Shown piece by piece: positions 1-64,000 of a stretch of 64,000 bases of DNA. Positions within the stretch are counted from its first letter, which is position 1. Every line of letters starts with the position of its first letter. The position numbers and the translations under genes are program-made. The stretch is from Acidovorax temperans (GTDB lineage: Bacteria; Pseudomonadota; Gammaproteobacteria; Burkholderiales; Burkholderiaceae_C). The stretch covers positions 62,001-126,000 of the forward strand of contig NZ_VFPV01000005.1 in the NCBI RefSeq assembly GCF_006716905.1, read 5' to 3'. Under the pieces are notes generated by a model, which did not search any database, was not told the origin of the DNA, and was given only the letters and a program-made list of their open reading frames with translations.

Positions 1-1467
1 ACGCAACGCCTCCAGCGCGTGCGATGGGGCCGGCTCGCGGGGTTGGACCAATGCGCAGACACTCTGGCCCCATTCGGGATCCGGCAGTCCCACGACGACT
101 GCGTCGGATACCAAAGGATGCTGCATGAGAACGGCCTCGATCTCGGCAGGGTAGATGTTGACGCCGCCGGAAAGAATGAGATCGGAGCGGCGGTCGCAAA
201 GGTAGAGCCAGCCTTCCTCATCGAGGTATCCATAGTCTCCCGCGGTGAACAGGTCACCGCGCTTGACGGAACGGGTCTTCTGTGGATCGTTGAAATACTC
301 GAAATCGAAGCCATCATTCATGTAGATCAACCCGGGCTCGCCGGCAGGAAGCTCGGCTCCGCCCTCATCCAGGATGGCGAGCTTGCTGAACGGATACCTG
401 CGGCCCACTGTCCCGGGGCGCCGCAGCCAGTCGTCGCTACCGACATAGGTGCCCCCTCCCTCGCTGCAAGCGTAGTACTCGTGCAGAACAGGGCCAAGCC
501 ACTCGATCATCCGGCGCTTGGTCTCCGGCGGGCATGGGGCAGCCGCGTGAATGACGGTTCTGAGGCTCGAAAGGTCGTAGCGCTGCCGGATAGCCTGCGG
601 AAGTTGCAGCAGGCGGTGGAACAGGATCGGCACCAGCTGCACGCTGTCGATGCGTTCGCTTTCGATCAGGGCGAGCACGCGTTCGCTGTCCCATTTTTCC
701 AGCAGCACGATCCGATGCCCGAGATGCAGCATCTGGATGGCGCGGGAGCCGGGAGCCGCGTGGTAGAGCGGCGTGCAGACCATGTGCGCCCCATTGCCCG
801 CGCGCAGGCCGAACATGCCCGAATAGAGCGGAAGGGTGCGCGCCAATGCCCCTTCGGGGGGCAATCCTGTCAGCGGCCGCCGAATTCCCTTGGGGCGTCC
901 CGTGGTGCCGGAGGAATAGAACATGGTGCTGCCTGCCAGCCGGTCGCCAAGAGGGGCGTCGGGCTGCGCGTCCAGCAAGGATTGCAGATCGCGAAAACCC
1001 GGTATGTCTCCCGCAACCGCCAGGCGCCCTTGCTCGGGGAGTGCCGCCTGTCGGGCCGCCTGGCTGGCCGTGGAGGCAAAGCGATGATCGGCAATCAGCA
1101 CGCGGCTCATGCTGTTGGACAACAGGTAGGCCAATTCTTCGGCCGTCAGGTGCCAATTCAAAGGCACCAGGTAGGCGCCTATTTGCGAGATGGCCAGCGC
1201 GCTCGCCAGCCAGTCGCTGGAGTTCGGCAACAAGACCGCGACGGCGTCGCCGGTCTTCGCACCGCAGCCGCGCAGCGCATGGGACAGGCGATCGACGCGG
1301 TCGCGCAGCTCGCCGAACGTGCTGCAGCCGCCACTGGATTCCGTGATCGCGATGCGGCTGGGCTGCCGCTCGGCAATTTGCCAGAAGCCCAACGCACCCT
1401 CGCAAAGGTAAGCGGGATCGACCGCAGGCATAGGGTTGGCGTTGGCCGGGGATCTGATTTCAGGCAT
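1..1467 (-). CDS. Acyl-CoA synthetase (AMP-forming), 3' end beyond window
   Basis: ANL-superfamily ligase that activates a carboxylic acid to its CoA thioester through an acyl-adenylate. The minus-strand frame is open from the start at 1467 to base 1, giving 489 codons; the natural stop lies outside the window. Visible motifs are the P-loop YSSGTTGRPKG near residue 184, the A5 motif YYACSEG, and the late AGDYGYLDEEGWLYLCDR and SGGVNIYPAEIE segments that lead into the mobile C-terminal domain. A second ATG at 1431 is possible. It begins 3 nt after the stop of the Bug protein upstream, so the two are probably co-transcribed. Substrate unknown; an aromatic or alicyclic acid is likely from context. 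Confidence 0.88.
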   Translation of the reverse strand, partial: MPEIRSPANANPMPAVDPAYLCEGALGFWQIAERQPSRIAITESSGGCSTFGELRDRVDRLSHALRGCGAKTGDAVAVLLPNSSDWLASALAISQIGAYLVPLNWHLTAEELAYLLSNSMSRVLIADHRFASTASQAARQAALPEQGRLAVAGDIPGFRDLQSLLDAQPDAPLGDRLAGSTMFYSSGTTGRPKGIRRPLTGLPPEGALARTLPLYSGMFGLRAGNGAHMVCTPLYHAAPGSRAIQMLHLGHRIVLLEKWDSERVLALIESERIDSVQLVPILFHRLLQLPQAIRQRYDLSSLRTVIHAAAPCPPETKRRMIEWLGPVLHEYYACSEGGGTYVGSDDWLRRPGTVGRRYPFSKLAILDEGGAELPAGEPGLIYMNDGFDFEYFNDPQKTRSVKRGDLFTAGDYGYLDEEGWLYLCDRRSDLILSGGVNIYPAEIEAVLMQHPLVSDAVVVGLPDPEWGQSVCALVQPREPAPSHALEALR

Positions 1468-1470
1468 GGA

Positions 1471-2454
1471 CTATTCGATCGTGATGCCTGCCGCCCGGAT
1501 GGCCTGTGCCCAGGCCAGCGTATCGCGCTTTTGCAGGGTGGCAAGCTGGTCGGGCTTGCCAAGCAGTGGCTGCAGCCCGATGCTGGTAAGGAATGCCTGG
1601 CCCTCGGGCGCTTCCAGCACCTCGTTGATCAACTGGTTGAAGCGTTGGATTGCGAAGGCTGGCATCCCGGCCTTCCCGTAGAGAGCCAGCCACGCGGAGA
1701 CGTCGAAATCAGCGACGCCCGACTCCGCGAGGGTAGGAATGTCGCTGGCGGCGGCGATGCGCGCGCGCGTCGTCACGGCAATTGCACGCAGGCGGCCGGA
1801 GCGCACATGTGGCAGGTAGCCCTGAGGGTCGCCAAAGGCGTAGTCAAGATGGCCGCCGATGATGTCGGAAACCACCTGGGCCAAGGTCTTGTACGGCACG
1901 AAGGTCGCCTGCAATCCCAGGCGCTGCTTGAGAATCTCGCCAGCGAGCCTTCCGGTGATCGCCGAACTGGCGTAGCTCAACTGGCCCGGCCTGGATTTGA
2001 CGAAGGCGACGAACTCCTGAAACGTGCTGACCGGCACGCGCGCGGGGTTGACCACCAGGATGTAAGGCACGGTGGCCATGGAGGCGATCGGCGCGAAATC
2101 CTTTTCCGGATTGAATGGGAGGGTTTTGTACAAGCTGACGTTGGCCGCCTGGGTCGAGGATCCTGTCATCAGGAACTGATGCCCATCGCCTTTCATGCGG
2201 GCGACAGCGTCCGCCGCAATGTTGCCGCCTGCGCCAGGCTTGTACTCGATGACGAACACGATCTCGGGATGGCGCTTTTGGATCTGCTCGGTGCAGTAGC
2301 GAATCAGCCCGTCGATGGCACCGCCACCGGCGTATGCCACCGTGATCGAGACTGGCTTGGTGGGCCAGGTGGTTTGGGCGTAGCCAGGAGCTGCCCATGT
2401 CGGGAGTGCACTGGCCGCGAGGCCAAGCATCCGACGCCGGGTCCAGAAAATCAT
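1471..2454 (-). CDS. Bug-family (TctC-like) periplasmic binding protein
   Basis: Tripartite tricarboxylate transporter receptor of 327 residues, normally a periplasmic binder of carboxylates. The N-terminus reads MIFWTRRRMLGLAASA followed by AAPGYAQ, an Arg-rich signal peptide with an AxA-like cleavage region; mature protein starts about residue 27. Family hallmarks are the WPTKPVSITVAYAGGG start, YKPGAGGN and PFNPEKDFAPI. I chose the start at 2454 because GGAGA lies 7 nt upstream and the signal peptide begins there; the longer frame to 2628 is not needed. No TctAB membrane partners are nearby, as is usual for orphan Bug proteins in Burkholderiales. It probably delivers or senses the acid activated by the adjacent ligase. 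Confidence 0.9.
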   Translation of the reverse strand: MIFWTRRRMLGLAASALPTWAAPGYAQTTWPTKPVSITVAYAGGGAIDGLIRYCTEQIQKRHPEIVFVIEYKPGAGGNIAADAVARMKGDGHQFLMTGSSTQAANVSLYKTLPFNPEKDFAPIASMATVPYILVVNPARVPVSTFQEFVAFVKSRPGQLSYASSAITGRLAGEILKQRLGLQATFVPYKTLAQVVSDIIGGHLDYAFGDPQGYLPHVRSGRLRAIAVTTRARIAAASDIPTLAESGVADFDVSAWLALYGKAGMPAFAIQRFNQLINEVLEAPEGQAFLTSIGLQPLLGKPDQLATLQKRDTLAWAQAIRAAGITIE

Positions 2455-2587
2455 GTGGATGTCTCCGTTTCGATTGGCCGGGAGGCCATGCCTGCCATTT
2501 TCACCGGTTCCTCCGAGGCTCTTTCGTGCGAGTTCCCCGGACATTTGCCATAGGTGGGCGGGTTCTCCAGGGGCGCTGGTCTGTCGC

Positions 2588-3700
2588 TCAGCGCCAGCCG
2601 CCACTGCGAGCCGCAGGAGGTTCGTCAAAGTGGGGAGGGTGGGGCGACACGCTGGCTCCCCCGTGCATGCGCGGCTGAATGGCGCTCAGAAAGTTGTAGG
2701 GAAACAGCGGTGGCAACGCGCTCACCTGATCAAGCCGGGTACGGAGTTCGGAAGGCAACTCGAAGTCCAGCGCGCCCAAGCTGTCCTGCAGCTGTTCGAG
2801 CCGGGTGGCGCCCAGGATCACCGAGCTGAGCGCCGGGCGGCCCGACAGCCAGTTGATGGCCACCCTGGCCATGGGCTGCCCCAATTCATTGGCGACGGAT
2901 TCGAGCGCCGCGACGATCTCCCAGTTGCGCGGCGTCAGCTTGTTCAGCGCGGGTGTCGCCACCGCGGCGGTGGCCTTGATGCGCCCAGCCTGCTGTGCTT
3001 GTGCCTCCACATTGGGCTGGTACTTGCCGGACAGCAGGCCGCCGCCCAAAGGACTCCAGGCCACCAGCCCGAGGCCCACTTCCTGGCACATGGCGGGAAA
3101 CTCGTACTCGATGCCGCGCTGCACCAGCGAATACTCGAGCTGCACCGCGCAAGGACCTTCGAGGCCATGGTACTGCGCCAGGGTGGTGATGCGCGCGGCA
3201 TACCAGGCGGGCACGTCCGAGAGCGCCCAGTGGCGGATCTTGCCGGCGCGCACCAACTGATCCATGCTGCGCAGAACCTCCTCCGCCGGCGTGATGCCAT
3301 CCCATGCATGGAGGTAGTAGAGATCCACATAGTCCGTCTTCAGCCGCGCCAGCGAGGCATCCAGGGAACGGATCAGATTCTTGCGGCCGTTGCCCGCGGC
3401 GTTCGGGTTGCCTTGCGGGTTCTGGTGATTGAAGCTGTACTTGGTGGCCAGAACGACGCGATCGCGCAAACCCGTTTCCGACATGAACTCGCCCAGCCAG
3501 GTCTCGGCGGTGCCTTGCGTGTAGATGTCAGCCGAATCGATGAAATTCCCCCCGGATGCCAGGTAGGTGTCGAACATCGCGCGTGCGGTCTCCCGATCGC
3601 AGCCCCAACCGTTCTCGGTGCCAAAGGTCATGGTACCCAGGGACAGGCGCGAGACGCGCAAACCGGTATGGCCAAGCAGGTGGTATGTGGTGGGTTGCAT
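2588..3700 (-). CDS. Aldo/keto reductase
   Basis: NADPH-dependent carbonyl reductase of the AKR superfamily, 370 residues, TIM-barrel, cytosolic. Visible features are LGTMTFG near the N-terminus, the catalytic-region NFIDSADIYTQG (Asp and Tyr of the tetrad), ATKYSF (Lys), YLHAWD (His), and the C-terminal cofactor loop VILGATRLEQL. Start 3700 (MQPTTYHLLG) is preferred over 3757 because it matches the family N-terminus. The gene is divergent from the hydrolase at 3838 and shares an intergenic region holding a sigma70-like promoter and an AAGTGTTCAA motif. The C-terminal tail after LSAIQPR, rich in Pro and Ser, is longer than usual. Confidence 0.88.
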   Translation of the reverse strand: MQPTTYHLLGHTGLRVSRLSLGTMTFGTENGWGCDRETARAMFDTYLASGGNFIDSADIYTQGTAETWLGEFMSETGLRDRVVLATKYSFNHQNPQGNPNAAGNGRKNLIRSLDASLARLKTDYVDLYYLHAWDGITPAEEVLRSMDQLVRAGKIRHWALSDVPAWYAARITTLAQYHGLEGPCAVQLEYSLVQRGIEYEFPAMCQEVGLGLVAWSPLGGGLLSGKYQPNVEAQAQQAGRIKATAAVATPALNKLTPRNWEIVAALESVANELGQPMARVAINWLSGRPALSSVILGATRLEQLQDSLGALDFELPSELRTRLDQVSALPPLFPYNFLSAIQPRMHGGASVSPHPPHFDEPPAARSGGWR

Positions 3701-3837
3701 CGGGTCTCTCAGGTTCTTGCTGAAATTGAAACACATTGACAATAAGTGTTCAAACATTAGACTGTGCTGGCTCGGCTGATGTCAAGTCCGGGCGGCTGTC
3801 CCGGGGGCCATTCCCCGTCCCATCACCCTGACGACCT
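3701..3837. promoter_or_regulatory. Divergent promoter region with TGTTCA-type motif
   Basis: AT-rich region between the aldo/keto reductase and the amidohydrolase. On the plus strand TTGACA at 3736-3741 and TAGACT at 3758-3763, spaced 16 bp, form a plausible sigma70 promoter for the 3838 gene. AAGTGTTCAA at 3744-3753 lies inside the spacer, a position suited to a repressor. The same ten bases recur (reverse orientation) at 35599-35608 beside the second TetR gene. Confidence 0.5.
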
Positions 3838-4856
3838 ATGCTGATCGACGCCCCGCACACCTGCTGACTCCTGGAATGCTTAACCGCCACGATTTCTGGG
3901 GGCCTTTCATGAAGATGCAGGGGTTCACCGTCGGGCACTTCGCGCTGGGAACCAAGCAAAAATCGAAGGCCGCCTCGGACCAGCAGGCGGAGGCGAACCT
4001 GCTGGCAAAGATGACGCATGCCGCGCGCCGCGAACTGATGGCCCAGCGCGGCGTGGACCAGATAGTGGTGTCCACGCCCTCGCATGCATTCATGTACTGG
4101 GCGGACGACTTCGGAAGCGAATACGCGCGCATCTGCAACGACGAGATGTCCGCCTACTGCGCCCAGGACCCGGCGCACTTTGCTTTCTGGGCACACGCCA
4201 ACCTGGCCGATCCGGTGGCGGCTGCACGCGAGATCGAGCGCGCCGTCACGCAACTCGGGGCCAAGGGGGTCTGCGTGGGGGGCGCCAATTTCAAGGGCCT
4301 GCAGGCCTACAGCGAGGAATTGTTCCCCGTTTGGGAGGCTGTCACGCGGCTGGATGTGCCACTGATGGTGCATGGTTACAACCAGTCCGTATGGTGGGGC
4401 GACAAGCATGCGGAAGACCGTTTCGAGACCACCTCGATCGTGGGCGATTGCGTCGATGAAACCCTATTCTTCTGGTACCTGATCTGCGGCGGCGCGCTGG
4501 ACGTGTTCCCCACGCTGAAAACCTACATCAACCACGCCGGTGGCATGGCGGTGTTCCAGCTCGGGCGCCTGGCCGAGCTGAACAAGTCGATGGCGCCCGA
4601 CGCACGCAACAAGCGCCCGTTCATGGACTACCTGTCCAACTTCTGGTTCGACCTGGACGTGCACCATCCGGCGCTGCGCCGCGCCGTGGTGGAGGTGGTG
4701 GGTGCCGATCAGATCCTCTACGGCACCAACTTCGGGGGGGCCTACGACAATGGCGACCTGACCGCCGGACTGGGCCTTTCCGACGCCGACGTGGCCAAGA
4801 TCCGCAGCGGGAATGCGCGCCGCCTGCTGAAGCTCGATACCTCCGTCGCGGCATGA
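3838..4856 (+). pseudogene. Amidohydrolase_2 family metal-dependent hydrolase, frameshifted at the HxH motif
   Basis: Paralogue of the hydrolase at 19356, from the family that includes ACMSD-type decarboxylases and some C-C hydrolases. Reading from ATG 3838 gives M-L-I-D and then an early stop. From 3855 a different frame gives A-H followed by a continuous protein to 4856 that aligns with the paralogue without gaps across the N-terminus (AHxxxPGxxNxHxFWGP). Only 5 nt (3850-3854, gcccc) separate GAC from GCA CAC where 6 are needed to encode xH, so one base is missing inside the HxH metal motif. The span 3838-4856 is 1019 nt, one short of a multiple of three. A rescue start at 3876 would lack the metal-binding N-terminus. 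Either a real inactivating mutation or a sequencing error. Confidence 0.75.
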
Positions 4857-5746
4857 CGGGTTTTGTCCTGAGCCGACGCCAGGTCTGGCTGCTCGTGTTC
4901 GTCACCCTGTTCTGGGGGGTGAATTGGCCCATCATGAAATCAGCCGTCGGCGCCTATCCCGCGATGGCGTTCCGGGCCTGGTCCATGGTATTGGGCCTGC
5001 CGTGCCTGTGGGTGGGACTGAAGCTGCTGCGGGTGCCCCTGCAGGTGCCACGACGGTACTGGGGCGAGTTGCTGCTGCTGGCAACCACCAACATGGTGGC
5101 CTGGCACCTGTGTCTGATGTGGGCTTTGCCGGGCCTGAGTTCCGGCCGGGCGGCGATCATCGGCTACACCATGCCCGTGTTTTCGGCGCTCTGGGGCATG
5201 TTGCTGTATCGCCAGCGCCTGTCCCGGCCGCAATGGGTGGGCGTGGGAAGCGCTACTGCAGGCGTGGTGTTGCTGCTGTGGCATGAATTCTCGCGCCTCA
5301 GCGGGGTTCCCTTGGCCGGGCTCACCCTGCTGGCCGGAACCGCGGTGTGGGCCCTGGGAACCCAGCAACTGCGGCGCAGCGCCATGGATGTGCCTGTGCT
5401 CGCGATCGGGTTCTGGATGACGGCGATCACGACAGTCGCGGTTCTGCTGTATGTGGGGAGCACCGATGGCCTGCCCGCGAACCAGCCTTCGCCACGGGTC
5501 TGGGCAGCGATCGCCTACAACGCACTGTTGATTTTTGGGTTTTGCCACGTGGCGTGGTTCGCCCTGGCCCGCGCCTTGCCGCCAGTCGCAGCGAGTGTCA
5601 GCATTTCCCTGATCCCCGTGCTCGGGCTGCTGTCGGGCGCGCTGTGGCTGAACGAGGCGCTGCATTGGCAAGACGGGGCCGCGGTGCTCTTGATCATGCT
5701 GGCGATTGGCGTTGCCTTGCATCCGGCGGGAACGGAGACTTCTTGA
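4853..5746 (+). CDS. EamA/DMT-family permease
   Basis: Inner-membrane transporter of the drug/metabolite superfamily, 297 residues with about ten hydrophobic segments forming two EamA repeats (roughly residues 10-140 and 150-290). Typical features are LFWGVNWPIMKSA at the first helix and the repeat-end LIPVLGLLSGALWLNEAL. Its ATG overlaps the stop of the preceding hydrolase frame (ATGA), so it is translationally coupled to that gene. Probably exports or imports a pathway metabolite; substrate cannot be told from sequence. Confidence 0.88.
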   Translation: MTGFVLSRRQVWLLVFVTLFWGVNWPIMKSAVGAYPAMAFRAWSMVLGLPCLWVGLKLLRVPLQVPRRYWGELLLLATTNMVAWHLCLMWALPGLSSGRAAIIGYTMPVFSALWGMLLYRQRLSRPQWVGVGSATAGVVLLLWHEFSRLSGVPLAGLTLLAGTAVWALGTQQLRRSAMDVPVLAIGFWMTAITTVAVLLYVGSTDGLPANQPSPRVWAAIAYNALLIFGFCHVAWFALARALPPVAASVSISLIPVLGLLSGALWLNEALHWQDGAAVLLIMLAIGVALHPAGTETS

Positions 5747-5907
5747 AGGCGCCTTTCACGGCCATCCCCCCCCCTGGTAATTTGCGATAGATCAACAGGG
5801 CAGGCGTTTCGGCTTCGGGTAAACCTCTAGAAGTTGAACGCAAATAGAAAAACTGTCCTAAATTGTCTCCATGCCGGCAATCGTGCCGGTCCCAAGGAGA
5901 CGATGAA
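5747..5907 (+). promoter_or_regulatory. Promoter region of first Rieske oxygenase operon
   Basis: Gap upstream of the Rieske alpha gene. TTGAAC (5834-5839) and TAAATT (5859-5864) with a 19-bp spacer are a weak sigma70 candidate. TTGCG-N4-ATCAA at 5782-5795 matches 8 of 10 positions of the FNR/ANR consensus, which may be chance. A run of eight C residues lies near 5767-5774. The Shine-Dalgarno AAGGAG at 5895 precedes ATG 5908. Confidence 0.35.
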
Positions 5908-7308
5908 ATGTTGACGCGTAGCAATCCGGTGTTGTCCGACGGAACCAGGATCTCGGACCTCATCAATCTGGACACCCGTGAAGTGAAGATGCGGGTCTTG
6001 TCCGATGCCGAGCTGTACCAGCTCGAGATGGAAAAGATCTTCGCCAAGACCTGGGTCTTCCTGGCCCATGAAACGGAAATACCCAACTCGGGAGATTTCG
6101 TCCAGCGGGATATGGGTTCGGATTCGGTACTCGTCACGCGTGACCGCGAGGGCCAGGTGCACGTGGTGCTCAACGTCTGCACCCACCGGGGCATGAAGGT
6201 CTCCACGCTGGACGTGGGCAACACCCAGGCCCACATGTGCATCTACCACGGCTGGGCATTCAAGCCCAATGGGGACTTCATCGGCGCCCCCGTCGACAAG
6301 GAGTGCATGCACGGGAAGATGATGAGCAAAGAGCAACTCTCGCTCACCAAGGCCCGCGTGGCGGTCTACGGCGGCATGATTTTCGCCACCTGGAACCTCG
6401 ACGGCCCTTCCTTCGACGAGTTCCTGGGAGACGCAAAGTTCTACTACGACACCATGTGGTGCCGTACCACCAGTGGCATGGAGGTTTTGGGGCCGCCGCA
6501 GCGCTTCATCATCAAGGCCAATTGGAAGACAGCTGCCGAGCAGGGGGCATGCGATGGCTATCACACGCTGACCCTGCACCGCTGGCTGGGTGAGATCGGC
6601 CCCTATGCGAAGAAGCCCAATGCCGAAGGAGGTGGGGCGGACCTGACACCGGAAATGTATGGCGTTGAAGTCTGGACTGACCATGGCCACACCATGCGTT
6701 GTATCGATCTGGGCCGTAAGGTTCACCGGATCACAGGCAGGGATCCAGCCGAGCTTTCGGCCCAGGAAAAGCTCACTGTCCTGCCCCCCCCGGGCTTGAC
6801 GGCCGAGATGATCCCCGATGTGGTGAGCCGCCTCTCGCCTGAGCAGATCGAGATCATGAGCTCCAACCCGCCGCAAGTGGGCAACTTCTTTCCCAACGGA
6901 CTGTTCGAGTTCATCTACCTGCCGACGGCCGATGGCAAGGTGACGGGCGCGATGGCCCTGCACACCTATGTGCCCATGGGGCCGGATAAGTTCATGTTCA
7001 TGAACTGGATCCTGGCAGAAAAGGATACGCCGCCCGAGCAGAAGGCCGCGATGCTGCGCATTTCCTGCCAGTTCCTGGGCACTTCCGGCATGGTGGAGCA
7101 GGACGACTCGGACACCTGGCCGCACCAGACCATCGTCTCCAAAGGGGCGATGAGCAAGAACATCACGCTCAAATACCAAGCCAAGTATGAGACCGGCAAG
7201 CCTGACGGCTGGCCGGGTCCCGGTCATGTTGGCAGCGGCTTCACCAAGGACGACACCAACTGGAGCTTCTGGCAGTACTGGCACGAGCTGATGACTCGCG
7301 AGTCTTGA
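5908..7308 (+). CDS. Aromatic-ring-hydroxylating dioxygenase, large (alpha) subunit 1
   Basis: Rieske non-haem iron oxygenase alpha subunit, 466 residues, cytosolic; adds O2 to an aromatic or other unsaturated ring using electrons from a ferredoxin. Rieske ligands are C91-x-H93 (CTHRG) and C111-x2-H114 (CIYHGW). The mononuclear iron site is D216-x2-H219-x4-H224 (DGYHTLTLH) with the third ligand Asp in VEQDDSDTW around residue 399. Start 5908 has AAGGAG 8 nt upstream; the frame to 5863 is extension. Followed by its beta subunit after 37 nt. No dedicated reductase is in the window. Same length as, and clearly paralogous to, the alpha subunit at 11853. Confidence 0.93.
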   Translation: MLTRSNPVLSDGTRISDLINLDTREVKMRVLSDAELYQLEMEKIFAKTWVFLAHETEIPNSGDFVQRDMGSDSVLVTRDREGQVHVVLNVCTHRGMKVSTLDVGNTQAHMCIYHGWAFKPNGDFIGAPVDKECMHGKMMSKEQLSLTKARVAVYGGMIFATWNLDGPSFDEFLGDAKFYYDTMWCRTTSGMEVLGPPQRFIIKANWKTAAEQGACDGYHTLTLHRWLGEIGPYAKKPNAEGGGADLTPEMYGVEVWTDHGHTMRCIDLGRKVHRITGRDPAELSAQEKLTVLPPPGLTAEMIPDVVSRLSPEQIEIMSSNPPQVGNFFPNGLFEFIYLPTADGKVTGAMALHTYVPMGPDKFMFMNWILAEKDTPPEQKAAMLRISCQFLGTSGMVEQDDSDTWPHQTIVSKGAMSKNITLKYQAKYETGKPDGWPGPGHVGSGFTKDDTNWSFWQYWHELMTRES

Positions 7309-7345
7309 GCCGCCGATGCCAACCCTTCACCACCAGGAGATCACC

Positions 7346-7915
7346 ATGCTTGCCAACCTGCTCGAACCCACACCTCTGCCATCCACCGTGCGCGGCAACC
7401 GCATGCCTGTCGGCAGTCCCCTTTACAACGAATGCGTCGAATTCCTCATTGACGAGGCGGAGATGCTCGATGAACTGCGCTTTGACGAATGGCGCGCGCT
7501 GCTGGCGCAGGACATCGAATACAACGTCCCGCAGCGCTTGACACGCCCTGTGCGCATGCAGGACGGCACGACCATTCGAACCGTTCAGCACATGCACGAC
7601 AACTATGCCTCGTTGATGCTGCGCGTGCGCCGTATCACGGAAACCCGCAGCGCCTGGTGCGAAGACCCTCCCTCGCGCACGCGCCGGATGGTCAGCAACG
7701 TGCGCGTCTACAAGACCGACAAGCCGAATGAATTCAAGGTGCAGAGCTACATGCTTCTCACCCGGAACCGATTCGATTTTGACTATTTTGACCTGATCCC
7801 CTGCGACCGCCATGACGTGTTGCGCAAGGAGGGCGGCGCCTTGCAACTGGCGCGGCGCGAGGTCCTGATTGACCAATCCGTGCTCGGCACGCCCAACCTC
7901 GGCATTTTTCTGTGA
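7346..7915 (+). CDS. Aromatic-ring-hydroxylating dioxygenase, small (beta) subunit 1
   Basis: Beta subunit of the preceding Rieske oxygenase, 189 residues, of the cystatin/NTF2-like fold that builds the alpha3beta3 hexamer. Recognisable by FLIDEAEMLDELRFDEWRALL near the N-terminus, the central EDPPSRTRRMVSNV and the C-terminal REVLIDQSVLGTPNLGIFL, shared almost position for position with the second beta subunit at 13296. Start 7346 has AGGAG 6 nt upstream, better than ATG 7316. It sits between the alpha gene and a P450 in the same direction, so one operon is likely. Confidence 0.92.
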   Translation: MLANLLEPTPLPSTVRGNRMPVGSPLYNECVEFLIDEAEMLDELRFDEWRALLAQDIEYNVPQRLTRPVRMQDGTTIRTVQHMHDNYASLMLRVRRITETRSAWCEDPPSRTRRMVSNVRVYKTDKPNEFKVQSYMLLTRNRFDFDYFDLIPCDRHDVLRKEGGALQLARREVLIDQSVLGTPNLGIFL

Positions 7916-7948
7916 CCTGCGGTGTCGCCTTCCACCTTTGAGGAAAAA

Positions 7949-9229
7949 ATGAAAACCACCTATCGTTCCGAGAAGCTCGAAGAGGCTTTCGCTGCACTTT
8001 CGGCCAACTACCGAGGGACCGACATCGACCTGTACGCGGTGTGCCGCGACAGGCGCGCGACGTCGCCGGTCGCGACCGGCGACTTCATGAACAGCATCGG
8101 CGTGCCCACGCATGCCGGTGCCAACCACGGCCACCCGACCTTCACCCTGTTCAAGTACAACGACGTCAAGAACGTGCTGCAGGACTCCGCCACCTTCAAC
8201 AGCCGCTTCATGGCCAAGGGCTTCGGCAGCTTTTTCAGTGCCGACGGACTGGTCATCACGGCCATGGATGGCGAGGCGCACCGCAAGGCCCGCGGGCTGC
8301 TGCAGCCGGTGTTTGCACCCGATGCCGTGCTGCCCTGGCGCGCCGCGATAGAGCACCAGATCCGCGACGAGTTCATCCTGCCCCTGGTGCCCGACAAGCG
8401 CGCCGACCTGCTGGACTTCGGCCTGTACTTCCCGATCCGCGTCATCTACGGATTGATCGGCTTTCCCGACGAGGAACTGGGCAATTTCTACGAGTACGCG
8501 GCGATGGGCCTGACCGTGCTGGCTGGCCCGAAGATCGACCCGGCCGAGGAGGCCGCGTCCCGCGAGCGCGCGATGAAGGCCACCAACACCTTGTATGAGA
8601 CCGTGATGGCGCTGGTCAAGCGCCGCCGCGCCGAAGGAGCTCCCGGAGACGACCTGGTGTGCCGCCTGCTGCGCGCCGAATTCGAGGGGCGCAAGCTCGA
8701 CGACCACGAAATCACGACCTTCGCGCGTTCGATGGTGGCCGCCGGCGGCGAAACCACCACCCGGACCTTCAGCTCAATCATGACGCTGCTGCTGCAGCGT
8801 CCCGCCCTGGTCGAACGGGTCCGCAACGATCGCAGCCTGGTGTCCAAGCTGATCGACGAGGGGGTGCGCTTCGAGCCCGTGTCCACCGTCAAGGTGCGCC
8901 AGGCCGTTCGCGATGTCGAGATCCGGGGCGTGCAGATCCCAAGGGATGCGATGGTGCAGTGCGTGGTCGCCTCCGCCAACCGCGACGAAGAGATCTTCGA
9001 TAACAGCGACACCTTCGACATCGACCGCCGCCAGAAGCCGTCCTTCACCTTCGGCTTCGGCCCGCACATGTGCATCGGCCAGTACCTGGCGAAGATGGAG
9101 CTTTCCATCGCCATCAACGCGGTGCTCGACCTGTTCCCCAACATCCGGCTCGATCCGGATCGCCCCGCGCCCGTGATCGCCGGCAGCATGCTGCGCGGCG
9201 CGTCCTCTGTGCCCGTGATCTGGGACTGA
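7949..9229 (+). CDS. Cytochrome P450 (1)
   Basis: Soluble bacterial class I P450 of 426 residues; haem-thiolate monooxygenase needing a ferredoxin and reductase. Motifs: I-helix AGGETTTRTF at residues 265-274 (the conserved acid is Glu), ExxR as EGVR 304-307, and the haem loop FGFGPHMCIG with Cys375 as axial ligand. Start 7949 (MKTTYRSEKL) is chosen because AGGA lies 5 nt upstream; GTG 7922 would add nine residues. It is close to P450s 2 and 3 in this window, sharing FGFGPHMCIGQ, SANRDE and FDIDR. Third gene of the Rieske operon, so it may hydroxylate before or after the dioxygenase step. Confidence 0.93.
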   Translation: MKTTYRSEKLEEAFAALSANYRGTDIDLYAVCRDRRATSPVATGDFMNSIGVPTHAGANHGHPTFTLFKYNDVKNVLQDSATFNSRFMAKGFGSFFSADGLVITAMDGEAHRKARGLLQPVFAPDAVLPWRAAIEHQIRDEFILPLVPDKRADLLDFGLYFPIRVIYGLIGFPDEELGNFYEYAAMGLTVLAGPKIDPAEEAASRERAMKATNTLYETVMALVKRRRAEGAPGDDLVCRLLRAEFEGRKLDDHEITTFARSMVAAGGETTTRTFSSIMTLLLQRPALVERVRNDRSLVSKLIDEGVRFEPVSTVKVRQAVRDVEIRGVQIPRDAMVQCVVASANRDEEIFDNSDTFDIDRRQKPSFTFGFGPHMCIGQYLAKMELSIAINAVLDLFPNIRLDPDRPAPVIAGSMLRGASSVPVIWD

Positions 9230-9315
9230 AGCCCCAGGCCGTCAAATCAGCCGCACGGTATTCCCCGCCGGACGTGCCCGCCGCGATGTGCGGCGCGGCC
9301 GGCGCGGCGCAGATT

Positions 9316-9353
9316 CCCGATCGTCCCAGGCGCGATCGGGGTTTCATCTTTTG
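9316..9353 (+). terminator. Rho-independent terminator after P450 1
   Basis: Perfect 8-bp stem CCCGATCG / CGATCGGG (9316-9323 and 9333-9340) with a 9-nt loop, followed by the T-rich tract GTTTCATCTTTT. It separates the oxygenase-P450 unit from the amidohydrolase at 9383; read-through or an extra promoter would be needed for joint expression. Confidence 0.75.
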
Positions 9354-9382
9354 TTTGCATATTCCTTTATCTGGAGTCCATC

Positions 9383-10693
9383 ATGAAACTCGACGACCTC
9401 ATTCTTGTCAGCGTTGACGACCACGCGATCGAGCCGCGCGGGGCTTTTGATCGCCACATGCCAGCCAAATTCAAGGGCCGCCAGCCCAAGGTGGTTCAAA
9501 GCAGGGGCCGTGACGTCTGGGTCTTCGAAGACCGCGCGACAGGCTACATGGGCCTGAACTCCGTGGTGGGGCGCCCCAAGGACGAATACGGCATGGAGCC
9601 TTTGGGCTACGAGCACATGCGCCGCGGGACGTGGGACATCAAGGCCCGGGTGGACGATATGAACGCCAATGGTGTGCTGGGCTCCATCTGCTTCCCGACC
9701 TTTCCCGGTTTCGCGGGGCAGCGCTTCCAGCAGTACAGGGATGCGCGGGAGGTTTCGTTCGCCGCCATCCAGGCCTACAACGACTGGCACCTGCACGACT
9801 GGTGCAATGCAGCGCCGGGGCGGTTCATTCCGCTGAGCCTGATTCCATGGTGGGATGGTGAACTGGCTGCCCAGGAGATCCGCCGCATGGCCAAGCTGGG
9901 GGTTCACGCGATCTCCCTCTCGGACAACCCCGCGCTGCATGGGTTCCCCTCGATCCACTCCGACCATTGGGATCCGGTGTGGAAGGCTTGCGCGGACAAT
10001 GACGTGGTGATCTGCTGCCACATCGGCACCGGCGTCAAGGCCGAGCATGCCTCGGACCTCACGCCGATCGATGCCTGGATCACCTCGATGCCGATCTCGA
10101 TCGCCAACTCGGCCGCCGACTGGATATGGGCCCCCATGTGGAAGAAGTACCCCAATCTGCGCATGGCCCTCTCCGAGGGCAGCATCGGATGGATTCCATA
10201 CCTGCTGGAGCGTGCCGACTTCACCTACCGGCACCATCACGAGTGGACCATGACGGACTTCGGCGGCGGCAAGCCCAGCGACGTCTTCAGGCAGCACATC
10301 ATCACCTGCTTCATCGAAGACGAGTTCGGCTTGCGCAATCTGGCCGACATCGGCGAAGACAAGGTGACCTGGGAGTGCGACTACCCGCACTCCGACTGCA
10401 CCTGGCCGGGTTCGCCGGAGATCTTCCATGCGCAGACCCGGCACCTGACGGACGCGCAGATCGACAAGATCGGCCACCTCAACGCCATGCGCGAGTTCTC
10501 CTACGACCCGTTCTCCATCCTGGGACGCGAGAACTGCACCGTGGGAGCGCTGCGGGCGCAGGCCAAGCACGTGAGTGTCGAACCGATGCTGGGCATGGGG
10601 GGGGCCAAGCCGGTGCGGCAGACGGGCAAGTCGGTGACCTCGGGCGACATCAACAAGATGTTCGCTGATGCGGACGCAGAGACCGCGCTGTAG
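9383..10693 (+). CDS. Amidohydrolase_2 family protein (large type, copy 1)
   Basis: TIM-barrel amidohydrolase-superfamily protein, 436 residues. The N-terminus reads ISVDDH-like (LVSVDDHAIEP) instead of the usual DxHxH, as in a large uncharacterised clade often found with oxygenases. Further conserved His/Asp positions are CCHIGTG, the segment WAPMWKKYPNLRMALSEG, and ECDYPHSDCTWP, where His and Asp are likely metal or acid-base residues. A GGAG Shine-Dalgarno precedes ATG 9383. The gene at 44001 (435 residues, minus strand) is a close paralogue. Function unassigned; decarboxylation or C-C hydrolysis of a ring-fission product is an inference from the family and context. Confidence 0.85.
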   Translation: MKLDDLILVSVDDHAIEPRGAFDRHMPAKFKGRQPKVVQSRGRDVWVFEDRATGYMGLNSVVGRPKDEYGMEPLGYEHMRRGTWDIKARVDDMNANGVLGSICFPTFPGFAGQRFQQYRDAREVSFAAIQAYNDWHLHDWCNAAPGRFIPLSLIPWWDGELAAQEIRRMAKLGVHAISLSDNPALHGFPSIHSDHWDPVWKACADNDVVICCHIGTGVKAEHASDLTPIDAWITSMPISIANSAADWIWAPMWKKYPNLRMALSEGSIGWIPYLLERADFTYRHHHEWTMTDFGGGKPSDVFRQHIITCFIEDEFGLRNLADIGEDKVTWECDYPHSDCTWPGSPEIFHAQTRHLTDAQIDKIGHLNAMREFSYDPFSILGRENCTVGALRAQAKHVSVEPMLGMGGAKPVRQTGKSVTSGDINKMFADADAETAL

Positions 10694-10738
10694 CCTTTGG
10701 GAGCATCAGATGAGCCATCTCTACGATCTGGGGGCTGC

Positions 10739-11668
10739 ATGATGCGGGCGGCCGTGATTGCCGAGCGCGGACTGCCGCCGGTTCTGCAGGACTTTCCCGA
10801 ACCACAGGCTCGCGAGGGCGCGACCTTGATCAAGGTCGATACCGCGGGGCTGGGAGGCTGGGATGTTCTGGGGGCCTACCGCCTGGGCGTGCAATTCCCG
10901 TGCGTGATTCGGGGCGAGGGGGTAGGCCACGCCCCGGACGGGCGCCGGGTCTATTTCGGCGAGCGCTCGGTGGCGCCCTTCGGGGCCTGGGCCGAACGCA
11001 CCTTGGTACCTACCGAAGAGGTGTGGGACGTTCCCGACGATGTCGACGATGCGCTGGCCATCACCATGGGCATCGCGGGCACCGGCGCACTGCTGCCGCT
11101 GGAACAGGCCCGCATCCAGCCTGGCGAAACCGTGCTGATCTTGGGGGCCACGGGAACGCTCGGGCAGCTCGCCCTGCAGCTCGCGCGCATTCTGGGCGCT
11201 GGCCGTGTGGTGGGGGCGGCCCGCGATGCGGCCGCCCTGGAGCGCTTGCGCGCGCGGGGCCTGGCCGACGCGGTGGTGGCCCTGGGCGGCACCGACGATG
11301 CCGTGGCCCTGAAGGCCGTGGCGGGCGAGGGGTTCGACGTGGTTCTCGACGGCGTATGCGGTGCGCCCATGCTCGCGGCGCTGAAGGCCACGCGCTGGGG
11401 CGCGCGCATCCTCACCGTCGGCACGGGGGGCGGGCGCGAAGTGAAGCTCGATATCGCCGACCTGCTGTTCCGCACGCTCAGTTGCGTGGGTACGGGGCAG
11501 CGCTCGGCCAGCGATCGCGAGGCCACCTGGCGCCGGCTCCTGCGGATGGCGCACGAGCATCGCATCACCTTTGACCATGTCGGGTATCGCTTCGACCAGA
11601 TGCCGGACGCCTGGGCAAGCCAGGTGGCGGGGCCACATGCCAAGATCACCGCTTCTCTCAAGGCCTGA
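10739..11668 (+). CDS. Medium-chain dehydrogenase/reductase (zinc-less alcohol dehydrogenase type)
   Basis: NAD(P)H-dependent quinone-oxidoreductase-like or enoyl-reductase-like MDR of 309 residues. The GroES-like N-terminal half covers about residues 1-110 and the Rossmann fold starts at LILGATGTLGQLALQLARILG; GARILTVGTGGG closes the nucleotide domain. No structural-zinc Cys cluster is seen, and the protein is a little short for the family. Two adjacent ATGs (10739, 10742) follow a G-rich Shine-Dalgarno-like stretch. Located 45 nt after the amidohydrolase, probably co-transcribed. Possible roles are ketone, quinone or enone reduction in the pathway. Confidence 0.82.
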   Translation: MMRAAVIAERGLPPVLQDFPEPQAREGATLIKVDTAGLGGWDVLGAYRLGVQFPCVIRGEGVGHAPDGRRVYFGERSVAPFGAWAERTLVPTEEVWDVPDDVDDALAITMGIAGTGALLPLEQARIQPGETVLILGATGTLGQLALQLARILGAGRVVGAARDAAALERLRARGLADAVVALGGTDDAVALKAVAGEGFDVVLDGVCGAPMLAALKATRWGARILTVGTGGGREVKLDIADLLFRTLSCVGTGQRSASDREATWRRLLRMAHEHRITFDHVGYRFDQMPDAWASQVAGPHAKITASLKA

Positions 11669-11852
11669 TCGGAATTCGGCACGAACCAGAAGGATGGCGC
11701 GGATGCCAGGCTGGGAGGGTATGCGCGAACCTAGTGTTAACCCTGGTTTTTGGCGGCATTTGGGCCACTGGAACGGGCTTTATATGTACAGACTTTGCTA
11801 GGTTGTTTATATTTCGTCCCCACAGCTGCCCAAACAGATGAAGGAGACACGC
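11669..11852 (+). promoter_or_regulatory. Promoter region of second Rieske oxygenase operon
   Basis: 184-nt gap, AT-rich over 11780-11815. It contains TATATGTACAGAC around 11781 and TTTATATTTCG further on. No convincing -35/-10 pair; a regulated promoter is likely. The Shine-Dalgarno for the next gene, AAGGAG, lies inside the upstream in-frame ATG 11838, which is why 11853 is taken as the real start. Confidence 0.35.
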
Positions 11853-13253
11853 ATGCTAAGCCCCACCCCCCCCACGCTTTCCGATGGAACCAAGGTCGTT
11901 GATCTGGTCAATGTGAACACACGGGAGGTGCAGATGCGCGCGCTCTCGGACCCCGAGCTCTACGAGCTGGAGATGGAGCGGATCTTCGGCAAGATCTGGG
12001 TTTTCCTCGGCCATGAGTCCGAGATTCCCAACTCGGGGGACTTCGTCACTCGCGACATGGGTTCCGACTCGGTGCTGGTCACGCGCGATAAGTCGGGCGA
12101 GGTTCACGTGCTTCTCAACCTGTGCACGCACCGGGGCATGCGGGTTTCGACCCTGGATGCGGGCAACACGCAGATCCACACCTGCATCTACCATGGCTGG
12201 GCTTTCCGTCCGAACGGAGCCTTTCTCGGCGCGCCGGTCGAGAAGGAGACGATGCACGGCAAGATGATGAGCAAGGAGGAACTGGGGTTGAAGAAGGCCC
12301 GGGTCACCTTGTATGGCGGGCTGATCTTTGCAACCTGGAACATCGATGGCCCCTCGTTCGAGGAATTCCTTGGCGACGCCAAGTGGTACTACGACATCCT
12401 TTTCAAGCGCACCGACAAAGGCATGGAAGTGCTGGGGCCGCCGCAGCGCTTCACGGTGCGTGCCAACTGGAAGGCAGCAGGGGAGCAGTCTGCCGCCGAC
12501 GGCTACCACACGCTGACCCTGCACCGCTGGCTTGGCGAGGTCGGCAACTATTCCAAGAAGGGCGAAGGGGAGGGCAGCGGTGGCGACCTGAGCCCAGAGA
12601 TGTACGGGGTGGAAGTCAGTTCGCCGCACGGGCACGCGTTGCGATGCATCGACCTGGGGCGGAAGATTCGCCGCATGACCGGGCTCGATCCCGACGTGCT
12701 GAGCGTGGACGAAAAGCTCAATGCGCTCCCGCCAGCCGGCATGACGAAGGAGATGGTCGAGCAGCTCAAGCGCAACCTCACGCCCGAACAGCTGCATGTG
12801 CAGACCAGCATGCCGCCGCAGGTCGGCGGCATCTTCCCGAACGTGCTGTTTGGCTTCGTCTACATCCCACAGGCCGATGGCTCGGTGGTCGGCTCGATGA
12901 CCATGCATGCCTACGTCCCGAAGGGGCCCGACAAGCTGGAGTTCGTGAACTGGATCTTTGCGGAAAAGGACGCCCCGCAGGAGTTGCGCGACAAGATGCT
13001 CAGGCAGACCATCCAGCTGTTTGGCACATCAGGCATGGTGGAGCAGGACGACTCCGACACCTGGCCGCACATGACCCTGGCCGCCAAGGGCGCGCAGGGC
13101 AAGAAGATGACCCTGAAGTACCAGGCTGTCTATGAAACCGGGGCGCCCAAAGGCTGGCCCGGCCCGGGCATCGTCAACGAAGGCTTCACCAAGGACGACA
13201 CGCAGTGGCACTGGTGGTTGTACTGGCGCCAGCTCATGGGCGACGCGGTCTGA
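11853..13253 (+). CDS. Aromatic-ring-hydroxylating dioxygenase, large (alpha) subunit 2
   Basis: Second Rieske alpha subunit, 466 residues, exactly the length of copy 1. It keeps the Rieske pairs CTHRG and CIYHGW and the mononuclear iron site DGYHTLTLH plus VEQDDSDTW. Differences cluster in the region after the iron ligands (residues about 230-330), which lines the active site in this family, so the two copies may differ in substrate or regiochemistry. Start 11853 (MLSPTPP) has AAGGAG 6 nt upstream. Paired with the beta subunit at 13296 and followed by a convergent gene, so this is a two-gene operon without its own P450. Confidence 0.93.
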   Translation: MLSPTPPTLSDGTKVVDLVNVNTREVQMRALSDPELYELEMERIFGKIWVFLGHESEIPNSGDFVTRDMGSDSVLVTRDKSGEVHVLLNLCTHRGMRVSTLDAGNTQIHTCIYHGWAFRPNGAFLGAPVEKETMHGKMMSKEELGLKKARVTLYGGLIFATWNIDGPSFEEFLGDAKWYYDILFKRTDKGMEVLGPPQRFTVRANWKAAGEQSAADGYHTLTLHRWLGEVGNYSKKGEGEGSGGDLSPEMYGVEVSSPHGHALRCIDLGRKIRRMTGLDPDVLSVDEKLNALPPAGMTKEMVEQLKRNLTPEQLHVQTSMPPQVGGIFPNVLFGFVYIPQADGSVVGSMTMHAYVPKGPDKLEFVNWIFAEKDAPQELRDKMLRQTIQLFGTSGMVEQDDSDTWPHMTLAAKGAQGKKMTLKYQAVYETGAPKGWPGPGIVNEGFTKDDTQWHWWLYWRQLMGDAV

Positions 13254-13295
13254 TCCTTCCTTGCAACTCGATACCATCCAATCTCGGAGACTCCC

Positions 13296-13832
13296 ATGAG
13301 TGAAGCCCAAGGCGCCCTGGTGCCTATCGGATCGCCGGTTTACAACCAGATCCTTCAATTTCTGTACGTCGAGGCGCGCCTGCTTGACGAAATCCGCCTC
13401 AAGGAATGGGGCGCCCTGCTCGCGCAAGACCTGATCTACTCCGCTCCCTTGAGGGAAACACGGCCGGTCAACCAGCAGGCGGCATCGGTGGTGCGCACCA
13501 TGCAGCACTACCACGACGATTGGCGCTCCGTGATGGGGCGCATCGTGCGCCTTACCGGCACCAAGAGCGCCTGGGCGGAAGATCCACCATCGCGCACGCG
13601 CCGACTCGTGACCAACGTTCTGGTCGAAGAGACGGACAAGCCCCAGGAATACAGTGTGCGCAGCTATCTGCTAGTGACGCGCAGCCGGTTCAACTTCGAT
13701 GAATACGACCTGATCAGCGCGGAACGCAGGGACATCCTGCGGGCTGATGGCGAGGGGTTCAAGCTGGCCAAGCGCGAGATCCTGCTGGACCAGGCCGTGC
13801 TGGGTACGCCGAATCTGGCCATCTTCCTTTGA
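13296..13832 (+). CDS. Aromatic-ring-hydroxylating dioxygenase, small (beta) subunit 2
   Basis: Beta subunit, 178 residues, paralogue of the one at 7346 and missing only its N-terminal extension. Shares EARLLDEIRLKEWGALL, AEDPPSRTRRLVTNV and REILLDQAVLGTPNLAIFL. GGAGA stands 6 nt before ATG 13296. Forms a heteromeric oxygenase with the alpha subunit 42 nt upstream. It ends only 14 nt from the stop of the convergent DUF2889 gene, leaving no room for a conventional terminator. Confidence 0.92.
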   Translation: MSEAQGALVPIGSPVYNQILQFLYVEARLLDEIRLKEWGALLAQDLIYSAPLRETRPVNQQAASVVRTMQHYHDDWRSVMGRIVRLTGTKSAWAEDPPSRTRRLVTNVLVEETDKPQEYSVRSYLLVTRSRFNFDEYDLISAERRDILRADGEGFKLAKREILLDQAVLGTPNLAIFL

Positions 13833-13846
13833 CCTCGCGCTTGCCT

Positions 13847-14587
13847 TCAAGCCTTGAACGCGAGCCATTCCTGGTCATCGCGGCATAGCTGGCCGGGCTG
13901 CCACGTGAAATTCCAGGTCGAGCCCACTTGGCGCAAAGCCAGAGGGGCTCTTCCAGGCTGCTGCGCATAGCAGGCCCCGGTCGTTCTGGCATGGCGCTGT
14001 GCATCGAGGGGACGATTCTTCCCCATGGAAATCACGGCACATCGCCGCAATACCAGTGCTGCTTCGGCCATGTCTTCGGTCAGGTGGGCAAACGCCCAGC
14101 GCGCCATGCCCTGGCGCAACCCGATGCCTTCGTAAGGGGGAGGCCCTACGATGTCCAGGTCCTGGATATCCCAGGCCAGCAGCCGGATGCCGTCGCGATC
14201 GAGGGTCGCGTATGTGCGTCCTTCGATTCTCAGTGGCACCTCGATGTCATAACGGCGTCGCGGCAGGGCCCGGGACGCGGCGGCCGCGGCCAGGCCGCTG
14301 AGTTCCAGCATGTGGGTGCATTGCTCGCTGGGATCGACTTGGCGCATCACGCCGTGAGCGCTTGTCGCAGGGGGAGTGCCGACCAGCTGTTGGAGTTGGC
14401 CAGCCGCCGAAGGACACAGGCTGTAAGGGTGGCGAGGAGCTTCGCCACGCACGAAGGCGATGAGCCCATCCCGGACGACGAGTTCGACCCGGAAATGATG
14501 GAAGTCATCCTCCAGCGCGGCCCGGCAGCGAAAGCCGGCTTCCACGGGATCGGTTGCGATCAGAATGCGGCGTCGGAATACAGGCAT
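13847..14587 (-). CDS. DUF2889 family protein
   Basis: 246-residue protein that I recognise as DUF2889-like from LEDDFHHFRVELVVRDG, the following CPSAAGQLQQLVG and the C-terminal half with EGRTYATLDRDG. Members are of unknown biochemical role and often sit in aromatic or steroid-type catabolic clusters, encoded beside oxygenases and SDRs. Start 14587 (MPVFRRRILIATDP) is favoured over 14710, which would run through the promoter of the divergent SDR. No signal peptide or membrane segment. Function unknown. Confidence 0.7.
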   Translation of the reverse strand: MPVFRRRILIATDPVEAGFRCRAALEDDFHHFRVELVVRDGLIAFVRGEAPRHPYSLCPSAAGQLQQLVGTPPATSAHGVMRQVDPSEQCTHMLELSGLAAAAASRALPRRRYDIEVPLRIEGRTYATLDRDGIRLLAWDIQDLDIVGPPPYEGIGLRQGMARWAFAHLTEDMAEAALVLRRCAVISMGKNRPLDAQRHARTTGACYAQQPGRAPLALRQVGSTWNFTWQPGQLCRDDQEWLAFKA

Positions 14588-14709
14588 GGGTACTTTCTTT
14601 CGGGGCCTCTGCCGTCGGCTGGCAACGCGCGAAGCCTGATTTTTCCGGCTGACACGAAGTGTCTTAAAGTGTACGATAAAAAGAATTCTGTCTAATATAA
14701 GGAGATTCA
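14588..14709 (+). promoter_or_regulatory. Divergent promoter region with AGAATTCTGTCTA motif
   Basis: Between DUF2889 (minus) and an SDR (plus). AGAATTCTGTCTA at 14682-14694 resembles AATTCTGTATCTAGA at 48611 and the AGAATT repeats at 17191-17220, so it may be a site for the TetR regulator at 17303. TAATAT near 14693 could be the -10; AAGTGTACG at 14667 is a relative of the AAGTGTTCAA motif. AAGGAG precedes ATG 14710. Confidence 0.4.
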
Positions 14710-15510
14710 ATGGGCTTGCTGAAAGACAAGGTGGCGCTGATCACCGGAGCGGGCGGTGGTATCGGACGCGGCATTGCACGCTGCTATGCGCGAGAAGGCG
14801 CTGCGGTACTGATTGCCGAGCTCGATCCCGTGACCGGCGCCGAGGCCGAGGCCGAACTCCAGCAGATGGGCGCGCGCGCCCTGTTCGTGCCCACCGACGT
14901 GCTCCGCAAGGACAGCGTGGAAGCCGCTATTCAGGCCGCAGCGGATAGCTTTGGCGGGCTCGACATTCTCATCAACAATGCCTTCGTCCCATCCGAGAAC
15001 GTGTTGCTGGAGGACAAGACGGATGCGATGCTGGAGCGTACGCTGACATCTACCGTCTGGGCGTCCTGGTGGGCCATGCGCGCTGCCTTGCCGCACATGC
15101 GTGCGCGCGGTGGTGGGCGCATCATCAATTTCACGTCGATCGACGTGGACATCGGAGCCTGGCAGCATGCCGACTACAACACGGGCAAATCCGGTGTCGT
15201 CGGACTGACGCGCAGCGCGGCGGCCGAATGGGGCCGGTTCAACATCACTTGCAACGCCATTGCACCGACAGCCATGGGGGCGACATTCCATAAGCTGGCC
15301 GCCGAAATCCCCGGTTTCGCCGAGCGCTCGGCCGCCGCCCGGCCCATGGGTCGCTCGGGTGATCCGGAACTGGATATCGGGCCAGTGGCCGTCTTTCTGG
15401 GCTCGGAGATGGCGCGGTTCGTGACTGGAATCACCATGCACGTGGACGGTGGGCTGCATTTGCCAGGCTACAACTCGCGCCCGGCCCATGTGCCGGTGCG
15501 CGAATACTGA
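14710..15510 (+). CDS. SDR-family oxidoreductase
   Basis: Classical short-chain dehydrogenase, 266 residues. Cofactor motif TGAGGGIGRG at residues 13-22, NNA as INNAF, catalytic Ser in INFTSID and the Tyr/Lys pair in DYNTGKSG. An AAGGAG Shine-Dalgarno and an AT-rich promoter precede it. Converges on the CoA ligase at 15528. Likely dehydrogenates a dihydrodiol or alcohol intermediate to a ketone; substrate is unassigned. Confidence 0.88.
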   Translation: MGLLKDKVALITGAGGGIGRGIARCYAREGAAVLIAELDPVTGAEAEAELQQMGARALFVPTDVLRKDSVEAAIQAAADSFGGLDILINNAFVPSENVLLEDKTDAMLERTLTSTVWASWWAMRAALPHMRARGGGRIINFTSIDVDIGAWQHADYNTGKSGVVGLTRSAAAEWGRFNITCNAIAPTAMGATFHKLAAEIPGFAERSAAARPMGRSGDPELDIGPVAVFLGSEMARFVTGITMHVDGGLHLPGYNSRPAHVPVREY

Positions 15511-15527
15511 TGCACCGGAGACAGGCT

Positions 15528-17159
15528 TCAGCGCTTGGTGACCTGTATGCCGCTGGTTTCCTGGTCCCAGGTGGCCGGTGTGCAACCTTGGTCGCGCAGT
15601 TCATACTTCAGAACCCGCCCCTGGGGGTTCTTGGGAAGGCTGTCGCGGAATTCGATGTAACGCGGCAGGGCGTAGTAGGGGACGGCGTCGATGGCCCACT
15701 GGAAAAGATCCTCGGGCGCCAGCGCCATGCCAGGGCGCAGCATGGCGGTCACCTTGACGTCGTCTTCCCCCTTGTCGGACGGGACGGCGTGCACGGCGAC
15801 TTCGGCCAGGGCCGGGTGGCGGGCGAAGGCAGCCTCCATCTCGAAGCTGGAGATGTTTTCGCCGCGTCTGCGCAGGTAGTCTTTCTTGCGATCAACGAAA
15901 TAGAAAAAGCCTTGCTCGTCGAACTTGCCAATATCCCCGGTGTGCAGCCAGAGGTTGCGCATGATCTTCAGCGTGTCTTCCGGCCTGCGCCAGTAGCCCA
16001 TGAACATGATGTCCGGGCGCAGCGGCCGCACCACGATTTCGCCAGAAGTCCCGGTCGGCACTTCCCGGTCGAGGTCGTCCACGATGCGCACGTCGAAATC
16101 GGGAATGCGCTTTCCAGACGAACCGGGTGCGGCATACTCGCCACCGGCCAGCGAAGTGATCACTGCCGCTTCGGTGAGGCCATAGCCGTTGCCGCCCACC
16201 TGTTTCGCGCCGAAGCGTTCGCGCCAGATGGATTTGACTTCCTCCGTGAACGGATTGCCCCGCACTGTATGGATCTGCCCCTTGCAGCGCCGCCCGGCCT
16301 CGGTATCCGGCGCGTTGGCCAGCATCGCCCCCATGCTGCCCAGGATGGAGGCGATGGTGGCACCGCTGCGCTCCACTTCGGGCCAGAAGTTCGACACCGA
16401 AAAACGCGGAACGAAAGCGACGCGGGCGCCGACCAGAATCGATGCCAGCACGCCCACGCACATGGCGTTCATGTGGAACAGCGGCAGGGGCGTGATCGTG
16501 ACGTCGTTTTCGTTGGCCGGCCCGGCGCGCAGTTGCAGACGCGCCAGATTGCACATGTAGTTGTAGCTGATCATGCAGCCCTTGGACGGTCCGGTCGTGC
16601 CCGAGGTGTAGATGAGGCAGGCCAGTTCCCAGGGCTGGGGTTTGCGCTCGAACGCGCTGTCATCGCTGCCGCGGTGTTCGTCGAGCGAGGCCAGGGGCAG
16701 GGTGCCGCACTGCCTGTCGCCGGGCGTTCCCCGGGTCAGGACCTGCTGCACGTCCGGCAACCCGTCCGAAACCGCCGCGATGCGTTCGGCATACGCAGCC
16801 TCGCAGACCACGAGCGCCGCGCCAGCATCGGCAATCTGGTGGCGCAGGAATTCACCCTTGAGCGCGGTGTTGATGGGTACGCTGACGGCGCAGAGCTTAT
16901 TGATGGCGAACCAGCACAGCACGGCATCGATGTTGTTGTCGAGCATCGTCACGACCGTCTGGCCGGGTTGCACGCCCAGCGCCGCGAACGCATGGGCCAA
17001 ACGGGTCGACTGGCGATCCACTTCGCCGTAGGTATGGAGTTCACCCGAGAAGTCGAGCAACACCCGGTCGGAATGTTTGGCTACCGCGCGTTCGAGCGCC
17101 GCAATGACCGTATCTTGTTGACCGAGGGACCACGTGTCGGGATTGCCGATTCCTGCCAT
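15528..17159 (-). CDS. Acyl-CoA ligase (CaiC-like, AMP-forming)
   Basis: ANL-superfamily CoA ligase, 543 residues, complete. P-loop IYTSGTTGPSKGC, A5-type motif GNGYGLTEA, WLHTGDIGKFDEQGFFYFVDRKKD and the hinge/A8 region RRRGENISSFEME are all present, as is the C-terminal Lys in NPQGRVLKYELR. Start 17159 (MAGIGN) has GGAG 8 nt upstream; a TTG at 17192 would add 11 residues. Divergent from the TetR gene at 17303 with AGAATT-type repeats between them, so TetR control is plausible. Compared with the ligase at 1-1467 it belongs to a different branch, suggesting two acids are activated in the pathway. Confidence 0.9.
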   Translation of the reverse strand: MAGIGNPDTWSLGQQDTVIAALERAVAKHSDRVLLDFSGELHTYGEVDRQSTRLAHAFAALGVQPGQTVVTMLDNNIDAVLCWFAINKLCAVSVPINTALKGEFLRHQIADAGAALVVCEAAYAERIAAVSDGLPDVQQVLTRGTPGDRQCGTLPLASLDEHRGSDDSAFERKPQPWELACLIYTSGTTGPSKGCMISYNYMCNLARLQLRAGPANENDVTITPLPLFHMNAMCVGVLASILVGARVAFVPRFSVSNFWPEVERSGATIASILGSMGAMLANAPDTEAGRRCKGQIHTVRGNPFTEEVKSIWRERFGAKQVGGNGYGLTEAAVITSLAGGEYAAPGSSGKRIPDFDVRIVDDLDREVPTGTSGEIVVRPLRPDIMFMGYWRRPEDTLKIMRNLWLHTGDIGKFDEQGFFYFVDRKKDYLRRRGENISSFEMEAAFARHPALAEVAVHAVPSDKGEDDVKVTAMLRPGMALAPEDLFQWAIDAVPYYALPRYIEFRDSLPKNPQGRVLKYELRDQGCTPATWDQETSGIQVTKR

Positions 17160-17302
17160 GCAAAACGCTCCAAGCCACACCCAAGGATGCAAAAAATTCT
17201 AGATAAAGATGAGAATTCTATATTTAGATTTTTCACCGCGCGTGCTGGTAAACCCTTGGCCGCATCGCCAAGCGCCGAATCTCTCACTGAACCTCAGAAA
17301 GC
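17160..17302. promoter_or_regulatory. CoA-ligase/TetR divergent promoter with AGAATT operator-like repeats
   Basis: Contains AAAAAATTCTAGATA at 17191-17205, whose reverse complement occurs exactly at 48618-48632 before a Bug gene. A second AGAATT lies at 17212-17217. In the minus sense these are two direct copies of TAGAATT about 20 bp apart. This is the expected place for an autoregulatory TetR site. Confidence 0.5.
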
Positions 17303-18082
17303 ATGGAAATGACCCTCAAGAGCACGAACAAGCAAGCCGCAGTCGCATCGAAAGCGGTTGGCAAGCCCCGTCGCAGGGTGGTGGATCGTGGCGTTGCGGC
17401 GCCTGTTGTGCAGAAACCTGCGGCGGCTGTCGCCATGGTGGAGAAGAAGAGCCCGGTGGCCGCAGAGACAGGGCCGGTTGGCGTACGCCGTGGGCGCAGC
17501 AACCGGCGTTCCGAGCAAACGATTGCGAACATCCTGATGGTCACCGAGAACATCGTGCTGAAATCTGGCGCCGAGCGGATCTCGATACTCGATGTCTGCC
17601 GCGAGGCGGGTATTTCCCGCGGCACGTTCTATCGCTATTTCGCGTCTCAGGATGAACTGCTGGATGCGTTTGCCCGTCACAAACGCGAGCAGTTCCATGT
17701 CACCTTGGCAGAGGCCGTCCAACCCTACCAGGACCCCGACGAGCGCTTCGACGCGTTGATTCGCTACCTGGACCACTACTTGGAGCATGGCCGCGCGCGC
17801 CGGTTGCTGGTCGCCGCACCGGAATACGCCCTTGGTTTCTTTCGCCGCATCTTCCACGACTCGGTGGTCCGGTTCCAGGACGTTCTCGGCTCTGTTTTCG
17901 ATGCCTGGGAGGCTCGTTTTGGCGTCAAGGTGGATCGGGAACTGGTATGCGAACTCCTGATCCGCTATGTGTTGAGCGAGCAACTGGTGCCGGGGGATGC
18001 TGATCGCAAGACGTTGCCCCGGCGCATTGGCCGAATGGTGGAGGCCCTGGCCACAGGTGCACCCCCCCGCGCTAGGCGGTGA
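17303..18082 (+). CDS. TetR-family transcriptional regulator (1)
   Basis: 259 residues. After a basic, Ala/Lys/Arg-rich and probably disordered N-terminal extension of about 65 residues comes the TetR DNA-binding domain, with HTH ISILDVCREAGISRGTFYRYF around residues 92-112. The rest is the ligand-binding and dimer domain. Start could be 17303 or 17309. Divergent from the CoA ligase, which it probably controls; matching motifs elsewhere in the window suggest a wider regulon. The effector may be a CoA thioester or pathway acid, as for many catabolic TetR proteins. Confidence 0.88.
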   Translation: MEMTLKSTNKQAAVASKAVGKPRRRVVDRGVAAPVVQKPAAAVAMVEKKSPVAAETGPVGVRRGRSNRRSEQTIANILMVTENIVLKSGAERISILDVCREAGISRGTFYRYFASQDELLDAFARHKREQFHVTLAEAVQPYQDPDERFDALIRYLDHYLEHGRARRLLVAAPEYALGFFRRIFHDSVVRFQDVLGSVFDAWEARFGVKVDRELVCELLIRYVLSEQLVPGDADRKTLPRRIGRMVEALATGAPPRARR

Positions 18083-18117
18083 ATTGTCTCCTGCGGCAGT
18101 GGCATGCACCCGTCACC

Positions 18118-19137
18118 CTATTGCAGGGCGGTAGCGATGCGCGCGAACAATTGCCTCATCGGCATCTCGGGGGAGTGGCTGAAAAGGGGGTCGTGGTGCG
18201 CGGAAAAGGCTTTGTAGACAACTGACCAGTCGGCGCTGGTCAGATGCCGGCGTGCAGCCGGGAAAATGACGGTCTCCTCCAGGGACATGTGCTCCCAGAC
18301 CGCGCCGCTCAGGCGCTGGACGGCAGCGGTGACTGCTTCCGCGGCGTCTGCATCTCCATGCCCGTGACGGGCGAGGGTGGTGAACAAGGCATCGATCAAG
18401 GTGTTTTCCAGCACATGCTGCCGTTCCAGTTCGTCCAGCACTGCATTGTGTTCGCTCGTGCGCTGCCGGAGCAGGCGGAAGATGAAGGCCTCTTCCTTGG
18501 GGTGGTGCAGCCTCGTCGGAAACTGGCGCAGGTAGTCAGCCATTTGCCGCATCAGCGCCACGTCGGGAATCGTGCCATCGATACGCCCTGCGCGATCCAA
18601 TTGCTGCAGGCCGGTGAGTACCGCAGCGATGGAACGATGTTCTCCCGCCACGATGGCGAGCGCGCGGTTCGCGTCGGCCTGCTCGTCATTCGACTCGATG
18701 CTGGCCACATGCACGGGAAGGTTGGCGATTTGCAGCAGCTGGCGGGTCACGCTGCTGTGCAGCCAACCCCGCAAGCCAGGCACGCGGCCGTGGGAACTCA
18801 CGAAGAGCAGATCGCAGGCGTGCCGTTGCGCCGCTTCGAGAATGGCCTGGGCCGGATGGTCGCTGACGAGCGCATCCGTCGAGCATTCGACGCCGCCGAT
18901 CCTCGCGGCCGTGGCCGCCTTGAGCAGCACCGCATGTCGGGGCATGTCGCTTTCGGCGGTGAAGGCTTGGCGGTCGAGCGAATGCAGCATGGAGCCTTCG
19001 CCGGTGGCGGCCAGATCGGGGGCCGCGTGGAAAAAGGTGATCCGGGCCCCCAGTGCCCGCGCAAAGCTGACCGACTGGGTGACGGTTGCCATTCCCAGCG
19101 GGGTGTCGTCCAGGGCGACGAGTAGGTGTTTGTACAT
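18118..19137 (-). CDS. Universal stress protein fused to hemerythrin domain
   Basis: 339-residue fusion. Residues 1-150 are a UspA domain (YKHLLVALDDTPLG start; SSHGRVPGLRGWLHSSVTRQLL in place of the GxxGxxxxxxGS nucleotide motif). From about 165 on is an HHE hemerythrin domain with the iron-ligand pattern GEHRSI, HHPKEEAFIF, EHNAVLDELERQH and EHMSLEETVIFP. A di-iron centre that binds O2 or NO is expected. Start 19137 is chosen because GGAG lies 7 nt upstream within the ATGGAG at 19149. An FNR/ANR-like box sits about 90 nt upstream. Unrelated to the catabolic genes around it; probably a stress or oxygen/NO response gene. Confidence 0.88.
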   Translation of the reverse strand: MYKHLLVALDDTPLGMATVTQSVSFARALGARITFFHAAPDLAATGEGSMLHSLDRQAFTAESDMPRHAVLLKAATAARIGGVECSTDALVSDHPAQAILEAAQRHACDLLFVSSHGRVPGLRGWLHSSVTRQLLQIANLPVHVASIESNDEQADANRALAIVAGEHRSIAAVLTGLQQLDRAGRIDGTIPDVALMRQMADYLRQFPTRLHHPKEEAFIFRLLRQRTSEHNAVLDELERQHVLENTLIDALFTTLARHGHGDADAAEAVTAAVQRLSGAVWEHMSLEETVIFPAARRHLTSADWSVVYKAFSAHHDPLFSHSPEMPMRQLFARIATALQ

Positions 19138-19355
19138 AAAGAGCTCCATGCAAGACAGTCTTCAGGGTGCCTGTAGCGGCTGTGTCGTCGCCTCAGTGTT
19201 TGCGATAACTTGAACAGAATCTCTGTTTTTGATTAATATCGCATTGACGCAGTGCAAACGCATGCCGGATTTCTGGCGGCTGTCACTGCTTCAGTAGCAC
19301 GCGAACGACATCTGCACCGGCCCTTGGGGCCGTGCCCGAACCTGAAAGAATCATC
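19138..19355. promoter_or_regulatory. Divergent promoter region with FNR/ANR-like box
   Basis: Between the stress/hemerythrin gene (minus) and the hydrolase operon (plus). TTGAT-TAAT-ATCGC at 19229-19242 matches 8 of 10 consensus positions of the FNR/ANR palindrome. That suits a hemerythrin-containing stress gene. TTGACG at 19244 could be a -35 for the rightward operon; no clear -10 was found. Confidence 0.4.
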
Positions 19356-20444
19356 ATGCTGATCGACCTCCACGCCCATGCCCCGCTACCGGGGTACTAC
19401 AACCAGCATCCGTTTTGGGGGCCGTTCTTTGAGCGGCACCCGGATGGCGACGTCAAGCTTCGCGTTGGCCATTGGGTGCTGCGCCTGGGCTCGCCCGAAC
19501 GCAAGGCAGCGGTTCGTGCCGGGAAGGGACCGAGCGTCGAGGAATACATGGCCCGTTGGGCGGATCCGAAGAACCGCCTCAATGGCATGGATGCCGCAGG
19601 GCAGAATGCGCAGGTGCTGTCGGTGCCTTCGCACTGCTACATGTACTGGGCCGACCCCGAGTTCTCGGTGCGCTTCGCCACCAAGGTCAACGATATCCTT
19701 GCCGACTACTGCTCGGCCGCGCCGGATCGCTTGATGTTCTGGGCCCATGCGCCGCTGAATGCGCCGCACGACGCAGCCAAGGAAATCCGCCGCGCCTGCA
19801 CCGAACTCGGCGCGAAGGGCCTGGTGGCCGGCGGCGCGAACTTCGGCGGGTTGGAGGCGGATTCGCCGCAGCTCGACGTCGTCTGGAAAACGATGTGCGA
19901 CCTCGATCTGCCGATCTTCATCCACGGCTACAACCAATCGGTCACCTGGGGCATGCAGGCCGACCATGACCAGTACGAAACCACGGCCATCGTCGGCATG
20001 AACTACGACGAGACGCGCTTCTTTTGGTATCTGATCAATGGCGGCGTTCTGGATCGCTTCCCCAATCTCAAGGTCTACATCACCCATGGCGGCGGGTACA
20101 TCCCGTACCAGCTCGGCCGCCTGGCCCAGACCAACCGCAATCTCGACGTGGCGTTCAACAAGAAGCCGGTCGAGGAGTATCTGAAGAACTTCTGGTTCGA
20201 CGTCGAATTGCACGAAGTGCCGATGCGCCAGGCACTGATTGACATCATTGGTGCCGATCGCGTTCTGTATGGCAGTAACTTCGGCGGCAGCGACGCCGTT
20301 CGCCACGACCTGACCGATGGCCTGCGCCTGTCGGACGACGATCTGCAGAAGATTCGCTGGAAGAATGCGTGCGAGCTGCTGCACCTGGATCCTGCCAAGC
20401 TGGGCAAGCCCGCCGTCCAACCTGCTGCCAGAGTCGCTGCATGA
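19356..20444 (+). CDS. Amidohydrolase_2 family metal-dependent hydrolase (intact copy)
   Basis: 362-residue TIM-barrel enzyme of the family that contains ACMSD, gamma-resorcylate decarboxylase and similar enzymes. The HxH metal motif is intact at the N-terminus (MLIDLHAHAP, H6 and H8). Later conserved residues include FIHGYNQSVTW, ITHGGGYIPYQLGRL and the C-terminal YGSNFGG. Start 19356 places HxH at the usual position; GTG 19332 is less likely. It overlaps the next gene by ATGA. The gene at 3838 is its frameshifted paralogue. Known relatives decarboxylate or hydrolyse C-C bonds of aromatic-pathway intermediates; first gene of the operon that continues with FAH and thiolase. Confidence 0.87.
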   Translation: MLIDLHAHAPLPGYYNQHPFWGPFFERHPDGDVKLRVGHWVLRLGSPERKAAVRAGKGPSVEEYMARWADPKNRLNGMDAAGQNAQVLSVPSHCYMYWADPEFSVRFATKVNDILADYCSAAPDRLMFWAHAPLNAPHDAAKEIRRACTELGAKGLVAGGANFGGLEADSPQLDVVWKTMCDLDLPIFIHGYNQSVTWGMQADHDQYETTAIVGMNYDETRFFWYLINGGVLDRFPNLKVYITHGGGYIPYQLGRLAQTNRNLDVAFNKKPVEEYLKNFWFDVELHEVPMRQALIDIIGADRVLYGSNFGGSDAVRHDLTDGLRLSDDDLQKIRWKNACELLHLDPAKLGKPAVQPAARVAA

Positions 20445-21286
20445 AGCTCGCACGCTGCACCGATGGCGGTGCCCCGTTCTGGGCGCTGGTCGATACCGAA
20501 CGCGACGAACTGCGCCCGATCGAGGGCGGGGTCTCTGATTGGGGTCCGGCTATCACGCGCGGCGAGGGGGAGGCTGCGCTGCGCTTCCGTGGCGCCGTGC
20601 GTGCGCTCGACTCGGTGCGGCTTCTGCCACCCATCGAGAAGACCAACCGGGTGGTGGTCGCTGGGGCCAACTACGCCAAGCATCTCGCGGCCGACTTCGG
20701 CATCAAGAGCCACAGCCAGCCTATCGCCTTCCTGAAGGCCCATGGCGCGCTCATCGGGGCGAACGACGCATTGCGCTACCCGCCCCTGACGCAGGAGCTG
20801 GATCACGAGGTGGAACTGGTGGCCGTGATCGGCGACACGGTCAACCGCGATGACCCCATCTCCAGCGTGCTGGGATACACCGTGGGCAACGACGTGAGCT
20901 CGCGCGATCTGCAGCGCAGCGGACCGCCCGGTGTCGGAATGGATCTGTTTGCGGCCAAGAGCGGTGACCAGACCACGGGCCTCGGCCCGTGGATCGTGAC
21001 GCGCGATGAGTTTGCGCGCGAGGGAAAGCTGTCGCTGCGCCTGCTGCTGCGCGTGAATGGGGAAATTCGCCAGGACGGCGACACGGCCGAGATGACCTGG
21101 GATGTCGCGGAACTGGTGAAGTTCGTGGACGAGCGCTCGCGTTTCGAGAGCGGCGATGTCATGTTCACCGGCTCGCCGGCCGGCACGGGGCAGGGTTCCG
21201 GCAAGTTTCTCAAGCCCGGTGACGTGGTCGAGGCCGAGATTCCCGGCATCGGTCTGTTGCGCAACATCGTCACGACAGCCCAATAA
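20441..21286 (+). CDS. Fumarylacetoacetate hydrolase family protein
   Basis: FAH-superfamily enzyme, 281 residues, with the C-terminal catalytic domain (about residues 70-280). Seen are GANYAKHL, the acidic metal ligands in ELDHEVELVAVIG, GYTVGNDVSSRDLQ and FTGSPAGTGQGS. The family hydrolyses 1,3-diketo acids or acts as 2-keto-4-pentenoate hydratase or decarboxylase in meta-cleavage pathways. The start codon overlaps the stop of the upstream hydrolase (ATGA), implying coupled translation. This is consistent with it handling a product of the hydrolase or of the extradiol dioxygenase at 50844. Confidence 0.88.
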   Translation: MKLARCTDGGAPFWALVDTERDELRPIEGGVSDWGPAITRGEGEAALRFRGAVRALDSVRLLPPIEKTNRVVVAGANYAKHLAADFGIKSHSQPIAFLKAHGALIGANDALRYPPLTQELDHEVELVAVIGDTVNRDDPISSVLGYTVGNDVSSRDLQRSGPPGVGMDLFAAKSGDQTTGLGPWIVTRDEFAREGKLSLRLLLRVNGEIRQDGDTAEMTWDVAELVKFVDERSRFESGDVMFTGSPAGTGQGSGKFLKPGDVVEAEIPGIGLLRNIVTTAQ

Positions 21287-21305
21287 GCAATCAGGGAGAC
21301 AGTAC

Positions 21306-22211
21306 ATGAGCATTACGCAAAACAAGGTGGTCGTCGCCGGTGGCGGCCTGATGGGAACCGGCATCGCCCATGCCTTCGCCAGCTCCGGCTTCGTCACCGT
21401 GCTGGTGGACAGCAACGAAGCTGCGGCCGCCAAGGCACTTTCCGCCGTGGCCAAGATCCTGGACGACGGGGTTCGCCTCGGCAAGCTCGATGCGGCGGTG
21501 GCCGATGCGGCGAAATCCAGGCTTACGACGCAAGCCGATCTCGCTGCCGCATCCGCGGGGGCTGCACTGCTGGTCGAGACCGTCACCGAGAACATCGCGG
21601 TGAAGAAGCAGGTGGTGGCCACGTCCGCCGCCCACATGCTGCCCGACGCCATCATCGCCACGAACACCTCCGCGCTGAGCGTGACCGAGATCGCCACGGC
21701 CGTGCCCCAGCCTGAACGGGTGGTGGGCATGCACTTCTTCAACCCGGTGCACAAGATGAAGCTGGTCGAGCTGGTGCGCGGCATCGCCACCAGCGACGAG
21801 ACCGTGGCCAGAACCCGCGAATACAGCGACGCGCTGGGCAAGACGTCGATCATCGTCAACGAGTCCCCGGGCCTGACCACCAGCCGGATGTCGGCCATGC
21901 TGGGCAACGAGGCGATGTGGATGCTGCAGGAGGGCGTGGCCACTGCCGAGGACATCGACACAGCGCTGCGCATGGGCTTCAACCATCCGATGGGGCCCCT
22001 CGAACTCGGAGACCTGACCGGATGGGATACCCGGCTGTCGGTGCTTCGTTACCTGCACTCGACGCTGGGCGACAAGTTCCGTCCCTGCCCTCTGATAATC
22101 AAGATGGTGGCCTCCGGCCGCCATGGGCGCAAGACCGGCGCGGGCGTGTACCAGTACGACGAAAAAGGCCAGCGCATTCCTGGCTCCGGCCTGAAAGCGA
22201 GCGTTCTGTGA
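21306..22211 (+). CDS. 3-hydroxyacyl-CoA dehydrogenase
   Basis: NAD-dependent enzyme of the HADH family, 301 residues, single-function form. N-terminal Rossmann motif VAGGGLMGTGIAHAF, the substrate-loop NTSALSVTEIA, catalytic His in VVGMHFFNPVHKMKLVEL and the C-terminal domain NEAMWMLQEGVATAEDIDTALRMGFNHPMGPLEL. GGGAGA precedes the ATG. Oxidises a 3-hydroxyacyl-CoA to the 3-ketoacyl-CoA for the thiolase directly downstream, whose GTG overlaps its stop. Confidence 0.93.
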   Translation: MSITQNKVVVAGGGLMGTGIAHAFASSGFVTVLVDSNEAAAAKALSAVAKILDDGVRLGKLDAAVADAAKSRLTTQADLAAASAGAALLVETVTENIAVKKQVVATSAAHMLPDAIIATNTSALSVTEIATAVPQPERVVGMHFFNPVHKMKLVELVRGIATSDETVARTREYSDALGKTSIIVNESPGLTTSRMSAMLGNEAMWMLQEGVATAEDIDTALRMGFNHPMGPLELGDLTGWDTRLSVLRYLHSTLGDKFRPCPLIIKMVASGRHGRKTGAGVYQYDEKGQRIPGSGLKASVL

Positions 22212-23383
22212 GTCGCCCGGATGTGGTGATCGTCGGCGCGGTTCGCACGCCCGTCGGAAAATTCAAAGGCAGCCTGGCGCCCGTGCGCGCCGATCACCTG
22301 GGTGCCGTCGTCCTGGACGAGCTCATTACCCGTTCGGGGCTTGAGCCGGAATTGGTGGACGACGTCATCTTCGGCTGCGTCACCCAGGTCGGTGAGCAGT
22401 CGGCCAATATCGCGCGCACGTCACTGCTAGGGGCCGGCTGGCCCTGCACGATTCCTGGCCTGACGATCGACCGCAAATGCGGTTCGGGTGAAGAGGCCGT
22501 GCACGTGGCCGCGGGCCTGATTGCGTTCGGGTCGGCCGAGGTGGTCGTGGCCGGCGGTGCCGAGAACATGAGCCGGGTGCCCATGGGCAGCAACCGCAGC
22601 ATCCATGGGGAGGCCTTTGGCTGGATGGTCGCCGAGCGCTACGAAATGACGAGCCAGGGTGAAGCGGCCGAGCGCTTGTGCGACCAGTGGGAGCTGGGCC
22701 GGGAAGACCTCGATGCGTTCGCCGTGGAAAGCCATCGGCGCGCTTGCGCGGCTGCCTCTGCCGGCCATTTCGAGAAAGAAATCGTGCCGGTGCCCGTGAT
22801 GCAGGTGCGCGAGAAGGGCGCAGAGGGCGAGGCGCACTTGTTCTCCGCGGACGAAACGATCCGTCCCGGTACGGCCGTCGAGAAGCTGGCGACCCTCAAA
22901 ACCAGCTTCCGCGCGGACGGTCGCCTGACTGCCGGGAACTCTTCGCAGATCTCGGATGGGGCGGCGGGTTTGCTGCTGATGTCTTCGGTCAAGGCCCGGT
23001 CGCTGGGCCTCAAGCCCCGCGCGCGCATTCTCGCCATGACCACGGTGGGCTCCGATCCCACGCTGATGCTGACCGGGCCGGTCGCGGCCACCCGCAAAGT
23101 GCTGGCGCAGGCGGGGCTCACACTGGACGACATCGACCTCTTCGAGATCAACGAGGCGTTTGCCTCGGTTCCCCTGGTCTGGATGAAAGAGCTGGGCGTG
23201 TCTTCCGAGCGTTTGAACGTCAACGGCGGTGCCATCGCGCTGGGGCACCCCTTGGGGGCGAGCGGAGCGCGCATCATGACGTCGATGCTGCACGAGCTGG
23301 AGCGTCGGGGCGGACGTTATGCGCTGCAGGCGATCTGCTGCGCCGGCGGCATGGGGACCGCCACCCTCATCGAGCGGCTGTGA
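22208..23383 (+). CDS. Acetyl-CoA acyltransferase (thiolase)
   Basis: Thiolase, 391 residues, starting at GTG 22208 that overlaps the preceding TGA. Catalytic residues: nucleophilic Cys in DRKCGSGEEAVH (about residue 90), His in GGAIALGHPLGASG and the second Cys in ICCAGGMGTATL. Also EINEAFASVPLVW. Cleaves a 3-ketoacyl-CoA to acetyl-CoA and a shortened acyl-CoA. It follows the dehydrogenase that makes such substrates. The GSGEEA after the active Cys differs from the GSGLQA of general thiolases and may reflect a bulky substrate. Confidence 0.93.
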   Translation: MSRPDVVIVGAVRTPVGKFKGSLAPVRADHLGAVVLDELITRSGLEPELVDDVIFGCVTQVGEQSANIARTSLLGAGWPCTIPGLTIDRKCGSGEEAVHVAAGLIAFGSAEVVVAGGAENMSRVPMGSNRSIHGEAFGWMVAERYEMTSQGEAAERLCDQWELGREDLDAFAVESHRRACAAASAGHFEKEIVPVPVMQVREKGAEGEAHLFSADETIRPGTAVEKLATLKTSFRADGRLTAGNSSQISDGAAGLLLMSSVKARSLGLKPRARILAMTTVGSDPTLMLTGPVAATRKVLAQAGLTLDDIDLFEINEAFASVPLVWMKELGVSSERLNVNGGAIALGHPLGASGARIMTSMLHELERRGGRYALQAICCAGGMGTATLIERL

Positions 23384-23913
23384 CCGTGGCGCGCCTGCCG
23401 CTGGTGCCGCTGGCCGATTTTCCGGCGCAACTGCGCGAGGCCGTGCGGCGGGGCGTCGAGACACGCATGCTCAGTTCCACCGTGCCGGTGCAGGTCTGGG
23501 CCCACCGGCCGCAGGCCGCGCTGGCATGGCTGGCGCTGCTGGACCAGTTCCACAGCCGCGGCGTGCTGGACGGGCGGCTGCGGGAACTGGTGCGGCTGCG
23601 CATCGCCAGCATCACGCAGTGCCAAGCCTGCCAGCTGGCGCGCAAGAGCGACCGCGTGGACGCGCAAGACCTGGAAGCCCTCAATTGCCAGCAGATCGGC
23701 AGCGCCCACTTTTCGCCCGCCGAGCGGGCCGCGCTGGCGTATGCCGAGCTGTTCGCAGCCGATGCGCATGCCATTGGAGAAGGGCATTTCACAGCGTTGG
23801 CCGAGCACTTTTCGACCGCCGAGAGCGTTGAACTGCAGATGTTCTGCGCTTTGATGCTGGCGGGCGGCCGCATGACTTTGGTTCAACAAGCCTACCAGGA
23901 GGTATCACCGTGA
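23380..23913 (+). CDS. Carboxymuconolactone decarboxylase/AhpD-like protein
   Basis: 177-residue all-helical protein of the CMD/AhpD family. The CxxC pair is in SITQCQACQLARKSD; the His three residues after the second Cys in typical AhpD (CxxCxxxH) is not conserved here (Arg/Lys instead). Start is most likely GTG 23380, overlapping the thiolase stop, and its own stop overlaps the GTG of the peroxidase. Position between a thiolase and a peroxidase suggests a thiol-redox or hydroperoxide role instead of a decarboxylase, but this is inference. Confidence 0.78.
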   Translation: MTVARLPLVPLADFPAQLREAVRRGVETRMLSSTVPVQVWAHRPQAALAWLALLDQFHSRGVLDGRLRELVRLRIASITQCQACQLARKSDRVDAQDLEALNCQQIGSAHFSPAERAALAYAELFAADAHAIGEGHFTALAEHFSTAESVELQMFCALMLAGGRMTLVQQAYQEVSP

Positions 23914-24458
23914 GCACATCGATCTTCGACATTCCCCTTCAGGCCCTGAACGGCTCCGATACGAGCCTCGCCCCCTTCAAGGGACAGGTGATGCTGGTCG
24001 TCAACGTGGCTTCCCAATGCGGGCTGACCCCGCAGTACGCCGGCCTGCAGTCCCTGTACGACCGCTTTCGCGACCGTGGCCTGCACGTGCTGGGATTTCC
24101 CTGCAACGATTTTGCGGGCCAGGAGCCGGGAAGCGAGGACGAGATCCGCGACTTCTGCGACACCAACTACCGCGTGAGCTTTCCGCTTTTCACCAAATTG
24201 CGGATCAACAGTGAGCCCAGACACCCGCTCTATGCCGCCCTGATCGCTGCGCAGCCTCATGCCGTCGCGTCCGGCGATCCACGGCTGCGCGACACCTTGT
24301 CCAAGCATCAACTGCTGCCCAAGGCAGATACCGATGTGATGTGGAATTTCGAGAAATTCCTGATTGGCCGTGATGGGGCCGTGGTGGCCCGTTTCGCTCC
24401 CGACGTGGCACCCGATGATGCAAGGCTGATCGCGGCCATCGAGGATGCCCTCGGTTGA
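23910..24458 (+). CDS. Glutathione peroxidase (thioredoxin-fold)
   Basis: 182-residue GPx/BtuE-type peroxidase reducing organic hydroperoxides. Peroxidatic Cys lies in VNVASQCGLTPQY (residue about 37), with the conserved FPCNDFAGQEPG segment and the WNFEKFL motif whose Trp and Asn complete the active site. GTG start overlapping the previous stop. An operon position beside oxygenase-pathway genes suggests removal of peroxides made by uncoupled P450 or Rieske turnover. Confidence 0.9.
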   Translation: MSTSIFDIPLQALNGSDTSLAPFKGQVMLVVNVASQCGLTPQYAGLQSLYDRFRDRGLHVLGFPCNDFAGQEPGSEDEIRDFCDTNYRVSFPLFTKLRINSEPRHPLYAALIAAQPHAVASGDPRLRDTLSKHQLLPKADTDVMWNFEKFLIGRDGAVVARFAPDVAPDDARLIAAIEDALG

Positions 24459-24462
24459 TTCC

Positions 24463-25641
24463 ATGGCGCGCAGCGGGCGTTTCAGTTTCGGATGGACGCT
24501 GCTGACGCTGGTCGCCGCGCAGGTCGGATTGCATGGCTGCCTCAACGGCATGCGCATGACCGTCCCCTTGTTGGCGGTGAGCGAATCGCGGGGCCCTGCC
24601 GTGATCGGGTTGTTGATGGCGCTGTTTGCCGCCTTCCCCTTTGTGCTCGCCATTCCTGCCGGGCGCCTGGTGGATCGTCGGGGGTACCACCTGGGAACGC
24701 GCATTGGTGCCTTGCTGGCGCTGGCGGGGGCCGCTCTTGCCGCTTCGGCGTCCCATGTCTGGGCTCTGGGAGGCGCCGCGGCCCTGGTGGGGGCGGGCTC
24801 TGCGGTGGGCATGATTTCACTGCAGCGCACGGCAGGCCGGCTGGCCCGGGGCGAGGCGGAACGCCTGCGGATCTTCAGCTGGGTGGCACTCGCGCCGTCC
24901 ATCGCGACTTTCATGGGCCCGGTCCTGGCGGGCATGCTGATCGACCATGTGAGCTATCGCGCGGCTTTCGTCGGACTGGCTCTGCTGCCTCTGGGGACGC
25001 TGCTCGCCACCACCCGAGTCCCTGCCGAGGCGCCTCGGGCGCCCGCGAAACGGACCGATACTCCCCCGAAGGCTTGGGACCTGCTGGGCGACCGCGATCT
25101 TCGGCGACTGTTCTTCATCAATTGGCTGATTGCCGCCTGCTGGGATGCACACGCTTTTGCGTTGCCGATCCTGGGTCACGAGCGGGGCTTGAGCGCATCG
25201 GCCATCGGCACGGTGCTGGCCAGCTACGCCGTCACCTCAGCGGCCGTGCGGCTGGCGATCCCCTTTTTGGCGGAGCGTCTCCAGCCCCGGTGGGTGATGA
25301 CCGGTGCGCTGACCTTGACGGCATCGGTTTTCCTGCTCTATCCCTGGTTGGACAGCACGTGGGCCATGGCGGCTTGCGCCGGCACCATAGGCCTGGGACT
25401 GGGGGCCATCCAGCCCGCTGTCATGTCCAGCCTGCACACCTTTGCACCGCCGGAGCGCCAAGGCGAGGCCCTTGGCCTGCGGTCCACCGTCATCCATTTC
25501 TCCACCTTGGTGATGCCCTTGGGTTTTGGCGCCGCCGGCGCCGCGCTGGGTGTTGCCCCGGTGTTCTGGATGACCGGTGCGGCGCTCTCCGCGGGTGCCT
25601 GGGCTGCTTTTGGGTTGCCGACCCAGGCCAGGCACGACTGA
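24463..25641 (+). CDS. MFS transporter (1)
   Basis: Major facilitator protein of about 392 residues with 12 hydrophobic segments. The loop between helices 2 and 3 reads GRLVDRRGYHLGTR, a variant of the MFS signature. ATG 24463 (MARSGRFSF) is given; ATG 24445 would overlap the peroxidase gene and add six residues. No clear Shine-Dalgarno for either, so coupling to the upstream gene is likely. Probably imports the pathway substrate or exports an intermediate. Confidence 0.87.
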   Translation: MARSGRFSFGWTLLTLVAAQVGLHGCLNGMRMTVPLLAVSESRGPAVIGLLMALFAAFPFVLAIPAGRLVDRRGYHLGTRIGALLALAGAALAASASHVWALGGAAALVGAGSAVGMISLQRTAGRLARGEAERLRIFSWVALAPSIATFMGPVLAGMLIDHVSYRAAFVGLALLPLGTLLATTRVPAEAPRAPAKRTDTPPKAWDLLGDRDLRRLFFINWLIAACWDAHAFALPILGHERGLSASAIGTVLASYAVTSAAVRLAIPFLAERLQPRWVMTGALTLTASVFLLYPWLDSTWAMAACAGTIGLGLGAIQPAVMSSLHTFAPPERQGEALGLRSTVIHFSTLVMPLGFGAAGAALGVAPVFWMTGAALSAGAWAAFGLPTQARHD

Positions 25642-25708
25642 TAAAGAACGATGACGCGGTTTTGCACGGGCGTCGATCACATCGCCTATCTCGCTACAAG
25701 GACACATG

Positions 25709-26287
25709 ATGCTGAAGCTGTATCACGCACCCGGCTCCAATTCGGCGCGCATTCTGTGGCTGCTGGAGGAATTGGGCATGGAACGGGAGGTCGTGGTGGT
25801 GAAATACCCGCGCAACGATGGCAGTGAAGCCGATCCGCGCAATCCGCACCCGCATGGGTTCACGCCCGCGCTGGAGCACGATGGCCACTTGGTATCCGAG
25901 ACGGCTGCCATTGCGCTTTACCTGACCGATCTGCATCCCGAGGCCGAGGTCGGCGTGCCGGCGGGGCATGCGTTGCGTGGAGCCTATCTCACCTGGCTCT
26001 TCTATCAGGTGGGTTTGACCGAACCCCTGGTCTACATGGAGGGGAAGGGCCTGCTGGCGCAGGATCCGGCGATGCGCGGCCTGAATCAATCAATGATGCA
26101 GCACATCCGGCACACGCTGTCACGCGGCCCCTACCTGCTCGGGCAGCGTTTCACCGCTGCGGACATCCTGTTCATGAGCTTGTTCGAGACTGCGCGCCCG
26201 CTGCTGGGCGGCTGCCCGGTCATCGAGGCCTATCTGGCCCGCGCCGATCGCCCTGCGCGGCGCCGGTCCTTGGCGCTGGATCGCTGA
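25709..26287 (+). CDS. Glutathione S-transferase
   Basis: 192-residue GST. N-terminal thioredoxin-like domain with LYHAPGSNSARILWLLEELG, the Ser likely activating glutathione, and VSETAAIALYL, the gamma-glutamyl-binding SET/SES motif. The C-terminal helical domain contains GPYLLGQRFTAADILFM with the N-capping box. ATG 25709 is preferred over 25706 for better spacing to AAGGA. May detoxify epoxides or quinones arising in the pathway, or be an unrelated stress gene. Confidence 0.88.
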   Translation: MLKLYHAPGSNSARILWLLEELGMEREVVVVKYPRNDGSEADPRNPHPHGFTPALEHDGHLVSETAAIALYLTDLHPEAEVGVPAGHALRGAYLTWLFYQVGLTEPLVYMEGKGLLAQDPAMRGLNQSMMQHIRHTLSRGPYLLGQRFTAADILFMSLFETARPLLGGCPVIEAYLARADRPARRRSLALDR

Positions 26288-26296
26288 GCCGCGGTA

Positions 26297-26314
26297 CGGC
26301 GGCCCGCCGCTTTT
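26297..26314 (+). terminator. Possible terminator after GST gene
   Basis: GC-rich hairpin CGGC-GGCCC-GCCG at 26297-26309 followed by CTTTTC. Short stem, but it lies directly downstream of the GST stop and before a new transcription unit. Confidence 0.4.
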
Positions 26315-26347
26315 CTGCCTGGTATTTTTTATTGAGAGCCTGAACCG

Positions 26348-27124
26348 ATGTCCCGTTCTGTCGTGCTTGTTACCGGCGGTGCTCGCCGCATTGGACGCGT
26401 GATCGCGCTTGATCTGGCTGCGGCTGGATGGAACGTGGCGATCACCTACCGGCACTCGTCGGAGGAAGCTCAGGACACGCTCAGGGAACTGCGCCGCAGT
26501 GAAGGACAAGCGGAAGCGCTCTACGCCGACTTGAGCGATGAGACCGGTTGCCGAGCGCTGGTGCCCGAGGTGGTGAGGCGATTCGGCCGCATCGATGCCG
26601 TGGTGAACAATGCGTCCGTTTTCGAGTACGACAACGCCGAGACCTGCGGATTGGCGGCGATGGAGCTTCACTGGAAGGCCAACACCGCGCCCGCCATCTT
26701 GCTGGCGCAGGCCTTATACCAGCATCTGCTGGATACCGGGAGGACAGGGTGCGTGGTGAATCTGCTCGACCAGAAGCTGTGGAACCCGAACCCTGACTAT
26801 TTTTCCTACACCCTGTCCAAGGCGGCGCTGGAAGCAGCCACAAAAATGTTGGCCATGGCCATGGCGCCGCGCTTGCGCGTAGGAGGTGTGGCCCCGGGGC
26901 TCGCCCTGCTGTCCGGGCCGATGAACGAGCGGGAGTTCGAGTTGGGCCAACGGCTCAATCCGCTGGGGCGAAGCTCCCCGCCGGAGGATATCGCCGACGC
27001 GGTCCGCTTCCTGCTGACATTCCCGGCTTCGACAGGCTCCACCATCCTTGTCGATGGAGGCCAGCACCTGACTCGCCAGCCGCGCGACGTGATGTTCCTG
27101 GCACGCGAGATGGGAGCCCGCTGA
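26348..27124 (+). CDS. SDR-family oxidoreductase, FolM/pteridine reductase-like
   Basis: 258-residue SDR with the pteridine-reductase-type cofactor motif TGGARRIGR (RR in place of the usual acidic/Gly pattern, favouring NADPH), VNNASVFEYD, and the catalytic Tyr/Lys in YTLSKAAL. Ends with SGSTILVDGGQHL-like C-terminus. It lies 1 nt from a dihydroneopterin aldolase gene, the arrangement seen for FolM-like dihydromonapterin/dihydrofolate reductases in beta-proteobacteria. Likely reduces dihydropterins; housekeeping in nature, unrelated to the catabolic cluster. Confidence 0.82.
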   Translation: MSRSVVLVTGGARRIGRVIALDLAAAGWNVAITYRHSSEEAQDTLRELRRSEGQAEALYADLSDETGCRALVPEVVRRFGRIDAVVNNASVFEYDNAETCGLAAMELHWKANTAPAILLAQALYQHLLDTGRTGCVVNLLDQKLWNPNPDYFSYTLSKAALEAATKMLAMAMAPRLRVGGVAPGLALLSGPMNEREFELGQRLNPLGRSSPPEDIADAVRFLLTFPASTGSTILVDGGQHLTRQPRDVMFLAREMGAR

Positions 27125-27125
27125 A

Positions 27126-27554
27126 ATGTCCAACACCCTTCTGACTCCTGCATTGGCGCGGTGTCGCCGCCTTTTCCTGCGCAACCATGTGGTGGACATC
27201 AACATCGGGGCGCATGCCTTCGAGCAGGGTCATCCGCAGCGTGTGCGTATCAATGTGGATCTGTACGTTCCCCTGGCGTGCAGCACACCGGTGGATGACG
27301 ATCTGGGGGAGGTCGTGGACTACGATTTCGTGCGTGAGGCGGTTCGGGAGCGCGTGGGCCGCGGGCATATACAGCTTCAGGAGACGCTGGCGGATGATCT
27401 GCTGCGCGCGCTGCTCGCGCATCCCCAGGTACTGGCAGCACGCGTCTCGACCGAGAAACCCGATGTCTACCCCGACTGCGAAGCGGTCGGCGTCGAGGTG
27501 TTTGCATTCAAGGACGGCGTGACTGCTGGCACCCTGGGGCCGCAAGCTCAGTGA
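27126..27554 (+). CDS. folB: Dihydroneopterin aldolase
   Basis: 142-residue FolB/FolX-type tunnelling-fold enzyme converting 7,8-dihydroneopterin to 6-hydroxymethyl-dihydropterin and glycolaldehyde, or epimerising the triphosphate form. Seen are the NIGAHAFEQGHPQRVRINVDL start, VVDYDFVREAV, QETLADDL and RVSTEKPDVYPDCEAVGVEVF. Directly behind the FolM-like reductase. Its 3' end overlaps the convergent MFS gene by a few bases. Confidence 0.85.
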   Translation: MSNTLLTPALARCRRLFLRNHVVDINIGAHAFEQGHPQRVRINVDLYVPLACSTPVDDDLGEVVDYDFVREAVRERVGRGHIQLQETLADDLLRALLAHPQVLAARVSTEKPDVYPDCEAVGVEVFAFKDGVTAGTLGPQAQ

Positions 27555-28768
27555 CGGGCGCGCTCTTCCAGGCTGGCGCCACGGGTCCACAGCAGTAGCA
27601 GCAGGCTGGCAATCGCCGATGCCGCCAGGGATGCACCCACCGAGGTGCGTTCCGCGATGGTGCCCCACAGAATGGCCCCCGCCGCGCTGCCGCCCATGAT
27701 GCTCATCTGGTAGATCGCCATGCCCCTTGCGCGCAAGGTGGCCGGCAATGCCAATTGCGCGCACATGGTGAGCGTGTTGGCCACACACAGCCAGACCGCA
27801 CCGGACAGGGCGAGCGCTGGCGCGAGCGTCCACGCGCTGGGCGCCCAAACTGCGCCCAGCGTGGCCAGCGCGTGCAGCCACACGCCCCCATCGATGATCC
27901 GGTTGCGCGCCGCCAGTGCCGGGAGGCGGGGCAGGGCCATGGCGGCGAGCACGGCCCCCGCGCCCATGGAGGCCAGCAGGGTGGTGTAGGTGGTTTCGTT
28001 GGCGCCGATGTCCTTGGCGACCAGGGGCAGCAAGGCCACCAGCGCTACGGCCTGGGTGAAGAAGATGAAAGCGCGGAACAGCACCGCCCGCAGTATGGGA
28101 GAGGTCCGGGCATGGCTCACGCCATCGCGCATGGCCTGCAGCAGGCGCGGGCGTTCGGCGGAGGGAACATGGGGGGCAATGGGAGCACGCCAGATCAGTA
28201 CGCCGGCCAATATGGACAGCACGGCGTTGAGTGCGAACACCATCGCCGTTCCCTGCCAGGCCAGGACGATGCCCGCGACGATAGGGCCCAGCACCCGCGT
28301 CAGGTTGATGGCCAGGGCGTTGAGGGTCAGGGCAGAGGCAAGCAGGCGCCGCTCCACCAGGTCCGGCACTAGGGCCGAGAACACCGGAAACCGCAACGCC
28401 AGTCCAACGCCATTGAGCAGGCACAGCAGCAACAGCGTTCCTGGGGTCAGGGCATCGATGCCTGCGAGCACCGCCAGCACGGCCGCCACAACGGCGATCC
28501 AGGCTTGCGCCACGGCGAGGAAACGCCTGCGGTTGAGCAGGTCGGCCAGCGCGCCGCTGGCCAGGCCCAGCACGAACAGCGGCAAGGTGCCGGCCGCCTG
28601 TACCCAGGCCACCCACGCGGGACTGTCGGTGAGCTGGGCCATGCGCCAGGCGGCGGTTACCTCGTGCATCCACATGGTCATGTTGCCGGACAGCCAGGCC
28701 AGCCACAGGTAACGGAAGCCCGACCCTCGGAACGGGGCGAGCAGCGAGTCGGCGGGGGTGTGTGGCAT
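27548..28768 (-). CDS. MFS transporter (2), enterobactin-exporter-like
   Basis: 406-residue MFS protein with about 12 membrane segments, of the MFS_3 (EntS-like) group: RYLWLAWLSGNMTMWMHEVTAAW at the N-terminus, ADLLNRRRFL in loop 2-3, and many Ala/Leu-rich helices. It converges on folB and is 55 nt downstream of the SDR stop, so it could be the last gene of that minus-strand operon. Exporter by family. Confidence 0.85.
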   Translation of the reverse strand: MPHTPADSLLAPFRGSGFRYLWLAWLSGNMTMWMHEVTAAWRMAQLTDSPAWVAWVQAAGTLPLFVLGLASGALADLLNRRRFLAVAQAWIAVVAAVLAVLAGIDALTPGTLLLLCLLNGVGLALRFPVFSALVPDLVERRLLASALTLNALAINLTRVLGPIVAGIVLAWQGTAMVFALNAVLSILAGVLIWRAPIAPHVPSAERPRLLQAMRDGVSHARTSPILRAVLFRAFIFFTQAVALVALLPLVAKDIGANETTYTTLLASMGAGAVLAAMALPRLPALAARNRIIDGGVWLHALATLGAVWAPSAWTLAPALALSGAVWLCVANTLTMCAQLALPATLRARGMAIYQMSIMGGSAAGAILWGTIAERTSVGASLAASAIASLLLLLWTRGASLEERARH

Positions 28769-28823
28769 CAGGCCGATTTGTCCAACGCCTTGCGCCAGCC
28801 GCTATGGAAGAGGTTCACGTGGT

Positions 28824-29660
28824 TCAACTGCTCTTCCTGGACTTGGCCATATCGACGAGGTCGGCCATGGTCGGGTTGTGCGCCAGCATGCCGCCGTCGG
28901 CGATGTACGTCTGCCCGTTGATGTAGCGCGCCTCGCCTGAGGCCAGGAAACACACCAGCGCTGCGATGTCCTCGGGCTCGCCGAACTCGGGCACCAGCAG
29001 GTGGCGCTGCATTACGTCGATCACGCTCGCGGCCGCGCCACGCGTGCCGGGAGTGAGCACCAGGCCGGGCGCGACGGCATTGCAGCGCACGCCCTGGGCG
29101 CCATGGTGGGTGGCAATCTGGCGGGTCAGGCCGATGATGGCTGCCTTCGACACGCTGTAGGCCATGCGCGTGATGTCACCCGAGAAGCCGCCGGTCGACG
29201 CGGTGTTCACGATCGCGCCACCGCCTTGGGCGATCATGGTCGGCAGCGCGTACTTGCAACCCGCCAGGTAGCCGCGCAGGTTCACGGCCATGACCTGATC
29301 CCAGACCTCGAATTCGATGTCGATGGCGTTCTTGTCCTTGGCATGGATGGCCGGAGAACTCAATGCGGCATTGTTATGCAGCACGTCCAGTCGCCCGAAG
29401 CGCTCGACCGTGCCCTGAACGAGTCGCTCGATGCTTCGCACGTCTGCGGCGTCGAAGACCTGCGCACTGGCACGTGGGCCCAGCTCCGAAGCCAGCGCTG
29501 CGGCCCGTTCGGCGTTGACGTCGGCCACGACCACGGTGGCGCCTTCGGCGACGAGGCGACGGCAGGTGGCCTCGCCGATGCCGGAAGCGCCACCGGTGAC
29601 GATGGCAACCTGGTCCTTGAAGCGGCCCACGTGGGGGCCGGGAAGCGCGGGCTTGCTCAT
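28824..29660 (-). CDS. SDR-family oxidoreductase
   Basis: 278-residue classical SDR with TGGASGIGEATCRRL, HNNAAL, catalytic Ser in NTASTGG and YSVSKAAI. C-terminal TYIADGGMLAHNPTMADL. Start 29660 overlaps the stop of the NTF2-like gene (ATGA), and the protein there begins MSKPALPGPHVGRFKDQVAIVTG as expected. Likely acts on the same intermediate as the coupled NTF2-like protein. Confidence 0.9.
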   Translation of the reverse strand: MSKPALPGPHVGRFKDQVAIVTGGASGIGEATCRRLVAEGATVVVADVNAERAAALASELGPRASAQVFDAADVRSIERLVQGTVERFGRLDVLHNNAALSSPAIHAKDKNAIDIEFEVWDQVMAVNLRGYLAGCKYALPTMIAQGGGAIVNTASTGGFSGDITRMAYSVSKAAIIGLTRQIATHHGAQGVRCNAVAPGLVLTPGTRGAAASVIDVMQRHLLVPEFGEPEDIAALVCFLASGEARYINGQTYIADGGMLAHNPTMADLVDMAKSRKSS

Positions 29661-30082
29661 GGGGTGTCCTGCGACGGGGTGGCGGCGAAGCCGCGGAACT
29701 GTTCCAGGTTCACGACGGCATCCTCCGGAGGCTTGAGGAAGTAGCGCACGTGCAGGCTGCCGGGACCGAACCGGTAGGTCTCGATGCTCTCGATCACCTG
29801 GTTCGTGCCGAGGATGCAGTTGCGGTGGTGCACAGCGGCCTCGTTGCCGTTGATGATGGTGCTCACGACCTCTAGGCGGAACTGGTGGTTGTGCTTGTCG
29901 TACATCTCTTCGATGACGAGCCAACCATCGGCCTGCTGCGTGCGGCCCACGTATTCGATGTCGAGGAGGTCTGGGGCCGCTTCGCGGTACAGGGCCAGCA
30001 GGCCGGCCTTGTCGTGGTTGTTCCAGCAGCGAACCTGGCCGCTCATGAAGCGCTTGATCTGTTCTGAAGGGATCTGATGCAT
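29657..30082 (-). CDS. NTF2-like (SnoaL-type) protein (a)
   Basis: 141 residues, cone-shaped NTF2-like fold. MHQIPSEQIKRFMSGQVRCWNNHDKAGLLALYREAAP is the typical N-terminal helix pair, then IEYVGR, INGNEAAVHHRN and the C-terminal strand LHVRYFL. Paralogue of the 116-residue protein at 30342. Enzymes of this fold include ketosteroid isomerase, scytalone dehydratase and epoxide hydrolases. Translational coupling to an SDR suggests an isomerase or dehydratase; no catalytic role can be proved from sequence. Confidence 0.8.
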   Translation of the reverse strand: MHQIPSEQIKRFMSGQVRCWNNHDKAGLLALYREAAPDLLDIEYVGRTQQADGWLVIEEMYDKHNHQFRLEVVSTIINGNEAAVHHRNCILGTNQVIESIETYRFGPGSLHVRYFLKPPEDAVVNLEQFRGFAATPSQDTP

Positions 30083-30341
30083 GGTGATTTATCTTTGTGA
30101 AGGCAGCACTCATGTCGGCAGCCCATGGAAACGGGATGAGATCGCAATGATTTCCGGGATCTGCAGTTTCGGCAGAGCACTTTCGCTATAGGCCCAGCGG
30201 GCAACCGTCACGCGCGGCTAACGGTCTGCCTCGCAGGGGCTCAAGCACCGGCTGTGGAGTTGCTCGTTCAGCGATGGTGGCAGAGCTGCGGAGCGCGCTT
30301 GCCAAGGCTTTCGGGTCGGGTGCAGGGCATCTTTCACTGCT

Positions 30342-30692
30342 TCAAGGCTGGTGAATGAAATAGCGCACGGTCAGCCTGCCATTGTCGAAGTGGTATAGCT
30401 CGATGGTCTCGATGGTCAGCGAATTGCCCCGCACCTTGTTCCGGTTGTGGCATGCGACCTCGCTCCCATTGATGATCAGGGCCACTTCTTCGATCTCGAT
30501 CTTGGAATTTTGCTGCGCCCACATGCCTTCCAGGATCGTCCAGCCTTCGGCCGCAGGACCTCGACCGACATACTCGATTTGTAGGCTCTCGGGCGCTACG
30601 GAGCGGTAGGCAGCGAAGAAGCCTTCCTTGTCGCCGGCGTTCCAGGCCCGCACCTGGGCGTGCAGGAAGTGTTCGATGGTGGTTTTGTCCAT
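30342..30692 (-). CDS. NTF2-like (SnoaL-type) protein (b)
   Basis: 116 residues, paralogue of the protein at 29657, sharing FxxAQVRxWNxxDKxGxxAxYR, IEYVGRG, IINGxExxxHxRN and LTVRYF. Slightly shorter at the C-terminus. It is 15 nt after the unrecognised 343-residue gene in the P450 operon. Two paralogues, each at the end of an operon, suggest two related isomerisation or dehydration steps, or a heteromer. The 259 nt separating it from the other paralogue contain no gene that I can support. Confidence 0.8.
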   Translation of the reverse strand: MDKTTIEHFLHAQVRAWNAGDKEGFFAAYRSVAPESLQIEYVGRGPAAEGWTILEGMWAQQNSKIEIEEVALIINGSEVACHNRNKVRGNSLTIETIELYHFDNGRLTVRYFIHQP

Positions 30693-30707
30693 GACATGGT
30701 CTCCAGT

Positions 30708-31739
30708 TCAGATTTCGGTGCCACGGACGTTGCGTGCCGTGCCATTGCGCTTGTCGCTTTCGCCCCAGGCCATCCAGCGGTCGGGCTCGCGCGTATCGCC
30801 TACCCGGCGCCATCGCCCTTCCTGCTGGGCTGTGATGGGAAAACCGCCCACGAAGTCGAGCATCCGGCCTTTGGGGTCGGGCAGGAACTCCCATTCCTCT
30901 TTGCCTTCCAGGATGATGCGCGCGTCCTCGGCGAACCAGCCGTCCTTTTCATGGCGTACCGTGCCTTCGATATCCGTGGTGCAGCGAACTTCGCCCTTTT
31001 CGTTCTGGACAATGGCGTAGCCCAGTTTGTCGTGGCCGACCAGGAAGGAGCCGACATCCCAGCTCCCGTCCTTGTAGATCGTGGCAAAGTTCCACCAGAT
31101 GACATGCATCTTGTTGTTGACGACCAGGTCCTTGTGCATGTGGATGGCGCCGCCTTCCGCCATCCAGGCCTGGTCCAGGGAAATCATGCCCTTGACCTTT
31201 CTGCCCTCGCAGGTGCCCTGCACGTCGTAGAGCTGTGCGACGTAGAAGGTGCCCCAGTCCACCCCGGGCAAATACCACTGCATGCCATTGCCGATGAGTT
31301 GGCCGGTGAGGTCGAGCAAGCCTTCTTCCCGCCAACTGAACCCGGTGCCAGAGGCGGTCAGCCGCCAGGGCTGACCGGGATCCTCTGGATGGCTGGACCA
31401 CCAGGCGGTGTCGCCATCGAGCCCGCGTGCGGGAAACAGGGTGAGCGCTCTGGGGGCGATCTTTTCCTTGTCGATGCGGATGTTCTGGCCATCCAGGCGG
31501 GTGCTCTGGTAGATGAACTTGGTGGGGTTGGGCGTGCTGTCCGGCGCGTTGAGAGCCCGCACCACCGAGTAGATGTGGCCTTCATCGTCGCGCACGCTGC
31601 CAAACGGCATGTGCTTGGTGAGCTTGAGGCCGAAGTGGTCGCGCAGATCAGCCAGCCTGGCGCCGCTGACCTTTTGCGGGCCGACCAGGCATTGGTAGGC
31701 GAAGTCGGAGCGCTCGGGGATCGTATCGAAGGTTCGCAT
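30708..31739 (-). CDS. Unrecognised 343-residue protein in P450 operon
   Basis: I do not recognise this protein with confidence. It begins MRTFDTIPERSDFAYQCLVG and is rich in Trp, Gly and aromatic residues in alternating beta-strand-like stretches (WREEGLLDLTG, MHVIWWNFATIYKDGSWDVGSFLVG). There is no signal peptide, no membrane segment, no nucleotide-binding motif and no metal-binding Cys cluster. The pattern recalls lipocalin-like or CrtC/AttH-type hydratase folds, which is a weak impression. Start 31739 is 20 nt after the P450 stop. Its fixed place between a P450 and an NTF2-like protein suggests a substrate-binding or hydratase/isomerase role. Confidence 0.75.
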   Translation of the reverse strand: MRTFDTIPERSDFAYQCLVGPQKVSGARLADLRDHFGLKLTKHMPFGSVRDDEGHIYSVVRALNAPDSTPNPTKFIYQSTRLDGQNIRIDKEKIAPRALTLFPARGLDGDTAWWSSHPEDPGQPWRLTASGTGFSWREEGLLDLTGQLIGNGMQWYLPGVDWGTFYVAQLYDVQGTCEGRKVKGMISLDQAWMAEGGAIHMHKDLVVNNKMHVIWWNFATIYKDGSWDVGSFLVGHDKLGYAIVQNEKGEVRCTTDIEGTVRHEKDGWFAEDARIILEGKEEWEFLPDPKGRMLDFVGGFPITAQQEGRWRRVGDTREPDRWMAWGESDKRNGTARNVRGTEI

Positions 31740-31759
31740 GATCGGAGGGGCCTTCCTGA

Positions 31760-33049
31760 TCAATCCCAGATGACGTGCACGCTCTTGGCCCCGCGCAGAT
31801 GGGCGCCTTCGATTTTGGGCGCGGGTTGCTCGGGGTCGAGCCGCACGTTGGGCATGAGGTCCAGAATCCCGTTGATCGCGCAGTTCAGTTCGAGCTTGGC
31901 CACGAACTGGCCAATGCACATGTGCGGGCCAAAGCCGAAGCCGAACGACGGCTTCTGGCGTCGATCGATGTCGAACACGTCGGGATTCTCGAAGGCGCTT
32001 TCGTCGCGGTTGGCCGAGGCGACCATGCACTGGACGAAGGAGCCCTTGGGGATCGTCACGTCACCGATCTGTACGTCGGCGGAAGTCTCGCGCACCTTGA
32101 ACGTGGAGGAGGGCTCGAAACGCACGGCTTCGTCGATCAGCTTGGGCACCAGATTGCGGTCGTTGCGCACGCGGTCGAGCAGGCCGGGGATGGTCAGCAG
32201 GAACGTCATCGCCGCACTGAAGGTTCGTGTGGTGGTCTCACCGGCAGCGGGCAGCAGCGAGCGGGCGAAGGTCGCGACCTCGTGGTCGTCGAGCTTGTGG
32301 CCCTCGTATTCGGCGTTCATCAGGCGGGTAATGAGGTCATCGCCCGTTGCACCTTCGGCGCGGCGCCGCTGGACCTGCTCCATGAGCGCGTCGTACAGGC
32401 TCTTGACCGCAATGGCGGCGACTCGGCGGCCTTCCTCGGCCTTGGCTTTGTCAAGCTGGTTGGCCGCCAGCATCGATAGCGCCCAGACTGCATATTGGTT
32501 GTACTGATCGGGGTTGTCTTCCGGGAAGCCTACGAGGGCATACATGGCACGCACCGGAAAGTTCAGGCCCATTTCCATGAGGTCGGCTTTCTTGTCGGGC
32601 AGCAGAGGCATGATGAAATCCTCGCGCGCGACGCGGTCGATCTTCGGGCGCCACTTGTTCACGTTCTCCGGCATGAACGCCGGCTGCAGCAGGGCGCGCA
32701 CCTTGCGGTGGGCCTCGCCGTCCATGCCCAGGATCATCAGGCCATCCCACACCTTGCCCATGCCTTCGAGGATGAATCCGCTGGTGAAGGTGTTGGCGTC
32801 TTTGAGCACATTCATCACGTCTTGATACTGGAACACGGCGTAGGTCGGACGGGTCTGCAACCCGGCGTTGGTCGGAACCCCAAGGAACTTGGCAATGAAG
32901 TCGCCTTCGTAGACGCGTGTGGTCTTGCGCATCTCGCGGCAGGCGGCATACAGGTCGTCCGTTTTGCCGCGATAGAGGTCGGACACGCTGGCATAGGCCG
33001 CTTCGAGCTTCTGGGCGTTCTCGGTGGTGGTTTTGGTCGTGGTATTCAT
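31760..33049 (-). CDS. Cytochrome P450 (2)
   Basis: 429-residue soluble P450, paralogue of the P450s at 7949 and 35767. I-helix PAAGETTTRTF (residues 267-277), ExxR as EAVR 307-310, haem loop FGFGPHMCIG with Cys378. AGGAGA lies 7 nt before ATG 33049. Flanked by an FAD oxidoreductase upstream and the unrecognised protein downstream, all in one minus-strand operon. The electron donor is probably one of the two ferredoxins in the window (39355 or 50498); no ferredoxin reductase is seen. Confidence 0.93.
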   Translation of the reverse strand: MNTTTKTTTENAQKLEAAYASVSDLYRGKTDDLYAACREMRKTTRVYEGDFIAKFLGVPTNAGLQTRPTYAVFQYQDVMNVLKDANTFTSGFILEGMGKVWDGLMILGMDGEAHRKVRALLQPAFMPENVNKWRPKIDRVAREDFIMPLLPDKKADLMEMGLNFPVRAMYALVGFPEDNPDQYNQYAVWALSMLAANQLDKAKAEEGRRVAAIAVKSLYDALMEQVQRRRAEGATGDDLITRLMNAEYEGHKLDDHEVATFARSLLPAAGETTTRTFSAAMTFLLTIPGLLDRVRNDRNLVPKLIDEAVRFEPSSTFKVRETSADVQIGDVTIPKGSFVQCMVASANRDESAFENPDVFDIDRRQKPSFGFGFGPHMCIGQFVAKLELNCAINGILDLMPNVRLDPEQPAPKIEGAHLRGAKSVHVIWD

Positions 33050-33096
33050 GGAGCGTCTCCTTTAGGGATGGATATGGGAAAGTGGGGATAACGGAC

Positions 33097-34674
33097 TTAC
33101 TTCAGATAGCGTTTCACGCGGCCAGCGGCTATGCGGCCCGGCAGCCCATTGATGCCACCGCCGGGATGGATGCCGGCGCCGCCGAAGAACAGCCCCTTCA
33201 CCGGCAACGTGTCGCCGCCGAGCCCGAAGGCCGGCCGCATGAGCCCTGTGCGCGAGGCACCGGTGTCGATGTGCACCACGCAGCCGTTGGGAACATTCAG
33301 CCGACTGGCGAAGTCGGGTGCTGCTTCGGCGCGGCGGCCAATCTCCTGTGACTTGAGCCCTGGCAGGTACGCGTCCGTTTGGTCGATGACCATTTGTGTC
33401 ACCGGGGCACGGATGGCATCCCATCCTTCGCGTGGTTCGAGGGGCATGGCGATCGGATACAGGTAGGCGATGTCCTGGCCTTCGGGGGCCTGCGTGGGGT
33501 CCACGGCACTCGGTGCCGTGGCCCACAGATAGGGCAGTCGGGAGACATCGCCACGCGCTGCGCATTTGAAGTTGTCGAGCACCGCTTCCACGGTGCCGAT
33601 CAGCAGCACGCTCTTGCGAAGACTCAGTCCGTCGGCGCGCAAGGCTTCGTGGCGGCTGGCGCGAACCTGGCCGCGAAGTGCGACGTCGATCTTCATGGGC
33701 GAGCCGCCGTGGGCATTGGCTGGCGCCAGATCGACCCGCGTCAGGTAGCGGCGTTCTATGGCGCCAGGTGTCACCATATTCAGGGCAATCTTGGGGTGCA
33801 CCGCCGCGACAACGCTGCGTGACTCGAGCACTTCGCCGCTGGCAAGCCGGACGCCCTGGGTTTGACCGCCACGGGCCACGATCTCAGCAGCAGGAGCATT
33901 GAGCCGAATCTCGCCCCCCAGTTCCGTCAGGCGGGCCGCCAGGGCGTCAGACAGAGTCTGCATGCCTCCCACGGCGCGGCCCAGGCCGAAGCGCTGGATG
34001 AAACCCAGCAGCGCGAAATAGACCCCGGTACCCTCGCCTGTGATAGGGCCGGCGGCACCCAGCAGGCAGCACAGGGCGGATTGCGTGACCGGGTGCTCGA
34101 ACCGTTCCATGATGGAGGTGTAGGCGGGGCTTTTCATCAAGCCCATGAGTTCCGGCCTGAGGTGCCGGTTCTTGATCAGCACCTTGAGCGCCTGCCATTT
34201 CGCTCCTAGGTTCATCTGCGCGGGATCGACCCGCATCATGGGGATCGCCAAGTCGATGAAGGTGTTTACCAGTTGCATCAGGGCCAGGAACTCCGTGGCG
34301 TCTGCCGTGCTGAAACGGCGGATCTCAGCGGCGGTCTGCTCCGCGCTGCGGCCGAATACGAGTGAGTTGCCATCCGGATGCAGATAGACATAGCCAGGCT
34401 CCATTTCGGTCTGACGAAAGCCGTGGCGCTCCAACTGGAGCTCCTGCGGCATCATGGGATGCACGCGCAGAGACATCAGATCGAGGGCGCAGGGGTGCAC
34501 CAGATGATTTGGGGCTTCGGGTATCAGATAGCCGGAGGAGGCCATGCCACCGACCTTGCCGAGGGATTCGACGACGATGACCTTGCGGCCCTCGGCGGCG
34601 AGATAGCAGGCGCTGGCCAGCCCGTTGTGGCCTGCGCCGATGACGATGGCGTCATAGAGAGGTGTAGTGCTCAT
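33097..34674 (-). CDS. FAD-dependent oxidoreductase, phytoene-desaturase-like
   Basis: 525-residue amine-oxidase/CrtI-superfamily flavoprotein. Dinucleotide-binding motif VIGAGHNGLASACYLAAEG at residues 12-30, then VVESLGKVGGMASSG typical of CrtI-like proteins, and the C-terminal FAD motif GLFFGGAGIHPGGGINGLPG. Start 34674 (MSTTPLYDAIVIGAG) follows the family; 34731 would overrun toward TetR. Such enzymes desaturate or isomerise lipophilic substrates. Adjacent to a P450 and two NTF2-like genes, it could introduce a ring double bond. Confidence 0.87.
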   Translation of the reverse strand: MSTTPLYDAIVIGAGHNGLASACYLAAEGRKVIVVESLGKVGGMASSGYLIPEAPNHLVHPCALDLMSLRVHPMMPQELQLERHGFRQTEMEPGYVYLHPDGNSLVFGRSAEQTAAEIRRFSTADATEFLALMQLVNTFIDLAIPMMRVDPAQMNLGAKWQALKVLIKNRHLRPELMGLMKSPAYTSIMERFEHPVTQSALCCLLGAAGPITGEGTGVYFALLGFIQRFGLGRAVGGMQTLSDALAARLTELGGEIRLNAPAAEIVARGGQTQGVRLASGEVLESRSVVAAVHPKIALNMVTPGAIERRYLTRVDLAPANAHGGSPMKIDVALRGQVRASRHEALRADGLSLRKSVLLIGTVEAVLDNFKCAARGDVSRLPYLWATAPSAVDPTQAPEGQDIAYLYPIAMPLEPREGWDAIRAPVTQMVIDQTDAYLPGLKSQEIGRRAEAAPDFASRLNVPNGCVVHIDTGASRTGLMRPAFGLGGDTLPVKGLFFGGAGIHPGGGINGLPGRIAAGRVKRYLK

Positions 34675-34703
34675 ACAGATTTCTGGAAAAGAAGAGGGCG
34701 GGC

Positions 34704-35591
34704 TTAGGCGGGCGCGACTGGCTTCCACCAATGCAAGTGTTCGGACGCATCCTGGAGCCGCTGCCAGGCGATGGCCACGGCGATCCTGGCCGCCGGGAGC
34801 TTCATGCCCAGGCCGAGCAGGATCATGACCACGGTCTCGCGGATGCAGGCCCCATTGAGCTGTCCCGTACGGGAGATGCGCCGAGCCCCTTCGACACTGG
34901 TGCCTATCACCAGATCGAAGGCGGCCTCGATCGAGTCGAACTGGAAGACGCCTTGCTCGCGTCCATAGTTCAGGCTGCGGAAAGCCAATTGGCGGCGCGG
35001 ATCGTCGCCGTTGATGCGATCGACCAAGTCCGCATGCGAAACTATGGCGCCGTGGGCAGGATCCATCGCCGCACGGGCCAGCGCCATTAACGGGCCCGTG
35101 GCGAGCATCACTGCGCCGTCATCCAGGGGCTCGAACAGGCGTTCGAAACTCTGCAGCATTTCGCTCGCTGTGGTGCGGCCGATCTCCGCAAGAACTTCGT
35201 CCAGCGTGTCGAAGTATTTATAGAAAGTGCCGCGGGAGACATTGGCCGCACGGATCACGTCATCGATCACGGGGCGGCGTTTTCCCGCGCTCTTGCGGTA
35301 GGCGTCCATGGTGGCCGCAATCAGGCGTTCGCGCATGCGCTCGCGCCGCTCCCGCGCCACCCGCCGGCGGTGATCACCCAAGGGATGTTGATCCTTTATT
35401 GGGTCGATCGGAGGCAGATGCGCGTCCATGATCGGGCGGCCTACAGCGCATTCATCGAGGTATTGGCCATCCGAGAGGGTTCTGTCAACCTGCCTCGCCG
35501 CTCCGGCCACACGGCCAGTGCTTTCGCCGACTCCTTGGGCCTTTGGACGGCGAGCCTCAGAGAGAGGCGGGCTTGAGGAATGGTTGCTCAT
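34704..35591 (-). CDS. TetR-family transcriptional regulator (2)
   Basis: About 295 residues from ATG 35591; a start at 35429 (MDAHLPPIDP) is also possible and would give 241. The DNA-binding domain is RERLIAATMDAYRKSAGKRRPVIDDVIRAANVSRGTFYKYF, with the HTH at about residues 115-133 of the long form. Lies 29 nt upstream of the FAD oxidoreductase in the same direction and divergent from P450 3. The promoter-proximal AAGTGTTCAA at 35599-35608 is a candidate autoregulatory site. Confidence 0.83.
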   Translation of the reverse strand: MSNHSSSPPLSEARRPKAQGVGESTGRVAGAARQVDRTLSDGQYLDECAVGRPIMDAHLPPIDPIKDQHPLGDHRRRVARERRERMRERLIAATMDAYRKSAGKRRPVIDDVIRAANVSRGTFYKYFDTLDEVLAEIGRTTASEMLQSFERLFEPLDDGAVMLATGPLMALARAAMDPAHGAIVSHADLVDRINGDDPRRQLAFRSLNYGREQGVFQFDSIEAAFDLVIGTSVEGARRISRTGQLNGACIRETVVMILLGLGMKLPAARIAVAIAWQRLQDASEHLHWWKPVAPA

Positions 35592-35766
35592 GAAATAATT
35601 GAACACTTTTTTTGATTGTGATCATATGTTGATCGAAGTGACATAGGTGTTTACTATGTGCCTTCACGGGTTTACGAGTTATTTGATATGTGTTAAATGA
35701 TGCACAATTCGAAAAAATGTCTATAAATCACCGAGCGCGATGCAAAGTTTGCGAAGGAAACCTGCG
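35592..35766. promoter_or_regulatory. AT-rich TetR/P450 divergent promoter
   Basis: 175 nt, strikingly AT-rich against the GC-rich surroundings. AAGTGTTCAA (reverse orientation) at 35599-35608; GATCATATGTTGATC near 35620 is a near-palindrome; TATAAAT near 35722 can serve as -10 for P450 3 with a poor -35, suggesting an activator or regulated promoter. AAGGAAA precedes ATG 35767. Confidence 0.45.
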
Positions 35767-37038
35767 ATGACCAGCACCAGAACTTCATCCCTCGAACGGG
35801 CATTTGCGGGGGTCGCGGACAACTACCGCGGATCCGACGTCGATCTCCATGCGGTCTACGCCGCCATGCGCCGAAATTCCCCCGTGGTGGCGGAAAACTT
35901 CATGGCCGGGCTCGGTGTGCCCAATATCGCGGGCCAAGATGCGAACCGTCCGACGTTCACGGTCTTCAAGTACCGTGACGTGATGGCGGTGCTTCGGGAT
36001 CCGACCCGCTTTACCAGTGGCTTCATCGCGGAAGGCCTGGGCGCTTTTTTTGACGGCTTGATCCTGACAGGGATGGACGGAGAGGAGCACCGCCGGGCAC
36101 GGGCACTGCTGCAACCGGTCTTCATGCCCGACGTGGTCACCCGGTGGAAGCCTAAGATGGACGCCATCATTCGCGATGAATACCTGCTGCCGCTGGTAGC
36201 CTGCAAGCGCGCTGACCTGATGGACTTCGCGCTGCACTTTCCCATCCGACTGATCTATTCGCTGATCGGTTTTCCGGAAAATGATCCAGAGCGCATCCAC
36301 CAGGTCGCCGCCTGGGCCCTGGCCATCCTCGCGGGACCCCAGGTCGACCCGGAAAAGGCAGCCCGGGCGCGCGGAGCGGCCATGGAGGCCGCCAAGATGC
36401 TCTATGACGCAGTCAAGGAAGCGGTGGTTCAGGTGCGGGCCGAAGGCGCGACGGGGGAGGATTTGATCAGCAGGCTGATTCGCGCTGAGTACGAGGGCCG
36501 CCAGTTGGACGACCATGAGATCTCGACCTTCGTGCGCTCGCTGCTGCCGGCCGCCGGTGAGACCACCACGCGCACCTTCGGGTCGCTGCTGGTATTGCTG
36601 CTGGAGCGGCCGGAACTGCTCGAGCGTGTGCGGAATGATCGCGCGCTGGTCGGCAAGGCGATCGACGAAGCGGTTCGGTTCGAGCCCGTCGCGACATTCA
36701 AGGTGCGCCAGGCGGCTGAGGATCTGGAGATCGGTGGCGCGCAGATCCCGAAGGGCGCGATGGTGCAGGCGATCGTGATGTCGGCCAATCGTGATGAGGA
36801 GGCCTTCGAGCAGGCCGATCGGTTCGACATCGACCGCAAGCCCAAGCCCTCGTTCGGCTTTGGCTTCGGTCCGCACATGTGCATCGGCCAGTTCATCGCC
36901 AAGACCGAGATGCAGGTGGCGCTCAATGCCGTGCTGGATCTATTGCCCAACCTGCGGCTGGACCCTGCGAGGCCCGCTCCCCGGATCTCCGGGGCCCAGT
37001 TGCGTGGCCCCCATGAAGTGCACGTGGTGTGGGACTGA
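35767..37038 (+). CDS. Cytochrome P450 (3)
   Basis: 423-residue P450 of the same group as the two others. PAAGETTTRTF I-helix, EAVR, FGFGPHMCIG with Cys372. Start 35767 (MTSTRTSS) has AAGGAAA 7 nt upstream, better than 35740. Followed after 10 nt by a Bug-type binding protein and then an SDR, a three-gene unit facing the ferredoxin/acyl-CoA dehydrogenase operon. The nearby [2Fe-2S] ferredoxin at 39355 is the obvious partner. Confidence 0.93.
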   Translation: MTSTRTSSLERAFAGVADNYRGSDVDLHAVYAAMRRNSPVVAENFMAGLGVPNIAGQDANRPTFTVFKYRDVMAVLRDPTRFTSGFIAEGLGAFFDGLILTGMDGEEHRRARALLQPVFMPDVVTRWKPKMDAIIRDEYLLPLVACKRADLMDFALHFPIRLIYSLIGFPENDPERIHQVAAWALAILAGPQVDPEKAARARGAAMEAAKMLYDAVKEAVVQVRAEGATGEDLISRLIRAEYEGRQLDDHEISTFVRSLLPAAGETTTRTFGSLLVLLLERPELLERVRNDRALVGKAIDEAVRFEPVATFKVRQAAEDLEIGGAQIPKGAMVQAIVMSANRDEEAFEQADRFDIDRKPKPSFGFGFGPHMCIGQFIAKTEMQVALNAVLDLLPNLRLDPARPAPRISGAQLRGPHEVHVVWD

Positions 37039-37048
37039 AGGAGTTCCC

Positions 37049-38035
37049 ATGAAGAACCCGTTCCAGATGTCTCGTCGCCGTTGGCTGCTCGTGAGTGCGG
37101 CCGGCATTGCTTCCAATCCGCTTGCTGCCCAGGATGCCTTTCCTCGCCGGCCCGTGAACCTGGTGGTACCTTTTCCGCCTGGAGGCCTTGCCGACAGCGT
37201 GGCGCGGCAGTTCGCGCCGTCGCTGGAGCGGGTGCTTGGCCAGCCCGTGGTGGTTCAGAACCGCGCGGGCGCGGCCGGTGCGATCGGCGCGGCCGCCGTC
37301 GCCAGCGCCAAGCCTGACGGCTATTCGATCCTCTTCACGCTGTCGAGCTTGTCAACCTTGCCTGAGCAAGCCCAAGTCAACCAGCAAAAGCCGGCATTCC
37401 TGCTGAGCCAGCTCAAGCCGGTGGCGCGCATCAGCACCGATCCGCTCGCTATCGTGGTGAGGGCCGATAGCCCTCTGCAAACCTTGAGCGACCTGATGGT
37501 CCGTGCGCGTTCGCGGCCCGGCGAGATGAGCTATGGCTCGTCAGGGAACTATGGCACCGTGCACATTCCGGTGGAGATCTTTGCCCATGAGGCCGGGCTC
37601 AAGCTCAACCACATCCCCTATGCGGGAGGCGCGCCCCTGATGGTGGGGCTGCTTGGCGGCCAGGTCGATTTCACGATGTTGCCGCGTTCCTTGATCGCTT
37701 CCCATGTCCGGGCGGGTAAGCTGCGCGTCCTGGCCACCGTGGGGGCGGAGGCGTGGCCACAGTTCCCGTCCGCTCCAAGCACCGAGGCCTCGGGACTGAA
37801 CGTGGGCGTGCTGCCGTGGACGGGGGCTTTCGTACCGTTTGACGTGTCACCGACCGTGATGGAGCGGTTGCAGTCGGCGTTTCGCATCGCCGCCGAGAAT
37901 CCCGAATTCAAGCAAGCGTTGCTCAAGGCAGAGGGAACTCCCGCTTACCTCGACGCGGACGAGTTCCGGGCATTCTGGAGTCAGGACGCTGCACGCATGA
38001 ACCAGGCGGTTCGGCGCATGGGCAAGCTCGAATAG
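37049..38035 (+). CDS. Bug-family (TctC-like) periplasmic binding protein
   Basis: 328 residues. N-terminus MKNPFQMSRRRWLLVSAAGIASNPLAAQ is a Tat-like or Arg-rich signal peptide, with mature protein beginning near DAFPRRPVNLVVPFPPGG. Other hallmarks: VVQNRAGAAGAIGAAAVASAKPDGY and PYAGGAPLMVGLLGGQVDF. GGAG 6 nt before the ATG. Lies between P450 3 and an SDR. Presumably captures the pathway substrate or an acid derivative; no membrane partner is present. Confidence 0.92.
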   Translation: MKNPFQMSRRRWLLVSAAGIASNPLAAQDAFPRRPVNLVVPFPPGGLADSVARQFAPSLERVLGQPVVVQNRAGAAGAIGAAAVASAKPDGYSILFTLSSLSTLPEQAQVNQQKPAFLLSQLKPVARISTDPLAIVVRADSPLQTLSDLMVRARSRPGEMSYGSSGNYGTVHIPVEIFAHEAGLKLNHIPYAGGAPLMVGLLGGQVDFTMLPRSLIASHVRAGKLRVLATVGAEAWPQFPSAPSTEASGLNVGVLPWTGAFVPFDVSPTVMERLQSAFRIAAENPEFKQALLKAEGTPAYLDADEFRAFWSQDAARMNQAVRRMGKLE

Positions 38036-38045
38036 GAAGTGACCG

Positions 38046-38825
38046 ATGGATCTGGGCATCGCTGGCCGCAAGGCCATCATTTGCGCTTCTTCGAGAGGAC
38101 TCGGGAAGGCATGCGCCTTGGCGCTCGCGCGGGAAGGCTGCATGGTGGTCATCAATGGCCGCAATGCGCAGGCGCTGCATGCAGCCGCTGCGGAGATCGC
38201 GGCGGTGTCGGGCCAGCCTCCGGTCGCCGTCATGGGGGATGTCGGCACCGATGCGGGGCGCGCCGCGCTGCTGGCCGCCTGTCCGTCCCCTGACATCTTG
38301 GTGACCAACAACGGCGGGCCAGCGCCAGGCGAAGCCGGGCAATGGGACCACGCAACGTGGATCGCGGCCGTCGAGAGCAACATGCTCAGCGGCATTTTGC
38401 TGATCCAGGCGGTGGTGCCCGGGATGCGGGAGCGCCGCTTCGGGCGCATCGTCAACATCACGTCGGCCATGGTGAAATCGCCGAAGCTGATGCTCGGACT
38501 CTCGACGGCCTCGCGAGCGGGCCTGACCGCCTTCTCGAAGGCCATGTCCAACGAGGTGGTGCGGGACAACGTCACCATCAACAACCTGCTGCCCGAACGC
38601 ATCGAGACCGACCGCATCGCATACATGACTGGGCAACTGGCCCAGCGCAGGCAGATTTCCCAAGAGCAAGCCCGCGCGGAGTTGCTCAAACCGGTCGCTG
38701 CCAGGCGGTTTGGGCGACCTGAGGAGTTCGCGGATGCTTGCGCTTTCCTGTGCTCGGCCCAGGCGGGCTACATCAGTGGCCAGAATCTGCAGGTCGACGG
38801 CGGCAGCTATGAAGGCCTGATCTAG
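38046..38825 (+). CDS. SDR-family protein lacking the Tyr-Lys pair
   Basis: 259 residues, SDR fold with the divergent cofactor motif CASSRGLGKA and NNGGPAPG in place of NNAG. Where YxxxK is expected the sequence is S-T-A-S-R (in GLSTASRAGLTAF), so both catalytic residues are replaced; the same S...R arrangement occurs in the SDR at 52594. INLQVDGGSYEG-like C-terminus. Such NNGGP-type SDRs are widespread and annotated as 3-oxoacyl-ACP reductase-like, but the chemistry must differ or rely on other residues. 10 nt after the Bug gene; converges on the VOC gene with 4 nt overlap. Confidence 0.87.
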   Translation: MDLGIAGRKAIICASSRGLGKACALALAREGCMVVINGRNAQALHAAAAEIAAVSGQPPVAVMGDVGTDAGRAALLAACPSPDILVTNNGGPAPGEAGQWDHATWIAAVESNMLSGILLIQAVVPGMRERRFGRIVNITSAMVKSPKLMLGLSTASRAGLTAFSKAMSNEVVRDNVTINNLLPERIETDRIAYMTGQLAQRRQISQEQARAELLKPVAARRFGRPEEFADACAFLCSAQAGYISGQNLQVDGGSYEGLI

Positions 38826-39235
38826 CGGCGGCTGCTGGAAAGTGTTTTCCAGTCTTTGGGCGGGGCTTCGGTTTCGGCGAAGTCCAGTTCGACTTCAACG
38901 CCATTGGGATCGGAGAAAAACAGTTGCCATGTCCTGACCGATCCTGGCGCACGGATGAGTCGCAGCCCCACATTGTGCGAACGCAAGGTGGCGGCGGTCT
39001 CCTGCAATCCCTCGGCCCAATAGGCCATGTGATCGAGCGCGCCACGACGGGGCATAGGCATTCGATCCACAGCGACCACATGCAGGATGGGCTGATTCCC
39101 CGCATAGAGCCATAACCCCGGAATCGGAAATGGAGGGCGCGGGCCCTCGCGCATGCCGAGCAGATCCACGTAGAAAGCCCGCGTCGCCTCCAACTGATCC
39201 GTCACGATGGTGAAGTGGTCTGGGCGCTTGATCAT
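38822..39235 (-). CDS. VOC-family (glyoxalase/extradiol-like) protein
   Basis: 137-residue vicinal-oxygen-chelate protein with two beta-alpha-beta3 modules. MIKRPDHFTIVTDQLEATRAFYVDLLGM, DHMAYWAEGL and LFFSDPNGVEVELDF contain the usual His/Glu metal positions. Start 39235 has a purine-rich GGGAAG upstream. Last gene of the ferredoxin/acyl-CoA dehydrogenase operon. Single-module VOC proteins can be lyases, isomerases or ring-cleavage enzymes; no specific reaction is assigned. Confidence 0.82.
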   Translation of the reverse strand: MIKRPDHFTIVTDQLEATRAFYVDLLGMREGPRPPFPIPGLWLYAGNQPILHVVAVDRMPMPRRGALDHMAYWAEGLQETAATLRSHNVGLRLIRAPGSVRTWQLFFSDPNGVEVELDFAETEAPPKDWKTLSSSRR

Positions 39236-39354
39236 GATGCTTCCCTTTCGCATGCGGGCCGTCTGGCGGGACGCGGGGAGATGGGCGTGCAGTGCACGAA
39301 GCGGTGGCGAGTTGGTGGGGGGCGCTCCGCACCGGGCTCCCCCGTGCCCGCCCG

Positions 39355-39675
39355 CTACTGCGCCGCGGGCAAGCGCACCACCATACCATCCAGGGCCGCC
39401 GTGACCATGATCTGGCACGACAGCCGACTGTGGGGCTGACGGGGCTCGCCTGTGCAGTCCAGCATGGCATCTTCGGTGTCGTCGATAGAGCTGAGCTGCT
39501 CGGCCCAGGGTTGCTCGACGTATACGTGGCAGGTCGCGCATTGGCAGGCGCCGCCGCAGTCGGCGTTCATGCCTGGAAGCCCATTGGCGAGCGCGGCTTG
39601 CATGACGCTGGTGCCTTCGGCCACGTCCAGCTCGGTACGTTTGCCATCGGGTGTGACATAGATGATTTGCGGCAT
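39355..39675 (-). CDS. [2Fe-2S] ferredoxin, adrenodoxin/putidaredoxin type
   Basis: 106-residue plant/vertebrate-type ferredoxin. Ligands C40, C46 and C49 in DCGGACQCATCHVYV and C87 in RLSCQ; the CxxCHVYV tail is typical of the adrenodoxin/putidaredoxin class that donates electrons to P450s and some Rieske oxygenases. ATG 39675 follows a GGAGAC. Located 27 nt upstream of no other oxidoreductase but in the operon facing P450 3. No ferredoxin reductase gene is in the window, so it must be supplied elsewhere. Confidence 0.92.
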   Translation of the reverse strand: MPQIIYVTPDGKRTELDVAEGTSVMQAALANGLPGMNADCGGACQCATCHVYVEQPWAEQLSSIDDTEDAMLDCTGEPRQPHSRLSCQIMVTAALDGMVVRLPAAQ

Positions 39676-39702
39676 GGGGTCTCCTTAAAATTGAATCGGT
39701 AA

Positions 39703-40857
39703 TCAGAGCGATCGGCTGATGATTTCTTTCATGATTTCACTGGTTCCGCCGTAAATGCGCGCCACTCGGGCATCGACCCAGGCGCGGCTGATCATGTACT
39801 CGCTCATGAAGCCGTAGCCCCCGTGCAGTTGCAGCAGTTCGTCCAGGATCTTGCCCTGCATTTCGGAGCCCATGAGCTTGCACATGGCACCGACTTCCGC
39901 GCTGAGTTCTCCACGCATCGCCTTGGCCAGGCAGTCGTCGACGAACACGCGCAGCATGGTGGCCTGGGCCTTGCATTCGGCGAGCTTGAATTTGGTGTTC
40001 TGGAAGTCGAACACTGTCTTGCCGAACACCTTGCGGTCGCGGGTGTACTGGATCGTCTGTTCGATGAGCGAGTCGATCGATGCGGCCGCGCGGATGCCGA
40101 TGATGGTGCGTTCCCAGGCCAGTTGGTGGGTCAGGTACTTGAAGCCCTGGCCTTCTTCGCCGAGCCGGTTTGCCATCGGAACCGAGACGTTGTCGAAGAA
40201 GAGCTCCGACGTGTCCTGGCCCTTGAGTCCGATTTTTTCGAGCCTGCGGCCCTTGGAAAAACCAGGTTGGTCGGTTTCGACGCAGATTAGCGTCAGCTCC
40301 TTGGCTGCCGGATCCAGCTTGGTGGCCGTCACGGCCAGATCCGCGTTGCCCCCGTTGGTGATGAAGGTCTTCTGGCCGTTGATGGTATAGATGTCTTCGC
40401 CGCGCACGGCGGTGGTGCGCATGCTGCGCAGGTCGCTGCCTATACCGGGCTCGCTCATTGCGATCACGCCAATCGTCTCGCCGCTCACCATCTTGGGCAG
40501 CCACCGCTGTTTCTGCTCTTCCGTGCCGTAGGCCACGATATAGGGCGCGACGATTTCCGAGTGTGTGGTGAATCCGACCGCGGTGGCGTTGACCCGCGCA
40601 AGTTCTTCGATCATCACGGCCGAATGGCCGAAATCGCCGCCCGCGCCGCCGTACGCTTCAGGGACGGTGGAGCACAGCAGGCCGGCTTCGCCAGCCTTGA
40701 GCCAGACGCTCTTGGGCACGATACCCTCGGCCTCCCAGGCGTGCAGGTGGGGCACGATCTCACGTTCAATGAAGCGGCGGGCCTGTTCGCGGAACTGCTC
40801 GTGGTCTTCTCGGAATACGGGGCGCATGGAAATGTCCTGGTTCTGGGGGCTCGCCAT
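39703..40857 (-). CDS. Acyl-CoA dehydrogenase (1)
   Basis: 384-residue FAD-dependent dehydrogenase of the standard fold. AMSEPGIGSDL and INGQKTFITNGG form the flavin/substrate site; the catalytic Glu in YGGTSEIMKEIISRSL at the C-terminus is in the short/medium-chain position. ATG 40857 overlaps the crotonase TGA (TGATG), suggesting coupling; ATG 40827 with an AGGA upstream is an alternative. Introduces an alpha-beta double bond and passes electrons to EtfAB. Confidence 0.92.
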   Translation of the reverse strand: MASPQNQDISMRPVFREDHEQFREQARRFIEREIVPHLHAWEAEGIVPKSVWLKAGEAGLLCSTVPEAYGGAGGDFGHSAVMIEELARVNATAVGFTTHSEIVAPYIVAYGTEEQKQRWLPKMVSGETIGVIAMSEPGIGSDLRSMRTTAVRGEDIYTINGQKTFITNGGNADLAVTATKLDPAAKELTLICVETDQPGFSKGRRLEKIGLKGQDTSELFFDNVSVPMANRLGEEGQGFKYLTHQLAWERTIIGIRAAASIDSLIEQTIQYTRDRKVFGKTVFDFQNTKFKLAECKAQATMLRVFVDDCLAKAMRGELSAEVGAMCKLMGSEMQGKILDELLQLHGGYGFMSEYMISRAWVDARVARIYGGTSEIMKEIISRSL

Positions 40858-41687
40858 CAGCGTCCGGTGAACTGCGCGGGGCGCTTGTCCAGAAAGGCGT
40901 TGACGGCTTCGAGGTGGTCTTCGGTGTGGTGGGACAACGCTTGGTAAGCCGATGAGAGCTCCAGCAGCGTGTCAAGGCGCACATGCTGGCCTTCGCGCAG
41001 CAGGCGCTTGGTTAACCGAAGCGCATGCGACGGGTTGAGGGCGATGCGCTGGGCGAGCGCCTGTGCCTGGCCCAGCAACTGGTCGGCGGGAAAAACGTCG
41101 GCAACCAGGCCCCAGGACAGCGCCTTGGCGGCATCGATGGTGTCGCCGGTGAAGGCCAGGAGGCTGGCCTTGGGCATGCCGATCACGCGCGGCAGCAGCC
41201 AGGCGCCACCGTCCCCGGGCACGATGCCGACCTTGACGAAGCTCTCCGCGAACAGGGCCTTGTCACTCGCAATCCGGATGTCGCACATGCAGGCCAGATC
41301 CAGGCCCGCGCCAATCGCAGGACCATTCACCGCTGCGATCACCGGCACGTCGAGCTCGTAGAGCGCGAGGGGAATGCGCTGGATGGTGTCGCGGTAACTG
41401 TCGCGCACCTCGTAGGGGCTGCCCGCGAAAATGCCGCCGCGCTGCTGCATGTCCTTCACATTGCCGCCAGCGCAGAAAGCACTGCCTTCGCCGGTCAGCA
41501 CCAGGGCCTTGATGCTGTGGTCTGCACGAATCTGGCGGCACAGGGCCACCAGTTCATCCATGTGCGCGGGATCGGTCAGGGCGTTGCGCGTCTCGGGACG
41601 GTTCAACCGGGCGGTCAGCACGGGGCCGTCGCGTTCGATCAGCAAGAAGGGGGTAGGGCTTTGTTCGCTCATGGGGTGGGAATTCAT
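40857..41687 (-). CDS. Enoyl-CoA hydratase/isomerase (crotonase) family protein
   Basis: 276-residue crotonase-superfamily protein. Oxyanion-hole segments are SAFCAGGNVKDM and NGPAIGAGLDLACMCDIRIAS. Aligned to rat crotonase, the Glu144 position appears to be Phe (in ESFVKVGIVPGDGG), so it may not be a simple hydratase; this alignment was done by eye. Start 41687 overlaps the stop of the upstream dehydrogenase (ATGA). Between two acyl-CoA dehydrogenase genes it likely acts on their enoyl-CoA product. Confidence 0.9.
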   Translation of the reverse strand: MNSHPMSEQSPTPFLLIERDGPVLTARLNRPETRNALTDPAHMDELVALCRQIRADHSIKALVLTGEGSAFCAGGNVKDMQQRGGIFAGSPYEVRDSYRDTIQRIPLALYELDVPVIAAVNGPAIGAGLDLACMCDIRIASDKALFAESFVKVGIVPGDGGAWLLPRVIGMPKASLLAFTGDTIDAAKALSWGLVADVFPADQLLGQAQALAQRIALNPSHALRLTKRLLREGQHVRLDTLLELSSAYQALSHHTEDHLEAVNAFLDKRPAQFTGR

Positions 41688-42781
41688 GTGGAGGACAGGG
41701 CTGCCAGGCGGCCACTGGTTACGGCAGGCCACAGCGAGGCAGAGCCGCCTTGGGCGACGGCCCTTCCCAGCCGCTGTGTCCAGTGCCCCTGGTTGCCGAA
41801 CTCGCTGCGCCAGGCCCAGAGCCGGCGGGTGCCCAACTGCAGCGCATGCTCGTGCGTAAAGCCGATGGCGCCGTGCACTGCATGGGCCATGGCGGCCACC
41901 GCACCGGCGGCTTCTGCGCCGCAGACCTTGGCCGCGGCAATCTGCCAGGCCGCCAGTTGGCTGCCCGATTCCGCGAAGGCGGCCTCGGCGCTGACGAGCG
42001 CGCTGCCCGTGTGCTGAGCCATCTGCGCCAACTGGTGCTGAATGGCCTGAAATGCGCTGATGGGCTTGCCGAATTGAACCCGCTCGGTGGCGTAGCGGGT
42101 GCTCAGATCCAGCGTGGTTTCGAGGGCTCCGGCCATCTGGGCCGTGCGCAGCATGGCCCCTCCCCACCAGATCACATCGTCGGGCCAATCGGCGGGGACA
42201 TCCGCGATCGCGATGGGCGTGGTGTTCTTGAAGCTGAGGTCGTCCCGCGGCTCGCCGGCGGTGTTCTGCTTGGTGCTCACTTCCGCGTCGCGGCGCGACA
42301 GCAGGATCAACGTCGTTCGTTCGCCGGGGACGAGAGCGACGACGTGCTCCACATCGCGCCCCCAGGGTACGTCGCACAGCGTGCCTGTGACGAGGGTTTC
42401 CGCAGGCGCAACCCAGGGTGCGTCGAAGAAAGCTCCTTTTGCGGCATGGTTGAGCGACAGCGTGCTGCGCATGGAGATGCCCAGCGGTTCATTGCGGGCC
42501 TCGATCCCGCACTGGCCCAGCAACCAGTTCGCGAACATGGTCTCGGGCAGGGGCAGGGGCAGATTGTGGCGTCCTGCAGCCTTCACGACCCCGTACAGGT
42601 CTTCCCAGGAGGCGCCAGCGCCGCCCAGGTGTTCCGGCGCGGCGGCCACAGCGAACCCGGATGATTCGAGGGCTGCCCACAGGTCGGCCGGCCAGTGGCC
42701 CGCCTCGCAGTGGCGGATCAGTTCCGGGGTGACGAGATCGGCCAGCAGCCGCTCGATGGTGGATTCAAACAATTCACGCAT
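41684..42781 (-). CDS. Acyl-CoA dehydrogenase-like protein (2), probable heteromer subunit
   Basis: 365-residue member of the acyl-CoA dehydrogenase fold. The C-terminal domain carries HGAIGFTHEHALQLGTRRLWAW, a signature I associate with one subunit of the alpha2beta2 dehydrogenases of sterol and bile-acid degradation, and the usual YGGTSEI catalytic segment is absent. GAGAA precedes ATG 42781. Immediately downstream (10 nt) of another dehydrogenase with the complementary RGGTREI segment; the two probably form a heterotetramer. Confidence 0.87.
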   Translation of the reverse strand: MRELFESTIERLLADLVTPELIRHCEAGHWPADLWAALESSGFAVAAAPEHLGGAGASWEDLYGVVKAAGRHNLPLPLPETMFANWLLGQCGIEARNEPLGISMRSTLSLNHAAKGAFFDAPWVAPAETLVTGTLCDVPWGRDVEHVVALVPGERTTLILLSRRDAEVSTKQNTAGEPRDDLSFKNTTPIAIADVPADWPDDVIWWGGAMLRTAQMAGALETTLDLSTRYATERVQFGKPISAFQAIQHQLAQMAQHTGSALVSAEAAFAESGSQLAAWQIAAAKVCGAEAAGAVAAMAHAVHGAIGFTHEHALQLGTRRLWAWRSEFGNQGHWTQRLGRAVAQGGSASLWPAVTSGRLAALSST

Positions 42782-42791
42782 GCTTGTGTTC

Positions 42792-43961
42792 TCAACGCAG
42801 CCCGAGACCGCGGGCGATGATGCCGCGCAGGATTTCGCGTGTGCCACCACGCAGCGAGAAAGAAGGTGCCATCTGCATCAAGGCCGCCAGCACTTGCGCA
42901 TGGTCACTGCCCCCGCCGACGGCGGGCGCCACATCGAGCACCTGTTGGGCGAGTTCAGGGATCTCCTGCTCAAACGCAGCACCCAGATCCTTCAGGCAGG
43001 AGGCCGCCCAGGCGGGGTTGCCTCCTGCGGCCAACTCGGCCGTGACCGCCAGCGACATCTGGCGCAGCACGACAAGGCGCGCGCTCAGGCGACCCACGGC
43101 ATGGGCCTGCAGGGCATCCGGTTGTGCTCCGACGGCGTCGATCAGCGTGTGCAGCAGCGCCATGCTGCTCAGGAAACGCTCTGGCCCGCTGCGCTCGAAG
43201 GCGAGTTCCGCGGTGACTTGTTCCCAGCCCTGGCCTTCGGTGCCGATCAAGGCATCGGCATCCAGGCGGACGTCGTCGAGGTAGACCTCGTTGAAGTGTT
43301 CACCGCCCGCCAGGTCACGGATCGGGCGCACCGTGACGCCGGCGGCCTTCAGGTCAATGATGAACTGCGACATGCCTTCATGGCGCGCAGCCTTCTCGCC
43401 CGTAGCAGCACCCGTGCGCACCAGGGCGATCATGTATTGCGCGTGGTGGGCATTGGTGGTCCAGACCTTCTGGCCGCTCAGCCGCCAGCTGCCATCGCCC
43501 GCCGCTTCATCACGCACCGCGCGGCTGCGGATCGAAGCGAGGTCCGAGCCCGAGTTGGGCTCGCTCATGCCGATGCAGAAATAGACCTCGCCCTTGCAGA
43601 TCCCAGGCAAGTACTTCTGGCGCTGGGCTTCCGTGCCATAGCGCAGGATCAGGGGGCCGCTCTGGCGGTCGGCGATCCAGTGGGCGGAGACGGGGGCCCC
43701 GGCCGCCAGCAGCTCTTCGATCACGACATAGCGCGCCCAAGGGCTGGCGTCGTGGCCGCCATACTGGTGTGGCAAGGTCATGCCAAGCCAGCCGCGGCAC
43801 CCCAATTCCCGGCTGAAGGCCGGGTCGGCGCCCATCCACGAGTCCGCGCGGCGCAGGGCGCTCCGATCCTTGAGTGCGGTGGCGAGAAAGCGCCTCACCT
43901 CGGCCCGGAGCGGCTCGACGTCTGCGGGGATGCGGTGGTATTGGAAAGATGCAAGCGCCAT
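42792..43961 (-). CDS. Acyl-CoA dehydrogenase (3), probable heteromer partner
   Basis: 389 residues. Complete N-terminal and middle domains (IGMSEPNSGSDLASIRS; SGQKVWTTNAHHAQYM) and C-terminal SLRGGTREILRGIIARGLGLR. Together with the incomplete protein at 41684 this pattern resembles FadE-type heterotetrameric acyl-CoA dehydrogenases acting on bulky ring or side-chain CoA esters. Second gene of the operon that starts with the amidohydrolase at 45308. Confidence 0.9.
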   Translation of the reverse strand: MALASFQYHRIPADVEPLRAEVRRFLATALKDRSALRRADSWMGADPAFSRELGCRGWLGMTLPHQYGGHDASPWARYVVIEELLAAGAPVSAHWIADRQSGPLILRYGTEAQRQKYLPGICKGEVYFCIGMSEPNSGSDLASIRSRAVRDEAAGDGSWRLSGQKVWTTNAHHAQYMIALVRTGAATGEKAARHEGMSQFIIDLKAAGVTVRPIRDLAGGEHFNEVYLDDVRLDADALIGTEGQGWEQVTAELAFERSGPERFLSSMALLHTLIDAVGAQPDALQAHAVGRLSARLVVLRQMSLAVTAELAAGGNPAWAASCLKDLGAAFEQEIPELAQQVLDVAPAVGGGSDHAQVLAALMQMAPSFSLRGGTREILRGIIARGLGLR

Positions 43962-44000
43962 AGGGTACGGCCGGTTTCCTGGGTTGATGCCGATGGCGGG

Positions 44001-45308
44001 TTACAAGGCGGTCTGGGCGTCGGCGGCGGCAAACATCTTGTTGATGTCGCCCGAGGTGACCGGACGCTCCGGGTCACGGAGCGGAGCCGCGCCACCCATG
44101 CCGCAGGCCGGCTCGATGCTCACGTGCTTGGCCTGCGCCTTCAGCGCGCCGACGGTGCAGTTTTCGCGGCCCAGGATGGCGAAGGGGTCGTAGGAGAACT
44201 CGCGCATCGCATTCAGGTGCGTGATCTTGTTGATGACCTCGTCGCTCAGGTGCTGAGATTGCTTCCAGAACACGTTGGCGGATTCCGGCCATGTGCAGTC
44301 GGAGTGCGGGTAGTCGCATTCCCAGGTGACCTTGTCGACATTGATGAAGTCCAGATTGCGCAGGCCGAACTCGTCCTCGATGAAGCAGGTGATGATGTGC
44401 TCGTTGAAGACGTCGCTGGGCTTCTTGCCGCCAAAGTTGGAGTTGGTCCAGGCGTTGTGGTGGTTGTGGGTGAAGTTGGCGCGTTCCAGCAGGTAGGGGA
44501 TCCAGCCGATGCCGCCTTCGGACAGGGCCATACGCAGCTTGGGGAATTTCTTCCACATGGGGGCCCAGATCCAGTCGGCGGCGGAGTTGGAGATGGAGAT
44601 GGGCATTGACGTGATCCAGGCATCGATCGGCGACTCGTCGGATGCATGGGCCGCTTTGACGCCGGTGCCGATGTGGCAGCAGATCACCACGTCGTTGTCC
44701 GCGCATGCCTTCCACAGGGGATCCCAGTAGCTGTTGTGGATGGACGGGTACCCATGCACGGTAGGGTTGTCGGAGAACGTGAGGGCATGCACACCCTGCT
44801 TGGCCAGGCGCTGGACTTCCGCCGCCGCCGCCTGCATGTCGAACCAAGGAGCCATCATCAAGGGAATGAAGCGGCCCGGTGCAGCGTTGCACCAATCGTG
44901 CAGATGCCAGTCGTTGTAGGCCTGGATGGCTGCGAGCGAGACACCGCGGTCTTCGTAGCTCTGAAACCGCTGTCCCGCAAAACCCGGGAAGGTCGGGAAG
45001 CAGATCGAACCCAGAACGCCATTGGCATTCATGTCATCGACACGGGCCTTGATGTCCCAAGTGCCGCGGCGCATCTGTTCGTAGCCCAGCGGCTCCATGC
45101 CGTATTCCTCTTTGGGGCGGCCGACCACCGAGTTCAGGCCCATGTAGCCCGTGGCTTTTTCCTCGAACACCCAGACGTCGCGACCTTTGTGGTTCTCGAC
45201 GCGGGGCTCGCGCCCCTTGTACTTCGCGGGCATATGGCGGGCGAATGCATTGGGTGGCTCGATGGCGTGATCGTCAACGCTGACGAGGATGAGATCTTCC
45301 AGTTTCAT
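44001..45308 (-). CDS. Amidohydrolase_2 family protein (large type, copy 2)
   Basis: 435-residue paralogue of the protein at 9383, colinear along its full length: ILVSVDDHAIEPP start, WDIKARVDDMNANGVLGS, CCHIGTGVKAAHASDESPID, ECDYPHSDCTWPES and the end VTSGDINKMFAAADAQTAL. GGAGA 4-5 nt before ATG 45308. First gene of a seven-gene minus-strand operon with three acyl-CoA dehydrogenases, crotonase, ferredoxin and VOC protein, so it may release or decarboxylate the acid that enters beta-oxidation. Function unassigned. Confidence 0.86.
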   Translation of the reverse strand: MKLEDLILVSVDDHAIEPPNAFARHMPAKYKGREPRVENHKGRDVWVFEEKATGYMGLNSVVGRPKEEYGMEPLGYEQMRRGTWDIKARVDDMNANGVLGSICFPTFPGFAGQRFQSYEDRGVSLAAIQAYNDWHLHDWCNAAPGRFIPLMMAPWFDMQAAAAEVQRLAKQGVHALTFSDNPTVHGYPSIHNSYWDPLWKACADNDVVICCHIGTGVKAAHASDESPIDAWITSMPISISNSAADWIWAPMWKKFPKLRMALSEGGIGWIPYLLERANFTHNHHNAWTNSNFGGKKPSDVFNEHIITCFIEDEFGLRNLDFINVDKVTWECDYPHSDCTWPESANVFWKQSQHLSDEVINKITHLNAMREFSYDPFAILGRENCTVGALKAQAKHVSIEPACGMGGAAPLRDPERPVTSGDINKMFAAADAQTAL

Positions 45309-45673
45309 CTTGTCTCCAGAGGGTGAGGCGATGGGGCTTGGCTCGGGGTGGCCGAACCAACGGCATAGGGTGGGATGCTAGATCAAATACTGTACAGATT
45401 CAAGAATAATGTTCATATTTGGCAAGGAGTACATGCGATTCTAGGGAATACCACTAGCCGAACCGGCTAGGTGGGCGCCTCCCTGGAACATTTCGGCGCC
45501 ATGCGGATGAGGGGCCTGGAGTCCGGCAATCCAGTGCACATCTGAGCCGAGGTAATTTCGGCTTGCGCCCTAGATCAAAGTGATTTTTTGCTATTAATTT
45601 GGAAGCTGTATGCGCTTGCCACGCTTTGTTTTCTTGGGGTTGGTGCCGCAATTGCACGCCTTTTCCGGAGGCG
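45309..45673. promoter_or_regulatory. Promoter of the amidohydrolase/ACAD operon; rest empty
   Basis: In the minus sense TTGAAT (plus 45398-45403) and TAGCAT (45375-45380) with a 17-bp spacer form a good promoter for the 45308 gene. Directly upstream of the -35 lies GAATAATGTTCATATTT (plus strand 45404-45420), shared with 50436-50452. CTGTACAG, an 8-bp palindrome, falls in the spacer. A hairpin CCACTAGCC/GGCTAGGTGG occupies 45451-45474 without a T-run. The remaining bases to 45673 hold no gene I can support. Confidence 0.55.
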
Positions 45674-47590
45674 TTATGGCAGCCATCCAGGCTGGCTGCG
45701 CAGGAACTGTCCGAGTTCACCTGACGGCAGCGGGCGGCTGAAGTGGTAGCCCTGGGCTTCGTCGCAGCCCTCCTCGCGCAGGAACTCCAGTTGCGCTTCG
45801 GTTTCCACGCCCTCGGCTGTGGTCTGCATGCCCAGGGCCTGGGCCATGCGGATGATGGCGCTGACGATGGCACGATCGTTGTTGTTCCGATCCAGATCCT
45901 GGACGAAGGACTGGTCGATCTTGAGCTTGTAGATCTGGAAGCGCTTGAGCTGGCTCAGGGAAGAGTAGCCAGTGCCGAAATCGTCCATCGACAGGCGCAC
46001 ACCGCGGGCTCGCAGCTTGTCCATCGTGGCAGCGGCTTGGTGCGGATCATTGATGGCCACGCCCTCGGTCAGCTCCAGTTCCAGCGAATCGGGAGGGATT
46101 CCGGTGTCCTGCAGTATGGAGTTGATGATTTCAGGCAGTTGCGGCTGGCGGAACTGAATGGCAGAGAGGTTCACGGCCACCTTCAAATCGCGCAGTCCGT
46201 CCTGGCGCCACGTCTGCAATTGCCGCATGGCAGTGCGCAGCACCCATTCGCCGATCTGCAGGATTTGGCCGCTGTCCTCGGCGATGGGGATGAATTCGGC
46301 CGGCGAGACGCGGCCCAGTTCGGGATGGTCCCAGCGCAGCAAGGCTTCCACGCTGTGGACGCGGCCGGTGCGTAGCGTGACTTGGGGCTGGTAGTGCAGC
46401 GAGAGTTGGTTGCGATCCAGTGCGCGGCGCAGCGCGTTTTCCACTTGCAGCGCGCGCCGCGACTGGGCCTGCATCTGCGGCGTGAAGAAGCGGTAGGTGT
46501 CGCGGCCGGCCCGCTTGGCGTGGTACATGGCCGTGTCGGCGGCCTGGGTCAGGGAGTCAATGTCATGGCCGTCATCGGGATACAGCGCGATCCCGATGGA
46601 GGGGGCGATCATGAGCTCGTGGTGGTCGATCCGATACGTCAGGCGCGATGCCTTCTGCAGTTTGGCGGCGATGCGCTCGGCGCCCTGGGCATTGGCGTTG
46701 GGTAGGAGCAGCACGAACTCGTCGCCGCCGATGCGTGCCACGGTGTCACACTGGTTCACGACTGTGCGCAGCCTTCGAGCAAACTCAATCAGCAGCGTAT
46801 CGCCGACGCGGTGGTTCAGCGAGTCGTTGACGTGCTTGAAATGGTCGAGATCGAGAAACATCACTGCCAGTTGCCTGCCGCTGGCTCGGGCCAATTCAAT
46901 GGCTCGCTCGGTGTGCTCGGCCAGCAGTGTTCGGTTAGGCAGGCCCGTGAGCGCGTCGTAGTGCGCCATCCAGTAAATGCGCTCCTGGTCGAGCTTGCGG
47001 TCGGTGATTTCGCGGTGCAGGTTCTCCACGGTGGCCCTGAGCCCCCGCTGAGGCCGCTGCTTGAACTGCTCGTGCGCTTCATTCAGGGCCTGTTGCGCGA
47101 GCAGGTTCTCCCCCATGTCACTGACGATCCAGATTGAGCCCTCGTGCAGGTTGTCGGCGTTAATGAGGCGGCCCGTAAGCTCTCCCCAAAACAGGCTGCC
47201 GTCCTTGCGCCTTAGGCGACGCTGTGTGCGATAGGCATGGCCCGCGCTGAGCGTGGTGTAGGCCTCGCGCCCAAGGCTGCGCAAGTCGCCTCGGCTGGGA
47301 TGCAGTTGCTCGCTGCCCACGCCGACCAGCGCGTGCTCGTCTGGGTATCCGAAAATGTCCGCGCATCGCCGGTTGCAGCGGACAATGACACGTTGGCGGA
47401 TGAAGACGATGCCGACGCCCGCAGTGTCCAGCGCGTGCTGTTCCCGCAGGTTGCACTCGACGGAGGCGGCCATTGCTGACGGATAGTCCAGGGTATCCCT
47501 GCGGGTTGGGTCCCGCCAGGTTATTTCACCGTGCTCTGGGCCGGAGCCTGGAAACCAACCAGTGGTAAAAGGCTGACAAGAGGTGTGCAT
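45674..47590 (-). CDS. PAS-GGDEF-EAL cyclic-di-GMP protein
   Basis: 638 residues with no transmembrane segment. PAS domain about residues 48-160 (GVGIVFIRQRVIVRCNRR, FGYPDEH, RRKDGSLFWGEL), a short linker, GGDEF domain about 205-370 with an intact RIGGDEF at 286-292, and EAL domain about 385-630 with EALLRW from residue 415, DDFGTGYSSL and KIDQSFV. Both active-site motifs are canonical, so it may synthesise and/or degrade c-di-GMP. Start could be 47590 or 47473. Its own promoter was not identified; unrelated in function to the catabolic operons. Confidence 0.93.
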   Translation of the reverse strand: MHTSCQPFTTGWFPGSGPEHGEITWRDPTRRDTLDYPSAMAASVECNLREQHALDTAGVGIVFIRQRVIVRCNRRCADIFGYPDEHALVGVGSEQLHPSRGDLRSLGREAYTTLSAGHAYRTQRRLRRKDGSLFWGELTGRLINADNLHEGSIWIVSDMGENLLAQQALNEAHEQFKQRPQRGLRATVENLHREITDRKLDQERIYWMAHYDALTGLPNRTLLAEHTERAIELARASGRQLAVMFLDLDHFKHVNDSLNHRVGDTLLIEFARRLRTVVNQCDTVARIGGDEFVLLLPNANAQGAERIAAKLQKASRLTYRIDHHELMIAPSIGIALYPDDGHDIDSLTQAADTAMYHAKRAGRDTYRFFTPQMQAQSRRALQVENALRRALDRNQLSLHYQPQVTLRTGRVHSVEALLRWDHPELGRVSPAEFIPIAEDSGQILQIGEWVLRTAMRQLQTWRQDGLRDLKVAVNLSAIQFRQPQLPEIINSILQDTGIPPDSLELELTEGVAINDPHQAAATMDKLRARGVRLSMDDFGTGYSSLSQLKRFQIYKLKIDQSFVQDLDRNNNDRAIVSAIIRMAQALGMQTTAEGVETEAQLEFLREEGCDEAQGYHFSRPLPSGELGQFLRSQPGWLP

Positions 47591-47620
47591 CTGATGGTGC
47601 TCTTCATGAGATCCAGCCGC

Positions 47621-48592
47621 TTACTCGGCTTGGATGCCTGCGGCCCTAATGATCTTTCCCCATAGATCACGTTCTTTTGTTTGGTATTTCCCAAGCTGGC
47701 CCAGGGGCTGGATGAACGCTAACGTGCCCGATGCCTTCATGGCTGCTTGCACTGCCGGCGTCTCATTGGCTTGAACCAGCAAGCGGTACATCTTTTGAAC
47801 GATCGGCTCGGGAGTCATGGCTGGCAGATAGGCTGCCAGCCAGAAACCTATGTCCATGCCATCGATTCCGCTTTCACGGAAGGTTGGCAGGTCGGGTGCG
47901 AATGGGCTGCGGACTTCATCGGTCACGGCCAGTGCTTTGATTTTTCCGGAACTGACGTAAGTCCAGGCCGAAAAGTCGGTGAACATGAAGTCGATTTCTC
48001 CACTGATCAGATCCGGCATCATCGAGTTGCCGCTGCGATAGGCTGCCCCTACCACTTTCACTGCGGCGGTCTGCTGCAGTACCTCGGCGGGCAAGCGGCT
48101 GGTGATGCTCGTGTAGCCGAAAGTGAACCGGCCTGGATTGCTCTTGATCTGCTGGAGGAACTCCTTGGCAGATGCCGCCCTGACCTTGTCCGGATTGACA
48201 TACAGGTACATCGGGCCCTTGGAGAGTGTCGTCAAAGGGACAAAGCCGTTGACTGGGTCGTAGGGCAGGTTCTTGATCACGTGGGGGTTGCCGGTGAATG
48301 CCACGTTCCCCGAGATCAGAAGGTTGTATCCATCGGGTTTCGCCGAACCGATCAATTGCGCCGCAATGCCGGAACTGCCGCCAGGGCGGTTTTCGACCAC
48401 AACAGGCACTCCTGCAGCTTTGGACATCTCGCTTGCGAGGGCTCGGGTGTAGACGTCTGGGGCCGAACCCGGCGTGAAGGGAGTCACGACCTTGATGGGT
48501 TTTTCCGGGAAGCCGGCGGCCCCGGATGCATCGGCACCCGCCAAAAAGCACATGAGCATGAGCGCCGTGACCCAAGCTGGAGCCTTCTTCAT
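47621..48592 (-). CDS. Bug-family (TctC-like) periplasmic binding protein
   Basis: 323 residues: MKKAPAWVTALMLMCFLAGADASGAAG is a classical Sec signal peptide, then FPEKPIKVVTPFTPGSAPDVYTRAL, VENRPGGSSGIAAQLIGSAKPDGY and the conserved LPYDPVNGFVPLT. Third Bug protein in the window and not closely similar to the other two. Upstream of its ATG is TATCTAGAATTTTTT (48618-48632), identical to the CoA ligase/TetR intergenic motif, so TetR 1 may control it. Confidence 0.92.
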   Translation of the reverse strand: MKKAPAWVTALMLMCFLAGADASGAAGFPEKPIKVVTPFTPGSAPDVYTRALASEMSKAAGVPVVVENRPGGSSGIAAQLIGSAKPDGYNLLISGNVAFTGNPHVIKNLPYDPVNGFVPLTTLSKGPMYLYVNPDKVRAASAKEFLQQIKSNPGRFTFGYTSITSRLPAEVLQQTAAVKVVGAAYRSGNSMMPDLISGEIDFMFTDFSAWTYVSSGKIKALAVTDEVRSPFAPDLPTFRESGIDGMDIGFWLAAYLPAMTPEPIVQKMYRLLVQANETPAVQAAMKASGTLAFIQPLGQLGKYQTKERDLWGKIIRAAGIQAE

Positions 48593-49328
48593 AGTTTGTA
48601 TAAAGAATTAAATTCTGTATCTAGAATTTTTTGATTCTGATCGGCCCGCGCTGCTTTGGGTATTGGGGTTCACCCTGGCTGGCCATTCCTTTCTGTTGTC
48701 CTGATTGGCTTGGGCTGTACTTACAGGTCCCGACGGACCGCAGGCGATGCGCATGAATGCGCGCCTGGGGCGGGTAGTGCTGGTGACGGAGAGGTCCTTG
48801 ATCAAGGGCGGGAGCGGCCCAGTGGAGTGGGGCAGGCGGTCGTCGCGTCCCAGGCTGCTGGATTGGGTTGGGATCGGTGTTTTCCCTGGTTTTGAGCGGA
48901 AAGAGGCGCATGGAGCGCTTTCTGTTTTGACGCAGGAAGTTGGAATTTGTACATTTATGGAAAAAGTGCCTTTGATTTCCTGTGTGCACAGCCGTCCTGC
49001 CATCAGAGGATCGAACCATGGAGACAAAATGCCTTCCTTGATCTTTACGACCGTCTCGAGCCTTGCGGTGGTTGTTGCTGTGCTGTGGCATTTCGCCGAT
49101 GCCGCTGTCCACCAGCCCAGTCATGTTGGTCATCTGCATGCCCACACGCCCCCTATGGCGAGCGATTTTTGGACACTGATGTCTCACGGCTTCCGCTAGA
49201 TTTCAGCGCATCACTTGGGGGGCGAGCCTTGTGGGCTCGTGCGAACGTGAGCAGCCGCCGCTAGATGCGGGATTGGGGCATGGCTGCAGTGGTGGCTGGT
49301 GTTTGAGCCTGTTTTCCAGGCCTGGGTC
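48593..49328. promoter_or_regulatory. 736-nt gap: Bug promoter with TetR-like operator, possible small ORF
   Basis: Near the Bug gene, AAAGAATTAAATTCTGTATCTAGAATTTTTT-type sequence spans 48602-48632: AGAATT-A-AATTCT is a palindrome, and AATTCT-N6-AGAATT a second one. Beyond about 48650 both strands have open frames (for example 48608-49027 minus, 48621-49187 minus) whose composition and products look non-coding. A small membrane-protein frame at 49029-49199 is listed separately. No terminator was identified. Confidence 0.45.
49029..49199 (+). CDS. Possible small single-pass membrane protein (56 aa)
   Basis: ATG 49029 is preceded by GGAGAC at 3-4 nt, and the product MPSLIFTTVSSLAVVVAVLWHF starts with one convincing membrane segment followed by a His-rich tail (HQPSHVGHLHAHTPP). 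I recognise no family. It lies in a long intergenic region between two minus-strand genes. Could be a small inner-membrane protein or a chance frame. Confidence 0.3.
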   Translation: MPSLIFTTVSSLAVVVAVLWHFADAAVHQPSHVGHLHAHTPPMASDFWTLMSHGFR

Positions 49329-50165
49329 TCAAAAAAGCACAGATTCCAGCCGGGTGCCCAATTCCTTCAGCGACTGTCCAAGCGCCTTGATCCGTACTTC
49401 GGCATCGCTGTGCTGGCTGCGGATCATGACAGCCGAAACGGTGTAGGCAATGCTGCGCGTGGTGTCGCGCACAGGGGCGGCGATCGCAAGGACGCCGTCG
49501 GAGAAATACCCGTCGTCAACGGCCCATCCGTGGCGTTGAGCTAGGTGAACCTGTTCCAAATACTCCTCAAACGATAGCGCGCGTGCCCAGCGAATACGGG
49601 CGAATTCAGCGCGCAGATCGTTTTCAGAGAGATTCATCTGCCCAACGAAAAGCCGGCCGCTGGCCCCCATCAGGACAGGCAGGCGCTGGCCCAGCGGCAT
49701 GTAGATGTGCAGATCCGTAGGGCTGGATTCGGAGCTGACGAGCACGATCCTGTCATTGCCCATCCGGCGCCAGAGCGTGACCGTGATTCCGCGCGCGATG
49801 GCAAGTTCGCGCATGAGCGGCAATGCCAACTGGACGCGCTGGCCCTGTGTCACCAACTGCTCTGCCAAGCGAGCCAGCCCAAGGCCTGCAGAGTACGTTT
49901 TGGACAGCGGATTGAAATCGACGACATCTTCCGAGACCAGGGTTCGGAGGATGTTGAAGCAGGTGCTTGGATTGATTTCCAGGTGCCTCGCTATGTCCGC
50001 TGCTCGCTCAGGAGCCCCCTTGTGCGCGAGGTATCGAAGGACTCCGATGGCATTCACCACGGGCTTCACGATGACGCCGTGGCTCGATCCTGATTTCTTG
50101 GAGTTGTCGGCCAAAGTCGGAGCTTTGCCCGGCGCGGAGCTGTCTTCGGTCACAACGGATTCCAT
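49329..50165 (-). CDS. IclR-family transcriptional regulator
   Basis: 278 residues. After a Ser/Lys-rich N-terminal stretch of about 30 residues comes the winged HTH (NAIGVLRYLAHKGAPERAADIARHLEINPSTCFNILRTLV), then the IclR effector domain with SSESSPTDLHIYMPLGQRLPVLMGASGRLF. IclR proteins often control aromatic catabolism by binding acids. The neighbouring promoter at 50166-50497, upstream of the ferredoxin/extradiol dioxygenase pair, is its most likely target. Confidence 0.9.
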   Translation of the reverse strand: MESVVTEDSSAPGKAPTLADNSKKSGSSHGVIVKPVVNAIGVLRYLAHKGAPERAADIARHLEINPSTCFNILRTLVSEDVVDFNPLSKTYSAGLGLARLAEQLVTQGQRVQLALPLMRELAIARGITVTLWRRMGNDRIVLVSSESSPTDLHIYMPLGQRLPVLMGASGRLFVGQMNLSENDLRAEFARIRWARALSFEEYLEQVHLAQRHGWAVDDGYFSDGVLAIAAPVRDTTRSIAYTVSAVMIRSQHSDAEVRIKALGQSLKELGTRLESVLF

Positions 50166-50497
50166 GTTGTCCAGTGGTCAATTGAATGCAGGTCACTGCC
50201 TCGGAAGTGTTGGAACGAGGGGGCGTCACAAAACTTCCACCTGTCTGCAGCAGCGGGCATTCTAAGTGGCGAAGTGCATTCTGTATGGAGTTTTATCTAT
50301 CGTACGTCTGTTCAGGGACGTCCTGTGGGGACGGGAGTACCGGGTCGGCTCGTGGGTCGTTGCGCGCAGGTGCAAAGTGTGGGGGCGCGAAGGGCGGTTT
50401 AGGGAGAACCCTGAAGTAAAAATCAACACTTTATCGAATAATGTGCATATGTCTGTACGCGCAGCAACATCGAACCCGCTGCATCGAAAGGAAAATT
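50166..50497. promoter_or_regulatory. IclR/ferredoxin divergent promoter region
   Basis: 332 nt with no gene. Contains GAATAATGTGCATATGT at 50436-50452, 15 of 17 positions identical with 45404-45420, about 45 nt before the ferredoxin ATG. GGTGCAAAGTGTGGGGGCGCG-like G-rich DNA lies further upstream. AAAGGAAAA is the ferredoxin Shine-Dalgarno. No -35/-10 pair is obvious. Confidence 0.45.
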
Positions 50498-50725
50498 ATG
50501 AGTACCCACGGGAAAACCCCCACACTTCGAGTGATCGTGGATCGCGGTCGTTGCTGCGGCTACGGGCTGTGTGCCCAACTCTGCCCCGAGGTGTACAAGC
50601 TGGATGAAAACGGCTTGGTATATGTCGAATCCGAGCTCATCCCTGGCGGGCTTGAGGAGGAGGCGAGGGAAGGGGCCGCGGCCTGCCCCGCGGAAGCGCT
50701 GGTCATCGAAGCGATTCAGTCGTGA
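50498..50725 (+). CDS. Small P450-type ferredoxin ([3Fe-4S] or [4Fe-4S])
   Basis: 75-residue single-cluster ferredoxin. Ligands fit C19-x2-Y22-x2-C25-x3-C29-P with C63-P near the end; the second ligand position is Tyr instead of Cys, as in [3Fe-4S] ferredoxins that serve bacterial P450s. Start 50498 has AAAGGAAAA upstream. Paired with an extradiol dioxygenase 118 nt downstream; the latter does not need a ferredoxin, so the electron acceptor is probably one of the P450s. Confidence 0.9.
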   Translation: MSTHGKTPTLRVIVDRGRCCGYGLCAQLCPEVYKLDENGLVYVESELIPGGLEEEAREGAAACPAEALVIEAIQS

Positions 50726-50843
50726 TTGGCCGGGGGGCAGCAGGGTCTGCCGTCGGCGGGCGCTGGCGCATCCCATGGCTGGTTGTCGCCGATGACTCGT
50801 TCTGCGGGGCATCGGTTTTTTTAGCTTACGGGAAAGCATCAAC

Positions 50844-51791
50844 ATGGACATCATAGGTATTGGATACCTCGGCTTCGAGACAACCAAGGTGGACGAATGG
50901 CGGGAGTATGGACCGCAGGTCATGGGTTTTCAGGTTGGCCAGTCTCCGGCGTCAGATCCGGACTCTCTCTACTTCCGCACGGACGATCGGCGGCACCGGT
51001 TTGCCTTCCATCCCGGCAAGATCGATCGCTTGGCCTACATCGGCTGGGAGGCCAAGGGAAAGATCGAGTTCGAGGCGGCGTTTGCCCGATTCCAGGAACA
51101 CGGCGTGGAAGTCACCATGGGCGATGCGGCCCTGTGCGAGCAGCGTGGCGTCAAGGGAGTGTTCCGTTTTCGTGACCCGGTCGGCTACCAGCATGAGATG
51201 TTCCATGGTCAAAAATGGATGCCCCGTTCCTTCACGCCAGGCCGCCCTCACGGGGGCTTCGTGGCCGGCGTGCGGGGGTTGGGGCATCTGGTCGTGATCA
51301 CTCCGCAATGGCCACCCGAACTGCAGGATTTCTTCGTCAAGCTGATGGGCTTCCATTACTACGGCCCAGGGGCCGGCAAGGGCCAGACGGCGTTTTACCG
51401 CTCCAAGCTCAACAGCTACACTAGCCACGATATCGCCTATGGATACGGGCCTGGGAAGATGGGTGTCCAGCATGTGGGCCTGTTTGTGAAAAGCCTGCGC
51501 GACGTCGGCGAGACCTACGACATCGTGAAGCAGCGCGGGATCCCGATGATGATGACGCTGGGACAGCACTCTCAAGATCCGCACGCTTCCTTCTACCATT
51601 TCTCGCCGGGCGGCTTTGCACTCGAGACCATCACCGAGCTCGAACCCTGGCATGACGACGGCTTCGAACTCAATCCCGAGAAGCTTAGCATCTGGGGTCA
51701 TGAAGTGGTGGGCCCGATCCTCGGCCCGAGCGTACGGACGCCCGAAGAACTGCTCGAGCCCGAGTTGCTGGCCAAGTACAAACAGGGATGA
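50844..51791 (+). CDS. Type I extradiol ring-cleavage dioxygenase (BphC-like)
   Basis: 315-residue two-domain vicinal-oxygen-chelate dioxygenase. Iron ligands H148 (GLGHLVVI), H210 (GVQHVGLFV) and E261 (ALETITE) match those of BphC, and the second-sphere catalytic residues H195 (TSHDIAYG), H242 (GQHSQD) and Y251 (SFYHFSP) are also present, so it should be active. Cleaves a catecholic ring next to a hydroxyl. No alpha/beta-fold meta-cleavage hydrolase of BphD/MhpC type lies in the window; the amidohydrolases could fill that role. Transcribed with the small ferredoxin. Confidence 0.92.
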   Translation: MDIIGIGYLGFETTKVDEWREYGPQVMGFQVGQSPASDPDSLYFRTDDRRHRFAFHPGKIDRLAYIGWEAKGKIEFEAAFARFQEHGVEVTMGDAALCEQRGVKGVFRFRDPVGYQHEMFHGQKWMPRSFTPGRPHGGFVAGVRGLGHLVVITPQWPPELQDFFVKLMGFHYYGPGAGKGQTAFYRSKLNSYTSHDIAYGYGPGKMGVQHVGLFVKSLRDVGETYDIVKQRGIPMMMTLGQHSQDPHASFYHFSPGGFALETITELEPWHDDGFELNPEKLSIWGHEVVGPILGPSVRTPEELLEPELLAKYKQG

Positions 51792-51803
51792 CGCAGCCCG
51801 CTT

Positions 51804-51850
51804 GCCGACTTCCGCGCTGGGCCGCCAGCACGGGAGTCGGCGTTTCAGAC
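51804..51850. terminator. Long hairpin between convergent genes
   Basis: Imperfect long stem GCCGACT...AGTCGGC (51804-51810 with 51835-51841) enclosing a second perfect stem GCTGG-GCCG-CCAGC, followed on the plus strand by GTTTCAG. It stands between the stops of the extradiol dioxygenase and the SDR and probably ends transcription of the former. Confidence 0.6.
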
Positions 51851-52582
51851 TGATTCCGAAGACGAGACCATCAGCATGCGCGCCACGCTAACGTGCTTTG
51901 GCTGCTCGAGCATGTAACGCACGGCGGACGCGACATCCGACGACTGTAGGGCCGGTGTCTGGTCCGCCCGGACCGGCTGGCCCGAGGCGCGCAGCCGGTC
52001 AAAGATCTCGGTTTCCGTGGTGCCGGGCGCGATGGTGCCCACACGCACGCCACTGCCTTTGAGTTCGACACGCAGCGCAGTGCTGAACACCTCGACGGCC
52101 TGCTTCAACCCGGCGTACACGCCCATGGAAGAATGGCTCAGGTATGCCCCCACGCTGGACACGTTGATGATGGCGCCCGCGCCCTGTTGCTTGAATGCGC
52201 GCGCAAACACATAGGAAGTCCGGACCACGGCATCGTAGTTGGTGCGCGTCATCTGCATCAGGCCATCGAGATCGATGGTTTCGAGTGTGCCGGTGACCAG
52301 CATGCCGGCGTTGTTGACCAGGATGTCGGCGCGGCCGTAGGTTCGGTGGGCCAACTCCAGCAGAGCCTGCGCCGTGGCGGGCTCATCGATCGCTGCGCTC
52401 AGGGGGACTGCCGGGCCGGGGAGCTGGGCGCACAGCGCATTCAAGCGCTCGGCGCGGCGCGCGGTCAGCACCAGGCTGCAGCCCGCGGCGCTGAGCTCAT
52501 GGGCAATGGCTTCGCCGATACCTGACGATGCGCCGGTGACGACGGCGACCTTGCCTTGCAGGTGTCGTTTGGCCTCGTTCAC
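51845..52582 (-). CDS. SDR-family oxidoreductase
   Basis: 245-residue classical SDR: VVTGASSGIGEAIAHEL, VNNAGM, Ser in NVSSVGA and YAGLKQAV with the Tyr/Lys pair. NAD(P)-dependent alcohol/ketone interconversion. Eleven nt downstream of the divergent-type SDR at 52594, same operon. The coupling of a catalytic SDR with a degenerate one suggests they act on successive intermediates. Confidence 0.9.
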   Translation of the reverse strand: MNEAKRHLQGKVAVVTGASSGIGEAIAHELSAAGCSLVLTARRAERLNALCAQLPGPAVPLSAAIDEPATAQALLELAHRTYGRADILVNNAGMLVTGTLETIDLDGLMQMTRTNYDAVVRTSYVFARAFKQQGAGAIINVSSVGAYLSHSSMGVYAGLKQAVEVFSTALRVELKGSGVRVGTIAPGTTETEIFDRLRASGQPVRADQTPALQSSDVASAVRYMLEQPKHVSVARMLMVSSSESV

Positions 52583-52593
52583 GTAGCCGGGCC

Positions 52594-53448
52594 TCAGGCT
52601 TGGGTGTCCGGGCTGGGATAGCGCAAGGCCATGGCCGCGCCGAAGTCCCTTTTGAGGGTCGGGTAGTAGGCAATCTGTCCGCCCATGCCGCCGGCAATGT
52701 CGATGGAGGCCGCGCTGATGAAGCTGGCGTAGTCGCTTGCGAGGAACAGCGCCATGCCGGCGACGTCTTCCGGCTTGCCAAAACGCCCCAGGGGGACAAC
52801 TTTGAGGACCATGGCGTCGAATTCCTCGCGCGGCGTGCCGGGCGGCATCTCACGGTAGTGGCGGTCCCACTGCCCGGTGTCGATCCAGCCCATGTTGAGG
52901 GTGTTGACCAGGATGTTGTCTTTGGGCAGCGACATGCCCAGCGATTTGGACATGGCGATGCAGCCCGCGCGGTTCACCACGGAGGGGATGCCGTCCGGGG
53001 TGATCTGGGTGCCGGCCAGCGCATTGATCTCGACGATGCGCCCCCAGCGCTGCTTTCGCATGTGCGGGACCACGGCCTGGATGAAGCGGAAATGGCCCAT
53101 CTGCAACACGTTGGCGTGCTCCAGGATCTGCTCTGGCGTGAGGGTGTCGAGGTTGCCGCCGCGGCCTTGGCCCGCGTTGTTGATCAGGACGTCCACGCCG
53201 CCCCAGGCGGCTGCGATCTCATCCACGAAGGCTTTCACGCCCGCGGTGTCGGTGACGTCGACCGCGCGCGCGATCACGGCTTGCGCCGTCGTCGCCAGTT
53301 CGGCTCCCACCGCTTCGATGTCGGCCTGCGTGCGGGCGCAGACCGCAACGCGGGCCCCTTCTTTAGCAAAGGCACGGGCAATGGCCCGGCCAATTCCGCG
53401 CGAGGCGCCCGTCACGATGACGCGCTTGTGGCTCAAATCGATAAGCAT
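52594..53448 (-). CDS. SDR-family protein lacking the Tyr-Lys pair
   Basis: 284 residues with a normal cofactor motif VTGASRGIGRAIARAF and NNAGQG, but at the YxxxK position it has S-V-V-N-R (in GIPSVVNRAGCIAMSK), and the catalytic Ser region reads EINALAG. Same replacement pattern (S...R-A-G) as the SDR at 38046. C-terminal IDIAGGMGGQIAYY. GGAGA before ATG 53448. It may be a non-classical SDR (lyase, hydrolase or a subunit) in the pathway. Confidence 0.87.
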   Translation of the reverse strand: MLIDLSHKRVIVTGASRGIGRAIARAFAKEGARVAVCARTQADIEAVGAELATTAQAVIARAVDVTDTAGVKAFVDEIAAAWGGVDVLINNAGQGRGGNLDTLTPEQILEHANVLQMGHFRFIQAVVPHMRKQRWGRIVEINALAGTQITPDGIPSVVNRAGCIAMSKSLGMSLPKDNILVNTLNMGWIDTGQWDRHYREMPPGTPREEFDAMVLKVVPLGRFGKPEDVAGMALFLASDYASFISAASIDIAGGMGGQIAYYPTLKRDFGAAMALRYPSPDTQA

Positions 53449-53514
53449 GTACTGTCTCCTGGTTATGCAGAATATCTGGCAGATTGTAGGCAGAAATTAA
53501 AAAATAGTTCATAT
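53449..53514 (-). promoter_or_regulatory. SDR operon promoter with ATATGAAC motif
   Basis: In the minus sense TACAAT is a strong -10 (plus-strand ATTGTA near 53483) with the hexamer TGAACT about 17 bp upstream as a poor -35. The sequence GATATGAACT (plus 53507-53515 complement) covers the -35 and resembles the sites at 45411 and 54508, suggesting a common regulator. It overlaps the LysR stop. Confidence 0.5.
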
Positions 53515-54459
53515 CTAGGTTCTTGCCGTTGCCTGTGCGCCGTTAGCGAATGATCGGCCCAGGAACTGCTCCAGCGCTGCTGCGCAGGGGCTCAATGCAC
53601 GGCCTGCGGACCAGGCCAGGCCGACTTCCATGACCGGCAGCCGTGCGTCCATGGGAACGGCGTGGATGCGCCGCCCATCCAGGGACCATGGCCGGAACAC
53701 CATGTCCGACAGGATGGTCACGCCCAGGTTGAGAGCGACCATCTCGCGCAGCGCCTCCATGGAAGACGTCTGGATAATCTTGTGGGGTGTGTGCCCCGCG
53801 TCGGCCCAGTACCGCCGGGCATTGCGGTCGCCTTCGTCCACCATGGGCAGGATGTAGGGGAGCGCCGCAAGTTCTTCGAAACTCACGCTCCCCCGGCCCG
53901 CGTATTCATGGCCCGCAGCCATCCAGAGCTGACGCCTGGACCTTTCCAGGACGCGGGTTTCCAGGCGCTCCGGCGCTTCCAGGTTGGACAGCAAAAGTGC
54001 GCCCATTTCCAGTTGGCCGCTCGCCAGGCGGACCTCGATGTCCTTACGCGGCATTTCCTCGAGCGAGAGTTCTATCCGGGGATACAGCTCGCAGAAACGC
54101 GCGAGGGCGGGCAACAGGAAGTACCCCAGGACGGTGTAGGTCGCGGCCACTTCCAGCTTCCCGTGGAGGTCGCGCCCATGTATCGGAAAGCGGGCCGCCT
54201 CGTTGGCCATGCGCAGAACGGATTCGGCGTGCTGCAGAAAGCCTTGTCCCTGCAAGGTGAGGGTGACGCCTTGGCGTCCGCGATCCAGCAAGGCCGTGCC
54301 CATGGCCTGTTCCAGGTCCGCGATCGCCAGGGTCATGGCCGACTGCGACAGGCCGATCTCTGTTGCGGCAGCCGAGATTTGCCCGCAGCGCGCCACGGCC
54401 ACGAAGTAGTGCAGTTGGCGCAGCGTGAAGCGCGGCAGGGCAGGCAGACCGATTGTCAT
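53515..54459 (-). CDS. LysR-family transcriptional regulator
   Basis: 314 residues. N-terminal winged HTH: LRQLHYFVAVARCGQISAAATEIGLSQSAMTLAIADLEQAMGTALLDRG (about residues 13-62), then a LysR substrate domain. Divergent from the 2-oxoacid oxidoreductase, which is the standard arrangement for a LysR target. The 54460-54573 intergenic region and the 53449-53514 promoter both carry ATATGAAC sequences flanking this gene. Confidence 0.92.
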   Translation of the reverse strand: MTIGLPALPRFTLRQLHYFVAVARCGQISAAATEIGLSQSAMTLAIADLEQAMGTALLDRGRQGVTLTLQGQGFLQHAESVLRMANEAARFPIHGRDLHGKLEVAATYTVLGYFLLPALARFCELYPRIELSLEEMPRKDIEVRLASGQLEMGALLLSNLEAPERLETRVLERSRRQLWMAAGHEYAGRGSVSFEELAALPYILPMVDEGDRNARRYWADAGHTPHKIIQTSSMEALREMVALNLGVTILSDMVFRPWSLDGRRIHAVPMDARLPVMEVGLAWSAGRALSPCAAALEQFLGRSFANGAQATART

Positions 54460-54573
54460 TGGAAAGGCAAATACCTGGGGTTCAAAAATTGAATTTGACT
54501 ATGCCATAAATATGAACAAAATATAGATAAATGTTTAAATAAAAGGTTGCGCGAGCAACCTGGAGATATCCCC
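54460..54573. promoter_or_regulatory. LysR/2-oxoacid oxidoreductase divergent promoter
   Basis: AT-rich. TTGACT (54495-54500) with AAATAT or CAAAAT about 17 bp later is the likely promoter of the rightward gene. AAATATGAACA at 54508-54518 sits between -35 and -10, identical over 11 bp to the reverse complement of 45410-45420. GGAGATATCCCC precedes ATG 54574. Confidence 0.55.
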
Positions 54574-57500
54574 ATGACCCCTCCCGTTTCCCTGGCGGAC
54601 AAGTACGAATTGCCCGCCGGCCGTGTCTACATGAACGGTACGCAGGCGCTGGTTCGGCTGCTGCTGGCGCAAAAGGCGCGTGACGAGGCCGCCGGGTTGA
54701 ATACCGAAGGTTTCGTCTCCGGCTATCGTGGCTCTCCCCTGGGCGCCGTAGACCAGGAGCTGTGGAAGAACCGGGCGCTGTTGGACAAGCACAAGGTGCG
54801 CTTTCAGCCCGGTCTCAACGAGGAGCTGGCGGCAACGTCGGTCTGGGGCACGCAGATGGTGAGCCTGGATCCGAAGGCACGGGTCGATGGCGTGTTCGCC
54901 CTCTGGTACGGGAAGGGACCGGGCGTGGACCGCAGTGGCGATGTCTTCAAGCACGGGAACATCGCGGGTGGCGCTCCGCATGGCGGCGTGCTGCTGGTGG
55001 CGGGAGACGACCACGCATGCAAGTCATCCAGCCTGCCGCATCAGAGCGAGCATGCATTCATCGCTGCGATGATTCCGGTGCTGCATCCTTCGGGAGTACA
55101 CGAATTCATCGAATTCGGACTCCACGGATACGCCATGTCGCGCTACTCCGGATGCTGGGTGGGCTTCAAAGTGATCAGCGACACGGTCGAGTCCTCGTCG
55201 TCGTTCGACATCGATCCGATGTCGGTCGAGATCAAGATTCCACAGTCCTACCCGGTTCCCGCCGACGGCTTCTCGATCCGCTGGCCCGATCCTCCGCTGG
55301 AGCAGGAGAACCGGCTGCAGCGCGAGCGCCTGTATGCACTGCTCGAATACGTGCGCCTGAACAAACTCAATCGCCAGGACTGGGCAGTCCCGGACGCACG
55401 CCTGGGTATCTGCACCACCGGCAAGAGCTACCTGGACGTGCGCGAGGCGCTGTCGCTGCTGGGCTTGGACGAGGCGGCCGCACAGGCGCTGGGTGTGCGC
55501 CTGCTCAAAATCGGCGTGGTCTGGCCTTTGGAACCCACCTGCGTGGTTGAGTTCGCACAGGGCCTCGACGAAATACTGGTCGTGGAGGAAAAGCGCCAGG
55601 TACTCGAATACCAGATCAAGGAGCACCTCTACAACGAACCCCATCGCCCCCGCGTGGTCGGCAAATACGATGAATCGGGCGAATGGGTTCAGGTTCCCAG
55701 CAGCGGCATCCTGCTGTCGCCCAATGGCGAGCTCACGCCAGCCGGCATCGCTGATGTGATCGCTGCGCGCCTAGTAAAGGTGTACGGGCAAGGCGTGCTG
55801 CCGGAGTCGGTGCGGGTGTGGTTGGAGCGTCAGGCGGTGGTGGCAACTCGTTCCCCATCCGATGCGCCTGTGCCCCAGCGGCTTCCTTACTTTTGTTCGG
55901 GCTGTCCCCACAACACCAGCACCCAGGTGCCGGAGGGGTCGCGCGCGCTGGCGGGGATCGGCTGTCACTACATGTCGATGTGGATGGATCGCCGCACGGA
56001 AACTTTCAGCCAGATGGGCGGCGAAGGGGTGCCGTGGATAGGGCAGGCGCCCTACACGGATACGCCACATGTGTTCGCCAACCTGGGCGATGGAACCTAC
56101 ATGCACTCGGGCTCCCTGGCCATCCGGGCTGCCGTGGCTGCCGGTGTCAACATCACCTACAAGCTGCTGGTCAACGATGCTGTCGCCATGACGGGAGGTC
56201 AGCCAGTCGAAGGCGCACCTTCGGTGCCCCAGTTGCTGCGGCAGCTTGCCGCCGAAGGCGTGAAGGAACTGCACCTGGTGAGCGACGAGCCCGAGGCCTT
56301 TCAGGCCTTGGACGACTTCCCCAAGGATGTCAAGGTGTCGCACCGTGACGGCATGGACGCGCTGCAGCGTGCGCTGCGCGACGTCAAGGGGGTGTCGGTG
56401 ATCGTCTATGCGCAGACCTGCGCGGCCGAGAAGCGCCGCCGGCGCAAGAAGAAGACCCTGGTCGATCCGGCGCGTCGAGTGGTCATCAACGAGGCCGTGT
56501 GCGAAGGCTGCGGCGATTGCGGCGTGCAGTCCAACTGCGTCTCCATCCTGCCACTGGAAACGCCCTTGGGGCGCAAGCGGCAGATCGATCAGAGCGGCTG
56601 CAACAAGGACTTCTCCTGCGTGCGCGGATTCTGCCCAAGCTTCGTGGTGCTCGATGGCGCCGAACTGCGAAAGCCCCAGCGTGACCGCGTGGCGCCGCCT
56701 ACCGGCATGGCGCGACCCGAGCTGCCAGTCTTGGCACGCCCCTGGAACATTCTGGTGGCCGGGGTCGGCGGCACCGGCGTGGTGACCATCGGTGCCCTCA
56801 TGGGGATGGCCGCGCATCTCGAGGGCAAAGGGGTGCTGGTGCTGGACATGGCAGGTTTGGCGCAGAAGGGCGGGGCCGTGATGTCCCATGTGCGGCTGGC
56901 GGCGGATCCCGTCCAACTGCATGCCGCGCGGGTAGCGCGCGGACAGGCGGACGTGGTGCTCGGCTGCGACCTGATGGTGGCCGCGGCCGGAGATGCGCTT
57001 GCTTCCATGGCGTCCGGGCGCACTCGCGCCGTGTTGAATACGGACGTGGCCCCCACGGGCAGCTTTACACGGGATCCCGACTGGCAGGCGTCGCCCGATG
57101 CGATGCTCGAGCGGGTCGGTTCGGCCGCTGCCCAGGTAGAGTCTCTGGAGGCTTCCCGCCTGGCGGTCGCCCTCATGGGGGATGCTGTGGCCACCAACGT
57201 ATTCCTGCTGGGCTTTGCATGGCAAAAAGGCTGGGTGCCTCTGCAAGAGGATTCGTTGCTGCGCGCCATCGAACTCAACGGCGCCGCGGTGGGCATGAAC
57301 CGCGCAGCGTTTGCCTGGGGACGCCAGGCTGCGCTGGATCCTGCTGCGGTGCGCCTTGCGGCCGGGCTGCCTTCCGACGAGAAGGTGATGCTGATGCCGA
57401 GCAGAACAGCGTCTCTTGCGAGCATTCTGGCCGATCGCACGGAGCGGCTCGCCGACTACCAGAATGCACGCTACGCGCAGCACTACGCGGCGGTCGTGCG

Positions 57501-58059
57501 GCGTGTTTCCGATGTCGAGAAGGCGCGTGTCGGGGGAGAGCGCCTCGCGCGCGAGGTCGCGATGAGCCTCTACAAGCTGATGGCCTACAAAGATGAATAC
57601 GAAGTTGCTCGCCTGCACACCAGCAGTGATTTCCTCGCCCGGCTGCAAGAGCGCTTCGAAGGTGATTTCACCGTGAGCTACTACCTGGCACCGCCGCTGC
57701 TGGCGCGCCGCGACGCGCAAGGCCGTCCAGTCAAGCAGCGCTACGGCGCCTGGGTGCAGACGGCCTTCCGTCTCCTGGCCCGTTTGCGGTTCCTGCGCGG
57801 AACAGTTTTCGATCCGTTCGGCTGGACTCGGGAGCGGCGGGAGGAACGTGCGGCAATCGACGAATTCGAGGCCTTGGTTGAAGACCTGCTGAAAGACCTG
57901 AACAGCAACAACTTCAACGAGGCGTTGGCGCTCGCCCGTTTGCCCCAGCAAGTGCGAGGCTATGGCCATGTGAAGGCGCGCGAGCACGAGGTCGCGCAGA
58001 AGAAGGCCTTGGAGCTCCTGGCCCGCTGGCGAACGAAGACCGGCCTTTCCCAAGGCTAA
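54574..58059 (+). CDS. Indolepyruvate/2-oxoacid:ferredoxin oxidoreductase, fused
   Basis: 1161-residue single-chain member of the 2-oxoacid:ferredoxin oxidoreductase superfamily, typical length for beta-proteobacteria. The pyrimidine-binding pyruvate-oxidoreductase domain lies first ([18 protein letters not shown]), the thiamin diphosphate domain around residues 450-600 ([31 protein letters not shown]), a [4Fe-4S] site [13 protein letters not shown], and the gamma domain [15 protein letters not shown]. Oxidatively decarboxylates an aryl pyruvate or other 2-oxo acid to acyl-CoA. It is close to etfBA and under a LysR promoter. Role in amino-acid or aromatic catabolism is likely. Confidence 0.93.
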
Positions 58060-58102
58060 GGCAGTCAGGAAAAAGCTGCTACTCATTCCAAAGGAGATAC
58101 AT

Positions 58103-58852
58103 ATGAGAATTCTTGTCCCTGTCAAGCGCGTGGTGGACTACAACGTGAAGGTCCGCGTGAAGTCGGATAACACGGGTGTGGACATCGCCAACGTGAAGAT
58201 GAGCATGAACCCCTTTGACGAAATCGCCGTTGAAGAGGCCGTGCGCCTGAAAGAAAAAGGCCTGGTGACCGAAGTCATCGCAGTCTCCTGCGGCGTGGCC
58301 CAATGCCAGGAAACCCTGCGCACCGCCATGGCCATCGGCGCTGACCGCGCCATCCTGGTCGAAACCGACGCCGAACTGCAGCCCCTGGCCGTGGCCAAGC
58401 TCCTCAAAGCCCTGGTCGACAAAGAACAACCCCAGCTCATCATCCTGGGCAAACAAGCCATCGACGACGACGCCAACCAGACCGGCCAAATGCTCGCCGC
58501 CCTGGCAGACCTGCCCCAGGCCACCTTCGCCAGCAAGGTCGAGTTGGCTGCCGACAAAGTCAGCGTGACCCGTGAAGTGGATGGCGGCCTCGAAACCCTG
58601 GCATTGAGCCTGCCCGCCGTCATCACCACCGACCTGCGCCTGAATGAACCCCGCTACGTCACCTTGCCCAACATCATGAAGGCCAAGAAAAAGCAGCTGG
58701 ACACCGTCAAGCCAGAAGACCTGGGAGTGGACGTGGCACCCCGCCTCAAAACCCTGAAAGTGACCGAGCCTGCCAAGCGCGGCGCAGGCGTCAAGGTGGC
58801 CGACGTGGCTGCCCTGGTCGAGAAACTCAAGAACGAAGCGAAGGTGATCTAA
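58103..58852 (+). CDS. etfB: Electron transfer flavoprotein, beta subunit
   Basis: 249 residues. Full-length Etf[24 protein letters not shown] start, [11 protein letters not shown], the AMP-binding [33 protein letters not shown] and the C-terminal helix. AAAGGAGATACAT ahead of the ATG. Accepts electrons from acyl-CoA dehydrogenases as a heterodimer with EtfA. Codon use is more A-rich in the third position (many CAA/GAA/AAA) than the neighbours. Confidence 0.97.
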
Positions 58853-59788
58853 ATGTCGGTACTCGTTATTGCTGAACACGACAACGCGTCCATCAAGGGC
58901 GCGACGCTCAACACCGTCGCGGCCGCGGCCGCCTGCGGCGGCGACGTGCACGTGCTGGTGGCCGGCCACAACGCCGGTGCCGCAGCCGCTGCCGCTGCGC
59001 AGATCGCCGGAGTCGCCAAGGTCATCCACGCCGACGCCGCCGGCCTGGAACACGGCCTGGCCGAGAACGTGGCCGCCCAGGTGCTGGCCATTGCCGGCAA
59101 CTACAGCCACATCCTGTTCCCCGCCACCGCCGGCGGCAAGAACGTGGCGCCCCGCGTGGCCGCCAAGCTGGACGTGGCCCAGATCAGCGACATCACCAAG
59201 GTGGTGGGCGCCGACACCTTCGAGCGCCCCATCTACGCGGGCAACGCCATCGCCACCGTGCAGTCGGGCGATGCCGTGAAGGTCATCACCGTGCGCACTA
59301 CGGGCTTCGACGCCGCGCCCGCCACGGGCGGCTCCGCCCCCGTCGAGGCCGCCGCAGCCGTGGCCGATGCGGGCAAGAGCAGCTTCGTGGGCCGCGAAGT
59401 CACCAAGAACGACCGCCCCGAGCTCACCGCCGCCAAGATCATCGTCTCGGGCGGCCGGGCCCTTGGCAGCGCCGAGAAGTTCACCGAAGTCATGACGCCC
59501 CTGGCCGACAAGCTGGGCGCGGCCATCGGCGCATCGCGCGCCGCCGTGGACGCGGGCTACGCCCCCAACGACCTGCAGGTGGGCCAGACGGGAAAGATCG
59601 TGGCGCCGCAGCTCTACATCGCCGCAGGCATCTCGGGCGCCATCCAGCATCTGGCTGGCATGAAGGACTCCAAGGTGATCCTGGCGATCAACAAGGATCC
59701 CGAGGCCCCCATCTTCAGCGTGGCCGACTACGGCCTGGAGGCCGACCTGTTCACGGCCGTGCCGGAACTCGTCAAGGCGATCTCGTAA
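58853..59788 (+). CDS. etfA: Electron transfer flavoprotein, alpha subunit
   Basis: 311 residues, starting 0 nt after the etfB stop. N-terminal domain [20 protein letters not shown], and the FAD-binding C-terminal domain with [67 protein letters not shown] and [18 protein letters not shown]. Together with EtfB and ETF:quinone oxidoreductase (not in window) it feeds electrons from the dehydrogenases at 39703-43961 to the respiratory chain. Confidence 0.97.
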
Positions 59789-60293
59789 GGAGGCTCTACG
59801 CCATGGGTTTGCTGCGCCAATGCCTGCAGGAAGTGCGTGAGCGGGAATGCCCGCAACCGCCTATTTTTACCCCGCCATGCACAGTTGCGCACCACAATCC
59901 TGTGCAGTGGCATCACCTCGAAGGTGCACAGCGAGCTTCTGTTCGCGAGTTGCACCGCCATGCTTTCCATCACCGCATCTTGGGAGCCCAGAGCGTGGAG
60001 GGCTAGTCAATATGGCCGTTTTCACCCCGGCAAGCTTAGCGCTCGTTTAAGCCCAAGTCTTCCAGCGCATCACCACTGTGATCCAGCATCTGCGCTGTGG
60101 GCACGGCTACGCATAAGGCAGGCGTTGCAAGTCCACTGCCGTGCGGACTGGGGCTTCCTAATCCGTGTCATGGTTTTCATAGGGTTGCAGTGCCTGGGTT
60201 TCTCACGCTTTAGGTATCAACATCCATTTGGCGCGGTCAGCCGTTAGCAAGCCGTGCAGCCCGCGACCGGCGCGGGCCCACCAGGGAGCCTCC
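59789..60293. other. 505-nt gap with possible small ORF and an orphan Shine-Dalgarno
   Basis: A strong AAGGAGG follows directly on the etfA stop, and ATG 59803 begins a 67-residue frame to 60006 (MGLLRQCLQEVRERECPQPP...) of unconvincing composition. In related genomes an acyl-CoA dehydrogenase often follows etfA, so this could be a deletion scar with a retained ribosome-binding site. TGCACAG-N15-CTGTGCA (about 59878-59906) is an inverted repeat. I see no other gene up to the receptor at 60294. Confidence 0.35.
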
Positions 60294-61853
60294 ATGCGCA
60301 TCAATCTGCCGGTGACCCAGCAGAACTTCGACTATTCCGGCGACGAGCTGCTGGTGTCCAGCACCAACACCAAAGGCGAGATCACCCACTGCAACCCGGC
60401 CTTCGTGCGCGTGAGCGGCTACGGCTACGACGAGCTCATCGGCCAGCCCCACAACATCATCCGCCACCCCGACATGCCCGCCGAGGCCTACAAGGACCTG
60501 TGGCGCACCATCGGCCGGGGCGAGCCCTGGACGGGCCTGGTCAAGAACCGCCGCAAGAACGGTGACCACTACTGGGTGCGCGCCAACGTCACGCCCATCC
60601 TGGAAGGCGGCAAGCCGCGCGGCTACATGTCGGTGCGCACCAAGCCCAGCGCCGCCGAAGCCGCCGCCGCCGAGGCGCTGTATGCCCAGATGCGCCGCGA
60701 GGCGGACGCAGGCTCCCGCAGCTTCTCGCTGGAGGCGGGCAGCGTGCGCTACCACGGCCTGCGCGGCTGGCGCCAGCGCCTGGCGCAGATGGCGCTGCTG
60801 CCCCGCATGGCGTTGATGCTGGCCGTGCTGGTGCTGCTGGCGCTGGTGCCCGACATGCTCGGGCTGCAGGGCGCGGCGGCCTGGGGCGCGCGCGTGGCGC
60901 TGCTGGTGCTGGGGGCTGGTTGGGTGCTGTGGCGCTTCCAGGCCACGGTGCTGCAGGGGCTGCACGATGCCACGCGCTTCGCGTCCGACATCTCGGCCTG
61001 CAACCTCGCGACCTCGGTCGGCACGGACTACCCCGAGCCGCTGGGCGCGCTCATGCAGCGGCTGCAGCAGACCCAGGTGAACCTGCGCGCCGTGGTGGGC
61101 GACGTGCGCACCGAGGTCGGCAACTTCACCCGGTCGGCCGCCGAGATCACGCGCGGCAGCCTGGACCTGTCGGCGCGCACCGAATCGCAGGCGAGCAGCC
61201 TGGAGGAGACCGCCGCGTCGATGGAGCAGCTGGCCAGCACCGTGCTGCAGACGGCCGAGACGGCGGCCAAGGTCTCGCAGGAGAGCGCGCAGAGCAGCGA
61301 GGTCGCCTCGCTCGGCGGCCAGGCCGTGCAGGATCTGGGCGCGGCCATGCAGCAGATGAAACACTCGTCCGCCAAGATTAGCGAGATCGTGGGCGTGATC
61401 GAAGGCATCGCCTTCCAGACCAGCCTGCTGGCCCTGAACGCCGCCGTGGAGGCCGCGCGCGCGGGCGAGCAGGGCCGGGGCTTCGCCGTGGTGGCAGGCG
61501 AGGTGCGCGCGCTGGCCCAGCGCAGCGCCAGCTCGGCCAGGGAGATCAGCGGCCTGATCGGCGAGACGGTCGACCAGATCGCCAGCGGCGCCCAGCAGAT
61601 GGACCACGCGGGCACCACCATCCGCGGCGTGGTGGACGCGGTGGAACGCGTGAGCGCGCTGGTGCAGCAGATCAGCAGCGCCACGCGCGAGCAGTCGCAG
61701 GGCATCGCCCAGGTCAACGAGGCCGTGACCCAGCTCGACACGGTGACGCAGCAGAACGCCGCGTTGGTGGAGCAGTCCACGGCGGCGGCGCAGGGCCTCA
61801 AGGACGGTGCCGAATCGCTGGGGCGCGCAATGGATGTGTTTCGGCTGGGGTGA
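60294..61853 (+). CDS. Aer-like PAS-domain methyl-accepting chemotaxis protein
   Basis: 519 residues. PAS domain at 1-120 of the Aer type ([46 protein letters not shown]... [21 protein letters not shown]), probably FAD-binding for redox/oxygen sensing; two hydrophobic segments about 175-230; HAMP-like linker; then the cytoplasmic signalling domain, with the hairpin tip [37 protein letters not shown]. The tip has SLL where NIL is usual. GGGAG precedes ATG 60294. Downstream lies the CRISPR leader; no functional relation. Confidence 0.93.
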
Positions 61854-62017
61854 AACAGCGGTATGCATCGCTCGTGCCTGCCGTTTGGAGGCACCGTAGT
61901 GCGACGGGAGGATAGTAACGGAAATTTTATATATAGACAAAAAATGCAAATATGTATAAATTTTGATGCCGCTGTCCCTTTGTCTAGAGAGGCGGTGCGG
62001 ACGGTCCCCACCGGGTG
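61854..62017 (+). promoter_or_regulatory. CRISPR leader-like AT-rich region
   Basis: A short inverted repeat GTGCCT/AGGCAC (61874-61894) follows the receptor stop and may end its transcript. From about 61912 to 61965 the sequence is strongly AT-rich (tatatata, aaaaaatg, tataaattttg), and it abuts the first intact repeat. This is leader-like, although type II-C arrays are often transcribed from promoters inside the repeats. Confidence 0.4.
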
Positions 62018-62647
62018 GTTGTAGCTCCCGCTCTCACCCCGGATAGCTACACTGAGCACGTTTGTAGACCAGTTCTACACAGAGTTGTAGCTCCCGCTCT
62101 CACCCCGGATAGCTACACTTCAGCGGTGTTCGCCATCACCAATGCTGCTGTTGTAGCTCCCGCTCTCACCCCGGATAGCTACACTTCGTCACTGCGAAGG
62201 GACGCTGATAGTTCTGTTGTAGCTCCCGCTCTCACCCCGGATAGCTACACTCGCATTAGCTGAATTTCATCAACCACCGACGTTGTAGCTCCCGCTCTCA
62301 CCCCGGATAGCTACACTAGGTGGGCCTCATGGAACTCAAAGCGCCCGGTTGTAGCTCCCGCTCTCACCCCGGATAGCTACACTACATGGCTCTGCTGATA
62401 CCGATCCGCGACAGTTGTAGCTCCCGCTCTCACCCCGGATAGCTACACTGGCAACCCAGGCATTGAGCGCCGCAGCAACGTTGTAGCTCCCGCTCTCACC
62501 CCGGATAGCTACACTCTCATGAACGCACGCTGCGCAAGATGTACCGTTGTAGCTCACGCTCTCACCCCGGATAGCTACACTACACGACGCGAGGCCGTGC
62601 TGCGTGAGATAGTTGTAGCTCCCGCTCTCACCCCGGATAGCTACACT
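62018..62647 (+). CRISPR. Type II-C-like CRISPR array, 10 repeats and 9 spacers
   Basis: Ten 36-bp repeats beginning GTTGTAGCTCCC and ending ATAGCTACACT, at a strict 66-bp period (starts 62018, 62084, 62150, 62216, 62282, 62348, 62414, 62480, 62546, 62612) with nine 30-bp unique spacers. Nine repeats are identical; the ninth (62546) has C to A at position 11. The GTTGTAGC...GCTACA ends are those of Neisseria-type II-C repeats, which places crRNA transcription on the plus strand. TACACT at the 3' end resembles the -10 that Neisseria repeats carry. No cas gene and no recognisable anti-repeat (tracrRNA) is in the window; the array runs into a transposon 38 bp after the last intact repeat. Confidence 0.97.
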
Positions 62648-62677
62648 CGACCATCACGAAACCCGCTCCAGGCTTGG

Positions 62678-62685
62678 CTTGAAGC
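62678..62685 (+). repeat. Truncated degenerate 11th CRISPR repeat at insertion junction
   Basis: Exactly 30 bp after the last intact repeat, where the next repeat should begin, the sequence CTTGAAGC matches GTTGTAGC in 6 of 8 positions before the Tn3-family inverted repeat takes over at 62686. The five bases GAAGC next to the element (62681-62685) are the expected target-site duplication. Confidence 0.5.
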
Positions 62686-62723
62686 GGGGTCTCCTCGTTT
62701 TCAGTGCAATAAGTGACGGTACG
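62686..62723 (+). repeat. 38-bp terminal inverted repeat of Tn3-family element
   Basis: GGGGTCTCCTCG start and ACGGTACG end give the 38-bp core of Tn3-type termini. In IS1071 the repeat extends to about 110 bp, which would reach 62795. The transposase stop is at 62829, about 140 bp inside the end. Confidence 0.7.
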
Positions 62724-62828
62724 AAAAGCTAGCACTGGCGCGGAGGTGGTGTTGGTAGATCGTTGATTTCATTGACTTTCCTGTTCACTTTCAAATCTGC
62801 GATTCGTGGCGTCAAACCGTGGTCGGTT

Positions 62829-64000
62829 TCATCCATTGGTGCCAGTTATCGATGCATTTGGCCGCGAAGGCAGGATTTGGTCAGCATAGCGGTCAACCGG
62901 GAAGCGAAACACACCCCGCAAGTTGATGCTCTCCAGCCTGGTGGGCGCAATCTTCCCGATCAGTTCCGGTGGAATGACCTGGCGGCGGTTCGACCAGCGA
63001 TCCAGGACCGCCTGCATCTGTGAGGTATTCCACGCCATCACGATGTTGGCCATCAGGCTCAACGCATCGGCCACAGCCTGCATTTCATCGACACGTTTGG
63101 CCTGCGCCGGGCTGATCCGGCCGGTATAAATGGCGCGCTTGAGGGCGTTAACAGCCTCGCCCCGATTGAGCACCCGGCGCAACTCGTTCCTGAAAGCGTC
63201 CTTGACAAAGTAGTCAGCCAAAAACGCCGTACGCAGCAACCGCCCCAATTGCACGCCAGCCTCATAGATTGGATCGCCCTGGGCGGCAGAACCGAACCGC
63301 GCAAGAGCTGCCACCGCACTGGCATGTCCGCTCATGACCGAGGCTGCCAGGTGCACCAGACTATCCCAATGCTTTTCGATCAAAGCGACGTCGACATTGG
63401 CTTCGCACACCGCAGCGATTTCTGCGGGCACTTTGGTGCCGCGTGGCACAAAGAGGTGGCGCTGTTTGAGTTCCTTCAACCGCGGGCAAAGATCAAAACC
63501 AAGCAAACGGGCATGTGACATGGCAAAGTCGGTGTAGCCATGGGTATCCACAGCAAGCTGGCTGGTCTCCAGCTTTTCTTGGCGGATGACACCTTCAATG
63601 GCCACGCCCGCCTGGCGCTCATTGAGCACAAAGGGCTGCGCATGGAAGATGCCCCACCGGTCTTTTACATGGGAGTAGATTCCAATGGAAGGTGTGTTGC
63701 GCCGAGGATCAAGCCGGGCTTGCCACACCCGTTTGGTGGTCTCCATGCTCATCATGTCAGAAGATGCCAAATCGGACCGCCCCCAGGTGGCGGCAATCGG
63801 GTGTCGCTGCATGAATTCCAGCACAGCCTGGCAGGCCTGGCTCAGACGCCGTTCGTCCCGCGCCCAGCGCATGGCCTGGCGAATGCTGGTGGCAGACAAT
63901 TGCGGAATCATGCGCGCGCATTCGACCGCAGTCAGACTGGTGCCGTGGGCCATGATGCCGGCATAGACCATCAGCAGCTCGTCGGTAGAGCGCGGCTCAC
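62829..64000 (-). CDS. tnpA: Tn3-family transposase (TnpA), C-terminal part
   Basis: About 390 C-terminal codons; the 5' part is beyond the window edge and the frame is open there (EPRSTDELLMVYAGIMAHGTSL). One DDE aspartate is in AVDTHGYTDFAMSHA and the glutamate most likely in FRNELRRVLNRGEAVNALKR. Also SHVKDRWGIFHAQPF and LIEKHWDSLVHLAASV typical for the family. Full-length Tn3 transposases have about 970-1000 residues. It cuts at DNA ends and replicatively transposes; responsible for the insertion at the CRISPR array. Confidence 0.92.
   Translation of the reverse strand, partial: EPRSTDELLMVYAGIMAHGTSLTAVECARMIPQLSATSIRQAMRWARDERRLSQACQAVLEFMQRHPIAATWGRSDLASSDMMSMETTKRVWQARLDPRRNTPSIGIYSHVKDRWGIFHAQPFVLNERQAGVAIEGVIRQEKLETSQLAVDTHGYTDFAMSHARLLGFDLCPRLKELKQRHLFVPRGTKVPAEIAAVCEANVDVALIEKHWDSLVHLAASVMSGHASAVAALARFGSAAQGDPIYEAGVQLGRLLRTAFLADYFVKDAFRNELRRVLNRGEAVNALKRAIYTGRISPAQAKRVDEMQAVADALSLMANIVMAWNTSQMQAVLDRWSNRRQVIPPELIGKIAPTRLESINLRGVFRFPVDRYADQILPSRPNASITGTNG

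Follow-up and report, generated by a model that had tools for sequence, protein, structure and literature searches.

FAH-family proteins as candidates for the carbon-carbon hydrolysis step after DitC in a resin-acid (dit) gene cluster of Acidovorax temperans

The ring-cleavage dioxygenases BphC and HsaC cut next to a ring-substituted carbon, and the amidohydrolase family PF04909 holds two enzymes, LigY and ACMSD (2-amino-3-carboxymuconate-semialdehyde decarboxylase), that both act on ring-fission products. The closest described relative of the locus reported here is the dit (abietane diterpenoid) cluster of Pseudomonas abietaniphila, in whose pathway a ketone at C7 and hydroxyls at C11 and C12 of ring C precede the putative ring-cleavage enzyme DitC. 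There, DitQ introduces the 7-hydroxyl, which a dehydrogenase oxidises to the ketone, and the 7-oxo compound is the substrate of DitA (PMC13063091). By the same account, strains with an insertion in ditC or ditH no longer grow on several resin acids, and the later steps of resin-acid breakdown are not fully elucidated (PMC13063091); a second paper annotates DitH and DitD, both proteins of the fumarylacetoacetate-hydrolase (FAH) family, as isomerase/decarboxylase (PMC12628601). Our literature searches (dit cluster, LigY, DitZ, and dehydroabietic acid combined with FAH or amidohydrolase) returned no account of the C-C cleavage step among the matches listed.

We analysed a stretch of 64,000 nucleotides from Acidovorax temperans (contig NZ_VFPV01000005.1, positions 62,001 to 126,000), referred to here as the window, and compared it with ∼61 kb of a P. 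abietaniphila contig taken as three adjoining pieces. The genes discussed below are listed by window position; percentages are identities to the P. abietaniphila counterpart unless stated otherwise, and a Dit name given as "by gene order" is an assignment that we infer from position.

3838-4856 (open reading frame 3876-4856), plus strand: second ACMSD-like amidohydrolase, frameshifted
5863-7915, plus strand: second ring-hydroxylating dioxygenase (RHO) alpha/beta set; 67% for the alpha subunit, compared with the DitA1-like protein
7922-9229, plus strand: cytochrome P450, third copy
9383-10693, plus strand: second DitZ-like protein (probable amidohydrolase-related dinuclear oxygenase, ARO); 79% identical to the 44001-45308 product
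11838-13253 and 13296-13832, plus strand: RHO alpha and beta, DitA1A2-like; 80% and 68%
14710-15510, plus strand: SDR dehydrogenase (DitI by gene order); 71%
15528-17192, minus strand: acyl-CoA ligase (DitJ by gene order); 76%
19356-20444, plus strand: ACMSD-like amidohydrolase (DitL by gene order); 80%; overlaps the FAH gene by 4 bases
20441-21286, plus strand: FAH-family protein FAH3 (DitM by gene order); 67%
21156-22211 (start uncertain), plus strand: 3-hydroxyacyl-CoA dehydrogenase, downstream of the FAH gene; 73%
21917-23383 (start uncertain), plus strand: thiolase, downstream of the FAH gene; 72%
31760-33049, minus strand: cytochrome P450; 73% over 310 residues
35740-37038, plus strand: cytochrome P450 (DitQ by gene order); 75%
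39703-43961, minus strand: acyl-CoA dehydrogenases and enoyl-CoA hydratase; two dehydrogenases 74% and 83%
44001-45308, minus strand: probable amidohydrolase-fold dinuclear monooxygenase (DitZ/PtmU3-like, ARO); 81%
49329-50165, minus strand: IclR-type regulator (DitR-like); 59%
50441-50725, plus strand: single-cluster ferredoxin (DitA3-like; Fer4_15/Fer4_13), directly upstream of DitC
50844-51791, plus strand: DitC-type extradiol (BphC-like) ring-cleavage dioxygenase, 315 aa; 73%

Of the 38 window proteins compared, 20 come out as the top match to some gene of the P. abietaniphila region, each with an identity of at least 56%. Both loci share the gene order SDR, CoA ligase, TetR, ACMSD-like amidohydrolase, FAH, 3-hydroxyacyl-CoA dehydrogenase and thiolase; the RHO, the P450s (73-75%), the DitZ-like protein and the acyl-CoA dehydrogenases also recur in the P. 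abietaniphila region in a partly different arrangement, and the ACMSD-like pair is 75% and 80% identical to its counterparts. The cluster extends to the left of the window, where DitH (72% to P. abietaniphila DitH) lies ∼2.7 kb outside; this flank also holds orthologs of the genes that occupy the DitF and DitG positions in P. abietaniphila. Orthologs of DitA1, DitA2, DitA3, DitC, DitR and DitH are thus all present. The dit gene names in the available text of PMC12628601 agree with the P. abietaniphila order, and the dit letters beyond the genes named there rest on gene order. Because gene content and order are shared and the dit names fit, the window, as judged from its sequence, covers much of a dit cluster directed at abietane resin acids, which is a known kind of cluster. 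It differs from that of P. abietaniphila in having no DitD ortholog beside DitC, in carrying a second RHO, P450 and ARO set, in the frameshift in one ACMSD-like gene, and in the arrangement of the DitC block.

A scan of named genomes for DitC gave 70 related loci, each taken with a flank of up to 10 kb per side (53 of the 70 longer than 20 kb; 1.33 Mb in total). They include P. abietaniphila ATCC 700689, presumably the same strain as BKME-9, other Pseudomonas genomes, and genomes of Massilia, Zoogloea and Aromatoleum; near-identical copies occur in Acidovorax sp. GW101-3H11 and Simplicispira metamorpha. A ferredoxin similar to the one upstream of DitC was found in 60 of the 70 loci and an IclR-type regulator in 51.

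The 50844-51791 protein contains a BphC_D1 and a Glyoxalase/dioxygenase domain in the Pfam scan, and its closest solved structure is BphC (6l3w, E 1e-43). A reading made from the window sequence alone (hereafter the sequence-only reading) had described a complete dioxygenase with all six BphC-type residues, and alignment bears this out: H148, H195, H210, H242, Y251 and E261 coincide with identical residues in HsaC and in the annotated BphC of plasmid pBD2. In an alignment of 75 rows (73 DitC stretches, the window's own included, plus BphC and HsaC), H148, H195 and H210 are kept in 74 of 74 aligned rows and H242, Y251 and E261 in 73 of 73, so that the iron triad and the second-sphere residues of a type I extradiol enzyme are all in place. 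The protein scores 193.7 bits against the BphC equivalog model TIGR03213, under its cut-off of 366, and is also far from reaching the HsaC equivalog cut-off; it would therefore be a relative with another substrate, not a biphenyl BphC. It is the sole BphC_D1 protein found in the whole genome. From its sequence it is an intact BphC-type dioxygenase and the ortholog of DitC.

The sequence-only reading had also stated that no C-C hydrolase of the MhpC/BphD kind is in the window, and this holds as far as our searches by HMM, Pfam and the BphD model reach. The Pfam scan of 60 window open reading frames gave no alpha/beta hydrolase domain. We built a meta-cleavage HMM from five alpha/beta hydrolases (one annotated as HsaD, three encoded beside catechol 2,3-dioxygenase genes, one unsupported), and it had no match at E<10 in the window, its flanks or the 70 DitC loci; an HsaD query together with the HMM likewise found nothing in the window, in five 20-kb stretches elsewhere on contig C5, in two plasmid loci or in the ∼61 kb of P. 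abietaniphila. As a measure of its reach, the HMM recovered nine of the genome's 14 Abhydrolase_1 places at E≤1e-5 and one at 0.0024 and missed four, so a divergent member could escape it. That reading had asked for a check for a hydrolase elsewhere in the genome: all 14 Abhydrolase_1 places (E≤1e-10) are on contigs other than the window's, the BphD model reaches at most 56.8 bits genome-wide against a cut-off of 462, and none of the seven best alpha/beta proteins by HMM attains the BphD or HsaD cut-off (best HsaD score 57.9 of 400). One of the seven passes the PcaD cut-off, and the best meta-cleavage candidate of the genome scores highest to PcaD-type models. In P. abietaniphila, no Abhydrolase_1 place (E≤1e-8) falls inside the ∼61-kb dit stretch. 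With nothing found in the window, its flanks, the 70 loci or the P. abietaniphila stretch, the lack of a classical meta-cleavage hydrolase seems, on these sequences, to be a general feature of dit clusters. The available text of PMC12628601 gives ditL as "AB hydrolase"; gene order would make ditL the amidohydrolase gene, and our searches of the P. abietaniphila region turned up no alpha/beta hydrolase.

The FAH gene at 20441-21286 is missing from the gene list of the sequence-only reading, which did not consider FAH enzymes. Its product, FAH3, belongs to the FAH superfamily by domain (PF01557, 175.2 bits against a cut-off of 23.9) and stays under the cut-off of all six NCBIfam models that it matched, including HpaG and 2,4-diketo-3-deoxy-rhamnonate hydrolase. 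The acidic residues E123, E125 and D151 (window numbering; motifs ExE and ND), which we take to be metal ligands, are kept in nine of nine aligned FAH proteins. Domain family and acidic residues are shared with FAH hydrolases such as 2,4-diketo-3-deoxy-rhamnonate hydrolase (8gsr), the acylpyruvase FAHD1 and HpcE/HpaG. The solved relatives of FAH3 comprise diketo-acid hydrolases and acylpyruvases and also decarboxylases and isomerases; since the FAH family holds hydratases and decarboxylases as well as isomerases, family membership alone does not give the reaction. DitD, the FAH protein beside DitC in many relatives, has no ortholog in this genome (best match 42%).

In 34 DitC genomes, which we chose from those with the 70 loci, searches recovered DitH every time, and FAH3 and the ACMSD-like amidohydrolase of the 19356-20444 type in 33 each. 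The last two are same-strand neighbours in 33 of 33 genomes, with match edges at most 24 bases apart save in one genome, where the distance is 516 bases; Zoogloea sp. LCSB751 (G434, locus L108) is without both genes at the thresholds used. Because the amidohydrolase is as widespread as FAH3, co-occurrence does not choose between them. At the level of loci, a FAH gene lies directly downstream of ditC on the same strand in 30 of 70, and somewhere within the flanks of up to 10 kb in 53. Among the 17 with no FAH gene within those flanks, three (L040, L042, L045) belong to genomes that have FAH3 and DitH farther away, nine (L086, L088-L094, L106) are those with a DitZ-like gene directly before ditC, one (L052) is on a short contig, and four (L041, L043, L044, L095) were judged by their flanks only.

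The sequence-only reading had counted four amidohydrolases in the window and suggested that they may hydrolyse the fission product in the manner of LigY. The count is right for the PF04909 family (six members in the genome at E≤1e-5), with one of the four frameshifted. The suggestion fares less well: two of the four are probable AROs, one is the frameshifted gene, and the fourth, at 19356-20444, is kept as a rival candidate though it is nearer to ACMSD. The LigY analogy is therefore mostly wrong for the genes proposed, and we would caution that PF04909 membership in a catabolic cluster should not be read as "hydrolase".

LigY (the OH-DDVA meta-cleavage hydrolase, 5vn5) shares its Pfam family with the 19356-20444 product at 69-80 bits; ACMSD is nearer, with 107.8 versus 69.3 bits in the sequence search and 139.6 versus 80.0 in the profile comparison, and LigY is thus not the closest characterised relative by sequence. 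The top structural match of the AlphaFold model, which is of moderate quality (pLDDT 72.3, pTM 0.78, stretches under 50), is ACMSD (7pwy, Z 31.5, rmsd 2.9 over 305 residues), and further decarboxylases are level with it, within 1 Z. The 50 structural matches listed are led by ACMSD and decarboxylases at Z of about 30-31; LigY is not among the matches listed, which leaves room for a likeness to LigY beyond them. ACMSD itself is the best sequence match at ∼25% identity only, and the two differ at the metal site. The strand-8 Asp of ACMSD is a metal ligand, and classical amidohydrolase chemistry uses an acidic residue on that strand; the dit proteins have Asn308 where human ACMSD has the Asp of its GTDYP, and this holds for all 17 rows aligned (eleven of the 19356-20444 type and six of the 3876-4856 type). 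H6, H8, H190 and H244 are kept in the same 17 rows. In the second ACMSD-like gene the frame is broken between the start codon at 3838 and the open reading frame 3876-4856, so that the N-terminal HxH motif is lost. Four relatives (L126-L129, from Simplicispira, an Aquabacterium MAG, Acidovorax and a Hydrogenophaga MAG) are intact, and the frameshift may reflect a pseudogene or an assembly error. A LigY-type role for the 3876-4856 product is unlikely, given the frameshift across HxH.

The other two PF04909 proteins are of a different kind. The 44001-45308 product matches DitZ of Rhodococcus rhodochrous (8uyr) at E 4e-103 over residues 1-399 of 435, nearly its full length, and PtmU3 at E 4e-30; DitZ and PtmU3 are likewise the best solved matches of the 9383-10693 product. 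As described in print, PtmU3 and AibH2 belong to a subgroup within PF04909 whose members are dinuclear monooxygenases (PMC10811679, PMC10401708, PMC7782822), and we took the AibH2 metal-ligand list from the last of these papers. All six ligands and an adjacent acidic residue are found in both window proteins: D12, H14, H212, E264, D332, H335 and D337 are kept in 25 rows, both window copies included (24 of 24 aligned for the last two positions). With the metal-ligand motif of DitZ and PtmU3, these window proteins are probably oxygenases, and a LigY-type role was rejected for both on account of their dinuclear oxygenase ligands. Our literature search showed no paper on DitZ among the matches listed, and none on the 8uyr structure. 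The accessible part of PMC13063091 describes 5-hydroxylation of dehydroabietic acid in P. abietaniphila, for which its authors suggest another P450; one may speculate that the DitZ-like oxygenases are candidates for this reaction. The nine loci with a DitZ-like gene directly before DitC are mostly from Pseudomonas and Stutzerimonas and otherwise from MAGs; the gene mostly follows RHO alpha and beta, and in five cases the contig carries a further DitC locus, one that has a FAH gene. The window has a similar second RHO/P450/DitZ-like set at 5863-10693 and no second DitC.

For the C-C hydrolysis of the DitC product we favour, tentatively and at a little under an even chance, enzymes of the FAH family. 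Following BphC and HsaC, DitC would cut ring C between C9 and C11. C9 would become a ketone and, together with the C7 ketone, would make ring B a cyclic 1,3-diketone carrying the opened chain on C8. FAH itself hydrolyses a 1,3-diketone bond of that kind, so that such a product would suit retro-Claisen chemistry of the FAH type, and DitH and FAH3 (with DitD in many relatives) would stand in for the BphD-type hydrolase. A cut between C12 and C13 in place of C9-C11 would give no 1,3-diketone. Breakage of the C8-C9 and C7-C8 bonds would set free a piece that could give rise to 2-isopropylmalate. The acid is reported from this degradation (PMC6891630), which agrees with C11-C8 leaving in one piece once the ring has been cut at C9-C11. 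The ACMSD-like amidohydrolase would act next to FAH3, probably as a hydratase or decarboxylase, and the DitZ-like amidohydrolases would be monooxygenases. In this scheme gene identities, shared content, co-occurrence, ligand residues and the failure to find an alpha/beta hydrolase are observations, and we infer the cleavage site, the substrate and which FAH protein acts.

The scheme as a whole, with the ditC of a resin-acid cluster, 9,11-cleavage to a cyclic 1,3-diketone and FAH proteins in place of a BphD-type hydrolase, is credible to a similar, not quite even, degree. It leaves two or three widely shared genes as candidates for the missing C-C cleavage step and suggests, on chemical grounds, why the usual hydrolase might be lacking: a 1,3-diketone derived from the 7-ketone, taken with FAH chemistry, would explain why no BphD-type enzyme has been kept. 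Somewhat more doubtful is the wider idea that dit clusters use a third, unrelated lineage of meta-cleavage-product hydrolases, of the FAH family, enabled by the 7-ketone and working with an Asn-bearing ACMSD-like amidohydrolase.

The rivals draw on much of the same evidence. That the 19356-20444 amidohydrolase hydrolyses the fission product as LigY does, with its FAH partner acting afterwards, is unlikely: it lies beside the FAH gene in all of the 33 genomes that have it, keeps its four histidines throughout, and shares PF04909 and a similarity of 69 bits with LigY, but it is nearer by sequence to ACMSD and the aromatic decarboxylases and has Asn308 where ACMSD has Asp. The same family membership, and the position of a relative directly before DitC in nine loci, could be cited for the DitZ-like proteins (9383-10693 and 44001-45308) as the C-C hydrolases. 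All seven dinuclear positions of the AibH2/PtmU3 type and the best solved matches to DitZ and PtmU3 argue against this and make it extremely improbable, which takes these proteins off the list of C-C hydrolase candidates.

Direct hydrolysis might also be bypassed, as in steroid C/D-ring breakdown, where CoA-dependent ring opening offers a parallel. The fission product would then be turned into a CoA thioester, to be opened by enzymes of the crotonase type or other CoA-dependent enzymes, and the cluster with its left flank does encode CoA ligases, acyl-CoA dehydrogenases, two enoyl-CoA hydratase-family proteins, a 3-hydroxyacyl-CoA dehydrogenase and thiolases. The same enzymes are, however, equally needed for later beta-oxidation, and the families scanned yielded no dedicated ring-opening enzyme; we regard this route as unlikely. 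Quite unlikely is hydrolysis by an unlinked alpha/beta hydrolase of the chromosome. Such an enzyme would have to come from the 14 Abhydrolase_1 places, the nearest of which scores 69 bits with the meta-cleavage HMM, or be one of the divergent kind that the HMM misses in four of 14 cases; yet the seven best stay under the BphD and HsaD cut-offs, the top candidate scores highest to PcaD-type models, the 14 all lie on other contigs, and a cluster that has moved horizontally would be expected to carry its own hydrolase.

Two proteins without a Pfam match, either of which may be a cryptic hydrolase, have homologs in the P. abietaniphila dit region: the product of 30708-32030 (minus strand; 64% over 343 residues to L068:955-2034) and that of L110:5209-6174 (76%). 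Near DitC, positions 54547-59788 encode a large indolepyruvate-ferredoxin-oxidoreductase-like protein followed by two electron-transfer-flavoprotein-like subunits, a gene set that also occurs near DitC in Massilia, Zoogloea and Aromatoleum loci. The stretch 40844-61782 is 99.5% identical in DNA to Acidovorax sp. GW101-3H11 (L040) over 20.9 kb, and the same region is 97.6% identical to Simplicispira metamorpha (L042) over 19.3 kb and 97.3% to an Aquabacterium MAG (L041) over 14.2 kb; on sequence identity, these near-identical stretches would reflect either recent horizontal spread or close kinship. A Tn3-family transposase frame with a DDE domain lies at 62829-63971, at the right end of the window and near the right end of the cluster.
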